From an uncultured Armatimonadota bacterium (GTDB lineage: Bacteria > Armatimonadota > Fimbriimonadia > Fimbriimonadales > Fimbriimonadaceae), in assembly GCA_903927025.1 (NCBI GenBank), contig CAIYLG010000015.1, forward strand, positions 62,001-126,000: a stretch of DNA of 64,000 bases. The letters run 5' to 3'. Shown here piece after piece: positions 1 to 64,000 of this stretch (its first letter is position 1; the number at the start of each line of letters is the position of its first letter). The position numbers and the translations under genes are program-made. Under the pieces are notes generated by a model. The model saw only the letters and a list, made by a program, of their open reading frames with translations. It had not been told where the DNA came from and searched no databases.

Positions 1-330
1 ACCGCCAAGCCCGTCGAAGCGGCACCGCTGATTCCCAAGCTCTTAGGTTCAGAGAAGCCGGAAGAACCTCAAATGACTCCCCGCGAACTCAGCAAAGAGA
101 TCGGCAGAGTCACAAAACTCGTGGCCGAGATTGAGACTGAGATTTCAGTGAAAGAATCCGAAATCAAGGTCCTTGAAGACCAGCTGGCAAACGTATCGCC
201 AACTGCCGACATATTCACACTCACTCGTGATCACCAGCGACTTCAAGAAGAACTCGAAGGGAGCCTCTCCGCTTGGCAGGAGCAATCGGAGAGGCTCGAG
301 AAGCTCGCCGCGATGCAAGGTTCAGCGTGA
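1..330 (+). CDS. C-terminal end of an ABC-F family ATPase (partial, 5' end outside window)
   Basis: The reading frame is open from base 1 to the TGA at 328-330, so this is the last part of a longer gene; an internal ATG at 73 is probably not the start. The visible tail has a proline/alanine-rich linker, then a strongly charged heptad-like helix pair (PRELSKEIGRV, then ISVKESEIKVLEDQL, then HQRLQEELEGSLSAWQEQSERLEKL). This matches the C-terminal coiled coil of Uup/ABC-F proteins, which act on the ribosome as soluble ATPases or bind DNA. No nucleotide-binding motifs fall inside the window, so the family call rests on the coiled-coil pattern alone. The end overlaps the convergent gene at 322 by 9 bases. 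Confidence 0.55.
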   Translation, partial: TAKPVEAAPLIPKLLGSEKPEEPQMTPRELSKEIGRVTKLVAEIETEISVKESEIKVLEDQLANVSPTADIFTLTRDHQRLQEELEGSLSAWQEQSERLEKLAAMQGSA

Positions 331-933
331 TATCTGGCGAGCCCAGCGCCGCATGGCTTTTCCAATCGCGATCTGAACGGCTCTTTGCTCGCGAGGAGTC
401 GCTGGACCTCCGCTAACCATCGGCACGATCGGAGTAATCAGGACCGCGGCGACATCCTTAAGAGCGGATTCCTTTTCGTCGCTTCTACCTTCACTTCCGA
501 GGTTGCGGTAGACAACCCTGCCCTGCTGTGCACTGTAAACAAACAGGTCTACAGTTGCGCTGGAAATCGTTTTGGGACCGGTTCCTACCCAGATGCTGCG
601 GGTATGCCAGTTCACCTTTCCAAAGATGATGGTTCCAGCGTGGACGGCATCAGCATATCTTGCCAACTCACGATCACCTGGCAATCCATGTCGAAGCGAA
701 ACGTGTGGACGGAGTGAGTCCCATACGCCGACTGCGGTGTCTTGAGCAATCACTCGAAGTCCCTGGTTCTCGGCAATGCGGGTAATGGTTGAAACCGCGA
801 ATGACTTTGAGGTGACGTTTCCGCTTGTGAAAATCCAAGGATAGACGGCGACGTTTCTGCCACTTTGCGCGGCCGAGAATCCGGCTAGAGCAGAGACGAG
901 AGACACGGTAAGTGCGGTGTGAAGTGCTTTCAT
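322..933 (-). CDS. secreted protein of unknown function
   Basis: This 203-residue protein starts with a clear Sec signal peptide (MKALHTALTVSLVSALAGFSAAQ). A GGGAGG ribosome binding site lies about 9 bases before the ATG. The mature part has alternating beta strands (VAVYPWIFTSG, GTIIFGKVNWHT, TVDLFVYS) and a C-terminal basic helix. The pattern recalls periplasmic proteins that bind other envelope proteins, such as the CsgG/LpoB-like fold, but I cannot place it in a named family. It is convergent with the ABC-F gene and divergent from the aldo/keto reductase. Confidence 0.7.
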   Translation of the reverse strand: MKALHTALTVSLVSALAGFSAAQSGRNVAVYPWIFTSGNVTSKSFAVSTITRIAENQGLRVIAQDTAVGVWDSLRPHVSLRHGLPGDRELARYADAVHAGTIIFGKVNWHTRSIWVGTGPKTISSATVDLFVYSAQQGRVVYRNLGSEGRSDEKESALKDVAAVLITPIVPMVSGGPATPREQRAVQIAIGKAMRRWARQISR

Positions 934-1034
934 GGGTCGAAACCTCCCTCGGTAAATACCTGCTCCTTCTACGACAAATTCGCCAAAATATCAGGTTAGT
1001 CCCAATTTCCCCCAGTAGGTAACATCGGCTTCAG

Positions 1035-1928
1035 ATGGAAAGACGCTCGTTTGGGAACACCGGAATGAAGGTTAGCGCGCTTGGCTTTGGGGGCGCAGAA
1101 ATTGGATTTGAAGGGGCGCCCCAAGGTGACGTCGACAAACTCCTCAATGCTGCGCTGGACGCTGGACTGAACGTTATTGATACCGCGGAATGCTATGCAG
1201 ACAGCGAGGACAAAATTGGTGCGGCGGTAGCAGGAAGAAGGAATGACTTCTATCTGTTCACGAAGTGCGGGCACAGTTCGGGTCTAGATCTGCCTGATTG
1301 GGACCCTAAGATGCTTGAACTGAGCATTGACCGGAGCCTTAAGAAGCTCAGAACTGACTGCGTGGACCTCGTCCAGCTACATTCCTGTTCAGAGGACCTA
1401 TTGAAGCAGGGGGACGCGATAGATGTCCTTCAGCGGGCTAGGGCCGCTGGCAAAACGAAGCATATCGGCTACAGCGGAGACCACAGGGCGGCACTCTACG
1501 CGGTTGAGTGTGGCGCATTTGATAGCCTCCAGACTTCCGTAAATATCGCCGACCAGGAATGCCTTCACCTAACCCTTCCAAAGGCTCTCTCGGCGGGAAT
1601 GGGCGTTATCGCGAAGCGCCCGGTAGCAAATGTTTCATGGCGAAGTGGAGGAGAGCCTCCCAAAAACAGCTACTACCAAACTTATTGGGAGCGCCTCAAC
1701 GTGTTGAAATATCCGTTCCTCTCGACCCAGGATGCCGTCTCGATTGCTCTGCGCTTTACACTGAGCCAGGTTGCCGTCAGTGTCGCGATCGTCGGGACGA
1801 AGAACCCTTCGCGCTGGGCTGAGAACGCTTCTTTTGCGGATCTCGGCCCCCTTTCTCCTTCGGAAATGAATGCGATTTTGGCTCGGTGGCAGGAAGTGGC
1901 TGAGCCGGATTGGACGGGACAGCAGTAG
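1035..1928 (+). CDS. aldo/keto reductase
   Basis: This 297-residue NAD(P)H-dependent oxidoreductase has the normal family length and TIM-barrel signatures. The N-terminal strand RSFGNTGMKVSALGFGG is typical. The catalytic tetrad is visible: Asp in VIDTAECY, Tyr in the same motif, Lys in LFTKCG and His in VQLHSC. The C-terminal VAIVGTKNPSRWAEN is the usual cofactor-phosphate-binding region. The physiological substrate cannot be told from sequence. The last 152 bases overlap, on the opposite strand, the coding sequence of the TerC-family gene. Confidence 0.93.
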   Translation: MERRSFGNTGMKVSALGFGGAEIGFEGAPQGDVDKLLNAALDAGLNVIDTAECYADSEDKIGAAVAGRRNDFYLFTKCGHSSGLDLPDWDPKMLELSIDRSLKKLRTDCVDLVQLHSCSEDLLKQGDAIDVLQRARAAGKTKHIGYSGDHRAALYAVECGAFDSLQTSVNIADQECLHLTLPKALSAGMGVIAKRPVANVSWRSGGEPPKNSYYQTYWERLNVLKYPFLSTQDAVSIALRFTLSQVAVSVAIVGTKNPSRWAENASFADLGPLSPSEMNAILARWQEVAEPDWTGQQ

Positions 1929-2679
1929 TCGAAGGCACTATCTTCAGATGACGCTTCTTGAAGAAGCGCAGATTGAGCATCTCGACGAGCACCGACCACG
2001 CCATCGCGAAGTAGGTGTACCCCTTTGGAATGTCAAATCCAAAACCCTCTGCCATCAGGTTGACACCGATGAGAACCAGGAAGGAGAGCGCCAGCATCTT
2101 CACCGTCGGATGCTTGTCCACAAATTTTGCGAGAACATTGATTCCTGCGAGCATCGCCATTGAGGCAAGCACGACGGAGATGATCTGGATAGGCACCAGT
2201 TTGACCATCCCAACCGCGGTGATCACTGAATCTAGTGAGAACACGATGTCCAGCACAAAGATCTGCATCAGAACCGCATTCAGCGTGGGTGAGGCGTAGA
2301 GAGACTTTCTGTGTTCGTCTCCCTCCATTTTGTGATGGATCTCCGTGGTCGCTTTCGTGATGAGAAAGAGGCCGCCAATGATTAGGATCAGGTCCTTGCC
2401 TGAAATCGAGACCTTAGCAAACTGAAAAAGGGGATGCTCCAGAAGGCTCGCAATCCAAAGGAGCGTGCACAGCAGAATCAGGCGCGATATCATCGCGACG
2501 ATTAGGCCAAGCTTTCTAGCCCTAGCCTGATCTTCGTGCTTGAGCTGGCCAGATAGAATGGTCAGCAAGACAATGTTGTCGACCCCAAGTACCGTTTGGA
2601 GAAACGTTAGGGTCAGCAGAGCAACCCAGGATTTAGGATCCGCCATCCACGAGAAGCTGCTCATTGCAGGCGAAAGCAT
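1777..2679 (-). CDS. TerC family integral membrane protein
   Basis: This is a polytopic membrane protein related to TerC/Alx, which are linked to metal (manganese) export and tellurite resistance. The conserved acidic motifs lie in hydrophobic helices: LTFLQTVLGVDNIVLL near residues 23-38 and QIFVLDIVFSLDSVITAVGM near 137-156. Seven or so membrane segments are followed by an approximately 55-residue polar, Pro/Lys/Arg/Ser-rich tail that most TerC proteins lack. That tail is encoded antisense to the conserved end of the aldo/keto reductase gene. The ATG at 2679 is taken as start; an in-frame ATG at 2664 is equally possible. Confidence 0.9.
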   Translation of the reverse strand: MLSPAMSSFSWMADPKSWVALLTLTFLQTVLGVDNIVLLTILSGQLKHEDQARARKLGLIVAMISRLILLCTLLWIASLLEHPLFQFAKVSISGKDLILIIGGLFLITKATTEIHHKMEGDEHRKSLYASPTLNAVLMQIFVLDIVFSLDSVITAVGMVKLVPIQIISVVLASMAMLAGINVLAKFVDKHPTVKMLALSFLVLIGVNLMAEGFGFDIPKGYTYFAMAWSVLVEMLNLRFFKKRHLKIVPSTTAVPSNPAQPLPATEPKSHSFPKEKGGRDPQKKRSQPSAKGSSSRRSRH

Positions 2680-2734
2680 ACCGGCTGCTGCCTAGTTGAA
2701 GGTGCGGATAAGGTTCAGGCATCCCAGGTTCCCG

Positions 2735-2748
2735 CCTGCCCGGGCAGG
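2735..2748. repeat. perfect 14-bp GC palindrome between terC-like and hisC genes
   Basis: CCTGCCCGGGCAGG is its own reverse complement and is followed at once by GGGCCCGGG. It lies 24 bases before the hisC start, in the gap between divergent genes. It could be an operator or an RNA hairpin in the hisC leader; nothing in the sequence decides which. Confidence 0.4.
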
Positions 2749-2772
2749 GCCCGGGTCGCCATAATAGAGGGC

Positions 2773-3882
2773 ATGATTCCGATCCGTCGCAATGTCCTGA
2801 GCATGCAGCCTTACTCGCCGGGAAAGCCCATTGACGAAGTTAAGCGAGAACTTGGACTAGACCGAGTCGTCAAACTGGCCAGCAACGAAAACCCGTTCGG
2901 TCCATCCCCAAAGGCAGTTGCAGCCGTTAAGTTGGCCGCGGAGAAGATGCACATCTACCCGGACGGCGCTGCCTATGACCTTAAGCAGGCACTTTCCGCT
3001 CACCTTGGAATTCCGGCTTCCAGCCTCATGGTTGGAAACGGAAGTGACGAACTCATTCACATGATCGGCCTCATTCTTTTGGGTTCCGAGGAGGATGAGA
3101 TGATCATGGGAGACCCCTCGTTTTCTCGATATGATCCTGCCGCCCAAATAGGCCCCTCGAAGCTGATCAAGGTCCCTCTTGACTCCAATTATCGGCATGA
3201 CCTCCCGGCTATGGCGAAGGCGGCAACGGAGCGGACAAAGCTTCTTTGGATCGCGAACCCAAACAATCCAACCGGAACAATTGTGCGCAAAAGCGAAGTG
3301 GACCAGCTCTTGAAGGATCTTCCCGAGCAAGTCGTCGTGGTGCTGGATGAGGCCTACTACGAATTCGCCGAGGGGCAAGAGGACTTCCCTGATGCGAGAG
3401 AGTACATGCTTGCGGGGGCGCCCGTTATTGGCCTCCGCACGTTCAGCAAGGCGTATGGTCTTGCCGGGATTCGCTTAGGCTACGGATTTGGCCCGGAAGC
3501 AATTATCGATGCCATCAACCGTGTGCGCGAGCCGTTCAACGTGAATGGATTGGCCCAGCTTGCTGGCATCGCCGCTCTGTCCGACGACGAGCATGTGAAG
3601 AAGACGGTGGAGAACAACCGGCGAGGACTCGAGTTCCTCGCCGGCGTCTTTGAGAAAGTTGGCGCAAAGCCGTGCGAAAGCTTTGCGAACTTCATCTATG
3701 CCGACCTTGGCAGGCCGGCCAGACCCGTATTTCAAGCCCTGTTGGAGCGTGGTGTGATCACCCGACCGGGCGACGTGCTTGGAAATCCGACGTGCTTGAG
3801 AGTGAGCGTCGGAACAGAGGAAGAAATGGAACTATTTGCAGCAGCCCTGGAAGAAGTGATGGCACCGGTGGCGACTCGATGA
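2773..3882 (+). CDS. hisC: histidinol-phosphate aminotransferase
   Basis: This 369-residue PLP-dependent class I/II aminotransferase converts imidazole acetol phosphate and glutamate to histidinol phosphate in histidine synthesis; some homologues also act on aromatic keto acids. The start (IRRNVLSMQPYSPGKPIDEVKREL) and the ASNENPFGPSPKA motif are classic HisC. NPNNPTGT and the lysine in TFSKAYGLAGIRLGYG, which forms the PLP Schiff base, are present. The stop overlaps the start of the DAHP synthase gene as ATGA, so the two are translationally coupled. An aromatic role (tyrosine/phenylalanine transamination) is plausible from this context. Confidence 0.95.
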   Translation: MIPIRRNVLSMQPYSPGKPIDEVKRELGLDRVVKLASNENPFGPSPKAVAAVKLAAEKMHIYPDGAAYDLKQALSAHLGIPASSLMVGNGSDELIHMIGLILLGSEEDEMIMGDPSFSRYDPAAQIGPSKLIKVPLDSNYRHDLPAMAKAATERTKLLWIANPNNPTGTIVRKSEVDQLLKDLPEQVVVVLDEAYYEFAEGQEDFPDAREYMLAGAPVIGLRTFSKAYGLAGIRLGYGFGPEAIIDAINRVREPFNVNGLAQLAGIAALSDDEHVKKTVENNRRGLEFLAGVFEKVGAKPCESFANFIYADLGRPARPVFQALLERGVITRPGDVLGNPTCLRVSVGTEEEMELFAAALEEVMAPVATR

Positions 3883-4919
3883 TTATCGTGATGAAAGGTG
3901 GTTGCGGAGAGCAACAGGTACACGATGTGAGTCAACGTCTTGAAGAACTCGGTTACGTCGTCAATCCTATTTTCGGCGTTGAGAAGACGGTCATTGGCGC
4001 GGTAGGCGGCAAAGAGCATGAGAAGGTCGACGCTGTCGATCAGCTGCGCGGCTACGACGGAGTGGAAGACGTGATCCTGATCACGAAGCCCTACAAGTTT
4101 GTGGCAAAGGAATATCGAGGCAAGAAGTCAGTGCTTGATATCGGCGGGGTCCTTATCGGTGGCGATGAGATCGTGATGATGGCGGGACCGTGTACGGTCG
4201 AATCCGAAGACCAGCTCTTTCTGACGGCGGAGCGCGTCGCGAAAGCTGGGGCGAAAATCCTCCGGGGAGGAGCCTATAAGCCCTGCACCTCACCCTATTC
4301 CTTCCAGGGAATGGGGCTTGAGGGACTAAAGCTTCTTAAGGAAGCTGGAAGGCGATACGGGCTCAAAGTGATCACAGAGGTCATGCACGTCCGGAAAGTT
4401 GAGGAAGTCGCAGAATACGCGGACATCCTTCAGATCGGTACTCGCAACATGCAGAACTATGACCTCTTGCGAGAGGTTGGTCAGAGCCGAACTCCAGTCA
4501 TGCTCAAGCGGGGGATGACCGCAAAGATTGAGGAATGGCTCCTCGCCGCCGAGTACATTGCTGCAGGCGGCAACGAAAAGATCATGCTGTGCGAGCGCGG
4601 GATTCGGACGTTCGAGCCGTACACCCGAAACACGCTGGATCTATCAGCAGTGGCGGCACTCTCGTCCCTCACCCATTTGCCAGTGATCGTCGACCCCTCA
4701 CAGGGCACGGGGCGCCGAGATCTCATCGCTCCGATGAGCAAGGCCTCTGTGGCAGTTGGGGCCGATGGCTTAATCATCGAGGTCCATCCAAATCCGGATC
4801 ATGCGATCAAAGACGGCGCGCAGAGCATCACCATCGATGCCTTCGAAAACCTGATGCCTGAACTTGAGGCCATCGCTGGCGCAGTTGGGCGCACGTTCAA
4901 AACTCCAGCCGCCGTTTAA
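3879..4919 (+). CDS. aroF: 3-deoxy-7-phosphoheptulonate synthase, type I-beta
   Basis: This 346-residue enzyme condenses phosphoenolpyruvate and erythrose 4-phosphate, the first step of the shikimate pathway. I chose the ATG at 3879 because it overlaps the hisC stop in an ATGA junction and begins the known N-terminal ferredoxin-like regulatory domain ([17 protein letters not shown], residues 1-70). In Thermotoga-type enzymes this domain mediates feedback inhibition by aromatic amino acids. The catalytic barrel follows, with [43 protein letters not shown] and [10 protein letters not shown]. An open frame upstream to 3672 lies inside hisC and is not the real start. Confidence 0.95.
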
Positions 4920-4961
4920 GCGATCCACGGTAGCTATTTGAGGCAAGTCGGCTCCTCGGCT

Positions 4962-4979
4962 GGGAACTTTCCAGTTCCC
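4962..4979 (+). terminator. short hairpin after the hisC-aroF operon
   Basis: GGGAAC and GTTCCC form a perfect 6-bp stem around a 6-base loop, 42 bases after the aroF stop. There is no U-tract, so termination is uncertain; nuoA starts 22 bases later. Confidence 0.3.
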
Positions 4980-5001
4980 GCCGGGGTAACCTTCATCCGC
5001 A

Positions 5002-5451
5002 ATGCAGGAGTACTTGGGGATTCTCGTGCTGATGGGCTTTGCCGCATTTCTTTGCGGAGCCCTCGTCACCCTCAGCTGGTTTCTTGGGCCAAAGAAATTC
5101 ACGCCCTATAAGGCGTCGCCCTATGAGTGCGGTGTCGAACCGATTGGAGACGCTCACGAGCGATTCCCGATCAAGTTCTATCTAGTTGCTATCATCTTCA
5201 TCCTCTTCGATATCGAAGTTGTGTTCCTTTGGAGCTGGATGACGGTGTTCAAAAACGCAGACACCGAGTTTATGGTGTTCAGCTTCTTCGAGTTCCTTGC
5301 CTATATGGCAACTTGGGTCCTCGGCTATGTGTACGCCGTCCGAGTTGGAGCGATGGACTGGGATGAAACGACTTCCCTTGCCCCTGAAAAGTTGGGCCTT
5401 CCTGCCGAACCAGATCGCATTGATGCCATCTTCGCCGGGAGCGCACAATGA
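5002..5451 (+). CDS. nuoA: NADH-quinone oxidoreductase subunit A
   Basis: This 149-residue membrane subunit of respiratory complex I has three transmembrane helices: residues 4-27, 65-85 (KFYLVAIIFILFDIEVVFLW) and 90-112. The conserved loop YECGVEPIGDAHERFPIKFY is present. It sits at the junction of the peripheral and membrane arms. The C-terminus is about 30 residues longer than in many bacteria (ETTSLAPEKLGLPAEPDRIDAI). The stop overlaps the nuoC start as ATGA. The usual neighbour nuoB is not here. Confidence 0.96.
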   Translation: MQEYLGILVLMGFAAFLCGALVTLSWFLGPKKFTPYKASPYECGVEPIGDAHERFPIKFYLVAIIFILFDIEVVFLWSWMTVFKNADTEFMVFSFFEFLAYMATWVLGYVYAVRVGAMDWDETTSLAPEKLGLPAEPDRIDAIFAGSAQ

Positions 5452-6071
5452 GCGAGGTTCCAGTCGAAGCACCTGCCGAGCCAACGGTTTCTGAATTGCT
5501 TGAGATCACAAAAGTTCGAGAAGCCTTTCCTGAGGGATTGCTTAAGGTCAAGGAGTACCGCGGGGAGACTTATCTGTGCATCACTAAGGATTCGCTAGTA
5601 GGCGTCGCCACACTTCTGAAGACCGATTCCGACTTGGAGTACAGCTACTTCTGCGAGTGCGTTGGGGTGGACTACAGCCGGTGGGACCACGAGCGAGACC
5701 TTGAAGGTCGTTTTGAGGTGGTCTACAACCTTCGCTCTCTCAAGCACCATTCCAGAATCTTCTTGAAGGTTGGCGTCGATGACGGGGAAACCGTCCCGAC
5801 GTTGAAGCACCTGTATCTGGGCGCAGAGTATCCGGAACGAGAAATCAACGACCTCTTCGGCGTCATTTTCGCCGGAAACGAACAGGTTGGCCGTTTCCTT
5901 CTCCCCGATGACTGGGTCGGTCATCCGCTTCGCAAAGAGTATCCACTGGGTGGCGATGACGTTCGATTCGACGGTGGAAGCACTGGGCCTGCAGTCGAAG
6001 ACATGATGATGCCGCACGCAGGAGAGAGCTTCCACGGGCGCACCGGTTCTGAAGGCGTCAGCGGTCGTTAA
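5448..6071 (+). CDS. nuoC: NADH-quinone oxidoreductase subunit C
   Basis: This 207-residue soluble subunit is equivalent to the 30 kDa complex I subunit. The signature YLGAEYPEREINDLFGVIF is near residues 123-141 and HPLRKEYPLGG near 163-173. It is a stand-alone C subunit, not a CD fusion, which agrees with a separate nuoD at 29943-31160. The C-terminal extension rich in Gly/Met/His is not part of the conserved core. It is translationally coupled to nuoA by a 4-base overlap. Confidence 0.95.
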   Translation: MSEVPVEAPAEPTVSELLEITKVREAFPEGLLKVKEYRGETYLCITKDSLVGVATLLKTDSDLEYSYFCECVGVDYSRWDHERDLEGRFEVVYNLRSLKHHSRIFLKVGVDDGETVPTLKHLYLGAEYPEREINDLFGVIFAGNEQVGRFLLPDDWVGHPLRKEYPLGGDDVRFDGGSTGPAVEDMMMPHAGESFHGRTGSEGVSGR

Positions 6072-6075
6072 ACGC

Positions 6076-6112
6076 AAAGAAAAACGGCCACCCGGGGTTA
6101 ACCGAGCGGCCG
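6076..6112 (-). terminator. Rho-independent terminator downstream of galT
   Basis: Read on the minus strand, CGGCC ... GGCCG (6112-6108 and 6089-6085) with additional inner GC pairing is followed by TTTTTCTTT at 6084-6076. It lies about 100 bases past the galT stop. The hairpin may also slow transcription from nuoC on the other strand, but that side has no U-tract. Confidence 0.55.
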
Positions 6113-6212
6113 CAAAACACATCCAAGTGCTCTTCACGTAACGGGATTATTATTCCTGCATGGGTGACACATTTCGCGTCAGGCTTTTACGGTACCACGA
6201 GTAGGCAGGCAC

Positions 6213-7238
6213 TTAAACCGGCTCCTGGACGCAGTCTCGCAGACGCTTTGCCGCCCCTTCTGCCGTGAGATCTCTCTGTGCTTCGGCGAGCAATTCAAAA
6301 CCGACCATAAACTTCCGAACCGACGCTGACCTGAGGAGAGGCGGATAGAAGTGAGCGTGGAGTTGCCACTCAGGATGGTCCCTTCCATCGGTCGGAGCGC
6401 CATGCCAGCCCATCGAGTAGGGGAAACTGGTATCAAACAGCCGATCATAGGCTTGAATGCCAGTCTTGAGGACGTAGGCGAGGTCATCGCGCTCCTCAGA
6501 GGTCAGTTCAGGCATTCTCCGGACTGCCCGCTTGGGCAGGAGCATCGTTTCAAACGGCCACGTTGCCCAGTACGGCACGATAAGCAGCCAATGACGGCTG
6601 TCCACCACGATCCTGTCTTCGGCGGCCAGCTCCTGATCCACCAGGTCTAGCAGCATCGGCCGCCCGGTGGAATCCGCATACTTCCTCTGGCACTCTCCCT
6701 CACGAGCAATGAGAGTTGGCAGATAGTCACACGCCCAAACCTGGCCGTGAGGATGCGGATTGGATGCCCCCATCGCCGCTCCCTTATTCTCGAAGATCTG
6801 CACCCATTTCAGCCTGGACCCGACATCTAGAATCTGCTCTGCCCACATGTCGACAACTCCGCGGATGTCGGGGATGGACATATCCCCAAGCGTGAGATCG
6901 TGGCGGGGAGAGAAGCAAAGCACGCGACACTCACCACCCACTGGAGAGGAATGCAGAAGTCCGTTGTTGTAAGACGTCGCCTCCTCACTTTTCATAAGGA
7001 GGGCGGCAAAATCATTCTCAAAGGCAAATGTGCCCGCGTATTCGGGATTCACATCGCCTGTCGCCCGCACATTACCAGGGCACAGATAGCACGTCGGATC
7101 GTGGGGGGGCTTCAGTTCCTTCGATGGTTCATCCTTCTGACCAAGCCAGGGACGTTTGGTCCGATGGGGAGATACGAGGACCCATTCGTCCAAAAGAGGG
7201 TTATAACGTCGATGTGGCTGGTCACTCGTGTCGATCAT
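6213..7238 (-). CDS. galT: galactose-1-phosphate uridylyltransferase
   Basis: This enzyme swaps UMP between UDP-glucose and galactose 1-phosphate in the Leloir pathway. HRRYNPLLDEWVLVSPHRTKRPW opens the family match; the zinc-site cysteines are in CYLCPGN and the catalytic HPH triad is in NPHPHGQVW. The conserved C-terminal half includes WHGAPTDG and HAHFYPPLL. I start at the ATG at 7238 (341 residues), with AGGA six bases upstream. The frame stays open to a TTG at 7325, but the extra 29 residues do not resemble the family. No other gal gene is adjacent. Confidence 0.94.
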   Translation of the reverse strand: MIDTSDQPHRRYNPLLDEWVLVSPHRTKRPWLGQKDEPSKELKPPHDPTCYLCPGNVRATGDVNPEYAGTFAFENDFAALLMKSEEATSYNNGLLHSSPVGGECRVLCFSPRHDLTLGDMSIPDIRGVVDMWAEQILDVGSRLKWVQIFENKGAAMGASNPHPHGQVWACDYLPTLIAREGECQRKYADSTGRPMLLDLVDQELAAEDRIVVDSRHWLLIVPYWATWPFETMLLPKRAVRRMPELTSEERDDLAYVLKTGIQAYDRLFDTSFPYSMGWHGAPTDGRDHPEWQLHAHFYPPLLRSASVRKFMVGFELLAEAQRDLTAEGAAKRLRDCVQEPV

Positions 7239-7506
7239 TCTGAGTCCTGGAGCTGTGGCGGAGCAAACGCTCTCACGGAGCGCCTCATCTAAGATACTCA
7301 ATCCGAATTCTTCGGCGAACTTCAATCAGGGGCCCTATCGGCGGATATCACACCTACAACCTTCGTTTCAAGCTGGTGCCATCTCAAATATTAGTCGATT
7401 AACTAACCCATATAAATCAAATTTGTAATCCGCTAGTTTCCTTGTACTTCATATAGATAATCGAACGTAGGCCACGATTCCATAATGTTCTTTACCCACA
7501 AGCTTC

Positions 7507-7512
7507 TATAAT
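7507..7512 (+). promoter_or_regulatory. -10 box giving a nearly leaderless transcript of the TSUP gene
   Basis: A perfect TATAAT at 7507-7512 ends only nine bases before the GTG start at 7522, so transcription would begin within a few bases of the start codon. No convincing -35 box is visible at the expected spacing. The surrounding gap (7239-7521) is clearly AT-richer than the genes. Confidence 0.45.
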
Positions 7513-7521
7513 CTTATTAAC

Positions 7522-7887
7522 GTGAAGGATGAAATATTCGCGCTTGCAATCGGCGGTCTTGCGGGAGTGCTTGGAGGACTATTTGGGATCGGTGGTGGGA
7601 TACTAATCGTCCCCCTTCTTGTTATAATCTTCGGTTTCTCCCAACAAAAAGCTCAGGGCACTTCCTTAGTTGCTCTGCTTGCTCCGGTTGGTATTCTCGC
7701 ATTAATTGAGTATCACAAACGCGGACAGTCAGACCTCAAAGTTGGCGCGCTCATCGCCGTTGGATTTCTATTTGGCGCACTGGGTGGCTCCCACCTGGCT
7801 CTTAGCCTCAATGAGGCAACCATGCGAAAAGGATTCGCGATCTTTCTCGTCGTCGTCGCATGCTGGCTGTTTTTCGGAAAGAGATGA
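7522..7887 (+). CDS. half-size TSUP (TauE/SafE) family membrane permease
   Basis: This 121-residue protein is made of about four hydrophobic helices and carries the family motif GGLAGVLGGLFGIGGGILIVPLL at its N-terminus. The second conserved helix pair is also seen (ALIAVGFLFGALGGSHLAL). Full-length TSUP transporters have two such repeats (about 250 residues), so this is a half-unit that would have to dimerise. TSUP members often move sulfite, organosulfonates or other anions. The start is GTG at 7522. The Rrf2-type regulator begins 51 bases downstream on the same strand and is probably co-transcribed. Confidence 0.88.
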   Translation: MKDEIFALAIGGLAGVLGGLFGIGGGILIVPLLVIIFGFSQQKAQGTSLVALLAPVGILALIEYHKRGQSDLKVGALIAVGFLFGALGGSHLALSLNEATMRKGFAIFLVVVACWLFFGKR

Positions 7888-7938
7888 AGCCGGAACTACT
7901 GGAAGAATTTGGCAAACAAGAGTCAAAGGAGTAACTCG

Positions 7939-8385
7939 ATGCTTTCAAGTCGTGCAAGGTACGCGGTACGCGCTATTCTGGACCTAAGCGTAAGGGAAGA
8001 TCAGGGGCCTATTCAAAGCACCGATATCGCGGCACGGCAATTAATCCCAATTGATTTCCTCCAGCAGATTCTTGGAGATCTGAAGAGCGCACATTTAGTC
8101 GAAACTCGACGTGGCCCCATGGGCGGATACTTTCTGGCAAGGCGCGCAAAAGAAATCACTCTTGGTGAAGTCATTCGTCTTATGGATGGGCCGATCGCCC
8201 CAATAAGCTGCGTAAGCGTGACTCAGTTTGCGGAGTGTGGTTGCCCCGAGCCCGACTCATGCCCACTTCGGCGGACATTCAAGCAAGTGCGGGACTCGAT
8301 GTCATCGGTGTTTGACAATGTTTCTTTCGCCGAACTGGCGTCCCGCCAGGGCCAGATGGCGATCCAAGGGTCAGCCAATCTTTAA
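7939..8385 (+). CDS. Rrf2 family transcriptional regulator, copy 1
   Basis: This protein has the Rrf2/IscR/CymR winged-helix fold. MLSSRARYAVRAILDL is the hallmark start, and the recognition helix lies around IPIDFLQQILGDLKSAHLV. The three-cysteine cluster motif (SCVSVTQFAECGCPEPDSCPL, residues about 90-112) suggests an Fe-S cluster or redox sensor. I use the ATG at 7939, which has AAAGGAG seven bases upstream, rather than the TTG at 7909. Its 3' end overlaps the convergent TolC gene by 15 bases. A clear paralogue sits at 15228-15653, at the other end of the efflux operon. Confidence 0.92.
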   Translation: MLSSRARYAVRAILDLSVREDQGPIQSTDIAARQLIPIDFLQQILGDLKSAHLVETRRGPMGGYFLARRAKEITLGEVIRLMDGPIAPISCVSVTQFAECGCPEPDSCPLRRTFKQVRDSMSSVFDNVSFAELASRQGQMAIQGSANL

Positions 8386-9849
8386 TGCATATCTACCCAT
8401 AGCTCGGTCGAGCCGAGCGTTGGCTGAATTGAAATCATAGAGAGCATTGACTTGATTGCTTTCTGCCAAAGTCAACGCGGTTTGAGCGTCACTGAGTTCA
8501 AGAAGCGGCGAGATTCCAGCCCGAGCAGAAACACCGGCTAGGTATCTCACCTGAGCAAGCTTAAATGCTTCTCTAGCCTCTGTCAGAGAAGCACTTGCCA
8601 CTTCGATTCGCTCCCTTGCTTCCTCGACCGAAAGGTAGGCCTGTTCGACCTCAAGGGTCACCTGATCGATCGCTTGACGTTGAACCGTCTGCGCCCCTTC
8701 CAATGTACCGAGGGCTTCTCTCCTTCTAGCTCGCGCCAATCCACCGTCAAAGATGGGTACAGAAAATAGCGCCTGGGCAGCCCAAGTGTGCACTAGCGGG
8801 GTTGTGCCTCCTGCATTAGGAGCGTACAGGTACGACCAAGACAGGTTGAGCCCAGGTAGCTCAGACCTTCTTGCCAGTGTCACTCCCTTCTTAGCGGCTT
8901 CAATGCTCGTAGCCGCTTCTTTGATTTCTGGACGTTGGGAAAGTGCTTCCTTTAAGTCTTCGTCAAATTCTGCACCCAGATTTCCCATGGATTGGGGAGC
9001 GTTAGCTTTAGGGCCGGGTTGGATGACTGCCCCTTCATCGGTAACTGCTAACGGAGTCGTCACCTGGATGCCTATGACAAGGTTGAGTACACCAAGGTTT
9101 GTTTGGAATCGATTTTTCGCAACAATGACATTCTGTTGAGCAGCTGCAACATCCGTCTGACCACGCAGCACGTCAAACTTGGTGACCACTCTTGCATCGA
9201 ATTTACTTTGAGCGTCCTTTAGTCTGTCCTGAGTATCTTTTAGGTCTTCCTTTGCCACCCTGACGAGTGCCTGCGCACGAAGCACATCGAAGAATGCACC
9301 TTTCACCTCGCTCACAATCTGGTTGCGAGTTCGATCCACATCAAGTCGATACGCCTGTTCCTGAAGCTTGGCCTGCTGTGTCGCTGTCCGAATGTTGCCG
9401 CTGATGTCAATTGGAAGTTGGGCCGTAACGCCGACGAGTTTCTGTTGGACATTTTGATTCACGATCTCTGCTCCAATAGGTTTATTGAAGTTCTGCGGAT
9501 TGTCCGAGATGAGAGTCTTGTTCTCGACAGAGTCATTGATGCGAATGAAATCCAAAGCAGATCCCAGTGTGGGATTCATGACAGTGAATGCTTCCGATGT
9601 CTTTCCTTGGGCTACGAGTAGATTCGCCTCCGAGAGGGCCAAGGAATGGTTCGTTACTAGGCTGATTCGAATAGCTTGATCCAGAGTCAGCGTTTTTCCT
9701 TGAAGGTACTTTCCAAGATCCTCCAATCGAGGGGATTTGTTTGCGGATCGCAAAGCTCCTCCATCGCGTGGGAGCTTTTGAGCTACAGAGACGCCGACGA
9801 TCATTAGCGATGAGACGCCAGTAAGAACGAGCAGAGCAGTCTTTCTCAT
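8371..9849 (-). CDS. TolC family outer membrane efflux protein
   Basis: This 492-residue protein has a signal peptide (MRKTALLVLTGVSSLMIVGVSVAQ) and two outer-membrane-efflux-protein repeats. Long alpha-helical hairpins are rich in Ala/Gln/Glu (TQQAKLQEQAYRLDVDRTRNQ and AREAFKLAQVRYLAGVSA). SWSYLYAPNAGG and LFSVPIFDGGLARARR are typical TolC positions. It forms the outer-membrane channel of a tripartite pump. It is the last gene of the three-gene operon, and its ATG overlaps the stop of the adaptor gene by four bases. Confidence 0.94.
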   Translation of the reverse strand: MRKTALLVLTGVSSLMIVGVSVAQKLPRDGGALRSANKSPRLEDLGKYLQGKTLTLDQAIRISLVTNHSLALSEANLLVAQGKTSEAFTVMNPTLGSALDFIRINDSVENKTLISDNPQNFNKPIGAEIVNQNVQQKLVGVTAQLPIDISGNIRTATQQAKLQEQAYRLDVDRTRNQIVSEVKGAFFDVLRAQALVRVAKEDLKDTQDRLKDAQSKFDARVVTKFDVLRGQTDVAAAQQNVIVAKNRFQTNLGVLNLVIGIQVTTPLAVTDEGAVIQPGPKANAPQSMGNLGAEFDEDLKEALSQRPEIKEAATSIEAAKKGVTLARRSELPGLNLSWSYLYAPNAGGTTPLVHTWAAQALFSVPIFDGGLARARRREALGTLEGAQTVQRQAIDQVTLEVEQAYLSVEEARERIEVASASLTEAREAFKLAQVRYLAGVSARAGISPLLELSDAQTALTLAESNQVNALYDFNSANARLDRAMGRYALKIG

Positions 9850-11561
9850 TTCTTGTCGCTCGCAACTGGCTTTACCTTGTCTCCCTCTTGGAGGGATTCG
9901 TCTAAGTTGGTGGCCAAGATCTCCTTTCCCGTGAGGCCCTCCAGGATCTCAACCTCGCCTCCGAAATCTCTGCCAACTTTCACCGTGGCGTAATGGAGAG
10001 TGCCATCAGGCTTCACCACTCCGACCCGAGTCCCTTTAGAGTCGAAGATGAGAGCGACTGCAGGGATACGAATCGCACCGGCTCCCGAAGTCCCCAAGAA
10101 CTTTATCTGCGCAAACATACCAGGCTTCAAACTCCCGGATTCATTCGGGATCTTAACCTCAACAAGGAGTGTCCTGGACGATGCATCCAGGGCGCCGCTC
10201 ACGTGAAATACCTTCCCGAGGAAAACCCTGCCTGGAAACTCTCGGGTGACCACTTGGGCATCCTGACCTTCTCGAATCGAAGTGACCGAGTCTTCGGGAA
10301 CGTTTGCCTGGGCAAGAAGTGTGTCCGTCCTAGCGAGTCCAAAGAGCCCCTTCTTGGTCACAGTATTGCCAGGGTCGGAAGCACCGGAACCACTGCCGGA
10401 GTTGTTGACGAGATCGCCAACATCCACATTTCTCGCGGTAATGACTCCACTGAAGGGCGCAACCACGTGCTCAAAAGCCTGGAGAGCGGAGAATTTTCGA
10501 TAATTTGCCTGATTGGAACCAACCGTAGCTTTCGCGGCAGACACGTTTGCCACACTCGCATTCTTAGCAGAATATGCTGCAGATAGATTTGCCTTCGACG
10601 ATTCTAGAGCGGCTTTGGCCGCCTGTATCTTCTGCTCCCCAGAAAGCACATCGGCCTGTGTTGCCGCGAACTCTGCCTGCTGAGATTTGACCGATTCTCG
10701 TGTCGCCATAACATCGGCTTCAGCAGAACTCACCTCGGCCATTGCCGCATCTACCTTGGCAATGCTAGCATCAAAGTCTGACTGCTTCTCATCAACATCT
10801 TGCCCTGATACTGCGTCTGCCTTCTCCAATTCCTTCCACCTGGCAAGTGTCTTTCTTGCGATGGTGTGGCCAACCTTAGCTCGTTGAAGCTCTGCTTTAG
10901 TTCCGTCCAGCCGTCGTTCAGCCTGTTGATATTTAGCTTGAGCTACATCGACCGCTGATCTCGCCTCAAGCGCCTTCGCTTTAAGGTGTGCCAAATCGGC
11001 TTGCGACTGGCCCACATTCGCTCGATACATCACGATCTGAGAATTCGCCGATGAAATGGCAGCGTCAAGACGGCTGACATCTGCCCTAGCTTGGTCAACT
11101 CCAGCGGATGCATGGGAAACTTCCGACTGAGATTGAAGCAGCTGTTGATCCATTTCTGGTGACTCAATGTCTGCAAGGATATCGCCAGCCTTGACCTTAC
11201 TGCCGATATCAACATATCGCGCCTTCACATAGCCATTCGTTCTGGCGTTGAGGGTGGTTTCCTCAATTGCCTGTAAATTACTAGGGAGCATTATCTCTGA
11301 GGCGGTAGCTGTCCGTGTGAGCGACACGACGCTCACTACAGGAAGTTCTCCCTTCAACTCCTTGACTTGCGAAGCCAGATCCTTGGACTGCTGGAGCTTA
11401 GGCTTTGCTCCGGCGTAGCCAAGCGCAGCTATCACCAGGACAGCTATCCAGATACCACCTTTACCGCGCCGCTTGGGTGACATCGTGAGGTTTGGAGATC
11501 CATGCGCTTGATGAACATCCGAGTGAACAGGAGTAGAATTTGAGCTTTCGTTTGGGTTCAT
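9846..11561 (-). CDS. RND efflux periplasmic adaptor subunit
   Basis: This membrane-fusion protein links the inner-membrane pump to the TolC channel. It has a Pro/Ser-rich cytoplasmic start, one transmembrane segment (GIWIAVLVIAALGYAG) and a barrel-sandwich half-motif (TLNARTNGYVKARYVDIGSKVKAGD). A very long coiled-coil hairpin of about 220 residues, rich in Ala/Gln/Ser, follows, then the second half-motif (VVAPFSGVITARNVDVGDLV) and a beta-barrel. At 571 residues it is long for the family because of the hairpin. I start at the ATG at 11561, 28 bases after the permease stop; a frame open to 11663 would overlap the permease. Confidence 0.93.
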   Translation of the reverse strand: MNPNESSNSTPVHSDVHQAHGSPNLTMSPKRRGKGGIWIAVLVIAALGYAGAKPKLQQSKDLASQVKELKGELPVVSVVSLTRTATASEIMLPSNLQAIEETTLNARTNGYVKARYVDIGSKVKAGDILADIESPEMDQQLLQSQSEVSHASAGVDQARADVSRLDAAISSANSQIVMYRANVGQSQADLAHLKAKALEARSAVDVAQAKYQQAERRLDGTKAELQRAKVGHTIARKTLARWKELEKADAVSGQDVDEKQSDFDASIAKVDAAMAEVSSAEADVMATRESVKSQQAEFAATQADVLSGEQKIQAAKAALESSKANLSAAYSAKNASVANVSAAKATVGSNQANYRKFSALQAFEHVVAPFSGVITARNVDVGDLVNNSGSGSGASDPGNTVTKKGLFGLARTDTLLAQANVPEDSVTSIREGQDAQVVTREFPGRVFLGKVFHVSGALDASSRTLLVEVKIPNESGSLKPGMFAQIKFLGTSGAGAIRIPAVALIFDSKGTRVGVVKPDGTLHYATVKVGRDFGGEVEILEGLTGKEILATNLDESLQEGDKVKPVASDKK

Positions 11562-11589
11562 TTCAACATTTGGCTGGGTTGGACGACTA

Positions 11590-14500
11590 TTAGGGTGTAA
11601 CAGTGGAGTTGGTGTGCCCCTTGATTGGCTGGGTACGGAGCAGACTGTAGACAAGAGGTACAAATACGAGAGTTGTCACGGTAGCGACAATGAGTCCGCC
11701 GATTACGGCGCGACCAAGTGGGGCATTCTGCTCGCCACCTTCTCCTAGGGCGAGGGCCATCGGGAGCATTCCAAGTATCATTGCCAACGCAGTCATCAGA
11801 ACCGGGCGCAGACGCGTACACCCTGCTGTAACCGCAGCGGTGGTGGCATCATCCCCTTCCATTCGCCGATCATTGGCGAAATTAATCACAAGGATGCTGT
11901 TCGCAGTTGCCACACCGACGCACATAATCGCTCCCATCAAGGCAGGCACATTGAAGGTTGTGTTTGATGCGAAAAGGATCGTGAGGATCCCGCTTAGCGC
12001 TCCCGGGAGGGCGCTAATGATAATGAACGGATCAACCCAAGACTGGTAGTTGACCACGAGCAGGAAGTAGACCAGCACAATTGCGGCAAGCAACCCGGCT
12101 CCCAGGCCGAGGAACGACGCGTTCATGCTTTCAACTTGACCGCGAATGACAATTGTGGTCCCGTGGGGAAGTTTGGACTTGTATCCATCCACGATGGATT
12201 GAATGTCCGACGAGACCCCTCCAAGGTCCCTTCCCTGCACGTTTGCATAGATGTCAAACGTCGGCTGGACGTTGTAGTGGTTGATGACTGCGGTCGTCTT
12301 GCGACGAGTCACAGTAGATACGTTAGAGAGTTGCTGGCCAATTTGTGAGGACGGCGTGGGAAGTGACAACTTGTTGAGCTCCTCGAGATTGCTCACATCA
12401 CGCTGAGGGGTCTGGACTGCAACCAGATAGCTCACACCATTCTTGGGATTAACCCAGTAGTTCGGCATGACCTGCCCGCTGGAACTGAGGGATACCAACA
12501 GGTTGTTGGCAATATCCTTCTGTGAGAGCCCCAGTTGTTGCGCCTTTTCATAGTCCACTCGAATGTGAAACTCTGGATTGTCAACTACCTGGTGGATATG
12601 CACGTCTGCCGCACCTGGAACAAGGCGTACTTTCCGGGTCAGTTCCTGAGCAACCTTGTAGTTGTCCGGACTGTTGCCGACAATCTGCACATCAATGGGG
12701 GCTGGCAAGCCGAAATTCAAGATCTGGGTAGTGATATCGGCAGGTTGAAAGAAGAATGTGCAGTTTGGATATGACTGCGACAATAGTGTTCGGAGTCGGT
12801 CTACGTAGGTATGAGTAGGTTCGTGACCTTCTTTAAGCTGCACCAGAATTTCACCATCCGATGCACCAATTGCCCCCGTAGTATTGTAGGCAACGTTGAC
12901 TCCTCCAACGGGAAGCCCAAGGTTATCAAGGACGACATCAAGATCCTTGGATGGAATCGTTTGAGATATTGAATGTTCCACCTGGGCAAATAGTCGCTGA
13001 GTCTCCTCAAGCCGCGTTCCTGACGGTGCCCGGACGTGGAGTCGGAATGAACCCGCATCAACGGTTGGAAAGAAATCTTCTCCGATAAGCGGCAAAAGAC
13101 CAAAGGAGGCTACGAAAAATATACAGAAGCCCGTGATGACTGCCTTACGCCGGGCTACCGCGCCGTGAATCATATTTCGGTAGCTGTTCAGAACTCTCTC
13201 GAAGATCACATTGAACCGCAGGTGAATTCGCCAGATCCAGTCTCCTTGAAGGGGTTGCCCCCCTGCTGAATGCTCATGTCCATGAGCATGGAGGTGCGCC
13301 TCCTTGCCCAGCAGCTTCACCGCCATGACCGGCACAAAAGTCCGAGACAGGATATACGAAGCGGCCATGGCGAACACGACCGACATTGCCAACGGCTTAA
13401 AGAGTGAGCCAGCGGCTCCCGAAAGCACCATGATCGGCAGGAAGACGATGCAGATAGAGAGTGTCGCAGCAATCTGAGGGGCCGCAATCTGCTCAGCACC
13501 ATCGACGATGGCTCTTTCTAATTGCTTGCCCAACCCAAGGTTTCTATAGATATTCTCAATGGAGACGATAGCGTTGTCAACCAAAATGCCAATCGCCAAC
13601 GCCAATCCACCAAGCGTCATCACGTTGATCGTTTGGCCTGTTACCTTGAGACATATCACTGAAAATAGGATCGATAGCGGAATCGACATTCCGACAATCA
13701 GGGTGCTACGCCAGCTCCCAAGGAAGAGCAGGATCATGAGAGACGTGAGCACGGCGGCAATAACACCCTCGCGCACCACTCCATCAACCGAGGCCTGAAC
13801 AAAGACACTCTGGTCTGAAACGACATCCACGTGCAAATTGGATGGAAGCGTGCTCTGAACCTGAGGAAGTGTCTCGCGGACGCGTTTTACGACCTCCAGA
13901 GTCGAGGCGTCTCCGCTCTTAAGGATGGTCAAGAGGACGGAAGCTCTACCGTCCTTGTGCACGACGTTCGTCTGAATCGCAGAGCCATCATGCACTTGGG
14001 CGACATCTCGGATATAAACCATTGAACCGTTGACCTCTTTGATCGGAATGTCATTAAGCGGCTCAATACTTGTCGGACTGCTGTTCAGGCTGACGATATA
14101 TTCTCTCGAAGCGACCTTCATCGTCCCCGTAGGAAGAATCAAATTCTGGGTGTTGATCGAATTTGCGACATCCATAGGTGTCAGCCGCTTCGCCTGAAGC
14201 GATGCTGGGTTGATATCCACCATGACCTGTCTAGGCTTGCCACCGTATGGAGATGGAATGGCTGTTCCTCGAACCGCCGCAAGTTGAATCCGAATAAAAT
14301 TCTGCGCGTAGTCGTAAAGTTGCGCCTCGGACATATTCGGACTCGAAACTCCCAATTGCATGATCGGAACGCTCGACGCGTTGTACTGGATGATCAGGGG
14401 AGGTGTGATTCCCGGCGGAAGCAGCTTTAATACGGACTGCGATGTCGCAGTGATCTCAGCGACAGCAGCGTCAACTTTAGCGCCAGGCTGGAAGTAAATC

Positions 14501-14778
14501 TTGATAATGCTGATGCCGGGCATCGACTGTGACTCCATGTGCTGGATATCGTTCACAGCCGAGCTATAGGAACGCTCAGCGTAGTTCACAATCCGCTTCT
14601 CCATCACATCCGGAGAGGCGCCAGAGTATTGCCAAATCACGGTGGCAACCGGAATGTCGATGGAAGGAAAGACGTCTGTGGGCGTGCTCTTATATGAAAC
14701 AATCCCAATAACGGCAAACAGGAGTGCCATGACGATGGTGGTGTATGGCTTCGCAAGAACACGTTTAACGTTGAACAT
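11590..14778 (-). CDS. RND family efflux permease
   Basis: This 1062-residue inner-membrane proton-driven exporter has the usual length and 12-helix layout with two large periplasmic loops. The N-terminal helix (PYTTIVMALLFAVIGIVSY) is followed by TDVFPSIDIPV. The helix-4 proton relay GGLALAIGILVDNAIVSIENIYR contains the key Asp. A His-rich cytoplasmic insert (HLHAHGHEHSAGG, near residue 505) is unusual and could bind metal. It is the first gene of the operon with the adaptor and TolC. The substrate (drug, lipid or metal) cannot be set from sequence. Confidence 0.96.
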   Translation of the reverse strand: MFNVKRVLAKPYTTIVMALLFAVIGIVSYKSTPTDVFPSIDIPVATVIWQYSGASPDVMEKRIVNYAERSYSSAVNDIQHMESQSMPGISIIKIYFQPGAKVDAAVAEITATSQSVLKLLPPGITPPLIIQYNASSVPIMQLGVSSPNMSEAQLYDYAQNFIRIQLAAVRGTAIPSPYGGKPRQVMVDINPASLQAKRLTPMDVANSINTQNLILPTGTMKVASREYIVSLNSSPTSIEPLNDIPIKEVNGSMVYIRDVAQVHDGSAIQTNVVHKDGRASVLLTILKSGDASTLEVVKRVRETLPQVQSTLPSNLHVDVVSDQSVFVQASVDGVVREGVIAAVLTSLMILLFLGSWRSTLIVGMSIPLSILFSVICLKVTGQTINVMTLGGLALAIGILVDNAIVSIENIYRNLGLGKQLERAIVDGAEQIAAPQIAATLSICIVFLPIMVLSGAAGSLFKPLAMSVVFAMAASYILSRTFVPVMAVKLLGKEAHLHAHGHEHSAGGQPLQGDWIWRIHLRFNVIFERVLNSYRNMIHGAVARRKAVITGFCIFFVASFGLLPLIGEDFFPTVDAGSFRLHVRAPSGTRLEETQRLFAQVEHSISQTIPSKDLDVVLDNLGLPVGGVNVAYNTTGAIGASDGEILVQLKEGHEPTHTYVDRLRTLLSQSYPNCTFFFQPADITTQILNFGLPAPIDVQIVGNSPDNYKVAQELTRKVRLVPGAADVHIHQVVDNPEFHIRVDYEKAQQLGLSQKDIANNLLVSLSSSGQVMPNYWVNPKNGVSYLVAVQTPQRDVSNLEELNKLSLPTPSSQIGQQLSNVSTVTRRKTTAVINHYNVQPTFDIYANVQGRDLGGVSSDIQSIVDGYKSKLPHGTTIVIRGQVESMNASFLGLGAGLLAAIVLVYFLLVVNYQSWVDPFIIISALPGALSGILTILFASNTTFNVPALMGAIMCVGVATANSILVINFANDRRMEGDDATTAAVTAGCTRLRPVLMTALAMILGMLPMALALGEGGEQNAPLGRAVIGGLIVATVTTLVFVPLVYSLLRTQPIKGHTNSTVTP

Positions 14779-14910
14779 TACTGATTCAAAACCGGCGCTG
14801 GAACATCATCGTCCCCTTGCTTGTCAGGCAACTATACCGTTCCCCGTTACACACAATTAGTGCCATCACAATGCTGACACCCTCGCTAGAGTTAGCATTT
14901 TTCGTATTCA

Positions 14911-14931
14911 GACTAAATAGATCGACTAAAT
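14911..14931. repeat. direct repeat GACTAAAT, 13-bp period
   Basis: GACTAAAT occurs at 14911-14918 and again at 14924-14931, so the copies are about one helical turn apart and on one DNA face. It lies upstream of the RND operon and could be a regulator site. There is no direct proof of binding. Confidence 0.35.
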
Positions 14932-15076
14932 CCTATCAGACGAAAATAGGGCAATAATTGTCTGAGCTTCTATTCTTTTTGAACCTAAACGAACCCATAC
15001 TTCTACTATATAGCTTTAACAAACTAACATCACATTTCACAAGTTGAGCCTCGCAGGTTAGTCAGAAGTCGACATA

Positions 15077-15092
15077 CTGAGAAATATCTCAG
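15077..15092. promoter_or_regulatory. candidate operator, inverted repeat CTGAGA-N4-TCTCAG
   Basis: CTGAGA AATA TCTCAG is a perfect 6+6 inverted repeat centred about 143 bases before the Rrf2 copy 2 start and 306 bases before the RND start. Its size fits a dimeric winged-helix repressor. The divergent Rrf2 protein is the natural candidate to bind it; this is inference. Confidence 0.45.
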
Positions 15093-15148
15093 GGATAGGC
15101 AAAGGCACACATAATCAACCTAGATTTATCCCAGATAACAAATAAGAC

Positions 15149-15160
15149 TCAATCGATTGA
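15149..15160. promoter_or_regulatory. 12-bp palindrome TCAATCGATTGA upstream of Rrf2 copy 2
   Basis: The site is perfectly symmetric and followed by TTAACATACTC. A related CGATTAACTAAC element occurs at about 7393 upstream of the TSUP-Rrf2 copy 1 pair. The shared motif could be a site common to both regulators. Confidence 0.35.
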
Positions 15161-15227
15161 TTAACATACTCAGTCCAACAACTCAAGGTAGTTGCTTAGT
15201 CAACACAGCTCATGGTTAACTCTGAGG

Positions 15228-15653
15228 ATGCTATCCAGCCGAGCGCGCTACGCGACACGTGCAGTCCTGGACTTGAGTCAGCAGTTTGACAAGGGACCAA
15301 CACACATCAAAGAAATTGCGGAACGCCAAAATATCCCAGTTGGATTTCTTCAGCAAATTCTCGGCGCCCTCAAGATGACTGGCTTCGTAGTCAGTCAGAA
15401 GGGGCCAGGAGGCGGCTTCACGCTTTCGAGAAAGCCAGCCGAGATAAGTCTGGGGGCGGTACTTAGGGCAATGGACGGGCCATTGGCCCCCACAAGCTGT
15501 GTGAGCCAGACAAGACGCGGAGAATGCGGCTGTCCCGACGCCAAGACATGCCCAACCCGAGACTACTTTCAACAAGCCAGAGATACTGCCGCTGAAATAC
15601 TGGATTCGACTAGCTTCGCCGATCTAATAGCCCCAGGAAAGGAGATCCTTTGA
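15228..15653 (+). CDS. Rrf2 family transcriptional regulator, copy 2
   Basis: This close paralogue of the regulator at 7939 starts MLSSRARYATRAVLDL and has the same wing and recognition region (IPVGFLQQILGALKMTGFV). The same cysteine arrangement (SCVSQTRRGECGCPDAKTCP) is expected to hold an Fe-S cluster or act as a thiol switch. I start at the ATG at 15228 by alignment with the paralogue; a TTG at 15192 with AAGG upstream would add 12 residues. It is divergent from the RND efflux operon, the usual position for a local regulator. Confidence 0.92.
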   Translation: MLSSRARYATRAVLDLSQQFDKGPTHIKEIAERQNIPVGFLQQILGALKMTGFVVSQKGPGGGFTLSRKPAEISLGAVLRAMDGPLAPTSCVSQTRRGECGCPDAKTCPTRDYFQQARDTAAEILDSTSFADLIAPGKEIL

Positions 15654-15663
15654 TTTTCCTGGG
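15632..15663. terminator. hairpin between convergent Rrf2 copy 2 and tRNA-Thr
   Basis: CCCAGGAAA at 15632-15640 pairs perfectly with TTTCCTGGG at 15655-15663; the stop codon of the Rrf2 gene lies in the loop. Neither side has a strong U-tract. The location between convergent genes favours a bidirectional transcription end. Confidence 0.4.
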
Positions 15664-15671
15664 ACATGAAA

Positions 15672-15746
15672 TGGAGCCGATGACAGGACTCGAACCCGCG
15701 ACCCGCTGTTTACAAAACAGCCGCTCTACCACTGAGCTACATCGGC
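15672..15746 (-). tRNA. tRNA-Thr (anticodon UGU), CCA encoded
   Basis: Read on the minus strand, the acceptor arms GCCGATG/CATCGGC pair fully. The D arm GCTCAGTGGTAGAGC, the anticodon arm GCTGT-TTTGTAA-ACAGC with TGT at positions 34-36, and the T arm with GGTTCGAGTCC are all standard. The discriminator U is followed by an encoded CCA. Confidence 0.95.
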
Positions 15747-15792
15747 AAGGACACTAATAGTGACCGATTGAGAGACTGGGAATCAAGTGCCT

Positions 15793-16200
15793 TTAGGCTT
15801 TGGAGCGCTTGCGCGTTCTGACCAGCTTAGGAGATCCGTCAGCTCCGTATCCAAGCTTATAGCCTGCAGGAAGATTCTTAAGGGCCTCTGCCAGCTCATT
15901 TGGCATGCTGACCGAAGATGCTCTTCTTCGCGTTCTGCGCTTGCCTGGATTCAGCACATCAAATGCCTCGGTAGCATCAGCATCCTTATCAAGCGGATTC
16001 AGCTGCTTGGTATCGATCTCATACAGCTCTGATGATGCTGGGAAGGACAGGAACAGATAATTGGAACTGCTCAGCATCCTAGCCTTAACTGGTACCGAGA
16101 ACTTCTTGACGCCGACCTTAATCGACAGAACTCCTTCTTTCTCTTGTGCCTTGAACTTCAGTGAATTCTTAACGTTTTGGACTGTTTTCTTCAAATTCAA
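15793..16200 (-). CDS. hypothetical basic protein
   Basis: This 135-residue protein is rich in Lys/Arg at both ends (VKNSLKFKAQEKEG and GKRRTRRRASSVSMPNEL). A middle part of short beta strands reads KFSVPVKARMLSSSNYLFLSFP. It has no signal peptide and no catalytic motif that I recognise. The basic tail suggests nucleic-acid binding, but that is inference. It lies between tRNA-Thr and panC on the same strand. Confidence 0.65.
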   Translation of the reverse strand: MNLKKTVQNVKNSLKFKAQEKEGVLSIKVGVKKFSVPVKARMLSSSNYLFLSFPASSELYEIDTKQLNPLDKDADATEAFDVLNPGKRRTRRRASSVSMPNELAEALKNLPAGYKLGYGADGSPKLVRTRKRSKA

Positions 16201-16286
16201 CCCCTATTAGTGTTTATCACTTTACTCTAATCGAACCTTAACTTGCCTTAAACACCGTTAATAATTGCGCTCAAAACCCTATGGAT

Positions 16287-17111
16287 TCACAGAATGATGT
16301 TGTCGATCAATCTTGTTTTACCGAGATATGCGGCGGCAATCAGCGCTGAACCCTCTTTGGCACTGTGGGTGGAATGGGTAGAGGAGAGGTCGATTAGCTC
16401 AAAGTAATCCACTCTAAATCCGACTGCTTCCAGCGAAGATTTCGCATGACGCAATTGGACTTCAACCTCTTCAGAACTTAAATTATTGTCCTTCAGAGCA
16501 AGTGCTGAACTTATCAATTGTCGTTGGAGTTCAGGCGCGATCGCTCTCTCCGATTCTGTAAGGTACATGTTCCTAGATGAGAGGGCGAGCCCGTCTGATT
16601 CGCGCACAGTGGGTTGTAGGCTGACCGTTACGGGCAGGTTCAAATCTGCAGTCATTCGACTGATGACGAGGCATTGCTGCAGGTCTTTCAACCCAAAATA
16701 AGCCACATTGGGCCGCACTACATTGAACAGCTTACATACAATCGTGGCCACACCTTCAAAGTGCCCGGGCCTCGACGCACCCTCCCAAAGGGTGGTGACT
16801 GCAGGAACATGAATGGTGGTACCCCTGCGCGGGTACATCTCATCCGTAGTGGGGGCAAACAGGATGTCGACTCCAGCGGCCTGCGCCATTTCAGCATCTC
16901 TTTCAAGATTCCTTGGATACCGCTCAAAGTCCTCCCCGGCACCAAATTGAGTCGGATTCACAAAGAGAGACGCCACAACAAACCCACATTCAGCTTTGGC
17001 GGTGCGCATCAGAGAAAGGTGACCTTCATGAAAGCCACCCATCGTAGGAACAAAGCCAACTGTTTGATTAGCCGGATGAGGAAGATCGGAGATTACGTGG
17101 ACAATTTGCAT
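16287..17111 (-). CDS. panC: pantothenate synthetase
   Basis: This 274-residue ATP-dependent ligase joins pantoate and beta-alanine to give pantothenate. The nucleotidyltransferase motif VGFVPTMGGFHEGHLSLM (HxGH) is near residues 18-35. Further family blocks are SLFVNPTQFGAGEDFERYPR, YFGLKDLQQCLVI and RESDGLALSSRNMYL. It follows panB by 31 bases, so the last two steps of pantothenate synthesis are encoded together. Confidence 0.97.
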   Translation of the reverse strand: MQIVHVISDLPHPANQTVGFVPTMGGFHEGHLSLMRTAKAECGFVVASLFVNPTQFGAGEDFERYPRNLERDAEMAQAAGVDILFAPTTDEMYPRRGTTIHVPAVTTLWEGASRPGHFEGVATIVCKLFNVVRPNVAYFGLKDLQQCLVISRMTADLNLPVTVSLQPTVRESDGLALSSRNMYLTESERAIAPELQRQLISSALALKDNNLSSEEVEVQLRHAKSSLEAVGFRVDYFELIDLSSTHSTHSAKEGSALIAAAYLGKTRLIDNIIL

Positions 17112-17142
17112 TAAGTTCTTCCGAATTAGGCCCTTAGTCCGA

Positions 17143-17928
17143 TTAGAAACTATTTTCTTCGGTCGGGAAGGTGCCAGCTTTTACTTCACAGCAATAGTTG
17201 TGAAGTGCATCCAAGATCACCTCATTGCCATTGAAATATCGCTTAGTGTGCTTGAACTCACCTGAGCCAAACCCCAAAAGGTCGTAAATCACTTGGACCT
17301 GCCCAGAGCAGTGCGCTCCACCCCCAATACCGATGGTGGGTACCTCAAGTTCTTCCGTAATTCTGCGAGCCAACTCTGAGGGGATAAGTTCGAGAACGAT
17401 GGCGTATGCCCCGGCATCTTGCACTCGCTTCGCCTCGTCGATAACATCCTGTCCCTTAGCTCCCTTCCCCTGAACTCGAAATCCGCCAAACGCGTTGACT
17501 GATTGAGGCGTCATGCCGACATGCCCCATTACAGGAATCCCCGCTCTTGAGATCTCTCGGATGGCTTCCACGTACGCTCCTTCAAGCTTTACAGATTCAG
17601 CGCCGGCTTTAACAAGCGCGACCGAGTTGGCTACTGCATCCTGCACAGATGCCTGATAGGAGCCAAACGGGAGATCTGCAACAAGCAAAGCCCGGTTTAC
17701 ACCGCGTCTCACCGCTTGGGTGTGGTAAATCATCATCTCCTGGGTGACAGGAATGGTAGACGTGTACCCCAGGACTGTATTTCCTACAGAGTCACCCACC
17801 AGGACAATGTCTGCACCAGATCGGTCCGCGAGCGAACCCAGGATCGCATCGTACGCGGTAACGCAAACGATGACTTCCCCCTTGGCTCGCATCCGGACTA
17901 CAGCAGGCGCAGTTACCTTATCCAGCAT
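17143..17928 (-). CDS. panB: 3-methyl-2-oxobutanoate hydroxymethyltransferase
   Basis: This 261-residue TIM-barrel enzyme adds a hydroxymethyl group from methylene-tetrahydrofolate to ketoisovalerate. Key motifs are VLVGDSVGNTVLGY (metal-binding Asp), VKLEGAYVEAIREI, GIPVMGHVGMTPQSVN and PTIGIGGGAHCSGQVQV. The gene starts 11 bases after the end of the peroxiredoxin gene and is followed by panC, so the three form a likely operon. Confidence 0.97.
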   Translation of the reverse strand: MLDKVTAPAVVRMRAKGEVIVCVTAYDAILGSLADRSGADIVLVGDSVGNTVLGYTSTIPVTQEMMIYHTQAVRRGVNRALLVADLPFGSYQASVQDAVANSVALVKAGAESVKLEGAYVEAIREISRAGIPVMGHVGMTPQSVNAFGGFRVQGKGAKGQDVIDEAKRVQDAGAYAIVLELIPSELARRITEELEVPTIGIGGGAHCSGQVQVIYDLLGFGSGEFKHTKRYFNGNEVILDALHNYCCEVKAGTFPTEENSF

Positions 17929-17939
17929 AGAGGCTGAGT

Positions 17940-18395
17940 TTACCGTCCGGTTAGAGCAGCGATGACTTCATCCGCATGCCCTTGCGGCTTAACCTTTCGA
18001 AACACGTGAGTTACGATGCCGTTCTCGTCAAGAACGAAGGTTGTACGTTCCACGCCCATGTACTTTCTTCCGTACATCGACTTCTCCGCCCATACGCCCG
18101 CGGCTTCGCACAGGGCGTGCTCCGTATCCGCAACCAACGTAAATGTTAGGCTGTATTTGTCTACAAATTTTGCGTGGGACTTCGCGCTGTCCGGACTTAC
18201 GCCCACCACCCTAACCCCCGAAATAGACGGGAGGGCATCCCGAAATTCACATGCCTCAACCGTGCATCCGCTGGTGTCATCCTTGGGATAGAAGTAGACA
18301 ACTGACTTTGAACCCTTGAGGGTATCGAGTGAAACAGTGCTCCCAGTCTGGTCAGACAAGGAAAATTCTGGAAACGGGCTACCTACATCAATCAT
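17940..18395 (-). CDS. bcp: thiol peroxidase of the Bcp/PrxQ peroxiredoxin type
   Basis: This 151-residue protein reduces hydroperoxides with thioredoxin as electron donor. The peroxidatic Cys lies in YFYPKDDTSGCTVEACEFRD, with the resolving Cys five residues later, the arrangement of the PrxQ class. GVSPDSAKSHAKF and TFVLDENGIV are also typical. It has no signal peptide, so it acts in the cytoplasm. It precedes panB closely; the pairing looks like transcriptional convenience rather than a shared pathway. Confidence 0.95.
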   Translation of the reverse strand: MIDVGSPFPEFSLSDQTGSTVSLDTLKGSKSVVYFYPKDDTSGCTVEACEFRDALPSISGVRVVGVSPDSAKSHAKFVDKYSLTFTLVADTEHALCEAAGVWAEKSMYGRKYMGVERTTFVLDENGIVTHVFRKVKPQGHADEVIAALTGR

Positions 18396-18466
18396 CGGAC
18401 TCTCACTGGGGGACTCATTTACTCCCGATTGAATTACGTATCTCTCTTACGAATCATTTCAGAGTG

Positions 18467-18868
18467 CTAGGGCTCGTTTGGATGACTGTCCAGCAACATC
18501 GCCTGCATAAGGTCTACCCGCAGGACAATTCCAAATAAACGTCCCTCATCCGTTACGGGAAGTATCGTGAGGCCGCTGCTCAGCATGCGATGAAACGCCT
18601 CCCCGATTTCCGTGTCTGCCGCAGCTACAGTCGGTTCCTGAGTTCCATAAATGTACGCAGGCTCCCTGGACATACTGGTCAGGCTGTCGCGGCTGGCCAC
18701 TGCCCGGCACAAGTCCCCCTCCGTAACTACAGAGACTGGCGCCATATCCTCATCAACAACAACCAGTGCAGGAAACTGGTAGATGTCCATTTTGTCGACA
18801 GCGTCCCTCACCGTACTCTCACGCGTGAGAGTCGGAATGTGGGCGTGGAGAACCTCGCGCAGGGTCAT
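18467..18868 (-). CDS. two-CBS-domain protein
   Basis: This 133-residue protein is built of two CBS repeats: MTLREVLHAHIPTLTRESTVRDAVDKM, then FPALVVVDEDMAPVSVVTEGDLCRAV, and AADTEIGEAFHRMLSSGLTILPVTDEGRLFGIVLRVDLMQAML. Such pairs form a Bateman module that binds adenine nucleotides. There is no attached effector domain, so its partner is unknown. It is 71 bases upstream of bcp on the same strand. Confidence 0.9.
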   Translation of the reverse strand: MTLREVLHAHIPTLTRESTVRDAVDKMDIYQFPALVVVDEDMAPVSVVTEGDLCRAVASRDSLTSMSREPAYIYGTQEPTVAAADTEIGEAFHRMLSSGLTILPVTDEGRLFGIVLRVDLMQAMLLDSHPNEP

Positions 18869-18894
18869 TTCAAATCCATAGGGGCCGCTGTAGG

Positions 18895-19863
18895 CTAGTT
18901 GGCCGTATACGTGAAGCTATCCATAGCTTCATAGTGGCCCGGCGAGGTCCTTCCTTTGAACGTTACCGTCGCCTTCTTTCCGTCAATCTCTACCAGCATA
19001 TAGCCATATGTCTTGTCCACGTGCTTGATTCGCTTTAGCGACCAGCCCGTATTGTTTCCGGCATACTCACCCTGCTTGTAAAAGGGAGCTCCCGCGGTAC
19101 CAGCCACAAATTGGTGCATTTCGGGGCCAGGCTCTCCGCTTGCTTTCGTTACAACCATGTGATCGTAAAGGTGATCATGACCGCAAAAGAACACTCGAGA
19201 CCCGGCATTGATCAGGCTTGTCCAAAAGGCATCGCGCTTCTCGGGAGAAGCATCCATCGTGTCCTTGTGGGCGCCATCCATAAATGCCGGCTCATGCCCC
19301 ATAGAAAAGATCAAGGGTTTATGGTGCTTCTTCAGGACGTCGTCTAACCACGGCTGGTTGATCGCCTCACCCTTTTCCGTGTACTGATCTAGCCCGATGG
19401 CGAGTACGTTGCCCCGAGTGTAGTAGAAGGTTAAGTTCTTCTCACCAACGGGTCCGTTGCCTGGCATCGCATACTTGCCCGAGAAGACTTTGTCCCAAAC
19501 TGGCCAAGCTTCAGCGCTGCCAGCATCATGGTTGCCGCGACAGGCCAGGACGCCAATCTTCTTGTCATAGAGAGGCTGCATGATGTCTCTCCAGGCTTTC
19601 AGCTCGGCCTCAAAAGCCTTTGGCTCCTTTTCATAGCCAATCACTAAATCGCCTGTCCACATCATGAACTTCGCTTTTTCATCCTGAACCGCTTGGCAGA
19701 TTTCGGAAGTGATCAGGGTATTAATGCCGTTTTTGTCTTCGGGCCGGTGCGCTTTGGGATCCGACCGACCATCCCCAGCGACCACAAAGCACCACTTCTC
19801 TGCCGCAGCCAAACCTGAAAGCAACATCGTCCCAGCGACGACAACACCAGACCACAGTCTCAT
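18895..19863 (-). CDS. secreted metallophosphoesterase
   Basis: This 322-residue protein has a signal peptide (LWSGVVVAGTMLLSGLAAA) and all calcineurin-like blocks in order: VVAGDGRSD, WTGDLVIGYE, ACRGNHDAGS, FSMGHEPAFM and FFCGHDHLYDH. These bind a two-metal centre that cleaves phosphomono- or diesters. It is exported, so the substrate is extracytoplasmic, perhaps nucleotides or phospholipid. A C-terminal beta segment (YMLVEIDGKKATVTFKG) follows the catalytic domain. Confidence 0.92.
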   Translation of the reverse strand: MRLWSGVVVAGTMLLSGLAAAEKWCFVVAGDGRSDPKAHRPEDKNGINTLITSEICQAVQDEKAKFMMWTGDLVIGYEKEPKAFEAELKAWRDIMQPLYDKKIGVLACRGNHDAGSAEAWPVWDKVFSGKYAMPGNGPVGEKNLTFYYTRGNVLAIGLDQYTEKGEAINQPWLDDVLKKHHKPLIFSMGHEPAFMDGAHKDTMDASPEKRDAFWTSLINAGSRVFFCGHDHLYDHMVVTKASGEPGPEMHQFVAGTAGAPFYKQGEYAGNNTGWSLKRIKHVDKTYGYMLVEIDGKKATVTFKGRTSPGHYEAMDSFTYTAN

Positions 19864-19900
19864 GAGGTTAGTTTACAGCGCGGTCTCTATGGCACGCTTG

Positions 19901-21103
19901 CTACAACGCTCGCATTGCCACGACTGGATCCTTGCGGGAAGCGTTGATCGCAGGCACCAATCCAAAGATCGCACCTACTCCCACACTCACGCCGAGTGCA
20001 AGAAAGATGATCGCAGATGTGATCTCAGGCTTCACGGGAGTAAACCGATACAGAGCAAGATCCGCCGCATAAGAAAAACCTAAACCGCAAATACCTCCCG
20101 CCAAAGAAAGAAGCACGCTTTCGAATAGAAACTGAACAAAGATGTCTCGGTTACATCCGCCAACAGTCTTGCGGATACCAATTTCCTGCGACCTCTCGTT
20201 CACGGACATCAGCATCACGGTCATGATTCCGACTCCTCCAACGAACAATGCAATGGATGTGAGGCCTGTGAGCAGCCAAGTCAATATGCCCATTAGTTTG
20301 TAAACGAGCCCAAGGAGATCCTCTTGGGTCAAGACTTGAAACTGCTGTCGATCCAGTCGCTTCTGAAACTCACGATCCAAGCGCTTGATCAGTTGCCGAG
20401 GTTCCACATCGGGCCGAATCTGAATCATGATTCGAGCGGTTTGGAGGTCTGGCTGAATCGACTTCAGCCGGTAGTAATCGAGATAGACAAGGTTTTGAAG
20501 GCTCCCAAAGCTGAGAAGACTTTGCTCCTGCTTCTTGTCCTCCGTCACTCCAATCACGCGATATCTGCGCTGGTTGACATCGACCATCTTGCCGACGGCC
20601 GAAACATTGCCGAAGAGTTGCTTCTTTGCGATAGAACCCAAGACGACTGTATCGGACCTGGCGTCCTCCGGCTGAAATACTCGCCCCTCCTGCATCTGAA
20701 CGGGCCGCATGAGAAACCAGCCTGGGGTTGCGGCGGCAAGCAGAGGGGAAGCCACTTTTGCCCCATTGCGAATTCCTCCGCCAACAAACGTGAAAGGCTC
20801 GGCGCGAACGACGCCTGGAACTTTGGAGCATCGCTCCACATCAATGTCCTTCAGGTAGCTCATACCACCAAAATTCGGATTGAAGGTGCCCGCCTCAATT
20901 CGGCCCGGCACAACAACTAAGACGTTCACGCCTAGGTCCCTAACTTGATTGGTGACGTCGTGCTGAACGCCAGTTGCAATTGAGACCAGCAAAATGATTG
21001 CTGAAGAGCCAACCATAACGCCAAGTGCGCTCAGCAAAGCGCGGGTGCGCTGCTCGCGAATACACTGCACAGCAGCCAGAAAATTTCGAAGCAGAAGCGC
21101 CAC
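19901..21103 (-). CDS. MacB/FtsX-type ABC transporter permease
   Basis: This 400-residue protein has the MacB layout. There is one N-terminal helix (RALLSALGVMVGSSAIILLVSIATG) and a periplasmic core domain of about 220 residues. Three C-terminal helices follow (ILTWLLTGLTSIALFVGGVGIMTVMLMSV and SVLLSLAGGICGLGFSY). The mechanotransmission motif NERSQEIGIRKTVGG is present. No ATP-binding partner is adjacent, so it must be encoded elsewhere. Substrates of this class include lipoproteins, antibiotics and peptides. Confidence 0.93.
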   Translation of the reverse strand: MALLLRNFLAAVQCIREQRTRALLSALGVMVGSSAIILLVSIATGVQHDVTNQVRDLGVNVLVVVPGRIEAGTFNPNFGGMSYLKDIDVERCSKVPGVVRAEPFTFVGGGIRNGAKVASPLLAAATPGWFLMRPVQMQEGRVFQPEDARSDTVVLGSIAKKQLFGNVSAVGKMVDVNQRRYRVIGVTEDKKQEQSLLSFGSLQNLVYLDYYRLKSIQPDLQTARIMIQIRPDVEPRQLIKRLDREFQKRLDRQQFQVLTQEDLLGLVYKLMGILTWLLTGLTSIALFVGGVGIMTVMLMSVNERSQEIGIRKTVGGCNRDIFVQFLFESVLLSLAGGICGLGFSYAADLALYRFTPVKPEITSAIIFLALGVSVGVGAIFGLVPAINASRKDPVVAMRAL

Positions 21104-21143
21104 CAGGAGTTCCTACGCTGACGGCAGCTTTATAGCGGCACGA

Positions 21144-21464
21144 TTAGCTTCGGTCGAGGTGATAGCCGTGAACTTTGCCTGCTTCATCAAAATTAACTTC
21201 GAGAGTCAAGTTGGTTGAGTACACCAGCAGCGAGTGTTTAGGTCCAACTGCCTTTAAGTTCGGTGCCTGCTGCTCAATGGTGTAGCCATTGTCGGCAAGC
21301 TGCTTCTGGACCTCGGCGACTGTTTTCTTGACACTAAGGTCGTTCTTCATAAGTGTGTCCATCACGCTGGCTTCCTTTCCAACACCTGCCGCAACAATAG
21401 CCACAGCAAGAAGAATCAAGAAGAAGAAACCGCAGACACCACCGATAATCCAGCCTTTTTTCAT
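21144..21464 (-). CDS. small membrane-anchored protein of unknown function
   Basis: This 106-residue protein starts at the ATG at 21464 (MKKGWIIGGVCGFFFLILLAVAIVAAG), which gives a single N-terminal membrane anchor. A frame open to 21512 would add 16 unlike residues. The soluble part (VKKTVAEVQKQLADNGYTIEQ, then LEVNFDEAGKVHGYHLD) suggests a small alpha/beta domain. I do not recognise the family. It is 40 bases downstream of the permease start and is on the same strand, but upstream of it. Confidence 0.7.
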   Translation of the reverse strand: MKKGWIIGGVCGFFFLILLAVAIVAAGVGKEASVMDTLMKNDLSVKKTVAEVQKQLADNGYTIEQQAPNLKAVGPKHSLLVYSTNLTLEVNFDEAGKVHGYHLDRS

Positions 21465-21557
21465 GCTAAATCTTGGACGCAGGTACTTACCGTAAAGGTT
21501 GCGGACTACCACGCCTCGAGGCCTGATTTAACAGACCTTTCTCCGCCAAAACTCTCG

Positions 21558-22799
21558 ATGAGCACCTTCAAGGATGACAACCGCCCATACTGCCCAGCTC
21601 ATTTGCAGAGTCAGTTCAGGTGTATCCTCTCCAGCGTGGATGCACGGGCAGAACGGAGCTTAAAGGATCTGATTGCCGGGTTTTGTGGCGCTGACGCTCA
21701 AGTTGCCGAAGCATGCTTCCCTGCTCTCTGCGAAATCACTAGCCGCGGGCTCAAAGCCTATTTGAAATCCAAGCTTTACTCCGATGAAGCCAGAGAGGAC
21801 GTCATTCAGGAAGTCCTGAAGCGGCTATGGATGCGGCGCGGCAAATGGGAGGACAAAGGAGCATCCGGGTGGTGGGCACTGGTGAAGCGCATTGCCGACC
21901 AATGTAGAATTGACATGGTCCGCAAGGTTGGTGGCGAAGTGCTCTGGGATGACGCGGAGGTAGGCGAAGTAGAAGACGGCGAATCAACTACCGTCGAACT
22001 TTTGCTTGAAGCTATCGCCGACCGAGAGGCCCTCTATCGAGCAGCTGACGAACTGTGGCTGGGGTTTTCTGAATTGATCTCAGATAGAGATCGGGTCAGG
22101 CGAGCCCTTGCGGCTCAACTTTTCTACCAACACGCTCTTGGCTGGGAAGAGGTCTTGACGATGCTCAATCGGAACTCGCCAGACAGGCCGCTCAGCCGTG
22201 TTGAGCTTGATTCTTGGCTGGCGGACCCCTCCGTCATTCGGTCAGCCGCCTTTAGAACACTGTTCCGTTCCAATGACCAATTGGCATCCCACCTTCTTGA
22301 GATGGATCCCATTGATGAGGCCGCACTCAATGCGCTAACCGTTCTGGCTATGGCTCCAAATCCTAAAGTTGCTCCACCCGGAAACTGGACGTGGCCGGAG
22401 GTCCAAGTGATCCTATGGCGCTATCGACAGGCAGAGAGAGTTGACAAGATACAAGCGCATGAGCTTTGCAGTGTTGAAAAAGATGAAATGGCAGCGCTGT
22501 TTGATAGATGCCTTGCCAAATTCCCGTTCTCAGACATTATGAAGCAGCTTCTAGATTCTCTTGAGCGATGGCCCCTCGCGACAAGGGAACTCTCAGAACC
22601 TGGCCTTTGGCAGCGACTCGTTTTCGAATACTACTGCCGCGAGACCAGCAACCACCGCGATATCTTTGATCGCACTTCCAGCCCAGCCGACTTGGCCTCA
22701 TACCGATTAACAATGGCCATGCTCAACGTTTGGCTTTCCAACGGAAGGCTATTCGCTCGGCTTGCCGCACACCTCCAACAGGCGGGAGGAGAGGCGTGA
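21558..22799 (+). CDS. sigma-70 region 2-like protein with long C-terminal extension
   Basis: Residues about 45-125 match sigma region 2 of ECF-type factors: ACFPALCEITSRGLKAYL, then the core-binding stretch SDEAREDVIQEVLKRLW, then the -10-recognition-like GWWALVKRIADQCRIDMVRK. Residues about 170-240 (RRALAAQLFYQHALGWEEVLTML, then SRVELDSWL) could hold a divergent region 4 helix-turn-helix. The last 170 residues are helical and unknown. At 413 residues it is twice the usual ECF length. It is the first gene of a three-gene cassette and overlaps the next gene by four bases (GTGA). Confidence 0.8.
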   Translation: MSTFKDDNRPYCPAHLQSQFRCILSSVDARAERSLKDLIAGFCGADAQVAEACFPALCEITSRGLKAYLKSKLYSDEAREDVIQEVLKRLWMRRGKWEDKGASGWWALVKRIADQCRIDMVRKVGGEVLWDDAEVGEVEDGESTTVELLLEAIADREALYRAADELWLGFSELISDRDRVRRALAAQLFYQHALGWEEVLTMLNRNSPDRPLSRVELDSWLADPSVIRSAAFRTLFRSNDQLASHLLEMDPIDEAALNALTVLAMAPNPKVAPPGNWTWPEVQVILWRYRQAERVDKIQAHELCSVEKDEMAALFDRCLAKFPFSDIMKQLLDSLERWPLATRELSEPGLWQRLVFEYYCRETSNHRDIFDRTSSPADLASYRLTMAMLNVWLSNGRLFARLAAHLQQAGGEA

Positions 22800-23881
22800 G
22801 AATCACAGATACTCCCGAGCGATTCAGTCCCCAAGCAGTCGCACTGCTTGAGATGGCGGCTGCTGGTCACCTATTAGGTGAGCCAGAACAGCCATCCCTA
22901 GAGCAGTATGTTCGTTACGCATACGGTGCGCTTACTGAATCGGAAGCGTGCGAATTAGAGCAGACGCTCCAAACTTACCCTGCCCATGTCGAGACCCTGG
23001 CGAGGGTATATCGGGTCGCAGAGGAGCTCCGTACAACTCCTTTGTACAACAGTATTCAGTCAGACCAAGATTCCCTGCATCAACAGGTCCAGGTCATATG
23101 GACACGGTTGCTGCAAGATTCGGAATCGCAAACAGCTCAGGACTCCACATTGCTGGCACTCGCTGCTCTGACCCTAAGTGGCAAAGACGCAATGCGGTCG
23201 GTCCGAAAGTTCCTAATGGACCTTCTTGATCCGGGACTTGCTCCACAACGAGTTGCATTCGCTGGTTCCTTGAGAACATCGCAGCTTGGGCCACTTCTCG
23301 AGAATATGGAAGTTGAGGTTTCGCTCGACGCTCAAATTGAACCGGATGGAAGCCTTCTGCTGACAGCCAGCATTCCTTCCGAAGGAATACTGAAGCCAAC
23401 CAATGTATGCGTAGGATTTGAACTCAACCGTCAGTGGGTCCGTCTTGGAAATGCACCTGTGTTGGAGGGTTCCTGTACCCTTCTCATCCCTGGTTTCGGG
23501 GATCTCATCGGACTATCTGCCGGCCCATTGCCGCCCGACCTATTTGCCCTTCGACCTGACGTGTGGCCATCCGTTTGCGGGACCGGCAACTTCGTCGTTC
23601 AGGCGGGCAATATGCCATTTGCAGAAGTTGAAGTTCCTCCGACATCTGCTTCCGGTTCAATTTCCCTCAATTTGAGGCTGTTGCCTGAATCAGCCGAGCT
23701 CAGACAGGCGAAAGAGCTTGAGGTTTGGTTTGGAACAGGTGGGCAGGTATGGCAGCTGGTGGGTCGCTGGCCAATTCCGCCTCTATCCGTTGGCACGATG
23801 AGCATCAGCTTCCCCTCCCCAACCAGAACTACTGCTAGCTCAACTTTCTCAGGAATTCTGAAACTCGCACTGAAGTCGTAG
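22796..23881 (+). CDS. anti-sigma-like / unknown middle protein of the CHAT cassette
   Basis: The GTG at 22796 overlaps the previous stop and has GGGAGGAG upstream, so translation is coupled (361 residues). Residues about 35-80 (LEQYVRYAYGALTESEACELEQTL, then THVETLARVYRVAEEL-like helix) follow the helical pattern of zinc-binding anti-sigma domains, but the H-x3-C-x2-C ligands are missing. Residues about 150-360 are beta-rich (VEVSLDAQIEPDGSLLLTAS, then VCVGFELNRQWVRLG, then LEVWFGTGGQVWQLVG). There is no signal peptide or membrane helix. By position it is a candidate sigma inhibitor, or a substrate of the protease encoded next. Both roles are inference. Confidence 0.75.
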   Translation: MRITDTPERFSPQAVALLEMAAAGHLLGEPEQPSLEQYVRYAYGALTESEACELEQTLQTYPAHVETLARVYRVAEELRTTPLYNSIQSDQDSLHQQVQVIWTRLLQDSESQTAQDSTLLALAALTLSGKDAMRSVRKFLMDLLDPGLAPQRVAFAGSLRTSQLGPLLENMEVEVSLDAQIEPDGSLLLTASIPSEGILKPTNVCVGFELNRQWVRLGNAPVLEGSCTLLIPGFGDLIGLSAGPLPPDLFALRPDVWPSVCGTGNFVVQAGNMPFAEVEVPPTSASGSISLNLRLLPESAELRQAKELEVWFGTGGQVWQLVGRWPIPPLSVGTMSISFPSPTRTTASSTFSGILKLALKS

Positions 23882-23901
23882 GATATAGTTCTTGCCAAGC
23901 C

Positions 23902-26900
23902 ATGAATGGGCAGGGCAGGTCATCAAGAAAGCTGGTTCCCGACTTTGTCCTGCGACTGGAGGCAACAGAGTCGGGAGTCGTCGCGACCCTCCGGTCACCT
24001 AATGAGCCGGAGGCTCCGATTATTCACGAATCGAAGACGGCCAACGTTCGAAAAAGCGTAGAAGGCTGGAAGTCTCGATTCCTCTCCGATCCACAGGGCT
24101 CAGGGCTAATCACCTTGGGTAAAGAACTGGGCTCGGTTGCCTTTCCTCCGCCAATCCGTCGATCGCTTCTTGCTGAAGCGGCTGTCAACCCGATTCGGAT
24201 CCGACTCAGCACAGACGAACTTCTTTGGGATGTCCCGTGGGAGGTGTGCAGCATGCAAGAACTTGCGGCATCAAACGAGGGATTTGTCGCGTTGTCTGCC
24301 CGGATGCGGATCATTCGAGACCTAGGACAGATTTCCAGCGCGTCCGGAGCCACTGAGGCAGCCACCGTCCTTGTCGCTTGGGCGAATCCGGGTTCAAAGA
24401 AATACCCGCAGCTCCACTTCGCGGAAAAGGAGGCAGCATCGGTCATACGCGCGCTTCGCAGCCCTGAGTGTGGTCTTCAGACAGATGAACTCCCCTACGC
24501 GAGCGTATCGGGCTTGCTGAGGAGCTTGAAGGAGAAACAACCGTCCATTCTTCACTTCATCGGCCATGGGGATTTGAATCCATCTGGTGGTGTCATTGTT
24601 TTGGATGGCGGCCAACCAGGCACGGACGCCGCCATGTACGCAGATGAACTGTCGAAGGCAGTTGCAGGCGCGGGAACGTCACTCGTTGTCTTGTCTGGAT
24701 GCATGACCAGTGGCGCTCCTCAAGCGATAGGAAGTGTTCTCGCCAAATCTGGCGTTCCCGCCGTCATCGCCATGTCTGCGCCGATCCAGGATTCCTCGGC
24801 TCATCAGTTCGCCCGTGCCATGTACAGCTCCCTTGCGGAAGGAACGCCGTTGGACGAGGCAGTGTTCGAGGCCCGATGCGCGATCATGGGATCTGGTTCA
24901 GCGTGGGCTATCCCGCAGCTGATGCTCACCTCTGGAGAGCCGATCGCGTTTGCCGATGCGGACGAGCAGCCTTTTCGATGGACCGGCAATGAGCCTCGCA
25001 CCAACTTGGCCTACGACGACAGGCCATTCATTGGTCGGGTCAAAGAACGATCCGACCTGCGCCGTAAGATCCGCGACCTGTCTCAGCGCCTGGTGACCGT
25101 CACGGGTCCGGGTGGAATGGGAAAAACGCGCCTAGCCAAGCAGGTTGGCGCGGAACTTGAGGGAGACTTCCCTGATGGGGTTTGGCTGATTGATTGCGAG
25201 GCGTTGACTGGTGCCAGCGAACTTATCGGCGGCATCGCGAACTGCATTCCGTTCTGTGGCGGAGGTGATTCCATTCAGAGGGTCAAGGAGGCCATTGCCC
25301 GTCGAAGACTCCTACTGATCCTTGACTGCTTCGAGCACTCCGTCAGCCAAGGCGCACTTATCAGCGAACTGGTCGATGCCGCCCCGGGGCTCTACGTTCT
25401 CCTCACGAGCCGAATTCTGCTGGGCATCCCTCGCGAATTTGAATATCCGCTTCCGCCGATGTCCCTAAGCGGTAAAGGCGGCGAAAGTTCAGAAAGTATT
25501 CGTCTCTTCGCTGAGGCCGCCTCTCACGCAATTGATGGCTTTACCGTTTCCACAAAGAACCGTAAGCAGCTCAGGGATCTATGTGAAAGCCTCGAAGGAG
25601 TTCCACTGGCGATCGTCCTTGCCGCTGGTCGACTGCGACACATGGGACTCCTGGATCTAATCGACCAGGTGCAATCACAACCTATCGAGACGCTGCGCAG
25701 AAGAAGTGGCGGAATCGACCGGCACTCCAATATCGAGTCGGTCGTGGCAGCCTCGTTTGCCCTTTTGCCTGAACGGGAAAGGCATATGCTTTGCCGATTT
25801 GCACTCTTCTCGGGAAGCTTCACGCTTGCAGATGCAGGTGTCGTGTGCGGCTCTGGGGAAAAGGAGCTGCTTGCCTGGATTTCCGACCTTAGAGACCATT
25901 CCCTCATTCATCTTCAACGGACTGAAGAGCGAACACGCTACAAGCTGCTTGACACTGTTCGGGACTACGTAGCCCGCATCCCCATGGAATCTGAAGCAAC
26001 TAGGGAGCTTCAACAGTGCAAGGTAAGACACGCGGAGCACTATGCAAGGCTGGCAGTTGAAATCGCTAGACTCATGGCAGAGGGTCGTTGGTCCGCGGGT
26101 ACCGATCAACTCATGCGTGAGATCGGAAATCTGCGAGTTGCGATTGCCACCGCAGCCGAACTTAAGCGAGACGATTTGATTTCCGCAGTCGCTGGCAGCA
26201 TCGGCAGAAGGCTGTTCGAGGCTGGACTGCTAACCGACTTCCGAAAACTGACCGATGCTGGCTATCAGGCCGCGGCGAGAACTGGAAGCACATCCCTGAG
26301 GATTCAACTTTTAGGCCTCGATGGTGCCCTAGCCTCACGGAATGGAGATGAGGCGCTGTGTGAAAAGCTCTGGCTGGAAAGAGCCGACCTGTGCCGTCAG
26401 ATCAAAGATGTCGAGCATTGCGCAGACACCCTGATTGACCTGGCGTGGCAGGCGTTCGAGCGTGGCGACAACTACAAGAGCCGCTACCGGCTCTTTGAAG
26501 CGCTTAGGCTAGCCCGAAGCGTGCAGGACCCCATCTTCGTGGCCACCGCGCGCGTCGTTCAGGCACGGCTGGCGTTCGCCGCTAGCAACAGCCGCTTGGC
26601 GGCGCATCGCGCCAGGCAGGCAGAAGCAATATTGCCTCAATGTACAGACCGCAGCGGGGCACTTTTCCTCTACCAAAACCTGATGCTCTCATGCCGAGAG
26701 CTGGGGCAACTGGAAAAGAGCACAGAGTACACGCTGGAGCTGCTGCGATCTGCAATCGAGCGTCACCAAGTGGTTCACGCTGGCTGGGCGCTGCTGGAAC
26801 TGGGTCCGCTGTATGAACAGACCGACCGCTCCGACCTCGCTGCGAAATGCTACGCAGCCGCCCTCAAGGTCCACGCTGAGTACCAGACCCGGCTCAAGAC

Positions 26901-27024
26901 CCGCGCAACAGCTGCCTACGCCCAATTCAAAAAGAAATGCCAGGATCCAGTTGCGCAGTCGATGCTGACATCGCTTCGCAACAGATCCTGGCAAGAGATT
27001 GTAAACGGGCTAACTGAAATCTAG
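23902..27024 (+). CDS. CHAT protease - STAND (NB-ARC) ATPase - TPR protein
   Basis: This 1040-residue protein has three parts. Residues about 150-350 are a CHAT caspase-like peptidase with the catalytic pair in HFIGHGDL (His222) and VVLSGCMTS (Cys267). Residues about 375-600 are a STAND ATPase: P-loop GPGGMGKT (402-409), Walker B LLLILDCFEH with Asp475, and LTSR near 501-504. A winged helix (FALLPERERHMLCRFALFSGSF) follows near residues 616-690. The last about 300 residues form helical TPR-like repeats, the usual ligand sensor. It starts 20 bases after the middle gene. Such proteins act in bacterial immunity or programmed death; the trigger is unknown. Confidence 0.93.
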   Translation: MNGQGRSSRKLVPDFVLRLEATESGVVATLRSPNEPEAPIIHESKTANVRKSVEGWKSRFLSDPQGSGLITLGKELGSVAFPPPIRRSLLAEAAVNPIRIRLSTDELLWDVPWEVCSMQELAASNEGFVALSARMRIIRDLGQISSASGATEAATVLVAWANPGSKKYPQLHFAEKEAASVIRALRSPECGLQTDELPYASVSGLLRSLKEKQPSILHFIGHGDLNPSGGVIVLDGGQPGTDAAMYADELSKAVAGAGTSLVVLSGCMTSGAPQAIGSVLAKSGVPAVIAMSAPIQDSSAHQFARAMYSSLAEGTPLDEAVFEARCAIMGSGSAWAIPQLMLTSGEPIAFADADEQPFRWTGNEPRTNLAYDDRPFIGRVKERSDLRRKIRDLSQRLVTVTGPGGMGKTRLAKQVGAELEGDFPDGVWLIDCEALTGASELIGGIANCIPFCGGGDSIQRVKEAIARRRLLLILDCFEHSVSQGALISELVDAAPGLYVLLTSRILLGIPREFEYPLPPMSLSGKGGESSESIRLFAEAASHAIDGFTVSTKNRKQLRDLCESLEGVPLAIVLAAGRLRHMGLLDLIDQVQSQPIETLRRRSGGIDRHSNIESVVAASFALLPERERHMLCRFALFSGSFTLADAGVVCGSGEKELLAWISDLRDHSLIHLQRTEERTRYKLLDTVRDYVARIPMESEATRELQQCKVRHAEHYARLAVEIARLMAEGRWSAGTDQLMREIGNLRVAIATAAELKRDDLISAVAGSIGRRLFEAGLLTDFRKLTDAGYQAAARTGSTSLRIQLLGLDGALASRNGDEALCEKLWLERADLCRQIKDVEHCADTLIDLAWQAFERGDNYKSRYRLFEALRLARSVQDPIFVATARVVQARLAFAASNSRLAAHRARQAEAILPQCTDRSGALFLYQNLMLSCRELGQLEKSTEYTLELLRSAIERHQVVHAGWALLELGPLYEQTDRSDLAAKCYAAALKVHAEYQTRLKTRATAAYAQFKKKCQDPVAQSMLTSLRNRSWQEIVNGLTEI

Positions 27025-27755
27025 CCGCCGGCAGGCGCATAGATCTTGATGATGGTTCCGTCGAGCAAAACAACATGTTGCTCAACCAGCCCACTTCCCA
27101 CATTGCACGCGTCCTGGGTACCAAGTGCAACCTTGGAACCCTGGAACATGATGTTCAGCTTCGTCAGATCAGACGAGAGGATTGATCTTCCTCCAGAAGA
27201 GATCGTTCGGAAGGTTAGTTTGGGTCCTTCTGACTTGGTGCCGTCAGCGTGAACTTGGGTCACCTTTAGCTTTCCGTACAAGTTGCAGAGCCAATCCTGA
27301 TTCTCGATGGCTCCGGCAAGAAGACCGTGTCGCAGGTCTTCATGCTGTCCAATAGGAAGGTGAACGAAACATCGATCTCCAACCTGGGCAAACACAAATT
27401 CTGGATTCATTCCCAAGATCTTCTTCTCAATCGCCTCGTAGTCGATTCCACTGTTCAAGTGGAATCGCCCCCCAATCGAGGCCATGCGAACCGAGATCAC
27501 ACCCGTGTGATCGATTCCATCGATGATGTAGGACGCAGAGTGCGACTCCGAATCCGAAGCGGAGACGTCCAGGGAAATCACAAAATTGTCAGACAGTACT
27601 GCCTGGCGTCGCTGCTCTCCATGTCCAACTTCGATCCGCTTGATCCACTCGTATGGATTTGTAATCAGTTCAATGAGATCTTTTGAATCGTTCGTTTCGT
27701 AGATCCACACCGCGTCGTCTTCGGCTAAGGGAATATATGTGTGCTTGTAGGCCAT
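27021..27755 (-). CDS. conserved-looking hypothetical protein, convergent to the CHAT gene
   Basis: The 244-residue protein starts at the ATG at 27755 (MAYKHTYIPLAEDDAVWIYE); a frame open to 27872 adds an unlike segment. It is acidic, beta-rich and without signal peptide or membrane helix (FVISLDVSASDSESHSASYIID, FVFAQVGDRCFVHLPIG, HVVLLDGTIIKIYAPAGG). I do not recognise a family. Its stop codon shares the CTAG tetranucleotide at 27021-27024 with the CHAT gene stop, so the genes meet end to end with no gap. Whether it belongs to the CHAT cassette is unknown. Confidence 0.7.
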   Translation of the reverse strand: MAYKHTYIPLAEDDAVWIYETNDSKDLIELITNPYEWIKRIEVGHGEQRRQAVLSDNFVISLDVSASDSESHSASYIIDGIDHTGVISVRMASIGGRFHLNSGIDYEAIEKKILGMNPEFVFAQVGDRCFVHLPIGQHEDLRHGLLAGAIENQDWLCNLYGKLKVTQVHADGTKSEGPKLTFRTISSGGRSILSSDLTKLNIMFQGSKVALGTQDACNVGSGLVEQHVVLLDGTIIKIYAPAGG

Positions 27756-27885
27756 ACCGCTATCCGTCCTGCTCCTATCTATCGTATCGGTTTCGGGCTG
27801 GCTGACAGAATGGGTGTCTGGCACCCGCGAAAACGGGGCCAAAGCGCCTAAACCTTTGTCAGCTAGTATCAAACGCCAGAACTAA

Positions 27886-27906
27886 AGGCAATCTATCAGA
27901 TTGCTT
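27886..27906 (-). terminator. candidate terminator after nuoF
   Basis: On the minus strand AAGCAATC-TGATA-GATTGCCT forms an 8-bp stem (with one G-U pair) followed by TTAGTT, about 30 bases past the nuoF stop. The U-tract is short, so the call is tentative. Confidence 0.4.
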
Positions 27907-27934
27907 CAGTTAGAGGTAAACAACCTGTTAAGGA

Positions 27935-29239
27935 TTAGGGGACGCCAACGAGAGACGGCTTCGAAGTCACCATGCTGACACCGTTCTCGATGTAGTACTC
28001 AAACTCTTCAGGGAACACACGAAGGGCCGCAAGCACCGGCCATGCTGCCGCATCGCCGAGTGGGCAGAACGAGCGACCATCAATCTGGTTGGCAACTTGC
28101 TTAAGCAGATCAAGGTCTCCAGGCTGGCCGCCTCCCTTGCAGATGCGCTCAAGAATCTGAACCATCCATTTGGTGCCTTCACGGCAGGGAGTGCACTTTC
28201 CGCAGCTCTCGTTGGCATAGAACAGCGCGCTTCGCCAAGCAAACTTCACCATGTCGGTGTGCTCGTTGAAAAACATGCAGCCACCCGATCCCACCATGGA
28301 CTTAACTTCGCCCATCTCTTCGTATCCAATAATTGCGCGCTCAACGTCAGCGGCCAGGATCACAGGGACTGAGCTGCCACCGGGAATGCACGCCTTGAGC
28401 TTGCCTCCTCGAACACCGCCAGCAAGCTCCAACAGCTCACGCAGAGGGGTGCCAAACTCAATTTCGTAGTTGCCCGGCTTATTGACATGGCCCGAAACCG
28501 AGAAGATTTTGGTGCCGCGTGAGTTCTTGGTAGAAGCTCCCAGCGAGGCAAACCATTCTGCGCCGTTGTTTACGATGTAGGGCGCATTACAGTAGCTTTC
28601 AACGTTGTGAATCAGCGTCGGCTTGTCGAACACTCCGCTAATAACTGGAAATGGCGCGTGCGGGAATTTGAGGCGAGGCATTCCGCGTTCGCCCATAAGC
28701 GAACTCATGAGTGCAGTCTCTTCTCCACACTCATAAGAACCGGCGCCCATATGAATTTGGATATCGAAGTTGAACCCCGTCCCTAAAATGTTCTTGCCAA
28801 GGAGGTTATTGGCATAGGCTTCGTCGAGCGCATTTCGAAGCGCCTTAGCGCCATCCATGTACTCACCACGAATGTAAACGTATCCAACGTCGCCCTGTAC
28901 GGCGTAGCCAGCGATCGTCATGCCTTCAACGAGTTCAAATGGGCATGTCTCAAGGAGTTGCTTATCTTTAAATGTGCCGGGCTCTCCCTCATCCGCATTG
29001 CAGATCAGGTAGTGCTCGGTCTTCTTTTCTTTGGGCATGCCGCCCCACTTGAGAGCTGCTGGCGCACCGGCACCGCCTCGGCCCCTAAGGCCAGCGGCCT
29101 TGACGGAGTCAATGATGGCGGAGCGCTCCATCTCCAGCGCTTTGGGAAGTGCTGTGTAGCCGCCCTTCGACTTATATCCCGCGAGAGTTTTGAAGAGCGG
29201 ATCGTTCGTATGCTCTAGGAGCAGCTTGTACTCGGCCAT
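27935..29239 (-). CDS. nuoF: NADH-quinone oxidoreductase subunit F
   Basis: This 434-residue subunit binds NADH, FMN and the N3 4Fe-4S cluster at the tip of complex I. The FMN/NADH region GLRGRGGAGAPAALKWG is near residues 50-66. YICNADEGEPGTFKD and GAGSYECGEETALM follow, and cluster cysteines are seen in ESCGKCTPCREGTKWM with a fourth downstream (SFCPLGDAAAWPV). It is the third gene of a nuoD-nuoE-nuoF set, after a 73-base gap behind nuoE. Confidence 0.97.
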   Translation of the reverse strand: MAEYKLLLEHTNDPLFKTLAGYKSKGGYTALPKALEMERSAIIDSVKAAGLRGRGGAGAPAALKWGGMPKEKKTEHYLICNADEGEPGTFKDKQLLETCPFELVEGMTIAGYAVQGDVGYVYIRGEYMDGAKALRNALDEAYANNLLGKNILGTGFNFDIQIHMGAGSYECGEETALMSSLMGERGMPRLKFPHAPFPVISGVFDKPTLIHNVESYCNAPYIVNNGAEWFASLGASTKNSRGTKIFSVSGHVNKPGNYEIEFGTPLRELLELAGGVRGGKLKACIPGGSSVPVILAADVERAIIGYEEMGEVKSMVGSGGCMFFNEHTDMVKFAWRSALFYANESCGKCTPCREGTKWMVQILERICKGGGQPGDLDLLKQVANQIDGRSFCPLGDAAAWPVLAALRVFPEEFEYYIENGVSMVTSKPSLVGVP

Positions 29240-29312
29240 GCTTATCTTTTTCTACTGTGTGATCGGTCCCATCGACTGCCTTGTAGCCGGCGACGAGAAA
29301 GGATGTTGTTCC

Positions 29313-29927
29313 CTACGCTTCTCCCTTGCGCAGCTGAACTTGAACGATGTCGTTGGAATACTGCACGACGGTGCTCTCCTTCGTGTTCCTTAAGGTTTCG
29401 ATGAGATCATCGAGACTCTCTTCTGTAAGCGGGCCGTAATATTGGGAGCCAACCTGCATGCAGGGAGCGCGATCGCAGGAGTTGAGGCACTCCACTTCTT
29501 CCAATGTGAATAAGCCGTCTTCCGTGGTCTCGCCATGATGTATGCCCAGCTTCTCAACGAGACGATCTCGGAGATTCCACGCCCCGTTGATGTGGCAGCA
29601 CAGGCAGGTGCAGATTTCAATCTTATGCAGGCCGGGCTTGTGAGCCGTGTTGTACAGAGAGTAGAACGTGGCCACTCCCTCCACTTCGGCATAGCTTCTC
29701 TCAAGTCGATGAGCGACTTCGGCAATGGCATCGCCTGAGAGGTAGCCGTCGTACTCACGCTGGGCTAGCCAGAGCGCGGGCAAAATACAGGCTTTCTTAG
29801 TCGGATAGTGGGTGAGGAGCGCCTCAAGTTCTTTAACGCCCTGCTCCGAAAACTGGAGCTTGAGATCTTCCGGACGCGGCTGACGCGGTCGCTGGTTGGG
29901 GCTGCCGATCTGAATCAGTTCACTCAT
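29313..29927 (-). CDS. nuoE: NADH-quinone oxidoreductase subunit E
   Basis: This 204-residue thioredoxin-like 2Fe-2S subunit pairs with NuoF. The cluster ligands are in KIEICTCLCCHINGAWNL (C-x4-C) and EVECLNSCDRAPCMQV (C-x3-C). The N-terminal helical part (LEALLTHYPTKKACILPALWLAQREYDGYL) is standard. The gene lies 15 bases after nuoD on the same strand. Confidence 0.96.
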   Translation of the reverse strand: MSELIQIGSPNQRPRQPRPEDLKLQFSEQGVKELEALLTHYPTKKACILPALWLAQREYDGYLSGDAIAEVAHRLERSYAEVEGVATFYSLYNTAHKPGLHKIEICTCLCCHINGAWNLRDRLVEKLGIHHGETTEDGLFTLEEVECLNSCDRAPCMQVGSQYYGPLTEESLDDLIETLRNTKESTVVQYSNDIVQVQLRKGEA

Positions 29928-29942
29928 GCTGGTGTGCCGGGT

Positions 29943-31160
29943 TTAGCGGTCTATCTCTCCTAAAACGATATCGATGGAACCAATGATTGCGACGACGTCG
30001 GCAATCAGTCGACCCACCGCCAAAATCTCAAGTGCCTTCAGGTTCATAAGGCTGCTGGGGCGCTCATGCCATCGATATGGTCGGTTAGATCCGTCACTGA
30101 CGATGTAGAAGCCGAGCTCACCCTTCGAGCCTTCCACACTGGCGTAGGCCTCGCCAACAGGAGGATGGAACCCTTCGGTGAATAGCTTGAAGTGATGGAT
30201 AAGCGACTCCATCGAGTTGTCCAGCTCGGCACGGGGTGGTGGAGCGATCTTACGATCCGTGGTTCTGTATGGACCCTCGGGCAGACCATCGATCGCCTGT
30301 CGGATGATCTTACAGCTCTCCTTCATCTCCGCGATGCGGACGAGGAAGCGATCGTAGACGTCTCCCTTCTTTCCAACTGGGATGGCAAAGCTGAAGTCTT
30401 CGTAGCTGCTGTAGGGGTTGCTCTTTCGCAGGTCCCACGCCACTCCGCTCGCTCGGGCGATAGGGCCGCTCGCCCCGAGGCTGAGTGCCTGGTCCGCGGT
30501 GAGAATGCCTACGTCGTAGGTTCTCTGCTTCCAGATTGGGTTCTCGACGAGCATGTTTTCCACGATCGTGAGTTCAGGGATGAAACCGTCAAGAAAGCTC
30601 TTGAGCTTCTCCTCAAATCCTTCCGGCATATCCCCTCGAAGGCCACCTGGAACAATCCAGCTCGGCATCATGCGAACGCCTGAGAACATCTCAAAAAGAT
30701 CAAGGATCAGTTCGCGCTGCTGCCAAACATAGAAGTAAGGTGTCATGGCTCCCAGGTCAAGACCGTGGGTACCCAGCCAAACAAGATGGGATGCCACTCG
30801 GCTCAGCTCCGCTAGGATCACTCGGAGGTACTGGGCACGCTTTGGCACTTCGCAGTCGAGAAGCTTTTCAACCGCCAGCGCATGAGCAAGGTTGTTGCCG
30901 TTAGCGTTCAGGTAGTCCATGCGGTCGGTCATGACCACACACTTCATGTACTGCTGATACTCGGCTTCCTTCTCCATGCCGGTGTGGAGGTAGCCAATCA
31001 CGCATTTACAGCTGATGATGACCTCGCCCTCCAGTTCGCAAATCACCCGGAGAACTCCGTGGGTCGAGGGGTGCTGAGGCCCCAGGTTGACGACCATCGT
31101 GTTCTCGCCGATCTTCTGGAAGATCGTCTCAGTCGAGGGCATGAACGTGTGAGAGGACAT
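29943..31160 (-). CDS. nuoD: NADH-quinone oxidoreductase subunit D
   Basis: This 405-residue 49 kDa-type subunit helps form the quinone-binding site. The opening VVNLGPQHPSTHGVLRV is diagnostic, and GYLHTGMEKEAE, DRMDYLNANGNNLAH and FSGVRMMPSWIVPGGLRGDMP follow. The C-terminal GSIDIVLGEIDR is the normal end. It is the first gene of this nuo segment and is divergent from the glycosidase at 31240. nuoA and nuoC are 24 kb away on the other strand. Confidence 0.97.
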   Translation of the reverse strand: MSSHTFMPSTETIFQKIGENTMVVNLGPQHPSTHGVLRVICELEGEVIISCKCVIGYLHTGMEKEAEYQQYMKCVVMTDRMDYLNANGNNLAHALAVEKLLDCEVPKRAQYLRVILAELSRVASHLVWLGTHGLDLGAMTPYFYVWQQRELILDLFEMFSGVRMMPSWIVPGGLRGDMPEGFEEKLKSFLDGFIPELTIVENMLVENPIWKQRTYDVGILTADQALSLGASGPIARASGVAWDLRKSNPYSSYEDFSFAIPVGKKGDVYDRFLVRIAEMKESCKIIRQAIDGLPEGPYRTTDRKIAPPPRAELDNSMESLIHHFKLFTEGFHPPVGEAYASVEGSKGELGFYIVSDGSNRPYRWHERPSSLMNLKALEILAVGRLIADVVAIIGSIDIVLGEIDR

Positions 31161-31239
31161 GGCGTTTTAGCTGAGAGTTCAAGACATGCTCCAGCAGATT
31201 CGATTCTACCAGCGGAAGTGGCTATCCTAAGTCCTAAAG

Positions 31240-32286
31240 ATGCTAGCTCTCTACTTGTTGCAGCTCACCGGGTGGCAGATTGGCGATTTCAGCCGTGCTG
31301 GAATCGATAATCCCATCCTAAAACCTTCCGAAACGGCTTCGTTCAACTGCCCGATGCGAGGTGAGAAGGTGAGATTTGAACACGACCACGTCTTCAACCC
31401 CGCCGCCGCAGTGCTCAACGGAAAGGTTTATCTGCTCTACCGAGCTGAAGATGATCATGGGGCAGGCATCGGCGGACATACGTCTCGGATCGGCCTTGCT
31501 GTGAGCGAGGATGGCCTGCACTTTAAAAAGCGCCCAACTCCAGTCCTCTTCCCTGGCAATGACGCCAACAAGAAGTACGAGTGGCCAGGAGGATGCGAAG
31601 ACCCACGTGTGGTGCAAAACCTAGACGGCGAATTCGTGCTCACCTACACGGCTTGGGACCGGAAGACGGCACGACTCTGCGTTGCAACATCGCGAGACCT
31701 GATCCACTGGACAAAGCGCGGCCCAGCCTTCTCCGGAACGTCATTTGTCGACACATGGTCAAAGTCGGGCTCCATCGTGACCACGCTGGTTCACAGTCAC
31801 CTTGTTGCTGCGAAGGTCAAAGGCAAATACTGGATGTACTGGGGCGAAGGAACTCTAAATCTAGCGAGCTCAACTGACCTGGTTCATTGGAACCCGTCAG
31901 TTGGTTCGGATGGCAAATTATTAGGCAACCTTACGACACGGTCAGGTTCCTTCGATAGTGCCCTCGTAGAGTCTGGCCCGCCCGCCCTTCTGACAAAAGA
32001 CGGCATCGTCCTCATCTACAACGGCAAGAATGACAAGGCAAAGGGAGACCCCAACCTTGGAGATGGCGCGTATGCTGCCGGCCAAGTGCTGTTCGATCCG
32101 AATGACCCTGGCCATGTGCTGGATCGAAGCCAAACCTATTTCCTAAAACCCGACCTCAAGCAGGAGAAGACCGGTCAGTACACCGCCGGGACCGTCTTCA
32201 CAGAAGCTCTAGTGAGGTTCAAGGGCCGCTGGATCCTCTACTTCGGCAGCGCCGACTCCTACGTCGGCGCCGCGCAGGCGCGGTAA
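31240..32286 (+). CDS. GH130-like beta-propeller glycosidase / phosphorylase
   Basis: This 348-residue protein has the five-bladed propeller of the GH130/GH43-like families. Repeated blade motifs read VFNPAAAVLNGKVYLLYRAED, RIGLAVSEDGLHFKKRPTPVLFP and RLCVATSRDLIHWTKRGPAF. The Asp in GCEDPRVV is at the usual GH130 catalytic position. Members act on beta-mannosides, by phosphorolysis or hydrolysis. A short hydrophobic start (MLALYLLQLTG) may be a weak export signal. The exact substrate is not visible. Confidence 0.85.
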   Translation: MLALYLLQLTGWQIGDFSRAGIDNPILKPSETASFNCPMRGEKVRFEHDHVFNPAAAVLNGKVYLLYRAEDDHGAGIGGHTSRIGLAVSEDGLHFKKRPTPVLFPGNDANKKYEWPGGCEDPRVVQNLDGEFVLTYTAWDRKTARLCVATSRDLIHWTKRGPAFSGTSFVDTWSKSGSIVTTLVHSHLVAAKVKGKYWMYWGEGTLNLASSTDLVHWNPSVGSDGKLLGNLTTRSGSFDSALVESGPPALLTKDGIVLIYNGKNDKAKGDPNLGDGAYAAGQVLFDPNDPGHVLDRSQTYFLKPDLKQEKTGQYTAGTVFTEALVRFKGRWILYFGSADSYVGAAQAR

Positions 32287-32310
32287 TCGTCGGGGCACGA
32301 CCCCAACTGA

Positions 32311-32345
32311 ACGCGCAAAGCGCGGGCTACCCTAGGCTAGTAGGA
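32311..32345 (+). repeat. possible copy C of an interspersed hairpin repeat
   Basis: CGCGC-AAA-GCGCG is followed by GGCTACCCT and then AGTAGGA. This parallels the order in the repeat read on the minus strand near 35158 (hairpin, GGGCTTCCCT, AGTAGGA). The similarity is partial, so membership is uncertain. Confidence 0.35.
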
Positions 32346-32346
32346 A

Positions 32347-32363
32347 GAACGCCGTTGGCGTTC
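32347..32363. terminator. hairpin between convergent glycosidase genes
   Basis: GAACGCC-GTT-GGCGTTC is a perfect 7-bp stem with a 3-base loop, located between the convergent ends of the GH130-like gene and the GH5-like gene. No U-tract follows on either strand; it may end both transcripts. Confidence 0.4.
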
Positions 32364-32369
32364 GAATGC

Positions 32370-34346
32370 CTAGCCGCGACGCTTGAACATCATTACGATG
32401 TCCTTGCCAGGCAAGGTGAATCCTGTCAGCGCGAAATTGGCTACGTGCCTCATCTCAGTCTTCTCAACTCCAGAATCTAGATCGATCGTAGTGCAGTCAT
32501 AGTCGCCGTCCCCAATCGACAGGCCATAGACGGACCCCGAAACTGACTGCATCCCAGCATTTGCGGTGAGGCGCATCAGCATCCAGTCCGATTCCCCAAC
32601 ACCGATGCCGGTTGCCTGCGGGCCCGCGTTCGTGAGGACAAAGTCAGCGATCTGCGCCCAGTCTCCGCCATGGTTCTCGATTCGCAGGGTCACGGCTCCG
32701 GCGGGGTAGGGCACTTCAATGGCTCCTTCAGGCGCGTAATTCTTGTCCTTGGGGGCGTAATCCTGAGTCTTTGCTAGCTTATCGTTCACGAACACGCTGA
32801 TCTTTACCCCAGCCTGGGAGATCTCGCTGAATCGAATCTTGAGCAACCCAGCCTGCTTTGGGCTCAGCTTTAGCGTGATCGGGCCAGCCTTCATGTCTTT
32901 ATGGTTTCCATCCATGCTCTGGAAGTAGCCAGGCAGCTTGGATAGTTTCCTCGGTACCAAATCGTCAGGGGCGTTGAACGTAGAGACGTCCATGTTTGTC
33001 CAACCAGCCCCGGGACCAAATCGAAGATCTCCTGCTCCGGCCGTATTCATCTTGATCGACAGCGTCTTCGCCTGAGGATGTGCCGCGAAGTTGCTGGCGG
33101 CGAGCACCCTGGAAGCCACTTTGAACTCAGGATAGAGGCCCATCTTGTCGACCTTCTCCCAATCCCACAACATCGCGGTGCCAGCATGGTTCGCACAGAT
33201 GGCACCGTAGATTCCGTCGCGCAGCCCCGATCTTTCAACGTCAATGCCATCTCCAGATGGCCCAAATTCACCGAAGAAGCCAGGCTTGTCAAGAGGAAAC
33301 GTCTGACCGGCGACCGCATTCAGCACGTTTGGCGGATAGGTGTGGGGCTGATAGTAATCCATCTCCGCGAACAATCCTGGACGCTCCATCTCCGAACTTG
33401 TCGTGACGAGGTGGGCATAGGGGTCAATGCTGCGAATGTAGGCTGCCATCTCCTTGTGCCATGCCTCAATATCCTGCCAGCGGTCCGCGTATCTTGCGTC
33501 CACCCACTGGACTTCATTGAACAATTCCCATGAGAGAAGGCTTGATGATGCACCGTAGCGCGCGACCGCGTAGCGAAGCCACATCTTGGTTCTCCGCTTG
33601 GCTTCCGCATCCGTAAAAAAGTTGCTGGCGTCAGCTAGAAATCCGCCATTCTTCGTGTTCCAGGGGTGGTCGGGCCAGTTCGGATTAACCTTGGAACTGA
33701 ACAGCCCGTGATTGAACAGCACCATCTGGAATTCCACTGCATTCTGTTCGCAGGTCCTTTCAAGATCTTCCCAAGTGCTCAGAGCCTTCGGCCAAAGCTG
33801 ATCTTTCAAGGTGCCTGGCGTCTGGGGCCACCATGGATTCTTGCCATCCCAGTTGCTTGCCCAAATTCGAGTCCAGTTGGCACCGCTCTTTCCCAGTTTG
33901 GCAATCTCTTCGGTCATTGGAACATAGCCGGTGCTCTGCCAGCCGAGATTGCATCCGAGCGGAAAATACGGCGTGCCGTCATCCCACACAAAACGGTTGG
34001 CTTGCCCCTCATCTCGCCGAACGAAGCCATGCGACAACGGAGTCTCGAGACTGAGAAGGCCCTCCTGAGGCTGTTCGAGCAACTTTTTGCCATTCCGCAT
34101 CAGGGTTGCCTTGTACCGCCCCTTCATGGGCGTAACCAGGACCGCCTTGTAGCCACCTTCACCATCAAAATAGGCGATTCGCTCAATCGGGTCGCCTTGG
34201 GGACCGAGAAAACTGACCCGCACATCATTGACGGCAGGGTCGTAAGGGTTCCCGGCAAACATAACTTGGAAGGTCGCAGTCGCGGGTCCGTACCAAGTCT
34301 TCAATTCTCCGCCTGCCAGCAGCAGCGCACACGCGAAGGCAATCAT
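32370..34346 (-). CDS. secreted DUF5060 / GH5-like glycoside hydrolase
   Basis: This 658-residue protein has a short hydrophobic start (MIAFACALLLAGG). A beta-sandwich of the DUF5060 type follows (ATATFQVMFAGNPYDPAVNDVRV, residues about 20-100), then a TIM-barrel with FVWDDGTPYFPLGCNLGW. The two catalytic Glu are visible in LLSWELFNEVQW (acid/base) and GFFGEFGPSG (nucleophile), as in clan GH-A. A C-terminal beta domain (about 460-658) could bind carbohydrate. It acts outside the cytoplasm on an unidentified glycan. It is convergent with the GH130-like gene, suggesting shared glycan use. Confidence 0.85.
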   Translation of the reverse strand: MIAFACALLLAGGELKTWYGPATATFQVMFAGNPYDPAVNDVRVSFLGPQGDPIERIAYFDGEGGYKAVLVTPMKGRYKATLMRNGKKLLEQPQEGLLSLETPLSHGFVRRDEGQANRFVWDDGTPYFPLGCNLGWQSTGYVPMTEEIAKLGKSGANWTRIWASNWDGKNPWWPQTPGTLKDQLWPKALSTWEDLERTCEQNAVEFQMVLFNHGLFSSKVNPNWPDHPWNTKNGGFLADASNFFTDAEAKRRTKMWLRYAVARYGASSSLLSWELFNEVQWVDARYADRWQDIEAWHKEMAAYIRSIDPYAHLVTTSSEMERPGLFAEMDYYQPHTYPPNVLNAVAGQTFPLDKPGFFGEFGPSGDGIDVERSGLRDGIYGAICANHAGTAMLWDWEKVDKMGLYPEFKVASRVLAASNFAAHPQAKTLSIKMNTAGAGDLRFGPGAGWTNMDVSTFNAPDDLVPRKLSKLPGYFQSMDGNHKDMKAGPITLKLSPKQAGLLKIRFSEISQAGVKISVFVNDKLAKTQDYAPKDKNYAPEGAIEVPYPAGAVTLRIENHGGDWAQIADFVLTNAGPQATGIGVGESDWMLMRLTANAGMQSVSGSVYGLSIGDGDYDCTTIDLDSGVEKTEMRHVANFALTGFTLPGKDIVMMFKRRG

Positions 34347-34372
34347 AGGTTCACTCTACAAGATGCGAACGA

Positions 34373-34990
34373 CTAACGAAGCTGAACGGAGATCTCTTTC
34401 GTGTTCTCAACTCGCCGCCATTTGCCGGTAAGCGCATGCAAAAACTGTCCGCCGTGGCCGGAATGACCGACGATCAGCACCCGCTTGCCCCCAAACCTTG
34501 CCCGGAACTCAGCGAGGGAGGCATCCACTTGAGCGAGACCAGAGTTATAGTCGGGGCTCGATGGCAGTCGATCGTGCCCAGCCTCAACAAAGAAAAGGCC
34601 CGCCATATCCTTCGGAATTGAGACCGCACTTCCCCACTTAAATGCAGTTGGGTGAGCGTCCTTAGGTCGCTTACCCGTGCAGCACTCGTACGCCAGCGGC
34701 CAAACCAAGGCTTTGCTGTGCGATGCCCGCAAGTAGGGAGCAATTGTCTTGAGCGCCCTGGGTGAGGGAGAAACGAGAATCGCTTCAAAGCGCGGCTGCG
34801 ATAAAAGCTCTCGGGTGATGGCAGATACTCCTGCCGCGCCCTTGCCCGAAAACTCGTTCAACGTCTTGCCATTGTAGTGCCCGGTAGCATTCGCCACCGT
34901 CTCTCCATGGCGAACAAACGTGAGGTCCGTCGGACGAAAGGTCGCCAACACAAATCCGAGCGCAGCAAGCATCCCCAAGAAGTTACCCAT
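34373..34990 (-). CDS. histidine phosphatase family protein
   Basis: The 205-residue protein starts at the ATG at 34990 (MGNFLGMLAALGFVLATF), giving a signal or anchor helix; upstream GGGGA supports it. A frame open to 35086 adds an unlike stretch. The phosphohistidine motif FVRHGETVANATGHYNG and the second catalytic His in VLIVGHSGHGG mark the phosphoglycerate-mutase-like superfamily. It lies just upstream of the DUF5060 glycosidase on the same strand, with 26 bases between them. The substrate is unknown. Confidence 0.88.
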   Translation of the reverse strand: MGNFLGMLAALGFVLATFRPTDLTFVRHGETVANATGHYNGKTLNEFSGKGAAGVSAITRELLSQPRFEAILVSPSPRALKTIAPYLRASHSKALVWPLAYECCTGKRPKDAHPTAFKWGSAVSIPKDMAGLFFVEAGHDRLPSSPDYNSGLAQVDASLAEFRARFGGKRVLIVGHSGHGGQFLHALTGKWRRVENTKEISVQLR

Positions 34991-35157
34991 CCGGTCCCCG
35001 TTGAGGCACGTCCAACCCATCACCCCGACGGCGTTGTTTCTCCGAGAATCCGGTACTTGCAACCCGCATGGATTGTGCGCCACCAACCCGAACCCTCTAC
35101 ACCTGTCCAGAGGAACATCCGCGTTGCGGTACGGGTCCGGAGGCGCGCCGTCCTACT

Positions 35158-35185
35158 CAGGGAAGCCCTCGATTCACGAGCGCAT
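35158..35185 (-). repeat. interspersed hairpin repeat, copy B
   Basis: Read on the minus strand the core is ATGCGCTCGTGAATCGAG followed by GGCTTCCCTG. It matches 26 of 28 positions in copy A at 56615-56642. CTCG...CGAG forms a small hairpin. It lies in the divergent region upstream of padR; similarity appears to extend into the GC-rich flank toward 35132. Confidence 0.55.
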
Positions 35186-35256
35186 CTTCGCTTCGCAGAA
35201 TCGGCCCCCTTGCGGCATCACCCGTAACCGGTCACTACCGGAAATTAACTGACCGC

Positions 35257-35301
35257 TTGACAGATACCTCCCGATAGGCATATATTCCCATCGGGAGGTA
35301 T
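35257..35301 (+). promoter_or_regulatory. padR promoter with perfect 12+12 inverted repeat operator
   Basis: TTGACA at 35257-35262 and TATATT at 35281-35286 (18-base spacer) form a strong sigma-70 promoter. ATACCTCCCGAT (35264-35275) and ATCGGGAGGTAT (35290-35301) are perfect inverted repeats 14 bases apart: the left arm lies in the spacer and the right arm covers the start of transcription. The right arm also contains the ribosome binding site GGGAGG. A dimeric PadR bound here would block its own promoter. Confidence 0.8.
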
Positions 35302-35303
35302 GA

Positions 35304-35633
35304 ATGCTCTACAAAGGTGAACTGGATGGTGTGGTGCTGGGGGTGCTTCAGGCGGGCCCGGCCCACGGATACGAGATCGTCAAGCGCGTCAAGCTCATCA
35401 GCGAGGGCGTCCTGCAGGTTGGTGAAGCCAAGCTGTATCCGTGCCTACACAAGCTGGAAGCGGCCGGATGTATTTCGGCAGAGTGGATCCCGCAGGAAGG
35501 CAAGCCGGACCGAAAGGTCTACACCCTCACCGAGAAGGGGACGGGGATATTGGAGCAGAAGCGGAAGAGTTGGCAGAAGTTCACGCAGGGCATCGGCTCC
35601 GTCCTGAATGCGGAGGAGATGCCAAATGGATGA
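35304..35633 (+). CDS. PadR family transcriptional regulator
   Basis: This 109-residue winged-helix protein has the PadR signature GVLQAGPAHGYEIVKRVK, the recognition helix region VGEAKLYPCLHKLEAAGCISAEW and the wing KPDRKVYTLTEKGTGIL. The C-terminal helix (EQKRKSWQKFTQGIGSVL) dimerises. The start ATG follows GGGAGG by five bases. It overlaps the next gene by eight bases, the classic PadR plus HAAS-domain membrane protein pairing. Autoregulation is likely through the inverted repeat in its promoter. Confidence 0.95.
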   Translation: MLYKGELDGVVLGVLQAGPAHGYEIVKRVKLISEGVLQVGEAKLYPCLHKLEAAGCISAEWIPQEGKPDRKVYTLTEKGTGILEQKRKSWQKFTQGIGSVLNAEEMPNG

Positions 35634-36705
35634 TCGCTTTTCGCTCTACCTCTCCGAACTGCGGCGCGCGCTCACTGCCGAATGCGGCAGCGTTAAGTCG
35701 GAAGACCTTCTCAAAGAGGCTGAATCCCACTTGAGCGAGACAGTCGAAGAGCTCATCGCCCAGGGTATGAGTCGCACTGAGGCCCGGGAAACCGCAGCCG
35801 CACACTTTGGAGAGGTTCGCAAAGTAGCCGCCTGGTACGCGGCGGAGCACGGAAAGCCTTCTATCTGGCGGGCCTGCAGGTGGCCATTGGCGATGACGAT
35901 CCTCACCGTCACCTGGTGGAACGTTCAAAACGAAGTCATTCCCTACGACTTCTTCTATCACATCGGGCACACCCTCATCATCGATGCATTGATCATCGCC
36001 ACCGGGTACGCGTGCTTTCGGTCCCGGCGCATCACCTTGGGGGTTACTGCCCTTGCCTGCGTCGGCCTATATGCGCTAATTTTCACTAACGCCTGCCTCA
36101 ATTGGGTACCCGTGAAGGTGCCTCTGAGAGGCGAATGGGTGGAGTACGGCATTCCTAAACACGAAATCCAATCCACCATGCAGAGGTCTCGCGAAATTAT
36201 CGCGAGAGATGAGTCTGCCCGCAAAGTTCTTGAAGCCGGTCAAAGGGCATTTGCCAGCAAAGAGGAGCCAGCCGGCGGTGTCGGACAGTTCCATGACTCC
36301 AGGGGCTACCTCAGTCAGCTCTATTTCGAGATGCAGGACCCAAGAGTCCATGAGGAGTTCGAGGGAGGATTCGAAACCAACGGAATCTTTGCAAGCTATG
36401 GAGAAGCGCGAAACTTCTGGGTGAGCCAGCCATCACAATACTGCTACGCGACCCGGAATAGCGAGATCTACTACCTCGCCAGCAAGTACGACGAAATCTA
36501 TCAGCAGAAGGCGCTCCTCGCCCAGTTGCCCACCGCTGACCGCGCCTCCCTTCGCAAGAAGATGGCGGTGTTTAGCAGTGAGTCCGCGTTCGAGCCGACG
36601 TTTATGTTCTGCATCGCCGCCATCGCCGATCTAAGTGGCGCCTTCGTAAGGTTGATCATTGGCCTGGTTCGAAGACGGCGCAGAAACGGCCCCATAGTTG
36701 CCTGA
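35626..36705 (+). CDS. HAAS-domain membrane protein paired with PadR
   Basis: The 359-residue protein starts at the ATG at 35626, which overlaps the padR end. Residues 1-75 form the helical HAAS/permease-prefix-like domain (LYLSELRRALTAECGSV, then GMSRTEARETAAAHFGEVRKV). Two to three membrane helices follow (residues about 85-165), then a large extracytoplasmic part of about 150 residues. A last helix ends in basic RRRRRNG. HAAS proteins are regularly encoded next to PadR regulators and are thought to transmit membrane signals. The outer domain is unknown to me. Confidence 0.85.
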   Translation: MDDRFSLYLSELRRALTAECGSVKSEDLLKEAESHLSETVEELIAQGMSRTEARETAAAHFGEVRKVAAWYAAEHGKPSIWRACRWPLAMTILTVTWWNVQNEVIPYDFFYHIGHTLIIDALIIATGYACFRSRRITLGVTALACVGLYALIFTNACLNWVPVKVPLRGEWVEYGIPKHEIQSTMQRSREIIARDESARKVLEAGQRAFASKEEPAGGVGQFHDSRGYLSQLYFEMQDPRVHEEFEGGFETNGIFASYGEARNFWVSQPSQYCYATRNSEIYYLASKYDEIYQQKALLAQLPTADRASLRKKMAVFSSESAFEPTFMFCIAAIADLSGAFVRLIIGLVRRRRRNGPIVA

Positions 36706-36743
36706 ACAGCCCGAAGGGACTGTATGATCCCGCGAACGGTTGG

Positions 36744-37163
36744 CTAACCTTCTATCAGCAGATTCCCAATCAGGTCGTCGTGACCGAAATAGAAGTGCTG
36801 GGAGAAATTCCCGGGTCGGAGCCATATGAGCGCTGGCGGAACGCCGCGGAGGACGAAGGCAGCGATGGCCTGGCCTTCCTCCGTTGCAACGGGTTCACCA
36901 TCTCGATGGGTAATGATCAGGTGGAGGAGGTCTTCCTCACCCTCAAATTGATACCGGAACGGGCCTACCGAACCCGAAAACTGATTGGCCTCCAGGCCGA
37001 TGGAGAGCAGGGCAAATTGGTCGCTTGGCCGAGACAGCGTCGGGTCGAACGGAGGAAGCTTGATCGTGCGATTCTGATTGACGAAGTCTAGGATCAGCCG
37101 CATGATCTGATCGCGTCGGGCTTGTTCCTCAAGGGATGGAGCGGTAAGTGCCAGATTGCTCAT
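36744..37163 (-). CDS. hypothetical protein
   Basis: This 139-residue soluble protein has no signal peptide or membrane helix. It has a helical start (LEEQARRDQIMRLILDFVNQN) and beta-rich remainder (FRYQFEGEEDLLHLIITH, then QAIAAFVLRGVPPALIWLR). The pattern suggests a small alpha/beta domain, but I do not recognise a family. It is convergent with the HAAS gene and lies downstream of tRNA-Ser on the same strand. Confidence 0.65.
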   Translation of the reverse strand: MSNLALTAPSLEEQARRDQIMRLILDFVNQNRTIKLPPFDPTLSRPSDQFALLSIGLEANQFSGSVGPFRYQFEGEEDLLHLIITHRDGEPVATEEGQAIAAFVLRGVPPALIWLRPGNFSQHFYFGHDDLIGNLLIEG

Positions 37164-37214
37164 GGAATGACCTGTCTTCCATAAGGTTACCGGAGGACAG
37201 TCAGCACCTCAGCC

Positions 37215-37252
37215 AACAAAAAATCGCGTCCTGCCGAAGCAAGACACGATTT
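37215..37252 (-). terminator. Rho-independent terminator downstream of tRNA-Ser
   Basis: On the minus strand AAATCGTGTC (37252-37243) pairs with GACGCGATTT (37230-37221) through a 12-base loop with one G-U pair. The right arm runs into TTTTTT and GTTGG. It lies 55 bases past the tRNA-Ser 3' end, as expected for a tRNA transcript. Confidence 0.75.
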
Positions 37253-37306
37253 CAACTTATCAGACTGCTTCTCGGCCGCCTGGAAAACGGCCACAAATCT
37301 GAAACC

Positions 37307-37399
37307 TGGCGGAGCGGGTGGGATTCGAACCCACGATCCGGTTCAACACCGGATACGCGATTTCCAGTCGCGCTCCTTCGACCACTCGGACACCACTCC
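37307..37399 (-). tRNA. tRNA-Ser (anticodon GGA), CCA encoded
   Basis: On the minus strand the acceptor GGAGTGG pairs with CCGCTCC (one G-U), and the anticodon arm CGCGA-CTGGAAA-TCGCG carries GGA. A long variable arm (TATCCGGTGTTGAACCGGAT) identifies a class II tRNA, and the T arm has GGTTCGAATCC. Discriminator G and an encoded CCA follow. Confidence 0.96.
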
Positions 37400-37428
37400 G
37401 CGACGCAACTATTATGGCCGAATGGCGA

Positions 37429-38304
37429 TCAAGTTGGGATGACTTGAGCCCCAAGCTCGACGAGAGTTCTAAAATTCGGGCTCCGATCCGATACAGAAAC
37501 CGGCCTTCCCGCCTTGATCGCCAGCTTTGCCACCTTCTCCATGTTTCCACCTGGTGCGACCTGAACGAAGGAAAGTCGCCGAGAAAGGCATGCCACGAGG
37601 CGATCTCGGACCTGGTTGTTGATCCCCACAAACCCTGCGTCAGGACGGAAGGGACTGACCACCAAATCCGTTTTCGGATCAAATCGTTCGCGCCAAAGCT
37701 GTGCCTCATTCATCGCATCGCGAATCAGATCCGGACCAAGCGCCTCAAACAGTCCGCGATCCAGGCAAATAATCCTTGGCGAGCCCCACCTGAGGGGGAC
37801 GATGGCAGACCGCCGATACTCAGGTCGGTCGTGCCCGCTCACCAAAACTTCGGACCGCAAGACACCTTCTTCCGTCAGCCGCTCAATCAAATCCAAATCC
37901 GCCGGGCGAGAGTTCCGGGAGCTCAGCACACAGAAGGTATTGGCTTCCAGAAGGCGGGTGTTGCCGTACAGGAAGAGAATCCCGGGAGGCTCTGTATCCA
38001 TCTGTTCGATGAGGACGGGGTAGTGAGCATCGGCAGAGGAGACGAGGGTCACTCCCAGGGTGCCTAGTCGATCCTCCAGCCGCTTCATGTCCTCAATCTG
38101 CTTTTCAGGGTCCACGCTGAGGTGCTGCGCAGCACGGGCCAAGAGCCGATACTCTTCCCTCATCGCCTCCGGAGACAGCCGGAGAAACTCTTCCGGCGTC
38201 CGATTCATGAGGTCGTTGCGGGCAAGCACGCGCGTGACGCTTCTGCCACCGACTCCCGGCGTCATCGCCAGGAGAAGCGCAAAGGACCGCCTTGTGAGAC
38301 TCAC
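37429..38304 (-). CDS. divergent DprA-like protein
   Basis: This 291-residue protein follows the DprA/Smf layout: a helical start with a helix-hairpin-helix-like MTPGVGGRSVTRVLA, then a Rossmann-like domain from HYPVLIEQMDTEPPGILFLYG. DprA binds single-stranded DNA and loads RecA in transformation. The normal G-S/T-R motif reads LSSRNSRPADL, and the SG-A-G-I-D block is replaced by SGHDRPEYRRS. It is also shorter than usual and lacks the C-terminal winged helix. It may be a degenerate or repurposed family member. Its ATG overlaps the stop of the upstream phosphorylase gene by four bases. Confidence 0.75.
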   Translation of the reverse strand: MSLTRRSFALLLAMTPGVGGRSVTRVLARNDLMNRTPEEFLRLSPEAMREEYRLLARAAQHLSVDPEKQIEDMKRLEDRLGTLGVTLVSSADAHYPVLIEQMDTEPPGILFLYGNTRLLEANTFCVLSSRNSRPADLDLIERLTEEGVLRSEVLVSGHDRPEYRRSAIVPLRWGSPRIICLDRGLFEALGPDLIRDAMNEAQLWRERFDPKTDLVVSPFRPDAGFVGINNQVRDRLVACLSRRLSFVQVAPGGNMEKVAKLAIKAGRPVSVSDRSPNFRTLVELGAQVIPT

Positions 38305-39038
38305 GGGAGGACCGCCAGCTTCTTGGCAGCGGCAAGCAGTATATTCACGGCTCGCTCCCCCGACCGGTTCATTTCGTCAACTACTTCCTCGTGGCTCAGC
38401 GGCTCATCGGAAATACCAGCGGCGAGGTTGGTAACGATAGCCAAACACGCATAGTCCACTTCCGCTTCCCTCATCAGAATCGCCTCTGAGGACGCTGTCA
38501 TTCCAACTAAGTCTGCTTTAAAATTCTTGTATAGATCGATCTCTACTGGCGTTTCGTATCTGGGGCCATTTGCTCCGAGGTAGACACCTTCGGGCAAAAC
38601 CGTGTTTCCCAAATCGGCCGCACTCGCGAGGATCGCTTTGCGACTGCGCGGCCCAAAGGGATCCGTAAAGTCTCGGTGGACCACTTCCCTGTCGAATAGC
38701 GTCAGGTTGCGGTAGGTCAGGTCTAAAAAGTCGGAGCAGGCAACCATCGTTCCTGCTGGCCAATCCCGGCGCAAACTGCCAACCGCAGCCGTTGCAAGGC
38801 ATCCCTTGACGCCGAGTTGCTTCATTCCAAGCGCCATCGCGCGGAAGTTCACGTGATGGGGAGGAACCTTGTGACCAGCTGAGTGGCGACCGATGAGGAA
38901 CACGGAAACACCTTCGTGGAACAGGAGTCGACCCTTGAGAATTCCTGCTGAAGTCGGCACGGCAAGCGGGGTGCCACCGAGTTTCAATAGCCGATCTCCA
39001 ATGCCCGTTCCCCCGATGATTCCGACGTCTACCAGCAT
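38301..39038 (-). CDS. MTAP/PNP-type purine nucleoside phosphorylase
   Basis: This 245-residue protein resembles S-methyl-5'-thioadenosine phosphorylase. VGIIGGTGIGDRL gives the phosphate-binding start, FLIGRHSAGHKVPPHHVNFRA the conserved R-H block, ATAAVGSLRRDWPAGTMV the core, and VGMTASSEAILMREAEVDYACLAIVTNLAAGI the nucleoside site. It phosphorolyses methylthioadenosine or a purine nucleoside for salvage. The exact substrate within the family needs active-site comparison. It is coupled to the DprA-like gene downstream. Confidence 0.93.
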   Translation of the reverse strand: MLVDVGIIGGTGIGDRLLKLGGTPLAVPTSAGILKGRLLFHEGVSVFLIGRHSAGHKVPPHHVNFRAMALGMKQLGVKGCLATAAVGSLRRDWPAGTMVACSDFLDLTYRNLTLFDREVVHRDFTDPFGPRSRKAILASAADLGNTVLPEGVYLGANGPRYETPVEIDLYKNFKADLVGMTASSEAILMREAEVDYACLAIVTNLAAGISDEPLSHEEVVDEMNRSGERAVNILLAAAKKLAVLP

Positions 39039-39134
39039 TTAAGATTCGATTATAGCGGTCAAAGGAAGGTCGGCAAAAGTTGAACGACCCTGTTTGAGAC
39101 AGAGTAGAATAGGAAGGCCATATTCCGAAGCACT

Positions 39135-40058
39135 ATGCTGGACCAACCGTGGCCGGAATTGCACTTGAATAACGCTAACGATACCTATCCAGAAGGCCAG
39201 CACAATGTGCCTTTCTTCCCCTTGCTCGCCTACGTAGTCGTGCAGTTTTCCCTCGCAATCTTCCTGTTCCACTGGGTTGCGCCGGCAACGTTTGCGGCAG
39301 AGCTGAAGCGACCGCTCATGATCCCAATCTGGGCTTTGCTGTTCGGCCTTCCGTTGAGCCTGTTTGAGTACCTCTACCACAGGTATCTGCTTCACAGCGC
39401 GGTATTGCCGTTTCTCCGCCCGATGCATAAGGCACACTCCCACCACCATGGCCTCACTGCTGTCAAAGCGCCAGTGACACCAAAGGAACCAGCTCGACTT
39501 GTACCCGTCGACAATGAATACGCCGTAGAAGCTCATTCGCAGGAAGAGGACATGATGTTCCCCATCTACTCCCTAGCCATCTTCCTTGCCCTGTTCACGG
39601 TGACGCTGGGACTGCCCTTCAAATTTCTCTTCCCCCACCAGCCAGTCATGATCGGGCTCATGATTTCGGTTGCGCTGTACTACAGTGCTTATGAGTTTTG
39701 GCATGCCGTCATGCACTTGCCCTTCGAGCACTTCTGGAAGCCAGCCATGGAGAAGAAGACCGTGGGCAACACTGTGAAGTTCGTCTATAGCTTCCACCTG
39801 ATGCACCACTGGCGCCCGACCTCAAACCTCGCCGTAGTGGGCCTCTGGGGCTACGCACTTTGGGATCACGTCTTCGGCACCCACCACCGTCCAAAGAACA
39901 CGCCGCTCGTGGGCACTCAAGTGAACTACTTCGACGCTGACCTTGCCAAGCCACGCTGGCCGATTACCGCAATCGACCAGAGCCAGCCCAAGCTGTACAC
40001 ATGGTCTAGGAAGATCGAGCAGACGTTCGCAAAAATGTTTTTGGGCAAACCCAAGTAG
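39135..40058 (+). CDS. sterol desaturase / fatty acid hydroxylase family membrane protein
   Basis: This 307-residue protein has four or so membrane helices and the di-iron histidine clusters: HRYLLH (about residue 85), HKAHSHHHG (about 100), HAVMH (about 195), HLMHH (about 223) and HVFGTHH. Such enzymes use oxygen to hydroxylate or desaturate lipid chains. A substrate (fatty acid, carotenoid or sterol-like lipid) cannot be named. The neighbour genes give no lipid context. Confidence 0.92.
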   Translation: MLDQPWPELHLNNANDTYPEGQHNVPFFPLLAYVVVQFSLAIFLFHWVAPATFAAELKRPLMIPIWALLFGLPLSLFEYLYHRYLLHSAVLPFLRPMHKAHSHHHGLTAVKAPVTPKEPARLVPVDNEYAVEAHSQEEDMMFPIYSLAIFLALFTVTLGLPFKFLFPHQPVMIGLMISVALYYSAYEFWHAVMHLPFEHFWKPAMEKKTVGNTVKFVYSFHLMHHWRPTSNLAVVGLWGYALWDHVFGTHHRPKNTPLVGTQVNYFDADLAKPRWPITAIDQSQPKLYTWSRKIEQTFAKMFLGKPK

Positions 40059-40105
40059 CCACCCTTGCACGGCATCCGCCGTTTCGGTCACAATTTAACC
40101 TGGAT

Positions 40106-40181
40106 TGCCGCATAGCTCAGTTGGTAGAGCAGCTGACTGTTAATCAGCTGGTCCTAGGTTCGAGTCCTAGTGCGGCAGCCA
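40106..40181 (+). tRNA. tRNA-Asn (anticodon GUU), CCA encoded
   Basis: The acceptor TGCCGCA pairs with TGCGGCA. The D arm is GCTCAGTTGGTAGAGC, the anticodon arm GCTGA-CTGTTAA-TCAGC carries GTT, and the T arm is CCTAGGTTCGAGTCCTAG-like. Discriminator G and an encoded CCA follow. Confidence 0.97.
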
Positions 40182-40183
40182 TC

Positions 40184-40230
40184 CTTCTAAGGCTCTCAGT
40201 GCACATGCATTGAGAGCCTTAGAAGCTTTT
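40184..40230 (+). terminator. very strong terminator hairpin after tRNA-Asn
   Basis: CTTCTAAGGCTCTCA (40184-40198) pairs perfectly with TGAGAGCCTTAGAAG (40211-40225). Five more pairs close around an ACAT loop, giving a stem of about 20 bp. CTTTT follows the right arm. It begins three bases after the tRNA CCA. Confidence 0.85.
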
Positions 40231-40280
40231 GGGTTGTGCGTTAAGAGCCTATTCCGCGCTAGTTGGCTTACAATGAACCC

Positions 40281-40853
40281 ATGCGCTCTCTCCTCATTGC
40301 TTCTGCCTTGATTGCATTGACTTCTGCCCACGCCGGCTCCGCAGAATGGCCGTCCATCAATACCACCAAAAAGCTCTACGCAAAAACCGACTATCGAAGC
40401 AAGCCTGCGCCGAAGATCGTTACTGAGCAGTGGCTGACGGGAAAGGCGCCAGACACAAAAGGCAAGGTTTTGATCGTGGACTTCTGGGCGACTTGGTGCC
40501 CACCGTGTCGAGCTACTATTCCCGATCTCAACAAACTCGCGACCAAGTTCAAGGATGACGTCGTCGTTATCGGCATCAGCAACGAAAAGCCTGAGGTCGT
40601 TCAGGCGTTCATGCAGAAGACCGAGATGAAGTACAACGTCGGCATCGACACAGAGAACACGAGCTCAAAAGCCATTGGTATCCAGGGCATCCCCCATGTT
40701 CTGGTGATCTCTGCCGACGGGATCGTACGCTGGCAAGGGTTTCCATTGGACGACAGCGACCCGCTTACGGAAGCCGTGGTGTCGAAAATCGTGACTGCGA
40801 GCAAGGCCGCGGCAACTGCCTCAACAACGACGACTCCGAAGGGATCGGGTTAG
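40281..40853 (+). CDS. secreted TlpA/ResA-like thioredoxin-fold protein
   Basis: The 190-residue protein starts at the ATG at 40281, giving a signal peptide (MRSLLIASALIALTSAHAGSAEW). The active site reads WATWCPPCRATIPDL, a CxxC thiol-disulfide centre of the TlpA class. The conserved cis-Pro region is QGIPHVLVISADGIVRW. A Thr/Ala-rich tail follows. Such exported proteins reduce disulfides, for example in cytochrome c maturation, but no cyc genes are near. Confidence 0.94.
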   Translation: MRSLLIASALIALTSAHAGSAEWPSINTTKKLYAKTDYRSKPAPKIVTEQWLTGKAPDTKGKVLIVDFWATWCPPCRATIPDLNKLATKFKDDVVVIGISNEKPEVVQAFMQKTEMKYNVGIDTENTSSKAIGIQGIPHVLVISADGIVRWQGFPLDDSDPLTEAVVSKIVTASKAAATASTTTTPKGSG

Positions 40854-41187
40854 CGCTAATGGGCTGACCTTTCGCTCCCTTTGGCCAACTATGGAGAGGC
40901 CACCTTTTGGCGACAAGGTGAACCTGTTAGGTGGGCTAGAGCAGATGAAGGGTGGCTCTCTCCCGCGATTTTTGGCTGAGGGAGGCTTGGCGAATGAAAG
41001 AGGACCCCGGCTGCGCCGGGAACGCTGATTTCCGCCACCCCCTCCCCACCCTCCAGCCCGCCACGGAAGGCGGGAGAGGGAGCCGACTTACAGCGCCTTG
41101 GCCGAGCCGATCGCGCATGAAATCTTGAATTTCAGCCCTTGATCCATGACAAGGCAGCCGTAACCCAGGTTCCCTGCACGCCAGAAT
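40854..41187. other. 334-bp gap with no gene
   Basis: I find no coding sequence here. It contains a short hairpin CCCGG-CTGCG-CCGGG near 41006-41020 and C-rich and GGGAGAGGGAG tracts near 41040-41090. It separates the end of the thioredoxin gene from the end of the sulfotransferase gene, which are convergent. It may hold terminators or decayed repeat sequence. Confidence 0.6.
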
Positions 41188-43038
41188 TCAAGCTGAACTC
41201 TGGGTCAATAGCTCCTTAAACTCTCCCAACCAAGGCTCGTAGTTCTTCCATCTGCCGATGGACGTGGCGTACACAGGTTGGCGGGCTTGCCACCAGCTTG
41301 GGGTTCGGATCACGCCGTCGTTTGACTCGTGGTGGAGGCATCGGTCGTCCCAATCGAGACCGCAGAAGTCGATTAGTTGGCGGGTAACCGCCTCACGGTT
41401 CATCACCAACTCCTCATAGTCGACCTCAAGAAAGCGGTCGCTTGGCAGTACGGTTCGCCAGTGCTCCATGAGTCGCAGGTATTCGCGATAGAAGAATACG
41501 ATGGTGTCCTTATCATGAGCGGTGTTTACGGGCTCGCGAAAGTATGTCGTCCAGATGGAGATGCAGGTGTCCAGCGGGTTTCTGCGACAGTGAATCAGCC
41601 TGGCATTCGGAAACAGGAGGTGTGCCATTCCCAACAGCAAGAAGTTATTCGGCATCTTGTCGGTAACGTGGGCCGCTAACGGGTCAATGCTCTGCAATAG
41701 GTCAAGGTATCCATCGGCCACTTCCTTTGCTGCCTCCCGATGAGGTGACCCAGCAGGCGGCTGAAGGATTCGGCCCCATCGGTTCAGCAGATAGTTCTGC
41801 TCGCCACCTGCCGCTACACTTGGATGACTTGATACAATCTGCTCGATGAGCGTCGTGCCAGACCGCATCATTCCAACAATCAGGAACGGGAGATCAGACT
41901 CATTTCCCATGGACTTGTTGCGCGAAAGGTACCCAGGCGTGAAGGTGCGGATGGTTTGGTCGATGCCCATCGAAAACGCCCGGCGATCAAATGCCTTGTT
42001 CACAAGCTGGGAGCGCATCATCCCATTCGCCTCATCGTAGTGCTGCATCGCCTTGGCATAAGCGGCAAGGTCGTCGTACGCTTTCCCCAAAGCATAGTGA
42101 ATCGTGCACCGCCCCTCTGGAGGCAAGCTGCGGGACTGCAGCATCGATGTCATTCGGTCGACCAGGGGTCGATCTTCATCCTTCATCTTTTTGCAGGCGG
42201 TAAGTTCCAGATAAGGCTTGGGATTGTTGGGCTGGAGTTCAATGACCCGCTGGAAATCCCCACAGGCTGACTCGAAATCGCCAAGCTGTTGATAAATAGC
42301 CCCGCGAAGCTCGTACGCGCCAGGCTGGTCGGGCTGGAGTTCGATTGATCGGGTAAAGCCTCTGAGGGCCGGTTCTCTTAGGCCAGATTCAAACAGCAGC
42401 CGGGCCAGTTGGAACTGGCTTTGGAAGTTGTCTGGAGTGGCCGCAACAATGCGATTAATCAATTCCTCAGCGTCATCCGCTCTCCCTTGTGAGATGAACA
42501 GGGCCGCCAGGGGCGGATAGCTGTTCGGCATGTTCGGCGCCAGCGATATTGCCGATTGATACTCTGCCACGGCTTCGCGATCTTGCCCAGAACCTCGAAG
42601 TGCCTCGCCTAGCACGTGGTGAAGCAGAGGAACGTTAGGCTCAACTGAGATCGCGGTTCGGAGATGGTGGGCTGCAAGCTCTGGCTGCTTCGCAGCGAGA
42701 TAGCAGATGGAAAGGTTAAACAGCGCCTGCGAATCGCTAGGGCGAATCTCAATCGCTCGCTTGCCATATTGAATGGCTTCGGAGATATTTCCGACAGAGC
42801 GAAGCATCATCCCAAGCCAGTAAGCTGCTTCAAAGGAATCAGGGTCGGCTGAAAGAACTGCTTGAAGGATCGGAATCCCTACCGCCGCTCTTCCTAACTG
42901 AGCGCTGATGACTCCCAGCAGCGTCTTTGCTCCTAAGTCGTTTGGAGATTTAGTAAGGATTTGACGACAGATCCTATCGGCATCTTGAATCTTCCCTTCT
43001 TGATGGGCGAGTCGTGCAGATGCCAATAGAGGTTCCAT
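41188..43038 (-). CDS. TPR repeat - sulfotransferase fusion protein
   Basis: The start is the ATG at 43038 (MEPLLASARLAHQEGKIQDA), with GGAG about six bases upstream; the open frame to a GTG at 43113 runs into the terminator of the prepilin operon. Residues 1-330 form about nine tetratricopeptide repeats. Residues about 360-616 are a PAPS-dependent sulfotransferase: the 5'-phosphosulfate loop is in FLIVGMMRSGTTLIEQIVSSHP and the 3'-phosphate motif in LIHCRRNPLDTCISIW. It probably sulfates a protein or glycan recognised by the TPR part. No signal peptide is present. Confidence 0.93.
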   Translation of the reverse strand: MEPLLASARLAHQEGKIQDADRICRQILTKSPNDLGAKTLLGVISAQLGRAAVGIPILQAVLSADPDSFEAAYWLGMMLRSVGNISEAIQYGKRAIEIRPSDSQALFNLSICYLAAKQPELAAHHLRTAISVEPNVPLLHHVLGEALRGSGQDREAVAEYQSAISLAPNMPNSYPPLAALFISQGRADDAEELINRIVAATPDNFQSQFQLARLLFESGLREPALRGFTRSIELQPDQPGAYELRGAIYQQLGDFESACGDFQRVIELQPNNPKPYLELTACKKMKDEDRPLVDRMTSMLQSRSLPPEGRCTIHYALGKAYDDLAAYAKAMQHYDEANGMMRSQLVNKAFDRRAFSMGIDQTIRTFTPGYLSRNKSMGNESDLPFLIVGMMRSGTTLIEQIVSSHPSVAAGGEQNYLLNRWGRILQPPAGSPHREAAKEVADGYLDLLQSIDPLAAHVTDKMPNNFLLLGMAHLLFPNARLIHCRRNPLDTCISIWTTYFREPVNTAHDKDTIVFFYREYLRLMEHWRTVLPSDRFLEVDYEELVMNREAVTRQLIDFCGLDWDDRCLHHESNDGVIRTPSWWQARQPVYATSIGRWKNYEPWLGEFKELLTQSSA

Positions 43039-43087
43039 ATCTATCTCCATGTCCTTAAAAACTCGCCATGCAATCAGTCTAACGCGA

Positions 43088-43119
43088 GAATAGGTGCCTG
43101 CATCCGCAGACACCTATTC
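43088..43119 (-). terminator. terminator hairpin after the prepilin-lipoprotein pair
   Basis: GAATAGGTG (43088-43096) pairs with CACCTATTC (43111-43119), and CTGC/GCAG continue the stem inside after one mismatch. It lies 34 bases past the lipoprotein stop. There is no long U-tract. Confidence 0.5.
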
Positions 43120-43152
43120 TCATTCATGCGATTGTCCGCAACCGGTATCGGC

Positions 43153-43347
43153 CTACTTCGGAATTTCCGGAGTGGTCGCCTTAGGCGCTGGACCAGGTGC
43201 GACAGCATGTCCCCCACCCATCGTGGGAGCACCCGGAGTTTTTGCAGTTCCCTTAGGGATCTTGACTTCGGCATCGCCGACATCAGCCTTCGGGGAACAA
43301 CCAACGGCTACTCCGGTTACTACTGCAAGTGCGATCAGGAACTTCAT
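43153..43347 (-). CDS. small proline/glycine-rich lipoprotein
   Basis: This 64-residue protein has a lipoprotein signal ([17 protein letters not shown]) with the lipobox Cys at residue 17. The mature part is only about 47 residues, low in complexity and rich in Pro, Ala, Gly and Lys (GTAKTPGAPTMGGGHAV). No fold is recognisable. Its ATG touches the stop codon of the prepilin gene, so it is translated with it. Confidence 0.75.
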   Translation of the reverse strand: MKFLIALAVVTGVAVGCSPKADVGDAEVKIPKGTAKTPGAPTMGGGHAVAPGPAPKATTPEIPK

Positions 43348-44231
43348 CAGTTGCCCGTTCCGCCCGGCCAGAAGTGCGTGAATACCGTTGAACCATCGCT
43401 GATCTGCTGAGTCTTCATGAGCTGACCCTTATAGTCGAGCGTCTTGGCATGGCCGTCAACGGCGGCGTACACGCCCATTCCGTTTGGATAGAAGCATCCT
43501 GTGTCAATGCCGCTGTGAGTCGTTGGCTTGATCGAAACAGGGCCGGTGAAGCCCTCCGCTCCAGGCACGACGTCATAGGAACCCGGATTCCAACCGCCGC
43601 AGTTAGCGAACGGCTGAGGAAGAGTGCCGAAGACACCCATCCAGTAATCCCATGACGAAGCAGGCGTAATCATCGCCATATCCGTCGGGCTGTTGACTGT
43701 AGTGGTCGTCAGCGAGGGAGTTCCAGAAGTTGTGCCGTTGTAGTAGCCGTAGCCTGCCTCTCCGTAGCCCATCAACCCGTCCAGGTGAGCTGGCACGTTA
43801 TTGCTGAAGTAGCCCTGGTAGGCGTAGCCGCCGTTCGGAGACTTCGCCATGTGCTGAACAGCTGCCTGCTCAGGAAGGGATCCGAAGTGCTCCAGGCGCT
43901 GCCAGTAGGCTGCAGGTCCGGTAGGAGCAGCGATCTTTGGGTTGAGGAGGATGCCCCAGTTCTTGGTGTATGGCTGAATCTTGCCCTGCCATGTCCAGAG
44001 TCCGTCGCCGGAGGGATCGTCGCTCCACGAGAGCGGGAAGCTGTCGTCGTAGTCGTTGGTGTACATCAGCACGGCGAGGCCGCTCTGCTTCAGATTGCTC
44101 ACTGCAACGGAAGTCTTTGCTGCATCCTTTGCCTGTGCGAAGACAGGGAAAAGAATCGCGGCCAGGATTGCAATGATAGCGATGACGACCAAGAGTTCAA
44201 TAAGTGTAAATGCTTTACGAAATGATTTCAT
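43347..44231 (-). CDS. prepilin-like protein with H-X9-DG motif
   Basis: This 294-residue protein has a type IV prepilin start: a short basic leader, then the cleavage region [29 protein letters not shown]. The rest follows the family known from Planctomycetes and Armatimonadetes: [21 protein letters not shown] after the helix and a C-terminal [15 protein letters not shown] segment. These proteins are very numerous in such genomes and presumably form pseudopilin-like surface or periplasmic filaments. Methylation of the first mature residue is expected. Confidence 0.93.
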
Positions 44232-44685
44232 CCAGTTCCTTAATGAGCAGCAGCACTAAAGGCTGATGCTGAAAATGTCTTCGTACAACTACTTTCAAGA
44301 TGTCGAAGAACCGTATCGATTCGAAGGCCAAGCTACAGGCAACTAGACAAGAAAATCAAATTCACTTTTGTAAGGTGAATACTATATGCGTACGCCAAAT
44401 TCACAAGCAAAATCTCGCGTAGCGCTGACTTAACGAAGGAACATACCGGGTTAGTCGGTAATACTTTTAAAGCCACTATACTTCAGCACGCAACGATGCT
44501 CTGATTGAATAGGCGCAATCCTAACTGACGAGGTGCGGCACGCGCTTCGTTCACGCTTTTCAGAATATCGCTGAATATTCTGAAATTCCGTGCCAGATCC
44601 CGTTTTGGGACACAAGAACCCCTCGTCTGGGCACCAGAATCTCTCTCCAGAGCGGTCGGTCTAACCCTTCTCTTAGTTCAATGAG
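44232..44685. promoter_or_regulatory. 454-bp AT-rich gap upstream of the prepilin gene
   Basis: No gene is seen. It must contain the prepilin promoter and the transcription end of the SGNH hydrolase. A perfect inverted repeat at 44559-44584 is listed separately. Confidence 0.5.
44559..44584. repeat. 10+10 inverted repeat TTCAGAATAT-N6-ATATTCTGAA
   Basis: The arms are perfect and separated by CGCTGA. It lies 101 bases past the SGNH hydrolase stop and 330 bases before the prepilin start. It could be a regulator site for the prepilin gene or an AT-rich hairpin; the absence of a U-tract argues against a simple terminator. Confidence 0.45.
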
Positions 44686-46014
44686 TTAACGATTGGGGAG
44701 AATTTCGCCCACAACAAGCACCGCCCCGGCATACCATGCGGTGTCATCGTACACCTTTGGGTCGAGCGTGGCGATGTCTGCGTTCTCCCTTCTCTGGTGG
44801 AGGATCTTCAGCTTATCCGGCTGTTGGGGCAGAATGCGCAAAACTGCAGTGTGAATGCCGTATGGAACACTATCTGCAACCGGCAAAACGCCTAAACGAT
44901 GGTAGGTGCAATAGGCATCGAAACGGGGAACCACGTACGGCGGGAACTGATCGACTTTCACGGTGATCTGGCCGCAGTCGGGCCCCAGCAGGTCATAGAC
45001 CAGAAGCGACGAGCCTTTGAACCGAATCGTCATGTTGGCACCTGGCCTGTTCGCCTTCCAAAGGCCAGGCAGATACCGTCGATACTGTTTGGACTTCTCG
45101 TTCTTGAGGGGATCCAGCTCACTCCAGGAGTCGCTGAGCCGCACCTGACCGAGTGGAACTAGTTTGGCCTGCTCCCAGTTGTCTGCCCGAAGTGGAAGTG
45201 GCACCAAGTGTGGCCCTGGTGCGACTCCCGCCTGTTCGATCTGGGCAAATCCACGCTTGACAGCCTGCAGATAGAGTTCATGACCCGTTGCTTCGTATGG
45301 GTGAACACCGTCCGGTGAAAAGAGAACCTGGCCCTGCTGTGCCATTTGATCGGCTTGCTCCTTGGTTGCCTTCCCCGAGAAAACGAGTTTGCCTTCTCGA
45401 TGAAGACGGGCGACCTCCACACCGAAGTGAATGGATGGGATTCCGTAGTGATCGGCAAGCTGCTCCATCACACTGGCGGCGTGGGGAAACTTTCCTGCGT
45501 CCAGGTCGCCAAGCATTCCCTCAGTAAGCGTATAAACAAAGCAGATGTCCGTCTTGGGATTCGACTTCCACGTTTGACGAACGATCCCCTCCATCGCCTT
45601 CAGAATCCGGTCAGTTGGAGCGCCACCGTCGTTCACGGCAAACTCTACAAACAGGAGATCCGGATTGTGGTCCAGCACATCCTGCTTGAGCCGAAAAACG
45701 CCTAAGTCGGAGCCCGTTCCGCCGATAGCGGCGTTGATCTCAACCGACTTCGAGTTGGGATGTTGCTGATTAAACCAAGCCAACGTCTTGGGGCGCCAAC
45801 CGTTTTGGGCGGTGATGCTTCCCCCGAGGTAGCCAATTCGCACTTCTTGGCCCGTCCACCACTTCTGGATCACGTTCGGCAACCCGTTTCGGACTGTGCA
45901 TTCGGTTGCCGGGTGAAGCACTTCAGACTGCTGGGCCCTTGCCAAAGACGTCAACAGAGACAAGGCTCCCAACCAACACAGTAGAGCGGAGACCGCTTTC
46001 ATAGCCGATATCAT
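44686..46014 (-). CDS. secreted SGNH/GDSL-type hydrolase
   Basis: The start is the ATG at 46014 or 46002, either giving a signal peptide (MKAVSALLCWLGALSLLTSLARAQ). SGNH blocks are clear: IGYLGGSITAQNGW (block I, Ser), AAIGGTGSDLGVF (block II), FVEFAVNDGG (block III, Asn) and FSPDGVHPYEATGH (block V, Asp-His). Such enzymes remove acetyl or other ester groups from glycans. The C-terminal 150 residues form a beta domain. It overlaps no gene once the start is corrected, and is divergent from the YVTN gene. Confidence 0.88.
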   Translation of the reverse strand: MISAMKAVSALLCWLGALSLLTSLARAQQSEVLHPATECTVRNGLPNVIQKWWTGQEVRIGYLGGSITAQNGWRPKTLAWFNQQHPNSKSVEINAAIGGTGSDLGVFRLKQDVLDHNPDLLFVEFAVNDGGAPTDRILKAMEGIVRQTWKSNPKTDICFVYTLTEGMLGDLDAGKFPHAASVMEQLADHYGIPSIHFGVEVARLHREGKLVFSGKATKEQADQMAQQGQVLFSPDGVHPYEATGHELYLQAVKRGFAQIEQAGVAPGPHLVPLPLRADNWEQAKLVPLGQVRLSDSWSELDPLKNEKSKQYRRYLPGLWKANRPGANMTIRFKGSSLLVYDLLGPDCGQITVKVDQFPPYVVPRFDAYCTYHRLGVLPVADSVPYGIHTAVLRILPQQPDKLKILHQRRENADIATLDPKVYDDTAWYAGAVLVVGEILPNR

Positions 46015-46107
46015 AGCCAGTAACCGACGGGATAGAGTGGTCCAAATACAATCACCGGATTGCAGCCAGTTCTCCCTCAGGTAAAACCCCCGCAAGGTTG
46101 CCTAACG

Positions 46108-47112
46108 ATGCCGTTGTCTTTTCTCTCCTGTCTGCTTCTTTTCTCGACTCCGTCCGTTCACGCTTTCAGCCAAGCTGCTACAGGCCCAAGACTCTTAGTG
46201 GTCAACCAAGGCGACAAGACCTTAAGCATCGTCGACCCAGTGACCAACAAACAGGTTGGGGTGGTGGATGAGGCACAAACGACCATGCACGGTCACGAAA
46301 TCGCGGTAGGTCCAGACGGCCGTTCGGTGTTCATGCCGATCTATGGTGATGTCGGAGTCGGCAGCCCGGGCCTCGACGGCAATGAGATGCTCATCATCGA
46401 CTGGCCAACGGGAAAGATCACCGGTCACGTCGACTTTGGCCACGGCGTCCGCCCCCACTGCGCTGTCTTCAGCAAGGCGACGGGAATGATGTATGTCACC
46501 ACCGAAATCGACAACGCCATCACGATTGTCAACCCAAAGACCTTAAAGATCGTCGGAACCATCCCGACCACCCAGACCCAGTCCCACATGCTGGCCATCA
46601 CCCGAAACGGCAAATGGGGCTACACCGCCAACGTGGCGGCAGGCACGGTTTCGGTGCTGGACATGAAGGCGCGGACAACGGTTAAGGTCATCCCGATTTC
46701 CAAGGTAACTCAGCGAATCGCATTGTCGCCTGACGACAAGTTTGTGTTCACATCCGATCAAACCCAGCCCCGAATGGCCGCCATCGATACAAGAACAAAC
46801 GAGATCGTTAAGTGGATCGACCTGCCTGGCAACGGCTACGGTGCCGCCGCGACTCCTAACGGGAAGTGGCTGCTTGTTCCGGTTCCAAGCAAGTCGTTGG
46901 TCTCGGTCGTGGACCTAAAGACTTTGGAAGTTGTCCGCAACATTACGGTTGAACAGGCACCGCAAGAGATGCTGGTAAGACCAGACGGCAAGTTTGGCTA
47001 CGTTTCGAGTGTTCGTACGAAAAAGGTCTGTGTGATCGACCTGAGTCAGTGGAAAATGACCGCGACGATCGACGTCGGCAGCGGCCCGGACGGCCTCGCC
47101 TGGGCTAACTAG
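46108..47112 (+). CDS. secreted YVTN-type beta-propeller protein
   Basis: The start is the ATG at 46108 (MPLSFLSCLLLFSTPSVHAF), giving a signal peptide; the TTG at 46060 is unlikely. The 334-residue protein consists of seven or so blades with the YVTN pattern: MYVTTEIDNAITIVNPKTLKIVG, GYTANVAAGTVSVLDMKARTTV and GYVSSVRTKKVCVIDL. These domains bind proteins or are part of surface layers; no catalytic residues are known. Its end overlaps the convergent DUF1501 gene by four bases. Confidence 0.9.
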   Translation: MPLSFLSCLLLFSTPSVHAFSQAATGPRLLVVNQGDKTLSIVDPVTNKQVGVVDEAQTTMHGHEIAVGPDGRSVFMPIYGDVGVGSPGLDGNEMLIIDWPTGKITGHVDFGHGVRPHCAVFSKATGMMYVTTEIDNAITIVNPKTLKIVGTIPTTQTQSHMLAITRNGKWGYTANVAAGTVSVLDMKARTTVKVIPISKVTQRIALSPDDKFVFTSDQTQPRMAAIDTRTNEIVKWIDLPGNGYGAAATPNGKWLLVPVPSKSLVSVVDLKTLEVVRNITVEQAPQEMLVRPDGKFGYVSSVRTKKVCVIDLSQWKMTATIDVGSGPDGLAWAN

Positions 47113-48524
47113 GCAAGGATCCCTTTAGCAATCTCACCATGCACATCGGTCAGCCGATAATTGCGGCCGCCGTGGAAGAAGGTCAGCTTTGTGTGGTCAA
47201 TTCCGAGCAGGTGAAGCATCGTCGCGTGAAGGTCGTGCACGTGGCACTTGTCCTTCACTGCGTAGAAGCCGTAGTCGTCGGTGGCTCCGTACCGGAAACC
47301 GGCCTTTACCCCGCCGCCCGCTAGGATCGTGGTAAAGCCGTGAGGGTTGTGGTCGCGGCCATCGTCGCCCTGGGCAACCGGAGTGCGGCCAAACTCGCCG
47401 CTGATCACCACCAAGGTGTCTTTGAGAAGGCCTCGCGATTTGAGGTCCTTCAGCAGACCTGCTATGGGCAGGTCGACCTCTGCCGCATTGCTGGCATGAT
47501 CGCGCCGGAGGTCGCTGTGCTGATCCCACTTGTAGCTGTGGGTGACCTGCACGAAGCGAACTCCCTTCTCGGAGAAGCGGCGGGCGAGCAGGCACTGGTG
47601 GCCAAAGTTCCGCGTTTTGGGGTTATCAAGACCGTAAAGCTTCTTGGTGGCTTCACTCTCACCCGCGATCTCCTGCAGCTCAGGTGCCGCAAGCTGCATC
47701 CGAAAAGCCAGTTCAAAGGAACTGATTCGACCTTCCAGAGCCGGGTCCGGACCAAGATGTGCCAACTGATCTTGGCTTAGCGTCTTCAGCATCTCAATCT
47801 CCAACTTCTGGGCGTCAGGAGGAGTTTCACTGTTCTGAATGAATGGAATCTTCGCCATCGCCGCGTCCACACTTGCGTTCCCTATCGGCGTGCCCTGGGT
47901 GTAGGCGGGCAGGAATGCGGAGCTCCAATTGTTCACCCCTCCATGCGTAAGAGTTGGACATATCGTGAGAAATCCGGGCAGATTCTGATTCTCCGTGCCC
48001 AGACCGTAGGTCACCCATGAGCCCATTGAGGGACGCACAAAGGTGTCGCTTCCTGTATGCAGCTCCAATAGCGCACCGCCGTGGCGGGAGTTTGAACCGT
48101 TCATCGAGTGAATGAAGCAGAGATCATCCACGCATGAACCGACGTGAGGGAAAAGGTCGCTCACTTCGATGCCGCTTTGGCCGTAGTGCTTGAACTCCCA
48201 AGGGCTCTTGAGCAGGTTGCCGGTAGGGCTGGAAACGATGCGCGGCATCTCGCCTGTGTACGGCTTCCCGTGGTCTCGAGTAAGGAGCGGCTTGGGATCG
48301 AAGGTGTCCACTTGGCTGGGACCGCCGTGGAGGAATACAAAGATCACGCGCTTGGCACGCGCCGGAAACATCGGAGATTTCGGCGCGAGGGGGTTGTGCG
48401 GATCAGGCCTTCCCTGCGTGGCCATCGCCTGCTCGGCAAGAAGGCTCAGGAGGGCAATGTTTCCAAAACCCAAAGCGCTGGCCTTTAGCAGTTCCCGGCG
48501 GGAGAGAAATTCCTTATTCCACAT
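47109..48524 (-). CDS. DUF1501 family protein, Tat-exported
   Basis: This 471-residue alkaline-phosphatase-fold protein has a twin-arginine signal (SRRELLKASALGFGNIALLSL). KRVIFVFLHGGPSQVDTFDPK is the family hallmark and binds metal. SMNGSNSRHGGALLELHTG and VVISGEFGRTPVAQGDDGRDHNP follow. The family is known in Planctomycetes-like bacteria, always beside a cytochrome/DUF1549/DUF1553 protein, as here; a role in sulfated or complex polysaccharide use is suspected. It overlaps the upstream gene by 11 bases. Confidence 0.95.
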   Translation of the reverse strand: MWNKEFLSRRELLKASALGFGNIALLSLLAEQAMATQGRPDPHNPLAPKSPMFPARAKRVIFVFLHGGPSQVDTFDPKPLLTRDHGKPYTGEMPRIVSSPTGNLLKSPWEFKHYGQSGIEVSDLFPHVGSCVDDLCFIHSMNGSNSRHGGALLELHTGSDTFVRPSMGSWVTYGLGTENQNLPGFLTICPTLTHGGVNNWSSAFLPAYTQGTPIGNASVDAAMAKIPFIQNSETPPDAQKLEIEMLKTLSQDQLAHLGPDPALEGRISSFELAFRMQLAAPELQEIAGESEATKKLYGLDNPKTRNFGHQCLLARRFSEKGVRFVQVTHSYKWDQHSDLRRDHASNAAEVDLPIAGLLKDLKSRGLLKDTLVVISGEFGRTPVAQGDDGRDHNPHGFTTILAGGGVKAGFRYGATDDYGFYAVKDKCHVHDLHATMLHLLGIDHTKLTFFHGGRNYRLTDVHGEIAKGILA

Positions 48525-51500
48525 AAATAAACTCGTTGGCGGCGATCACGGCCTTGCAGAGACTCTGCCAGGCACTCAGTCTGGGATCCTTCGCCTTGGC
48601 ATAGGCGGTTTGAAAGCGGGAGAGGAAAGTCAGCGCTCGGCTCACTTCGGCGGAGGTCGCCGGTCGACCATAGCAGGTTAGGTAAAGCTCCTTCACCCGG
48701 CGATCATCGGTCCAGTCAGGATGTTTGAGGAGATCGCCCGCTTGTGCCTTCGTAGCGGCAAGCACCACGCTGCTATTGAGCATGAACAGAGCTTGCGGAG
48801 CCACCGTCGTGCTGCTCCGGTCACCATTCATCACGGTGGGGTCACCAAAATCAAAGGCAGTGTAGACATCATAAACAGCCGACCGGATGACGGGCAGATA
48901 GACTGCCCGTCTCAGGCTGGTGTAGTTTACGGGGTCTGAGTTATTGGTACTCGTCACGTAAGATCGGGGTGCAAGCGTGATGGTGGTGCCACCCATCTTT
49001 CTGTCAAGCGTGCCCGACACAAACAGGATGCTGTCTCGGATCGATTCCGCCTCTAGCCGCTGTCTTGGGAACCGCCAGAGGAGCTTGTTGTCGGGATCAA
49101 TGTTGGCGGCCGTCTTTTCAAACTTGCCGCTCATCATGTAGGTGTTGGTCAGCATCATCCGCTTGTGCAGCTTCTTCAGACTCCAACCATCTTGCTTCAC
49201 GAAGCTTGTCGCAAGGTAGTCCAGCAGTTCTGGATGAGTGGGCAAGTCACCTAGCGTTCCAAAGTTGTCGACTGACGCCACGATCCCTCGGCCAAATCGC
49301 CATCGCCAAATCCGGTTCACAAACACGCGTGCCGTCAGCGGGTTTTTAGCATCGGTGAGCCACTGCGCCAGTTCAAGACGACCACTATGGTCTGCTGGAA
49401 CTGCAGGCTGCTTGGAGTCGGTAATCACACCCGGAAACCCACGGGAGCAGTCTTCGCCCAGCGTGAGGTAGTTCCCACGAATGTGAACCCGCAGGTTCGT
49501 TGGCTTGCCCTCACCTACCGACATCGCCCTTGGCAAGGGCGGCTTGGTCTTTTGGAGTGCGGCAATCTGGTCGTCCAGCTCCTTGAGCTCTCTAGACACT
49601 GGGGCGGCGAACACAGGGTCAGGGTTATCGGGAAGTTCGATACTGACGTCCACTCCGTTCTTCACCTTATCCGCCACCACGCTGATGATTTGCGGGATAA
49701 GGTTCCCTTCCTTTGCGATCGAATCAAGGCTCTCTGCAGGTTGAGAGCCGGGCCGAGGAATCAGGAGGAACTTATCGATGTGTGGGAAGTAGCTGTCTCT
49801 CTCAAACTTGATGTGGTTGGTGCCAGCTTGGAGCAACAAAATCCCCTGCGCGTACCACTTCTGGTCTTTGGGATAGAACCCTCCTGAGACTTCTCCGGCT
49901 GCATCTCCGAGCACGAGCGCCCCGTTCACATAAACGCGAATCGGGCGCGGATCCCCAGAGGCGTACCGGAGGTCCAGTTGATATGCACCTTCTTTGGGGA
50001 CAGAAATGTCGTATTCGGTTCGATTGGGATACTCGCCTTGATTGACAAGCACCCCAATCCCTTTGCCAAAGCCGGAGGTGTCCTTATTGAGGTTTCCAGA
50101 AACGTAGTCTTCGGCCTCATGAACAATCGCCTGGCTCGGCGCCGTTCCATCCGCACTGACAATGGCAGGATGCAGATCCGCTTTCTTTGCATCGGAAGCA
50201 AGCAATCGGCGCGCAGCCTTTTCGTACGCTGGAGTCTGCGGCTTAAGCTCTTTGAGTAGCGCTTCGCTCGCTGCGTCACGCTTCTTATTGACCGTCTCTT
50301 TAAGCGCCTTGACCTTGCCTTCGATTTCGGCCAGCTTTTCCTGATCGGCTTTGGAGCCAAGCGGCTGCTCTACCCACTCCGCCATGTTTTTGTAGCCCAG
50401 CATGGTCTTGGTTGACTTGAAGATTCCAGCGAGCGAGTAGTAGTCCTTTGACGGAATCGGATCGAACTTATGATCGTGACACCGTGCACAGCCGACGGTT
50501 AGACCAAGATAGGTCTTCGTCGTGGTGTCGATTTGCTCATCGATGACGTCGAGTTCCTGCTTTACAGGGTCATCTTCCGCGAGCATCTTGGCCCCCAGCG
50601 ACAGATAGCCTGTAGCAATGATCCCATCATCCCCAGCACCAGGGAGAAGGTCCCCGGCAAGCTGCTCCTGAAAAAATCGGTCAATCGGCTTATCCGAATT
50701 GAATGCCCCGATGACATAGTCTCGATACCGCCATGCGTTGGGAAAGACGAGATTCTCATCCAACCCGTTGGAGTCGGCATACCGGGCAACGTCCAGCCAG
50801 TGCCTTCCCCACCGTTCGCCGTAGGCGGATGAGGCGAGGAGCCGATCGACGACCTTCTCATAGGCATTCGGGCTTTTATCGGCTAAGAAGGCATCAATTT
50901 CGGCGGGGGTGGGCGGCAGACCGGTGAGGTCAAAAGTAGCGCGCCGAATCAGCGTCCGACGATCTGCCGGGGGTGCCGGCCTCAGACCCTTCTCCTCTAA
51001 CTTGGCAAGAATGAATCGGTCAATCGGGTTCTGCGCCCACCATCTCGCCTTGACATTCGGCGTTTTGGGGGTTGCAGGAGGAATGAAAGACCAGAATCTG
51101 GTCTTCGCCGAAGCCACCTTCGGAACGACGGGCCACGGCGCACCCGCCTTGGCCCAAGCCGAAAGCGCCGCCAACTCATCAGCCGGCAACTTTCCGGATG
51201 GGGGCATCTTCACTTCACCCGTGTAGGCGACAGCTTCCACCAAGCGCTGAGCAACATCGGTCGATATCGCTTTGTCCAGTCTGACCCCGCCCAAATGCTG
51301 TTTGGGGCCGTGGCAGGCGACGCACTTTGCTTCTAGAATGGGCCGAATCTTTACTTCGAATGCGGCCGTCGCCGCTGAATTCGCGGCGGTATTGGAAGTC
51401 GCTTTTGGCGCCTGTAACGCTGTACCGAATACCGCGTAGCCGAGAAGGGCAAAGCTTCCAGCGGCGAGGCCCTTGCTCAATGAAATGTTCAGCTTGAGTA

Positions 51501-51558
51501 TTTGCTTTGAAGAAATCGGGTCCTTTTCTTGAAGCGGCCGCGACTGCATGGGGAGCAT
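48514..51558 (-). CDS. PSCyt1 / DUF1549 / DUF1553 cytochrome-type protein
   Basis: This 1014-residue exported protein has an N-terminal membrane segment ([18 protein letters not shown]). A c-type heme domain follows with [17 protein letters not shown] (residues about 80-95) and [13 protein letters not shown]. DUF1549 comes next ([18 protein letters not shown], then [20 protein letters not shown] and [12 protein letters not shown], a second CxxCH). A beta-sandwich insert (residues about 470-590) resembles a carbohydrate-binding module. DUF1553 closes the protein ([22 protein letters not shown]). It forms a tight operon with the DUF1501 gene. The biochemical reaction is not established. Confidence 0.95.
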   Translation of the reverse strand: [1014 protein letters not shown]

Positions 51559-51647
51559 TATACGAAACCCCGAGGCGATCCACAGGTTTTTTGGTGTCAG
51601 GAACGATTTGAGTTTGCAGAGCCAGGCCGCGGACGCTTTTCACAGGG

Positions 51648-51866
51648 TCATTTGCCGACCACTATGAGGATGAGCGCACGGGCGTCCGTAACCTCAAATC
51701 CTGGTTCGTCCATGTGTGGCAGGTTCGCGTTGAATGTCATAGCGTGCCCCTGTTCAAGCCTGCAGGCTGATTCTTCCACCGTAATGACCACCTGCCCCTC
51801 GAAGCATCGAATCGATCCGCAGATGTCACGTTTTCGTGTTCCTTTGCAATAACCAGTCATTCGCAT
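51648..51866 (-). CDS. short cupin-like protein, possibly a truncated gene
   Basis: The 72-residue product matches the second half of small cupins: IRCFEGQVVITVEESACRLEQGHAMTFNANLPHMDE, then ARALILIVV. It lacks the N-terminal strands and the first His/Glu metal motif, and an in-frame stop lies a few codons before the ATG. It may be a minimal cupin or a 5'-deleted pseudogene. It sits in the 343-base gap between the PSCyt gene and the WD40 gene, which otherwise shows nothing coding. Confidence 0.45.
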   Translation of the reverse strand: MRMTGYCKGTRKRDICGSIRCFEGQVVITVEESACRLEQGHAMTFNANLPHMDEPGFEVTDARALILIVVGK

Positions 51867-51901
51867 CTTGGAGATTCATCACGTTGACGTTATAGTTTTC
51901 T

Positions 51902-54499
51902 ATGCCGCTCCGAACCGCCTTCGCTGAGAGCTTTCGCCGAGCCAGTAGCCTAAGCCTTCCTGCAATCGCCATGGGCCTTCTCACGGGCCTTTCATCACAG
52001 GTTCAGGCACAGACACCGCTCCCGCGCGAATGGAGTTCGAGCCAGTTTGTTGTGATCCAAAGCATTGCCTACTCACCAAACGGCTCCAAGTTGGCGATCG
52101 GCGGATCTGGAGGCGTCGAGATCATGGACGTCGCAACGGGTGCATTCACCGTCCTCCACACCCACGCACAAGACACTGTCAATGCCGTCGCATGGTCTCC
52201 CGATGGCAAGACGCTTGCCGTCGGCGGCTCATTTTCGAAGGGAGTGGTCGAGCTCTGGAACCCTGCGAACAACACCCTAAAAGGAACGCTGCCCACGCAG
52301 GAAGTCAATGTGTCCGCGATTGCCTTCTCCCCAGATGGCAAATCGCTGACTTGCGGCGGTTGGGCGGGAGGACCTGCAGAAGCTGAGGTTTGGAATGTAA
52401 AGACAGGTGCCTTGAGCGACCGGCTGACGGCAGCTTCAAGCGGAACCGTATCCTCCGTCGCCTACTCAAAGGATGGCAAAATCATCGTCATCGGCGGCAC
52501 AGAAGCGACTGCCAATGGAGGATTCGTAGAGCTATGGAATGCATCCTCAGGCACCCTCAAGAAGTCGCTGGTGCCCTCTTCCTATGCTTCAGCGATCAAC
52601 TCTGTCGCCATTTCCCCAGACGGCAAATCAGTCGCCGCCGGTGGCACGTTTGCAGACAACAATCAGGTGGAGTTTTGGAACAGCTCGACGGGAAAGCCCG
52701 TCGGATCTCTGCCCACATCCGCTGGAGGGACCATCTCTGCCATCTGCTTTTTCCCAAGTGGAAAGTCGCTGGCTGTGAGCGGATTTCTCAATGGGCGAAG
52801 CATTGCCCAGGAGTGGAATGTTTCCTCTGGAAAGCTTTCCCACACCTTTCCTTCCAAAAACTTTGCTTCTGTCGTCGCCCTAACCATTTCCCCTGATGGC
52901 AAATCTGTTGTCGACGGCGGCGAATCCTTTCTGGAGTCATGGAATGCCGCAAGCGGCCTCGAAACAAAGATCCTAAACTTGGGCCCAGGCGTTAGAGGTT
53001 CAGTCGTGGCTGTATCGCCAGATGGAAAGAAGATCGCAAGCGGAGGAAGTGGGAGCTTTGTTGGAAATCTTCAGCTCACGGATGCCTCGAGTAAAAAGAC
53101 CGCGAATCTGCCAACGACGGCCAACCAGGGCATCACTGCCGTAACCTTCTCTTATGATGGGTCCATCTTGGCTACGGCGGGATTAAGGGCGCCATATTCC
53201 GGTGGAAGCACCGTGCTTACGAGCGTCCTTGAGCTTTGGAGCGTCGCCACCGGAGCCCTGATTACCTCCTTGGGCCCCACACCCGATTCAATCACTGCCC
53301 TAGCCTTCAGCAGAGATGGAAAGACGATTGCGGCCGGAGGATCCTCTGCGAACGGTGCCGTTATCCGGCAGTGGGACGTGTCGACAAAGGTTCAGGGGGC
53401 GGACCTATTTCCCGCTGAGGCAGACGGAGTCAATGCGCTCGCCTTCAGCAACGGGAATGAGCTGGCAGACGCTACTCAAGGGTCGGGCGGACCGCTTGTC
53501 CATATCTGGAATCAGGGACAAACCCTTGTGGGAACCTACCAAGGGCAAGATCCATCGACTGCATCTTTGACGGCGCTTCAGTTCTCACCCCAAACTGAGA
53601 CTCTTGTGTTTGGCGGAAACTCCCTTACACCCCATGGGGCAACGATTGGAACAGTGAACGTCTTGGACTCCTACGGAAATATCAAGCTCCTCCCCGTCGA
53701 TGCTTCTCTGGATGGTGTCATTTCGTTGGCATTCACTGCGGACGGTTATGGCCTTATCGCGGCTGGACAAAACAACGTGCAGACATTCAACCTGCTTGAC
53801 AGAACCTTCCTAAGTGCCTATCAAGTCATCGGGCTGGCCTCTTTTTCTTCCTCGGCAAACTCCAATCAGTGCGCCTACATCGAGATGAATGGGACGCTTT
53901 CCGTTGCAAAAACGCCGTACAAAGCCCCCCTTCTCATCAAGAGCCTCATCATCAGCCCAAATTCAGTCATTGGCGGGGCAAACGTGACCGGCACTGTTCG
54001 ACTGACAGCACCGGCCCCGGTCGGAGGTGCGCAAATTGTCTTGAAATGCTTATCAGCGTACATTCACGCGCCAGCCACGGTGACAGTTCCTGCAGGAGGA
54101 ACCGAAACCTCATTTACAATTAAGACGAGTCCCACAGATGGCGCATTCGTAATTGGGGTTGATATCTCTGCCACGCTAAACGGTGTGAGCGTGTGGGCGA
54201 CGGTATCTTTCACAGCACCACCCATTGTCAGTTTTTCGCTATCCAAGAGCGACGTAAAGGGGGGCCAGTCAATCGTCGGAACGGTTGTTTTGCTGGAACC
54301 TGCTGGGGTTCCTGGAATGGGTGTGAACGTCACCCTGTCTTCGACATGCGCCTACATACTTCAAGACGTCACGGTGATGCCAGGGCAAACGTCAGTTACT
54401 TTTTCCATCGATACTTCAGCGGTTGCAAAAGACACGCCTGTGACGATCACGGCCTCGTGCGTCAACTCGAAATCGATCACATTTACGGTCAAGAAATAG
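51902..54499 (+). CDS. secreted WD40 repeat protein with C-terminal Ig-like domains
   Basis: This 865-residue protein has a long signal peptide ending near VQAQ (residue 37). About 12 to 14 WD40-type repeats follow, each with a core like VNAVAWSPDGKTLAVGGS and VELWNPAN, enough for two propellers. From about residue 680 there are two related Ig-like units (LIISPNSVIGGANVTGTVRLTAPAPVGG and FSLSKSDVKGGQSIVGTVVLLEPAGVPG), as on bacterial surface proteins. It is probably a cell-surface binding protein. No enzyme motif is present. Confidence 0.9.
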   Translation: MPLRTAFAESFRRASSLSLPAIAMGLLTGLSSQVQAQTPLPREWSSSQFVVIQSIAYSPNGSKLAIGGSGGVEIMDVATGAFTVLHTHAQDTVNAVAWSPDGKTLAVGGSFSKGVVELWNPANNTLKGTLPTQEVNVSAIAFSPDGKSLTCGGWAGGPAEAEVWNVKTGALSDRLTAASSGTVSSVAYSKDGKIIVIGGTEATANGGFVELWNASSGTLKKSLVPSSYASAINSVAISPDGKSVAAGGTFADNNQVEFWNSSTGKPVGSLPTSAGGTISAICFFPSGKSLAVSGFLNGRSIAQEWNVSSGKLSHTFPSKNFASVVALTISPDGKSVVDGGESFLESWNAASGLETKILNLGPGVRGSVVAVSPDGKKIASGGSGSFVGNLQLTDASSKKTANLPTTANQGITAVTFSYDGSILATAGLRAPYSGGSTVLTSVLELWSVATGALITSLGPTPDSITALAFSRDGKTIAAGGSSANGAVIRQWDVSTKVQGADLFPAEADGVNALAFSNGNELADATQGSGGPLVHIWNQGQTLVGTYQGQDPSTASLTALQFSPQTETLVFGGNSLTPHGATIGTVNVLDSYGNIKLLPVDASLDGVISLAFTADGYGLIAAGQNNVQTFNLLDRTFLSAYQVIGLASFSSSANSNQCAYIEMNGTLSVAKTPYKAPLLIKSLIISPNSVIGGANVTGTVRLTAPAPVGGAQIVLKCLSAYIHAPATVTVPAGGTETSFTIKTSPTDGAFVIGVDISATLNGVSVWATVSFTAPPIVSFSLSKSDVKGGQSIVGTVVLLEPAGVPGMGVNVTLSSTCAYILQDVTVMPGQTSVTFSIDTSAVAKDTPVTITASCVNSKSITFTVKK

Positions 54500-54634
54500 C
54501 AAGGATCCATGCGAAACTCTTGGGTTCAAGAGGATCAACGCACACGTCACAGGGTCATTGACCATGCCCGAGAACTCGCATCACCTCAATGCATGAGAGA
54601 TGGGTTGCCATTTGCCTGATCGGAAGCAACTAAG

Positions 54635-55033
54635 CTACTGAACTAGGATGGCCTCAGAGAATATGGCAGCCAAAGATTGATCCAGCGTTGCGAGTTGGCC
54701 GCGGTGGTGGGCAACAAGTGAAACGAGATAGGCATCCGTTACCTGCCGATAGCCAGAGATCTTCTGCCAAGGAAGAACGGCACACGGGATGTCGTCAGGA
54801 AGAAACACGTGATTCTTCATCTCGAGGATTCTCGCCAAGAAATCTGCCGCCAAAGAGGGTTGTCCCGGATAGTTCCTGATAACGAACCGCACGAGGGCAG
54901 ATTGAGTGATCGGACAAGTTGCGAATGAGCCGTTCAGTGCCTTGAACCATTCACTTGCCACACGGTGGTGGACATGATCTGTGAATGAGAGCGCAATCAG
55001 AAGGTTGGCATCCAGGAGAATCGGGTTATTCAT
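54635..55033 (-). CDS. vapC: PIN-domain toxin, VapC type
   Basis: The start is the ATG at 55033 (MNNPILLDANLLIALSFTDHVHH), 132 residues; the frame open to 55075 lies within the antitoxin gene. PIN acidic residues are visible in LLDANLLIAL, near VTDAYLVSLV and in LATLDQSL, which bind Mg for RNA cleavage. It overlaps the antitoxin gene by eight bases, as in most vapBC operons. The RNA target is not predictable. Confidence 0.9.
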   Translation of the reverse strand: MNNPILLDANLLIALSFTDHVHHRVASEWFKALNGSFATCPITQSALVRFVIRNYPGQPSLAADFLARILEMKNHVFLPDDIPCAVLPWQKISGYRQVTDAYLVSLVAHHRGQLATLDQSLAAIFSEAILVQ

Positions 55034-55253
55034 CTTCCAGTCCGGCAACATCCTCGCTCGTAATCGTTCGACCAAGGGTTAAGACGGGAAACCCAGCATC
55101 GCTCCTGAGGATATCCGAGGTAGGTGGACCGGTTTGCCCGTAAGCCGATTGGATCGCCTCCGCAACAATCTTCCCAAGACTTACACCCCGTTGTGTAGCT
55201 ATCGCCTTGGCCAAACGATAGCTGCCAGTCTCAATATCGATGGTAGTACGCAT
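55026..55253 (-). CDS. vapB: ribbon-helix-helix antitoxin, VapB type
   Basis: This 75-residue protein has the RHH pattern: MRTTIDIETGSYRLAKAIATQ followed by RGVSLGKIVAEAIQSAYG. The C-terminal tail (FPVLTLGRTITSEDVAGLEDE) would wrap the toxin. It precedes the PIN toxin and overlaps it. A 6+6 inverted repeat 14 bases upstream of the start is a likely operator for autoregulation. Confidence 0.88.
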   Translation of the reverse strand: MRTTIDIETGSYRLAKAIATQRGVSLGKIVAEAIQSAYGQTGPPTSDILRSDAGFPVLTLGRTITSEDVAGLEDE

Positions 55254-55266
55254 CTTCTCATCATAG

Positions 55267-55281
55267 CATCACGATGTGATG
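55267..55281 (-). promoter_or_regulatory. candidate vapB operator CATCAC-GAT-GTGATG
   Basis: A perfect 6+6 inverted repeat lies 14 bases before the antitoxin start. Flanking TCATCATAG and ATGATGA extend the symmetry, giving tandem half-sites as used by RHH repressors. Confidence 0.6.
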
Positions 55282-55429
55282 ATGACAAAATTAAAATCCT
55301 ATTGCAGTTGGATTGCTGAAGTGAACCGTGATAACCTAATTGCTGGTATTGATAGTGATCAGTGCTGTCCGAGTGGTGCGACAGAGAATCTGGGCGAGTC
55401 GTCCAACCCCCCAGTGTGAAAGTGAAGCC

Positions 55430-55783
55430 ATGCATCCGCAAGTTCCAGTTCCAGCGCTCACCCTGTCCATACTTGCACTCACCCAAGGGTATGCGATCAT
55501 TCCCTCCCTGATGGACTCGATCATCAACCGTCGGCCCTTCTCTGGCCCTGAAGATAAGCGACGCACGGCGTTCATGAACCAGAAGCTGAAAGGCACCCGC
55601 CTGACCGGGCTCACTCTGGTCGTGCTCGTCGGGGCCGTTGAATTTGGATGTTTCTTCCTCAATTGGGCGGACCGACTCCCTGCCTCGCTGATCGGTTTGG
55701 CGATAGTAGTCCCCCACCAAGCTTTCTATTGGGCGAAGACCTATAAGGTGGTTGAAGGGATGGACTTGGTGAACTTGAGATGA
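55430..55783 (+). CDS. small membrane protein 1
   Basis: The start is the ATG at 55430 (117 residues), preceded by AGTGAAG; a frame open to 55340 crosses the vapBC promoter. Three hydrophobic segments are visible: LTLSILALTQGYAIIPSL, GLTLVVLVGAVEFGCFFL and ASLIGLAIVVPHQAFYW. I do not recognise a family. The ATG of the next gene overlaps its stop (ATGA). Confidence 0.65.
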   Translation: MHPQVPVPALTLSILALTQGYAIIPSLMDSIINRRPFSGPEDKRRTAFMNQKLKGTRLTGLTLVVLVGAVEFGCFFLNWADRLPASLIGLAIVVPHQAFYWAKTYKVVEGMDLVNLR

Positions 55784-56112
55784 AGCCTGAGACAAAGTAC
55801 GAAGACAGTCGCAAGTTATGGGAACGACGGCAGGTTCGTCGTCTGCCCACGCTTATCGGCTACGTATACATTCCGGCCGTCGTAATTGCCGCTTCATGGC
55901 TCACGGTTCAGGTGATCAGAGATACCACTTGGAGTCAGGCGTTTATGATGCTCCTCTATTTGGCGGTACTTGGTGGCATCGCTCGCCTTGTCATTTTCCT
56001 AACTTTGAAACTTCGCCAGCTAGATCGAGACCCGATCTCAGTAACGGGCCTCATCCTGTTTAATTTCGTCTCGGCGGCCCTCTTGGGAACTATTTGGTGG
56101 ATTGCCAGGTGA
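55780..56112 (+). CDS. small membrane protein 2
   Basis: This 110-residue protein has a charged start (KPETKYEDSRKLWERRQVRRLP) and three hydrophobic stretches (TLIGYVYIPAVVIAASWL, AFMMLLYLAVLGGIARLVIFL and GLILFNFVSAALLGTIWW). It is translationally coupled to the gene before it. Function unknown. Confidence 0.65.
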   Translation: MKPETKYEDSRKLWERRQVRRLPTLIGYVYIPAVVIAASWLTVQVIRDTTWSQAFMMLLYLAVLGGIARLVIFLTLKLRQLDRDPISVTGLILFNFVSAALLGTIWWIAR

Positions 56113-56186
56113 GAACCCCCACTGAGAAGAGAAATCTGGATATTCCTGATATAACGCTGACTCATAGGAAAACAGTGGTCTGATTT

Positions 56187-56579
56187 ATGCACGAATCCCT
56201 CTTAAAACCTGAATTGATCTATCTGGTGCTCGTTGCCAACACAGCAGTTTCAGGCAATTTGGCTATCACCGCCAAGTCGAAAAACCCTCTAAAGGATGCC
56301 GGATGGATCTTGAGTCTGAGCCTCATCATCCAGATGTTTATTGTTCTGACAATTTTCACCAACCTAGAAGCAGCGGCTAAAGGCACTCACGAATTTGATA
56401 ATCTAAAAATGCTTATGGGCCTGGTCGCTACCCTAATGTTGATGCCCACTTGGATCTTCATAAAGCAACGTAGAGGTCAATCCGTATGGGAAGAGATGTG
56501 GATATCTCGACGAGGGAAAACTCCACGGATCGGGGTGCATACACCGTCGGATCACTCTAACTCCGACCTGCGTGAGTAA
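56187..56579 (+). CDS. small membrane protein 3
   Basis: This 130-residue protein has three hydrophobic helices (ELIYLVLVANTAVSGNLAI, WILSLSLIIQMFIVLTIFT and MLMGLVATLMLMPTWIFI) and a basic tail (KQRRGQSVWEEMWISRRGK). It follows the coupled pair by 74 bases on the same strand. Function unknown. Confidence 0.6.
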   Translation: MHESLLKPELIYLVLVANTAVSGNLAITAKSKNPLKDAGWILSLSLIIQMFIVLTIFTNLEAAAKGTHEFDNLKMLMGLVATLMLMPTWIFIKQRRGQSVWEEMWISRRGKTPRIGVHTPSDHSNSDLRE

Positions 56580-56614
56580 ATAATCTGGGTCGTGGATCGG
56601 CGCTCCAAGTCCAC

Positions 56615-56642
56615 CAGGGAAGCCCTCGTTTCACGAGTGCAT
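56615..56642 (-). repeat. interspersed hairpin repeat, copy A
   Basis: Read on the minus strand it starts ATGCACTCGTGAAACGAG and continues GGCTTCCCTG. It matches copy B at 35158-35185 at 26 of 28 positions. CTCGT-GAA-ACGAG is a perfect small hairpin. It lies between small membrane protein 3 and the SNF2 remnant. Confidence 0.55.
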
Positions 56643-56684
56643 TTCTGCGGGTCTGGAACTCTGACCGCCCAACTTCCTTCCCGG

Positions 56685-57642
56685 TTAATCCTTAGAAAGC
56701 ACCCACCGCAGATCGTCGGCGGTGAAGGTTCGGATGCCTTCGGCGTCATCCGTGAGAATGCTCCGTGCGATGTCTCCCTTTCGGGCCTGCATCTCCACCA
56801 TCTTCTCTTCGATGGTTCCCGCCGCTACCAGCTTGTAGACGATCACCGCCTTCTGTTGCCCGATTCGACGCGCGCGGTCGATCGCCTGGTTTTCAACCGC
56901 TGGATTCCACCAAGGGTCGTAGAGGATGACCGTGTCGGCGGCAGTAAGGTTCAATCCGGTACCACGAGCTTTAAGGCTGATGAGAAACAGCGGCACTTCC
57001 CCATTTTGGAACTGGACCACCGGCATCTCTCGATCCTTGGTGTCTCCACTGATTTGTACCCACCGAATTTCCCGCTCCTTGCATCAGGAAGTGGAAAAGC
57101 GACCAAAGCTCGCCTAAGTGGTTTTCAACCGGAGTGCCGCTAAGACAGACTCGGTGGCAGGCATCCAATTCCCGCACCGCCTTCGCCGCTGCCGTGACCG
57201 GATTTTTCACGGTCTGGGCATTCTCTTGGAAGCCTTCTCGGTTTGGATGTGCGCAAGAATCTGCACCGTCTTTCCGAGGCCCATGTCATCCGCGAGAACG
57301 CCCCCAAAATCCATACTCACGCTGGAACCGCAACCAGGCGAGCCCTTCTCGCTGGTATTCACGGAGCTGGCCGTGAAAGCCTTCCGGTTCCATTGCGGCC
57401 TCGAGATGATGAAACTCAGCAAATTGCTTCCGAAGCCTGGAAAGCTCTTGCCCGGATTTCCAGGGAACCCCGCCCTCGCCTAGGCTCTTTTCAAACCCAT
57501 CAACAACGGGTGCCATCGACTTGGGAAGAGGACTCGCTTCCACCAAACACGGTGTCCCGGTGGTTGAAATTCTGCTCAAGCGGAAACGTAAGCCGGACTC
57601 CTTCATCCGAAGCTTCGAAGACACGAGCCACCATGTAGGCAC
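56685..57642 (-). pseudogene. decayed SNF2-family helicase
   Basis: Pieces of a Swi2/Snf2 ATPase appear in order but in different frames. First comes [22 protein letters not shown]. After a frameshift follows [21 protein letters not shown] (motif I) in the frame ending at 57207. A deletion removes motifs Ia-II. Then [29 protein letters not shown] (motif III) lies in the frame ending at 56971. Another deletion joins this near 57060 to [36 protein letters not shown] (motifs V-VI) ending at 56685. Intact proteins exceed 900 residues, so the locus cannot encode a working helicase. Confidence 0.85.
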
Positions 57643-57694
57643 TCATGGGAATATGGGAGTGAAGATTCGCTTCAAGCTCGCGATCGAGGGGCAC
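57530..57694 (-). pseudogene. N-terminal fragment of a YiiD-C-type thioesterase
   Basis: From a GTG at 57694 the frame reads LEANLHSHIPMSAYMVARVFEASDEGVRLTFPLEQNFNHRDTVFGG, which resembles the opening of small hotdog-fold thioesterases, including the conserved N-H-R/T-V-F-G-G block. Similarity ends right after FGG, and the frame stops at 57500 within SNF2-like sequence. This looks like a deletion joining two unrelated genes. Confidence 0.65.
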
Positions 57695-57726
57695 GAATTA
57701 GGATAGCGCGAACCACCATTCAGGGC

Positions 57727-58314
57727 TCAGATCCAGCCGCGAAACATCAGGTTCTCGTACGCCTTTGCCAACCTGAACATCTCGCCCACTACTTCTGGCC
57801 CCCGACAGACCAAGAACAAGAACACCACAAGGAGCAACAAAACGAGCTTCCTCAAGGCATTGTCCTGAAACGCCTGGTCCGAAACTATCCGATAGCCAAT
57901 CTCTTCAGAGAATGAACCCACATGAACCTCCGCGGGCGCCGGCGGACGAGGCACTTTACGAGATGCGTGAGTCAGGTGGCCATCCTTAAAGTGGCCAACC
58001 ACGCGGCCAAGTTCCAAGTCACCATTCATCACCCAGTACGTCAGAGAGGATTCACCGTGGGTTGGGACCGTGATAGCGTCTGTCGAAATGTGATTACCGA
58101 TTTCATTCCTGACCTCGACACGAGAAGAAACATCCCTGCTTCGGAGGATCTGAATCTGCTTATTCAGACGCTGGAGGTCCTCATGCTCAATCCCGGTCAC
58201 CGACATCGACTGCTTCATCGCCATCTGCATTATCGTAACACCAAGGGCAGAGCAATACCAAATATATTTGCTGTTCAACCCGGTAGATGGCTTGCGCGAA
58301 CCTGATGCAGGCAA
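57727..58314 (-). CDS. hypothetical membrane-anchored protein
   Basis: This 195-residue protein has a C-terminal helix (KLVLLLLVVFLFLV) and a weaker N-terminal hydrophobic segment (YIWYCSALGVTIMQM). The middle includes a coiled-coil-like HEDLQRLNKQIQILRS. I do not recognise a family. The start is uncertain: internal ATGs exist at about residues 29 and 32. It lies 14 bases past the Fe-alcohol dehydrogenase stop on the same strand and may be at the end of that operon. Confidence 0.5.
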   Translation of the reverse strand: MPASGSRKPSTGLNSKYIWYCSALGVTIMQMAMKQSMSVTGIEHEDLQRLNKQIQILRSRDVSSRVEVRNEIGNHISTDAITVPTHGESSLTYWVMNGDLELGRVVGHFKDGHLTHASRKVPRPPAPAEVHVGSFSEEIGYRIVSDQAFQDNALRKLVLLLLVVFLFLVCRGPEVVGEMFRLAKAYENLMFRGWI

Positions 58315-58328
58315 CGCCGATACCGCGG

Positions 58329-59498
58329 CTACAGCGACCCAGACAGGGCCATTTGATAGAGGCCGAGGAGATCAGCCTTCCCGACCGGAACCGGGTTGGT
58401 CTCCGCGGGCGGATCGACGGCGGCCATCTCAGACATCTCCTCGAAACGCTCGTCTCCAATCCCAAGATCGGTGAGAGTATGCGGTATGTCGAGCTGTTGC
58501 CGAAGCTCGAGGATCCACTCTAGGAAAGCCTCAAACCGAGTGTCAGCGAAGCCCATATAGGCGGCAAGACGTGTGATCTTGGGTTCGATCGCGGGTCGGT
58601 TGAATTGAAGCACGTAGGGCAGGAACACCGCATTGGTGAGTCCGTGATGCGTGCCGTAGATCGCTCCAATCGGATGGCTGAGCGCATGAACGGCGCCGAG
58701 GCCCTTCTGGAACGCAGTGGCACCCATCGTGGCAGCCGCCAACATCTGTGCCCGAGCGACCAGGTCCGAGCCATCGCGATAGGCGCGCCCAAGATACTGG
58801 TGGCAAAGCCGCGTACCTTCCACTGCAATGCCTTCTCCCATCGGGTGGCACGTGGGAGCGCAGTACGCTTCCAGGTTGTGGGCGAGCGCATCGAAGCCCG
58901 TACCAGCCGTCATCTTCGGAGACATTCCCACCGTCAGCTCCGGATCCAAAATCGCCGTTATCGGCAGCATTTTAGGGTGAAAGATAATTTTTTTGGTATG
59001 AGTCGCTTCATCCGTGATGACCGAGCATCGCCCAACTTCGGACCCGGTCCCCGCCGTGGTAGGCACCGCGACTACCGGAGCGATCCCCTCAACCATTGCG
59101 CGCTTGAAGTTGTCGCCAATATCCTCAAATTCCCAAATCGGGCGGGACTGGGGCAACATCAGGGCAATCGCTTTCGCCACATCCAAAGGGCTCCCTCCAC
59201 CTAGAGCAATCACCCCATCGTGTCCGCCGTTTCGATAGACTTCTAGGCCGGCATCGACATTTGCCGAAACTGGATTCGCTTGGACCCCCGAGAAGACTCC
59301 TGTGGGCAATCCCGCGGATTCGTTGCGCGAGAGGATGTTGGCAACCATGTTCAGCCCGGCAAGGCCAGGATCCGTGACCATGAGCGGTCGGCTGATCCCA
59401 GCTGATTTACAGACCTCTGCCAATTCAACGATGCGTCCTCTGCCGAATCGGATGGGAGTTGGATAGTTCCAGTTGCCTCTAAGCTGTTCGATGTTCAT
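58329..59498 (-). CDS. iron-containing alcohol dehydrogenase
   Basis: This 389-residue group III dehydrogenase has the nucleotide-binding GGGSPLDVAKAIAL (about residue 99) and the GTGSEVGRCSVIT block. Metal ligands are in TGFDALAHNLEAY and HALSHPIGAIYGTHHGLTNAV. It oxidises an alcohol or reduces an aldehyde with NAD(P). Its ATG overlaps the stop of the aldehyde dehydrogenase gene by four bases. In this context it likely handles an aldehyde/alcohol formed during amine catabolism. Confidence 0.95.
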   Translation of the reverse strand: MNIEQLRGNWNYPTPIRFGRGRIVELAEVCKSAGISRPLMVTDPGLAGLNMVANILSRNESAGLPTGVFSGVQANPVSANVDAGLEVYRNGGHDGVIALGGGSPLDVAKAIALMLPQSRPIWEFEDIGDNFKRAMVEGIAPVVAVPTTAGTGSEVGRCSVITDEATHTKKIIFHPKMLPITAILDPELTVGMSPKMTAGTGFDALAHNLEAYCAPTCHPMGEGIAVEGTRLCHQYLGRAYRDGSDLVARAQMLAAATMGATAFQKGLGAVHALSHPIGAIYGTHHGLTNAVFLPYVLQFNRPAIEPKITRLAAYMGFADTRFEAFLEWILELRQQLDIPHTLTDLGIGDERFEEMSEMAAVDPPAETNPVPVGKADLLGLYQMALSGSL

Positions 59499-60886
59499 GG
59501 ATGGGTTCGAAAGTGAAAGGATTTCGGTCGAGTGAGCTGATCAAAGCCAAACTCCGACAGGGTGCAGCCGTGGCCGGAGTTCTTCACGCCGGTCCAAGCC
59601 AAGAGCGGGTCGAGATAGTCACAGCGATTCATGAACCAAGTTCCGACTTCCGCACGGTCGCCAAGGCGCTGGGCGGCGGCAAGGTCGGAGGTCCAAACTG
59701 AGGCCGTCAATCCAAATTCACTATCGTTGATTAGGGCGAGAGCCTCTTCATCCGACGGAACCCGCATAATGCCGGCAACAGGGCCAAAAGTCTCATCCCG
59801 CATCAAGCTCATTGAGTGATCCACGTCAACAAGCAGCTGCGGCGCAACGTAAAGCGAACCTGGCGCAGACGTGGGAAAGAGAGTTTCATCCACGAGCGGC
59901 CTGGCGCCAGCGGCAATCGCTTCCGCCACCTGAGATCGAATGAATGCGGCAGATCGCGCGCTTACGACCGGGCCAAGCGTGGTAGCGGGGTCGCGAGGAT
60001 CGCCAAGCACGTATCGGCTGGCAAGGCTCGCGGCCTCTGCTACAAATTCATCATAGACATCGGTGTGCACGTAAACACGCTCGACCGCACAGCAGGACTG
60101 CCCAGAGTTGAAACAGATCCCGTCGACAATGTTTTCGACTGCAAATGCTACATCGGCGTCGGCGCGCACATAGGCCGCATCCTTTCCACCAAGCTCAAGC
60201 CCCAAGCCAATAAACCGGCCTGCGGCGGCCTGCTCCACCTTTCTCCCCACCCCAACCGAGCCAGTAAAGGAAACAAAGTCTATGGCAGGATTTCGAACCA
60301 ATGCTTCCGCAGAGTTATCGCTAAGGTGGAGGAACTGGAAGATACCTTCAGGCAAGCCGGCGTCAACCAAGACCTCGTGAATTCTCTCCGCACAAAGCGG
60401 CGTTTGCGGCGAGTGTTTAAGAATCACCGAATTCCCCGCCACGAGAGCTGGAATGACCGTATTCACAGCCGTGAGATAAGGATAATTCCACGGCACGATT
60501 GCAAAAACAACACCTACCGGCTCGCGTCGAATGGATCGAATAAAGCCCGTCTTAGGCGGAAGCACCACGTCGGCAAGCTGAGTTTCAGCGAGGTCGCACA
60601 TGGTTGCAGCGCGATCGACAAGGCCATCAATTTCACCGGCCGCGTATCGACTCGGACGCCCCATTTGAAGGGTGATCTCTTGCCCGAGTTCTTCTCGCTG
60701 CACCTTCATGATCTCGGCAAAGCGACGACATACTGCAATTCGCTGGCCGAGGGATTCGTGCTTCCATAGCGCCTGGGCTCCCTCGGCCCGCACAAGTGCA
60801 CTCGCAATCTCTTGATCGGATGCTAAAGACCGCTCGGCCACCAGGTGGCCATCAATTGGGGAAAGGGTTCGCTGAACGTTTGGCAC
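59495..60886 (-). CDS. NAD(P)-dependent aldehyde dehydrogenase
   Basis: The catalytic Cys lies in GICFNSGQSCCAVERVYV and the general-base Glu in LGLELGGKDAAYV. VPWNYPYLTAVNTVIPALVAGN and SFTGSVGVGRKVEQAA (cofactor binding) are standard. I start at the GTG at 60886 (463 residues), with AGGGG five bases before it; a TTG at 60928 would overlap the previous gene by 34 bases and a GTG at 60892 is also possible. It oxidises an aldehyde to the acid, as PuuC does in putrescine breakdown. Confidence 0.94.
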   Translation of the reverse strand: MPNVQRTLSPIDGHLVAERSLASDQEIASALVRAEGAQALWKHESLGQRIAVCRRFAEIMKVQREELGQEITLQMGRPSRYAAGEIDGLVDRAATMCDLAETQLADVVLPPKTGFIRSIRREPVGVVFAIVPWNYPYLTAVNTVIPALVAGNSVILKHSPQTPLCAERIHEVLVDAGLPEGIFQFLHLSDNSAEALVRNPAIDFVSFTGSVGVGRKVEQAAAGRFIGLGLELGGKDAAYVRADADVAFAVENIVDGICFNSGQSCCAVERVYVHTDVYDEFVAEAASLASRYVLGDPRDPATTLGPVVSARSAAFIRSQVAEAIAAGARPLVDETLFPTSAPGSLYVAPQLLVDVDHSMSLMRDETFGPVAGIMRVPSDEEALALINDSEFGLTASVWTSDLAAAQRLGDRAEVGTWFMNRCDYLDPLLAWTGVKNSGHGCTLSEFGFDQLTRPKSFHFRTHP

Positions 60887-60894
60887 TTGCACCC

Positions 60895-62262
60895 CTATAT
60901 GATCTCGAAGTAGCGAGACAGTTCCCAATCAGTCACGTGCTTTCGGAATGCCCGCTCTTCCCATTCTCGGGAGGCGGCGTAGTGATCCACAAACACATTT
61001 CCAAACAGGTCGCGTGCAGCCTCAGAAGCCTTCAGCCGCTGCGCGGCATCCCACAGGGTTGCCGGCATCTGGCTCTCCACCGGTTGTTGCTGTGCATAGG
61101 CGTTTCCAGTGACAGCGGGAGGCGGCTCGATTTGATGCTCGATTCCATACAGTCCGGATCCGACCGCCGCCGCGAGCGCCAGATACGGATTTGCATCAGA
61201 AGCGGCAACGCGGTATTCCACGCGCTGTGACTTTGGCGACCCAGGAATGGCTCGAATCGCGCAGGTTCTATTCTCAATCCCCCAAGTCGCGCTTGTGGGC
61301 GCCCAAAGCCCAGGAACCAAGCGGGAATAAGAGTTGACAGTGCTGCCGACCATGGCGAGTAGTTCGGGCATGAGCTTTTGCTGCCCCCCAATAAACTGAA
61401 CCATCTCCCGACTCATGCCGCGCTCAGCGTCGGCATCGTAAAAGGCTGGCGTCCCATCTTCCCTTTGGAAGGAGATGTGGATGTGTCCGCTTTGCCCCGC
61501 CTGCTTTTCAGACCACTTGGCCATGAAGGTCGTCATCAGGCCACTGCGCTGAGCAAGGACCTTGGTGAAAGTCTTAAACAGAGCCGCTTTATCTGCCGCA
61601 TTCAGCGCAGCGTCCACCCCAATGCATCCCTCAAGAACGCCAGGACCAGTCTCGGTATGAAGACCTTCCAGCGGGAAATCCATAGCGTGACACATCCCCA
61701 ACAGAGCGTGATAAAACTCAGACCCAACCGAATTCCGCAGGACGGAATAGCCGAAGGAACCCTCCGAGAAGGGCTTCATGTTTCTGTAGCCCTTCTCGCG
61801 AACAGAGTGAGGCGTCTCCTCAAACGTGAAGAACTCGTACTCAAAGGCCGCAGAGACCTTGTAGCCGGAATTCGCTGCGCGATCTAGAACCGATTTCAGG
61901 ACCGAGCGCGGGCAGATCGCGGTAGCCCCCTCCACAAACTCACAGACGAAAAGCAGCGTCTGCGGCTCAAACGGAATCTCACGGCAGGATTCCGGAATGA
62001 TGCGAACCTTTGCATCTGGAAAGCCGGTGTGCCAGCCGGTATAGGTGACATTGTCATAAGGCTGATCGTCAACATCCCACCCGAGGATCACGTCACAGAA
62101 GCCTAGACCGGTCTCTAAGCCTGAGAGAAACTTGTCTCGAGAAACATACTTCCCTCGCATCACTCCATCGAGGTCAAAAACGCCGATCTTGATGTAGGCA
62201 AGATCCCTCTCCAGCACGATGCTCTTCGCCTCTTCGGCGGTCCGAACGTCCCTTGGGCTCAT
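60895..62262 (-). CDS. glutamine synthetase-like amine ligase
   Basis: This 455-residue protein has the glutamine synthetase fold: FDLDGVMRGKYVSRDKF at the N-terminus, SAAFEYEFFTFE (metal Glu), GHIHISF, GLWAPTSATWGIENRTCAIR (ATP/substrate) and RVEYRVAASDANPYLALAAA. It lacks the adenylylation Tyr region of canonical GlnA and resembles the gamma-glutamyl-polyamine/ethanolamine/isopropylamide synthetases. With the ALDH and permease next to it, ligation of glutamate to an amine (PuuA-like) is the most likely reaction. Confidence 0.9.
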   Translation of the reverse strand: MSPRDVRTAEEAKSIVLERDLAYIKIGVFDLDGVMRGKYVSRDKFLSGLETGLGFCDVILGWDVDDQPYDNVTYTGWHTGFPDAKVRIIPESCREIPFEPQTLLFVCEFVEGATAICPRSVLKSVLDRAANSGYKVSAAFEYEFFTFEETPHSVREKGYRNMKPFSEGSFGYSVLRNSVGSEFYHALLGMCHAMDFPLEGLHTETGPGVLEGCIGVDAALNAADKAALFKTFTKVLAQRSGLMTTFMAKWSEKQAGQSGHIHISFQREDGTPAFYDADAERGMSREMVQFIGGQQKLMPELLAMVGSTVNSYSRLVPGLWAPTSATWGIENRTCAIRAIPGSPKSQRVEYRVAASDANPYLALAAAVGSGLYGIEHQIEPPPAVTGNAYAQQQPVESQMPATLWDAAQRLKASEAARDLFGNVFVDHYAASREWEERAFRKHVTDWELSRYFEII

Positions 62263-62386
62263 GAGGTTCCTATTATGTGCGCTGATGCAGAAACTGGCTC
62301 GTTGCTATTGTTAAGGAACGCGCAGGACCCCTTAATTCAGGTGGAAAGCTTGGGTTAGAATAGGAGCCCCGCTTAACCTTGCCCCT

Positions 62387-63961
62387 ATGAAGCAATCTCC
62401 TCCAAACCTCAGCAGCCACAACCTTGAGGTGGAAGAAGCCGACCGCCAAATCCTTCATCAGATGGGCTATGCGCAGGAACTCCTGCGGGGAATGCGCACC
62501 TTTCAGAATTTCGCCATCTCCTTCAGTATCATCTGCATCCTTGCTGGTGGCGTCAATTCCTTTAGCCAAGGTCTCTCAAGCGTAGGTGGAGCATCCATCG
62601 GCCTCGGTTGGCCCCTGGCGACCATCATCGCACTGCTCTTTGCGTTGGCGATGGGGCAGATCGGTTCTGCCTTTCCCACCGCGGGCGGATTGTATCACTG
62701 GGGTTCGATTCTGGGCGGGCGTGGGTTGGGCTGGTTTACAGCGTGGACAAACCTGTTTGGTCTCATCACCGTGCTATCCGCCGTCAATGTCAGCGCCTAT
62801 CAGTTCTTTGTAAGTTCCCTTGGCCCGAACCTGGGACTGGATATGAAGCTGCTTTCCCCGGCAGTGCCGACGCTTGCCAGCATCGGCATCCAAACGGTGG
62901 CGGTAATTCTGATCACCTGTTCGCAGGCGGCGGCCAACCACCTTGGCATCCGGTTGACTTCTAAGCTGACAGACATCTCGGGTGTTCTGATCTTTTTAAC
63001 CGCGATTGGGCTTACCATTGCGCTCTTCGCTTTCGCCCACAGCCACGACTTTGGACGGCTCGTGAGCTTTGAGAATTTCAGCGGCAAGGCAGGCGGAGAT
63101 GTTTTCCCGCAGACGTCCAACCTCTCGTATCTGTTTCTGCTCGGCCTGTTGCTTCCTGCTTTCACGATTACTGGATTTGACGCTTCTGCGCATACCGCGG
63201 AAGAAACAATTGATGCACCCCGGGCGATACCCAAAGGGATGATCCATTCCGTGCTGTGGTCTGGAGTGGTCGGCTGGCTGTTTCTGTGTGCCCTTATCCT
63301 CGCGGCGCCCACCCTTAAGGAAGCCGCTTCGCAAGGGTCCAACAGCTTCTCCTGGATCCTTGAGAAGACTCTTCCGGGCTGGCTCAAACTGACATTCTCT
63401 GCCGCCATATTCCTCTGCCAGTACCTGTGCGGCCTTGCCACCGTGACCTCACTGAGTCGAATGGTTTTTGCCTTTGCTAGGGATGGCGGTTTGCCTTGGA
63501 GTAATCGCCTTAAGCATGTCAGCCACCGATTCCGAACGCCAGGTGTAGCGATCTGGGTCGCGTCTCTCGTGTCAATCCTGTTTACGATCTACACGCCGGT
63601 CTACACCATCCTCGCTGCCGTCTGTGCGATGTTCGTGTATCTCTCCTACGTGCTGCCGGTCGCAGCGGGCCTGTTCGCTTATCGAAAGAGCTGGACAAGG
63701 ATGGGTCCGTTTGACCTTGGAGGCTGGTACCGACCGATTGCGGTGATCTGCATCCTCGGTTGCGCACTGTTTATCTACATCGGCATCCAGCCGCCCAATG
63801 ACAAGAGTCTTCAGATCCTCATTGGATGCGGAGTCCTTACCCTCATCGCCTGGTTTGGCTTTGAGAAGAAGCGATTCCAAGGCCCTCCAATCGGGAAGCG
63901 GATTCAGGAAATCCAGAAAGATATCAGCCGGGCTGAACAAGAAATGACAGAGCCGGAATAG
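62387..63961 (+). CDS. APC superfamily amino acid/amine permease
   Basis: This 524-residue transporter has 12 hydrophobic helices. GMRTFQNFAISFSIICILAGGVNSF is the classic first helix and FPTAGGLYHWGSILGGRGLGW the helix-3 signature. FTITGFDASAHTAEETIDAPRAIPKGM is the family block around the helix 6-7 loop. This set resembles GABA/amine permeases. It is divergent from the glutamine-synthetase-like gene by 124 bases, so it probably imports the amine degraded by that operon. Confidence 0.94.
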   Translation: MKQSPPNLSSHNLEVEEADRQILHQMGYAQELLRGMRTFQNFAISFSIICILAGGVNSFSQGLSSVGGASIGLGWPLATIIALLFALAMGQIGSAFPTAGGLYHWGSILGGRGLGWFTAWTNLFGLITVLSAVNVSAYQFFVSSLGPNLGLDMKLLSPAVPTLASIGIQTVAVILITCSQAAANHLGIRLTSKLTDISGVLIFLTAIGLTIALFAFAHSHDFGRLVSFENFSGKAGGDVFPQTSNLSYLFLLGLLLPAFTITGFDASAHTAEETIDAPRAIPKGMIHSVLWSGVVGWLFLCALILAAPTLKEAASQGSNSFSWILEKTLPGWLKLTFSAAIFLCQYLCGLATVTSLSRMVFAFARDGGLPWSNRLKHVSHRFRTPGVAIWVASLVSILFTIYTPVYTILAAVCAMFVYLSYVLPVAAGLFAYRKSWTRMGPFDLGGWYRPIAVICILGCALFIYIGIQPPNDKSLQILIGCGVLTLIAWFGFEKKRFQGPPIGKRIQEIQKDISRAEQEMTEPE

Positions 63962-63988
63962 CCTCAGAAACGGGGATAATCATCTCTC

Positions 63989-64000
63989 ATGCCCGAGTTG
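63989..64000 (+). CDS. start of a further gene (partial, cut by window end)
   Basis: ATG CCC GAG TTG begins 27 bases after the permease stop. The first four residues (MPEL) fit the start of formamidopyrimidine-DNA glycosylase (MutM), whose Pro2 is the catalytic residue. Four residues are far too few to establish this. Confidence 0.2.

Follow-up and report, generated by a model that had tools for sequence, protein, structure and literature searches.

The window analyzed here, a 64,000-nucleotide stretch (positions 62001-126000 of contig 15) from a 5.25 Mb, 98% complete MAG of Armatimonadota, a phylum that has received little study, contains three tightly coupled genes on the forward strand. 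The first, SIG (21558..22799, +), starts with ATG and encodes a 413-aa ECF-type sigma factor; the second, MID (22796..23881, +; 361 aa), starts with GTG within a GTGA overlap with SIG; and the third (23902..27024, +; ATG start), located 20 bases after MID, encodes a 1040-aa CHAT-STAND-TPR protein. The coordinates, co-direction, overlap and gap in the initial annotation were all exact. That annotation described a three-gene cassette, and the triad recurs at ~18 loci, but a fourth partner had been missed, the IKIY gene (27021..27755, -), which is convergent with the CHAT gene, overlaps it by 4 bases, and has an inferred start codon in a frame open to 27872. These genes lie in a 6.8 kb segment (21104..27934) between an ABC permease (19901-21103) and nuoF (27935-29239). 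Because the permease and nuoF are adjacent in four relatives (G014, G013, G003, and G002), where the cassette is absent between them, we consider the segment to be accessory. It also holds a small gene (21144-21512, -), divergent from SIG, that encodes a hydrophobic, probably membrane-spanning stretch and had no counterpart at the other loci retrieved. No Cas1 was found in the 98% complete genome and no direct repeats in window positions 15000-35000. Reading the upstream regions of SIG and IKIY by eye gave no convincing shared promoter motif, and Sigma-70-like promoters were no more numerous than expected by chance.

By sequence profile and predicted structure, SIG is an ECF-type sigma factor, so that the sigma region 2-like domain on which the initial annotation had staked its reading was borne out. 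Region 2 (~27-131) is followed by region-4-like helices to ~237 and a helical extension to 411. Although the window SIG matched Pfam Sigma70_r2 at E 2.6e-4, under the Pfam cut-off, this model matched 10/13 SIG homologues (best E 5e-11), and the SIG family profile picked up ordinary ECF sigmas via region 2, with E to 5e-12. The AlphaFold2 model (mean pLDDT 83) matched region 2 of E. coli sigmaE (1or7) with Z 11.8, at 2.4 A over 93 residues, and the best 41 structural matches were almost all sigma factors. A region 4 after region 2 is plausible, if weaker: r4_2 was matched weakly in 3/13 homologues (best E 0.0043, Pfam), and SIG aligned with ECF structures to ~residue 237 but with large rmsd. 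In one relative (L023), the C-terminal part also gave Pfam matches to HTH-like stretches at three positions. The SIG relatives found were from Armatimonadota MAGs, including Fimbriimonas-like ones, and the type III-E RpoE-like sigma model NF041236 gave 13 bits on SIG versus a cut-off of 100.

The middle protein had been described as zinc-less, anti-sigma-like and beta-rich, and each of these attributes was recovered. MID comprises a helical N-domain (22829..23140, +; residues 12-115, helical in the AlphaFold2 model, with an anti-sigma-like core at 35-80), a disordered linker (23219..23314, +; residues 142-173, pLDDT 21-45), and a beta-rich C-domain (23315..23878, +; residues 174-361, AlphaFold2 strands from 176). 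The N-domain helices at 31-80 were modeled with pLDDT 80-88. The window MID alone matched the NCBIfam anti-sigmaE model at residues 39-80 with E 0.0055, which is thin single-sequence evidence. The all-family N-domain profile, however, reached a zf-HC2 protein (L174; Pfam 4.7e-9) at E 6e-6, as computed with search size set to 400, and, at E 3e-9, a domain that follows a complete ECF sigma in one chain (L176), regions 2 and 4 of that sigma both being over the Pfam cut-off. These profile matches indicate that the MID N-domain is homologous to the zf-HC2-like anti-sigma helical domain, in a zinc-less form. No zinc ligands (H-x3-C-x2-C) were present in the window MID or in an alignment of 20 MIDs, and no membrane segment was apparent in the sequence; unlike zf-HC2 anti-sigma factors, MID thus has no zinc-ligand Cys and no apparent membrane segment, while it carries a long linker and beta-rich domain. 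The C-domain is possibly Ig/FNIII-like, its model having weak matches to such folds (Z not above 5.5). Neither an anti-sigma nor Csx30 was among the MID fold matches listed, although such a list is not evidence of absence. Two relatives depart from the common arrangement: L176 (1299-2540, -) is one open frame in which the complete ECF sigma is joined to the MID-like anti-sigma domain, with additional sequence at the C-terminus, and a MID relative in genome G019 (L179:1129-2247, -) has neither SIG nor CHAT adjoining.

The third protein was correctly identified from the outset as a CHAT protease with His222 and Cys267 joined to a STAND P-loop at 402-409. Its CHAT caspase-like domain (24115..24984, +; His222 codon 24565-24567, Cys267 codon 24700-24702) matched Pfam at residues 72-361 with E 7e-31, and NB-ARC was matched at 395-593 (E 5e-6) around the Walker A of the STAND ATPase (25105..25128, +; residues 402-409, GPGGMGKT). 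Residues H218, H222, C267, R325, and W335 were kept in 21/21 relatives, as were Walker A residues G402, G405, G407, and K408 in 21/21 relatives. The C-terminal TPR gave a weak TPR_14 match in the window protein and clear TPR matches in relatives with the same STAND (Pfam). The CHAT profile matched the CHAT chain of PDB 8tl0, which we take to be a Haliangium protein, at E 3.4e-20, and the window CHAT matched PADLOC SAVED_CHAT at E 1.6e-8. The CHAT domains are homologous, but no SAVED domain was matched in the window protein (Pfam), which has STAND-TPR where SAVED stands. Elsewhere, one CHAT-STAND-TPR gene (L019:9316-12450) carries two in-frame stop codons in its MAG, reflecting either a decayed gene or an assembly error, and at L065 (2517-9094) two such genes are in tandem behind a single SIG-MID pair.

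Distribution was examined by profile searches of 291 Armatimonadota genomes. A first genome scan with MID alone as query yielded no match, and relatives were recovered using the conserved SIG C-terminus. Strong SIG matches (E <1e-40) were present in 25/291 genomes, while MID as a separate gene and the CHAT subfamily were found in the same 20/291, all SIG-bearing; the CHAT subfamily limit (E at most 1e-37) was set after seeing the list, in which the next matches, in other genomes, were at 3.5e-35 and weaker. Hence MID and CHAT were jointly present or jointly absent in 25/25 SIG genomes. The order SIG-MID-CHAT was found at ~18 loci, with CHAT differing in orientation at L062 and L068, and two further loci were interrupted by contig ends. 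In G007 and G025 a SIG-MID pair had no adjoining CHAT, and a CHAT-STAND gene was located elsewhere in the genome. Conservation of the partners, in which the initial annotation had seen a critical point, therefore held within the phylum (20/20 genomes), whereas none of the four neighborhoods read around distant CHAT-STAND proteins on plasmids contained a sigma partner.

The MID linker displayed a feature not called at first, a candidate CHAT cut site at R160|T161 (codon 23273-23275, +). Each of the 20 aligned linkers, from MIDs with a mean identity of 19%, has an Arg and, right after it, a small residue. In 17/20 this Arg occupies one column and is each time followed by Gly/Ser/Ala; it lies 4 residues past the common column in the window MID (R160-T161) and a few residues past it in L017, while L024 has a gap at the column and Arg-Ser close by. 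When each linker was shuffled and realigned, at most 8 Arg-plus-small pairs fell in one column in 220 trials (versus 17 observed), and the count for Arg alone, ignoring the small residue, was matched by 1/100 shuffles; such shuffles are independent and ignore shared ancestry, and thus provide support rather than proof. Among representatives with identity <38%, 13/15 keep the Arg in the column. The AlphaFold2 MID model has its lowest confidence in this region. We regard the conserved Arg and small residue as a candidate cut site on the basis of this alignment, and the Arg might have some other role. No Arg-binding pocket was identified in the window CHAT, and a limited literature search on PCaspase or Arg-specific CHAT returned nothing relevant. 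Cleavage of Csx30, a published CHAT substrate, falls at residues 427-429 and depends on no essential residue (PMC10028731), so sequence recognition is not a requirement for CHAT.

Taken together, we consider it probable that the cassette is a non-CRISPR, STAND-gated proteolytic sigma switch, wherein STAND sensing would activate CHAT, CHAT would cut MID, and SIG would be freed. In the resting state, SIG would be held by the zinc-less anti-sigma N-domain of MID. The TPR part of the CHAT-STAND-TPR protein would sense a stimulus, which the IKIY protein perhaps presents, and ATP-dependent STAND oligomerization would then activate the CHAT protease. The latter would cut the disordered MID linker after the conserved Arg (R160 in the window), so that the anti-sigma and beta-rich domains would come apart, and the damaged MID would let go of SIG, which would direct RNA polymerase to target genes, the presumed regulon.

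It is also conceivable that SIG and MID form a sigma/anti-sigma pair controlling expression of the CHAT-STAND-TPR and IKIY genes, with ligand binding or partner switching, rather than proteolysis, releasing MID, and CHAT cutting other proteins as a defense or death effector. The operon layout would suit such an arrangement, as would the two SIG-MID loci without adjoining CHAT, the existence of SIG without CHAT in two-gene loci (below), and the CHAT-STAND gene that, with IKIY, stands apart from SIG at L109. Yet it does not account for the joint presence or absence of MID and CHAT in 25/25 SIG genomes, and leaves the conserved Arg of a disordered linker unexplained, and we judge it unlikely.

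The strongest indirect support for the restraint being the target of the sensor came from seven loci (G009, G025, G035, G002, G053, G036, and G024) in which the gene directly after SIG encodes a STAND-TPR protein (650-790 residues) without CHAT. Five of these genomes are without MID and CHAT altogether. In G036, G025, and G002 a MID-N-like N-terminus precedes STAND (N-domain profile E 4e-8, 6e-6, and 4e-5, respectively); MIDs apart, nothing else rose above noise in the set of 368 ORF N-termini (HMMER with decoy set). Of the other four loci, one gave a marginal N-terminus match and three had no detectable similarity. Thus, a restraint encoded by a separate gene is accompanied by a protease in the genome, and loci without the protease have the restraint, if it is visible, attached to the sensor. 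Because of this alternation between a separate restraint with protease and a restraint fused to the sensor without it, the sensor appears to act on the restraint. The fused and three-gene types clustered in the SIG tree, in which the deep branches are weak, so that one transition between them is not distinguishable from several. The same loci bear on whether CHAT might instead act on SIG itself, such as at its long C-terminal extension, with MID only recruiting or shielding SIG. An extension of ~170 residues is unusual and could offer a target, but it is confidently folded in the AlphaFold2 model and is retained in the two-gene loci, where there is no CHAT; moreover, SIG is mainly disordered at 125-153, where the alignment shows little conservation. 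We find this reading highly improbable.

With respect to known systems, the logic of the proposed proteolytic switch matches that of type III-E CASP, where Csx30 restrains a sigma factor and is cut by the CHAT protease Csx29 (TPR-CHAT) (PMC10028731). Both have a CHAT protease, a two-domain sigma inhibitor (putative in the case of MID) and an ECF sigma, encoded by neighboring genes and arranged in the same logical chain, but the window cassette is without CRISPR and has a STAND ATPase between CHAT and the predicted C-terminal TPR. Compared by description, cleavage of Csx30 falls in a loop of its C-terminal domain, while MID is distinguished by a zf-HC2-like N-domain and the conserved Arg in the linker. 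The parallel drawn in the initial annotation accordingly survives in the sense of "works like", and gains strength from the conservation of the linker Arg and from the variants without protease, but this is not a CRISPR system, there being no Cas1 and no repeats nearby. Of the transcription or death system named in its title, the death half is unsupported: nothing in the data spoke for cell death. Caspase genes beside ECF sigma and DUF1822 genes have been described, with a transcriptional output proposed, in the portions of Kaur et al. 2021 (PMC8195603) consulted here. That EACC2-caspase arrangement is alike in having a caspase-like gene adjoining an ECF sigma and a third protein; it differs in that the window has CHAT-STAND-TPR, and those portions of Kaur et al. 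(PMC8195603) give no anti-sigma role or cut site. None of 11 MIDs matched DUF1822 at E 0.5 (Pfam). In a further protease-based system, CalpT is an anti-sigma and CalpS a sigma factor. As far as the parts of the reports consulted go, CalpL/CalpT/CalpS, built on a type III CRISPR Lon protease (PMC11417357, PMC12751052), shares the protease-triggered transcriptional response, but its Lon protease, SAVED sensor and cyclic oligoadenylate have no counterpart seen in the window cassette.

The best explanation of the cassette is therefore a logic from caspase-like protease to sigma that is already known (CASP/Csx30-sigma; caspase-DUF1822-sigma), in a STAND-gated non-CRISPR form that is new. If true, this logic exists outside CRISPR under an NLR-like sensor, and the conserved predicted cut site makes the switch directly testable. 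Protease-plus-substrate versus direct fusion would further constitute a clear natural case of proteolytic and allosteric relays replacing each other.

The IKIY family, named for its C-terminal motif, had no match in Pfam or PHROG. It was present in 14/291 Armatimonadota genomes, 11 of these 14 being SIG genomes (Fisher p 5e-11), and its genes mostly adjoin the STAND-TPR gene or SIG. Its partners extend beyond the triad: at L109 IKIY adjoins the CHAT-STAND gene without SIG, and at L112 and L114 it adjoins STAND-TPR proteins with an N-terminal class III cyclase (Pfam), the same pairing being found at L113 and L117 as judged by N-terminal sequence. Since IKIY accompanies the sensor whatever the output, a role on the input side is the better guess from these neighborhoods. 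More broadly, we tentatively entertain, at a little under even odds, an inflammasome-like STAND-TPR receptor family with a dedicated IKIY protein of unmatched fold, whose outputs (CHAT on an anti-sigma, a fused anti-sigma, or a nucleotide cyclase) have been exchanged, such that one kind of stimulus would lead to different responses, including a caspase-like sigma release outside CRISPR.

As to the stimulus, the STAND-TPR part may belong to general signaling regulators of the AfsR/LuxR type, in which case the cassette would answer to metabolism or development and not to infection or damage. This would fit the annotation of many plasmid-borne STAND-TPR relatives as winged-HTH, BTAD or kinase regulators, the position of the cassette beside nuo genes, and the lack of any SIG match in phage records. 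However, CHAT and STAND domains are also frequent in conflict systems, and the patchy spread (25/291 genomes) and insertion at a conserved locus suit an accessory system. We hold this to be a serious possibility, if not quite the expected outcome; it touches the trigger alone and is compatible with the proteolytic switch, the main mechanism being unaffected. Finally, in two other lineages, related genes for secreted proteins were located downstream of CHAT in place of IKIY (L018, L021, L025, L060, L071, L073, and L076), and these proteins are possibly beta-barrels.
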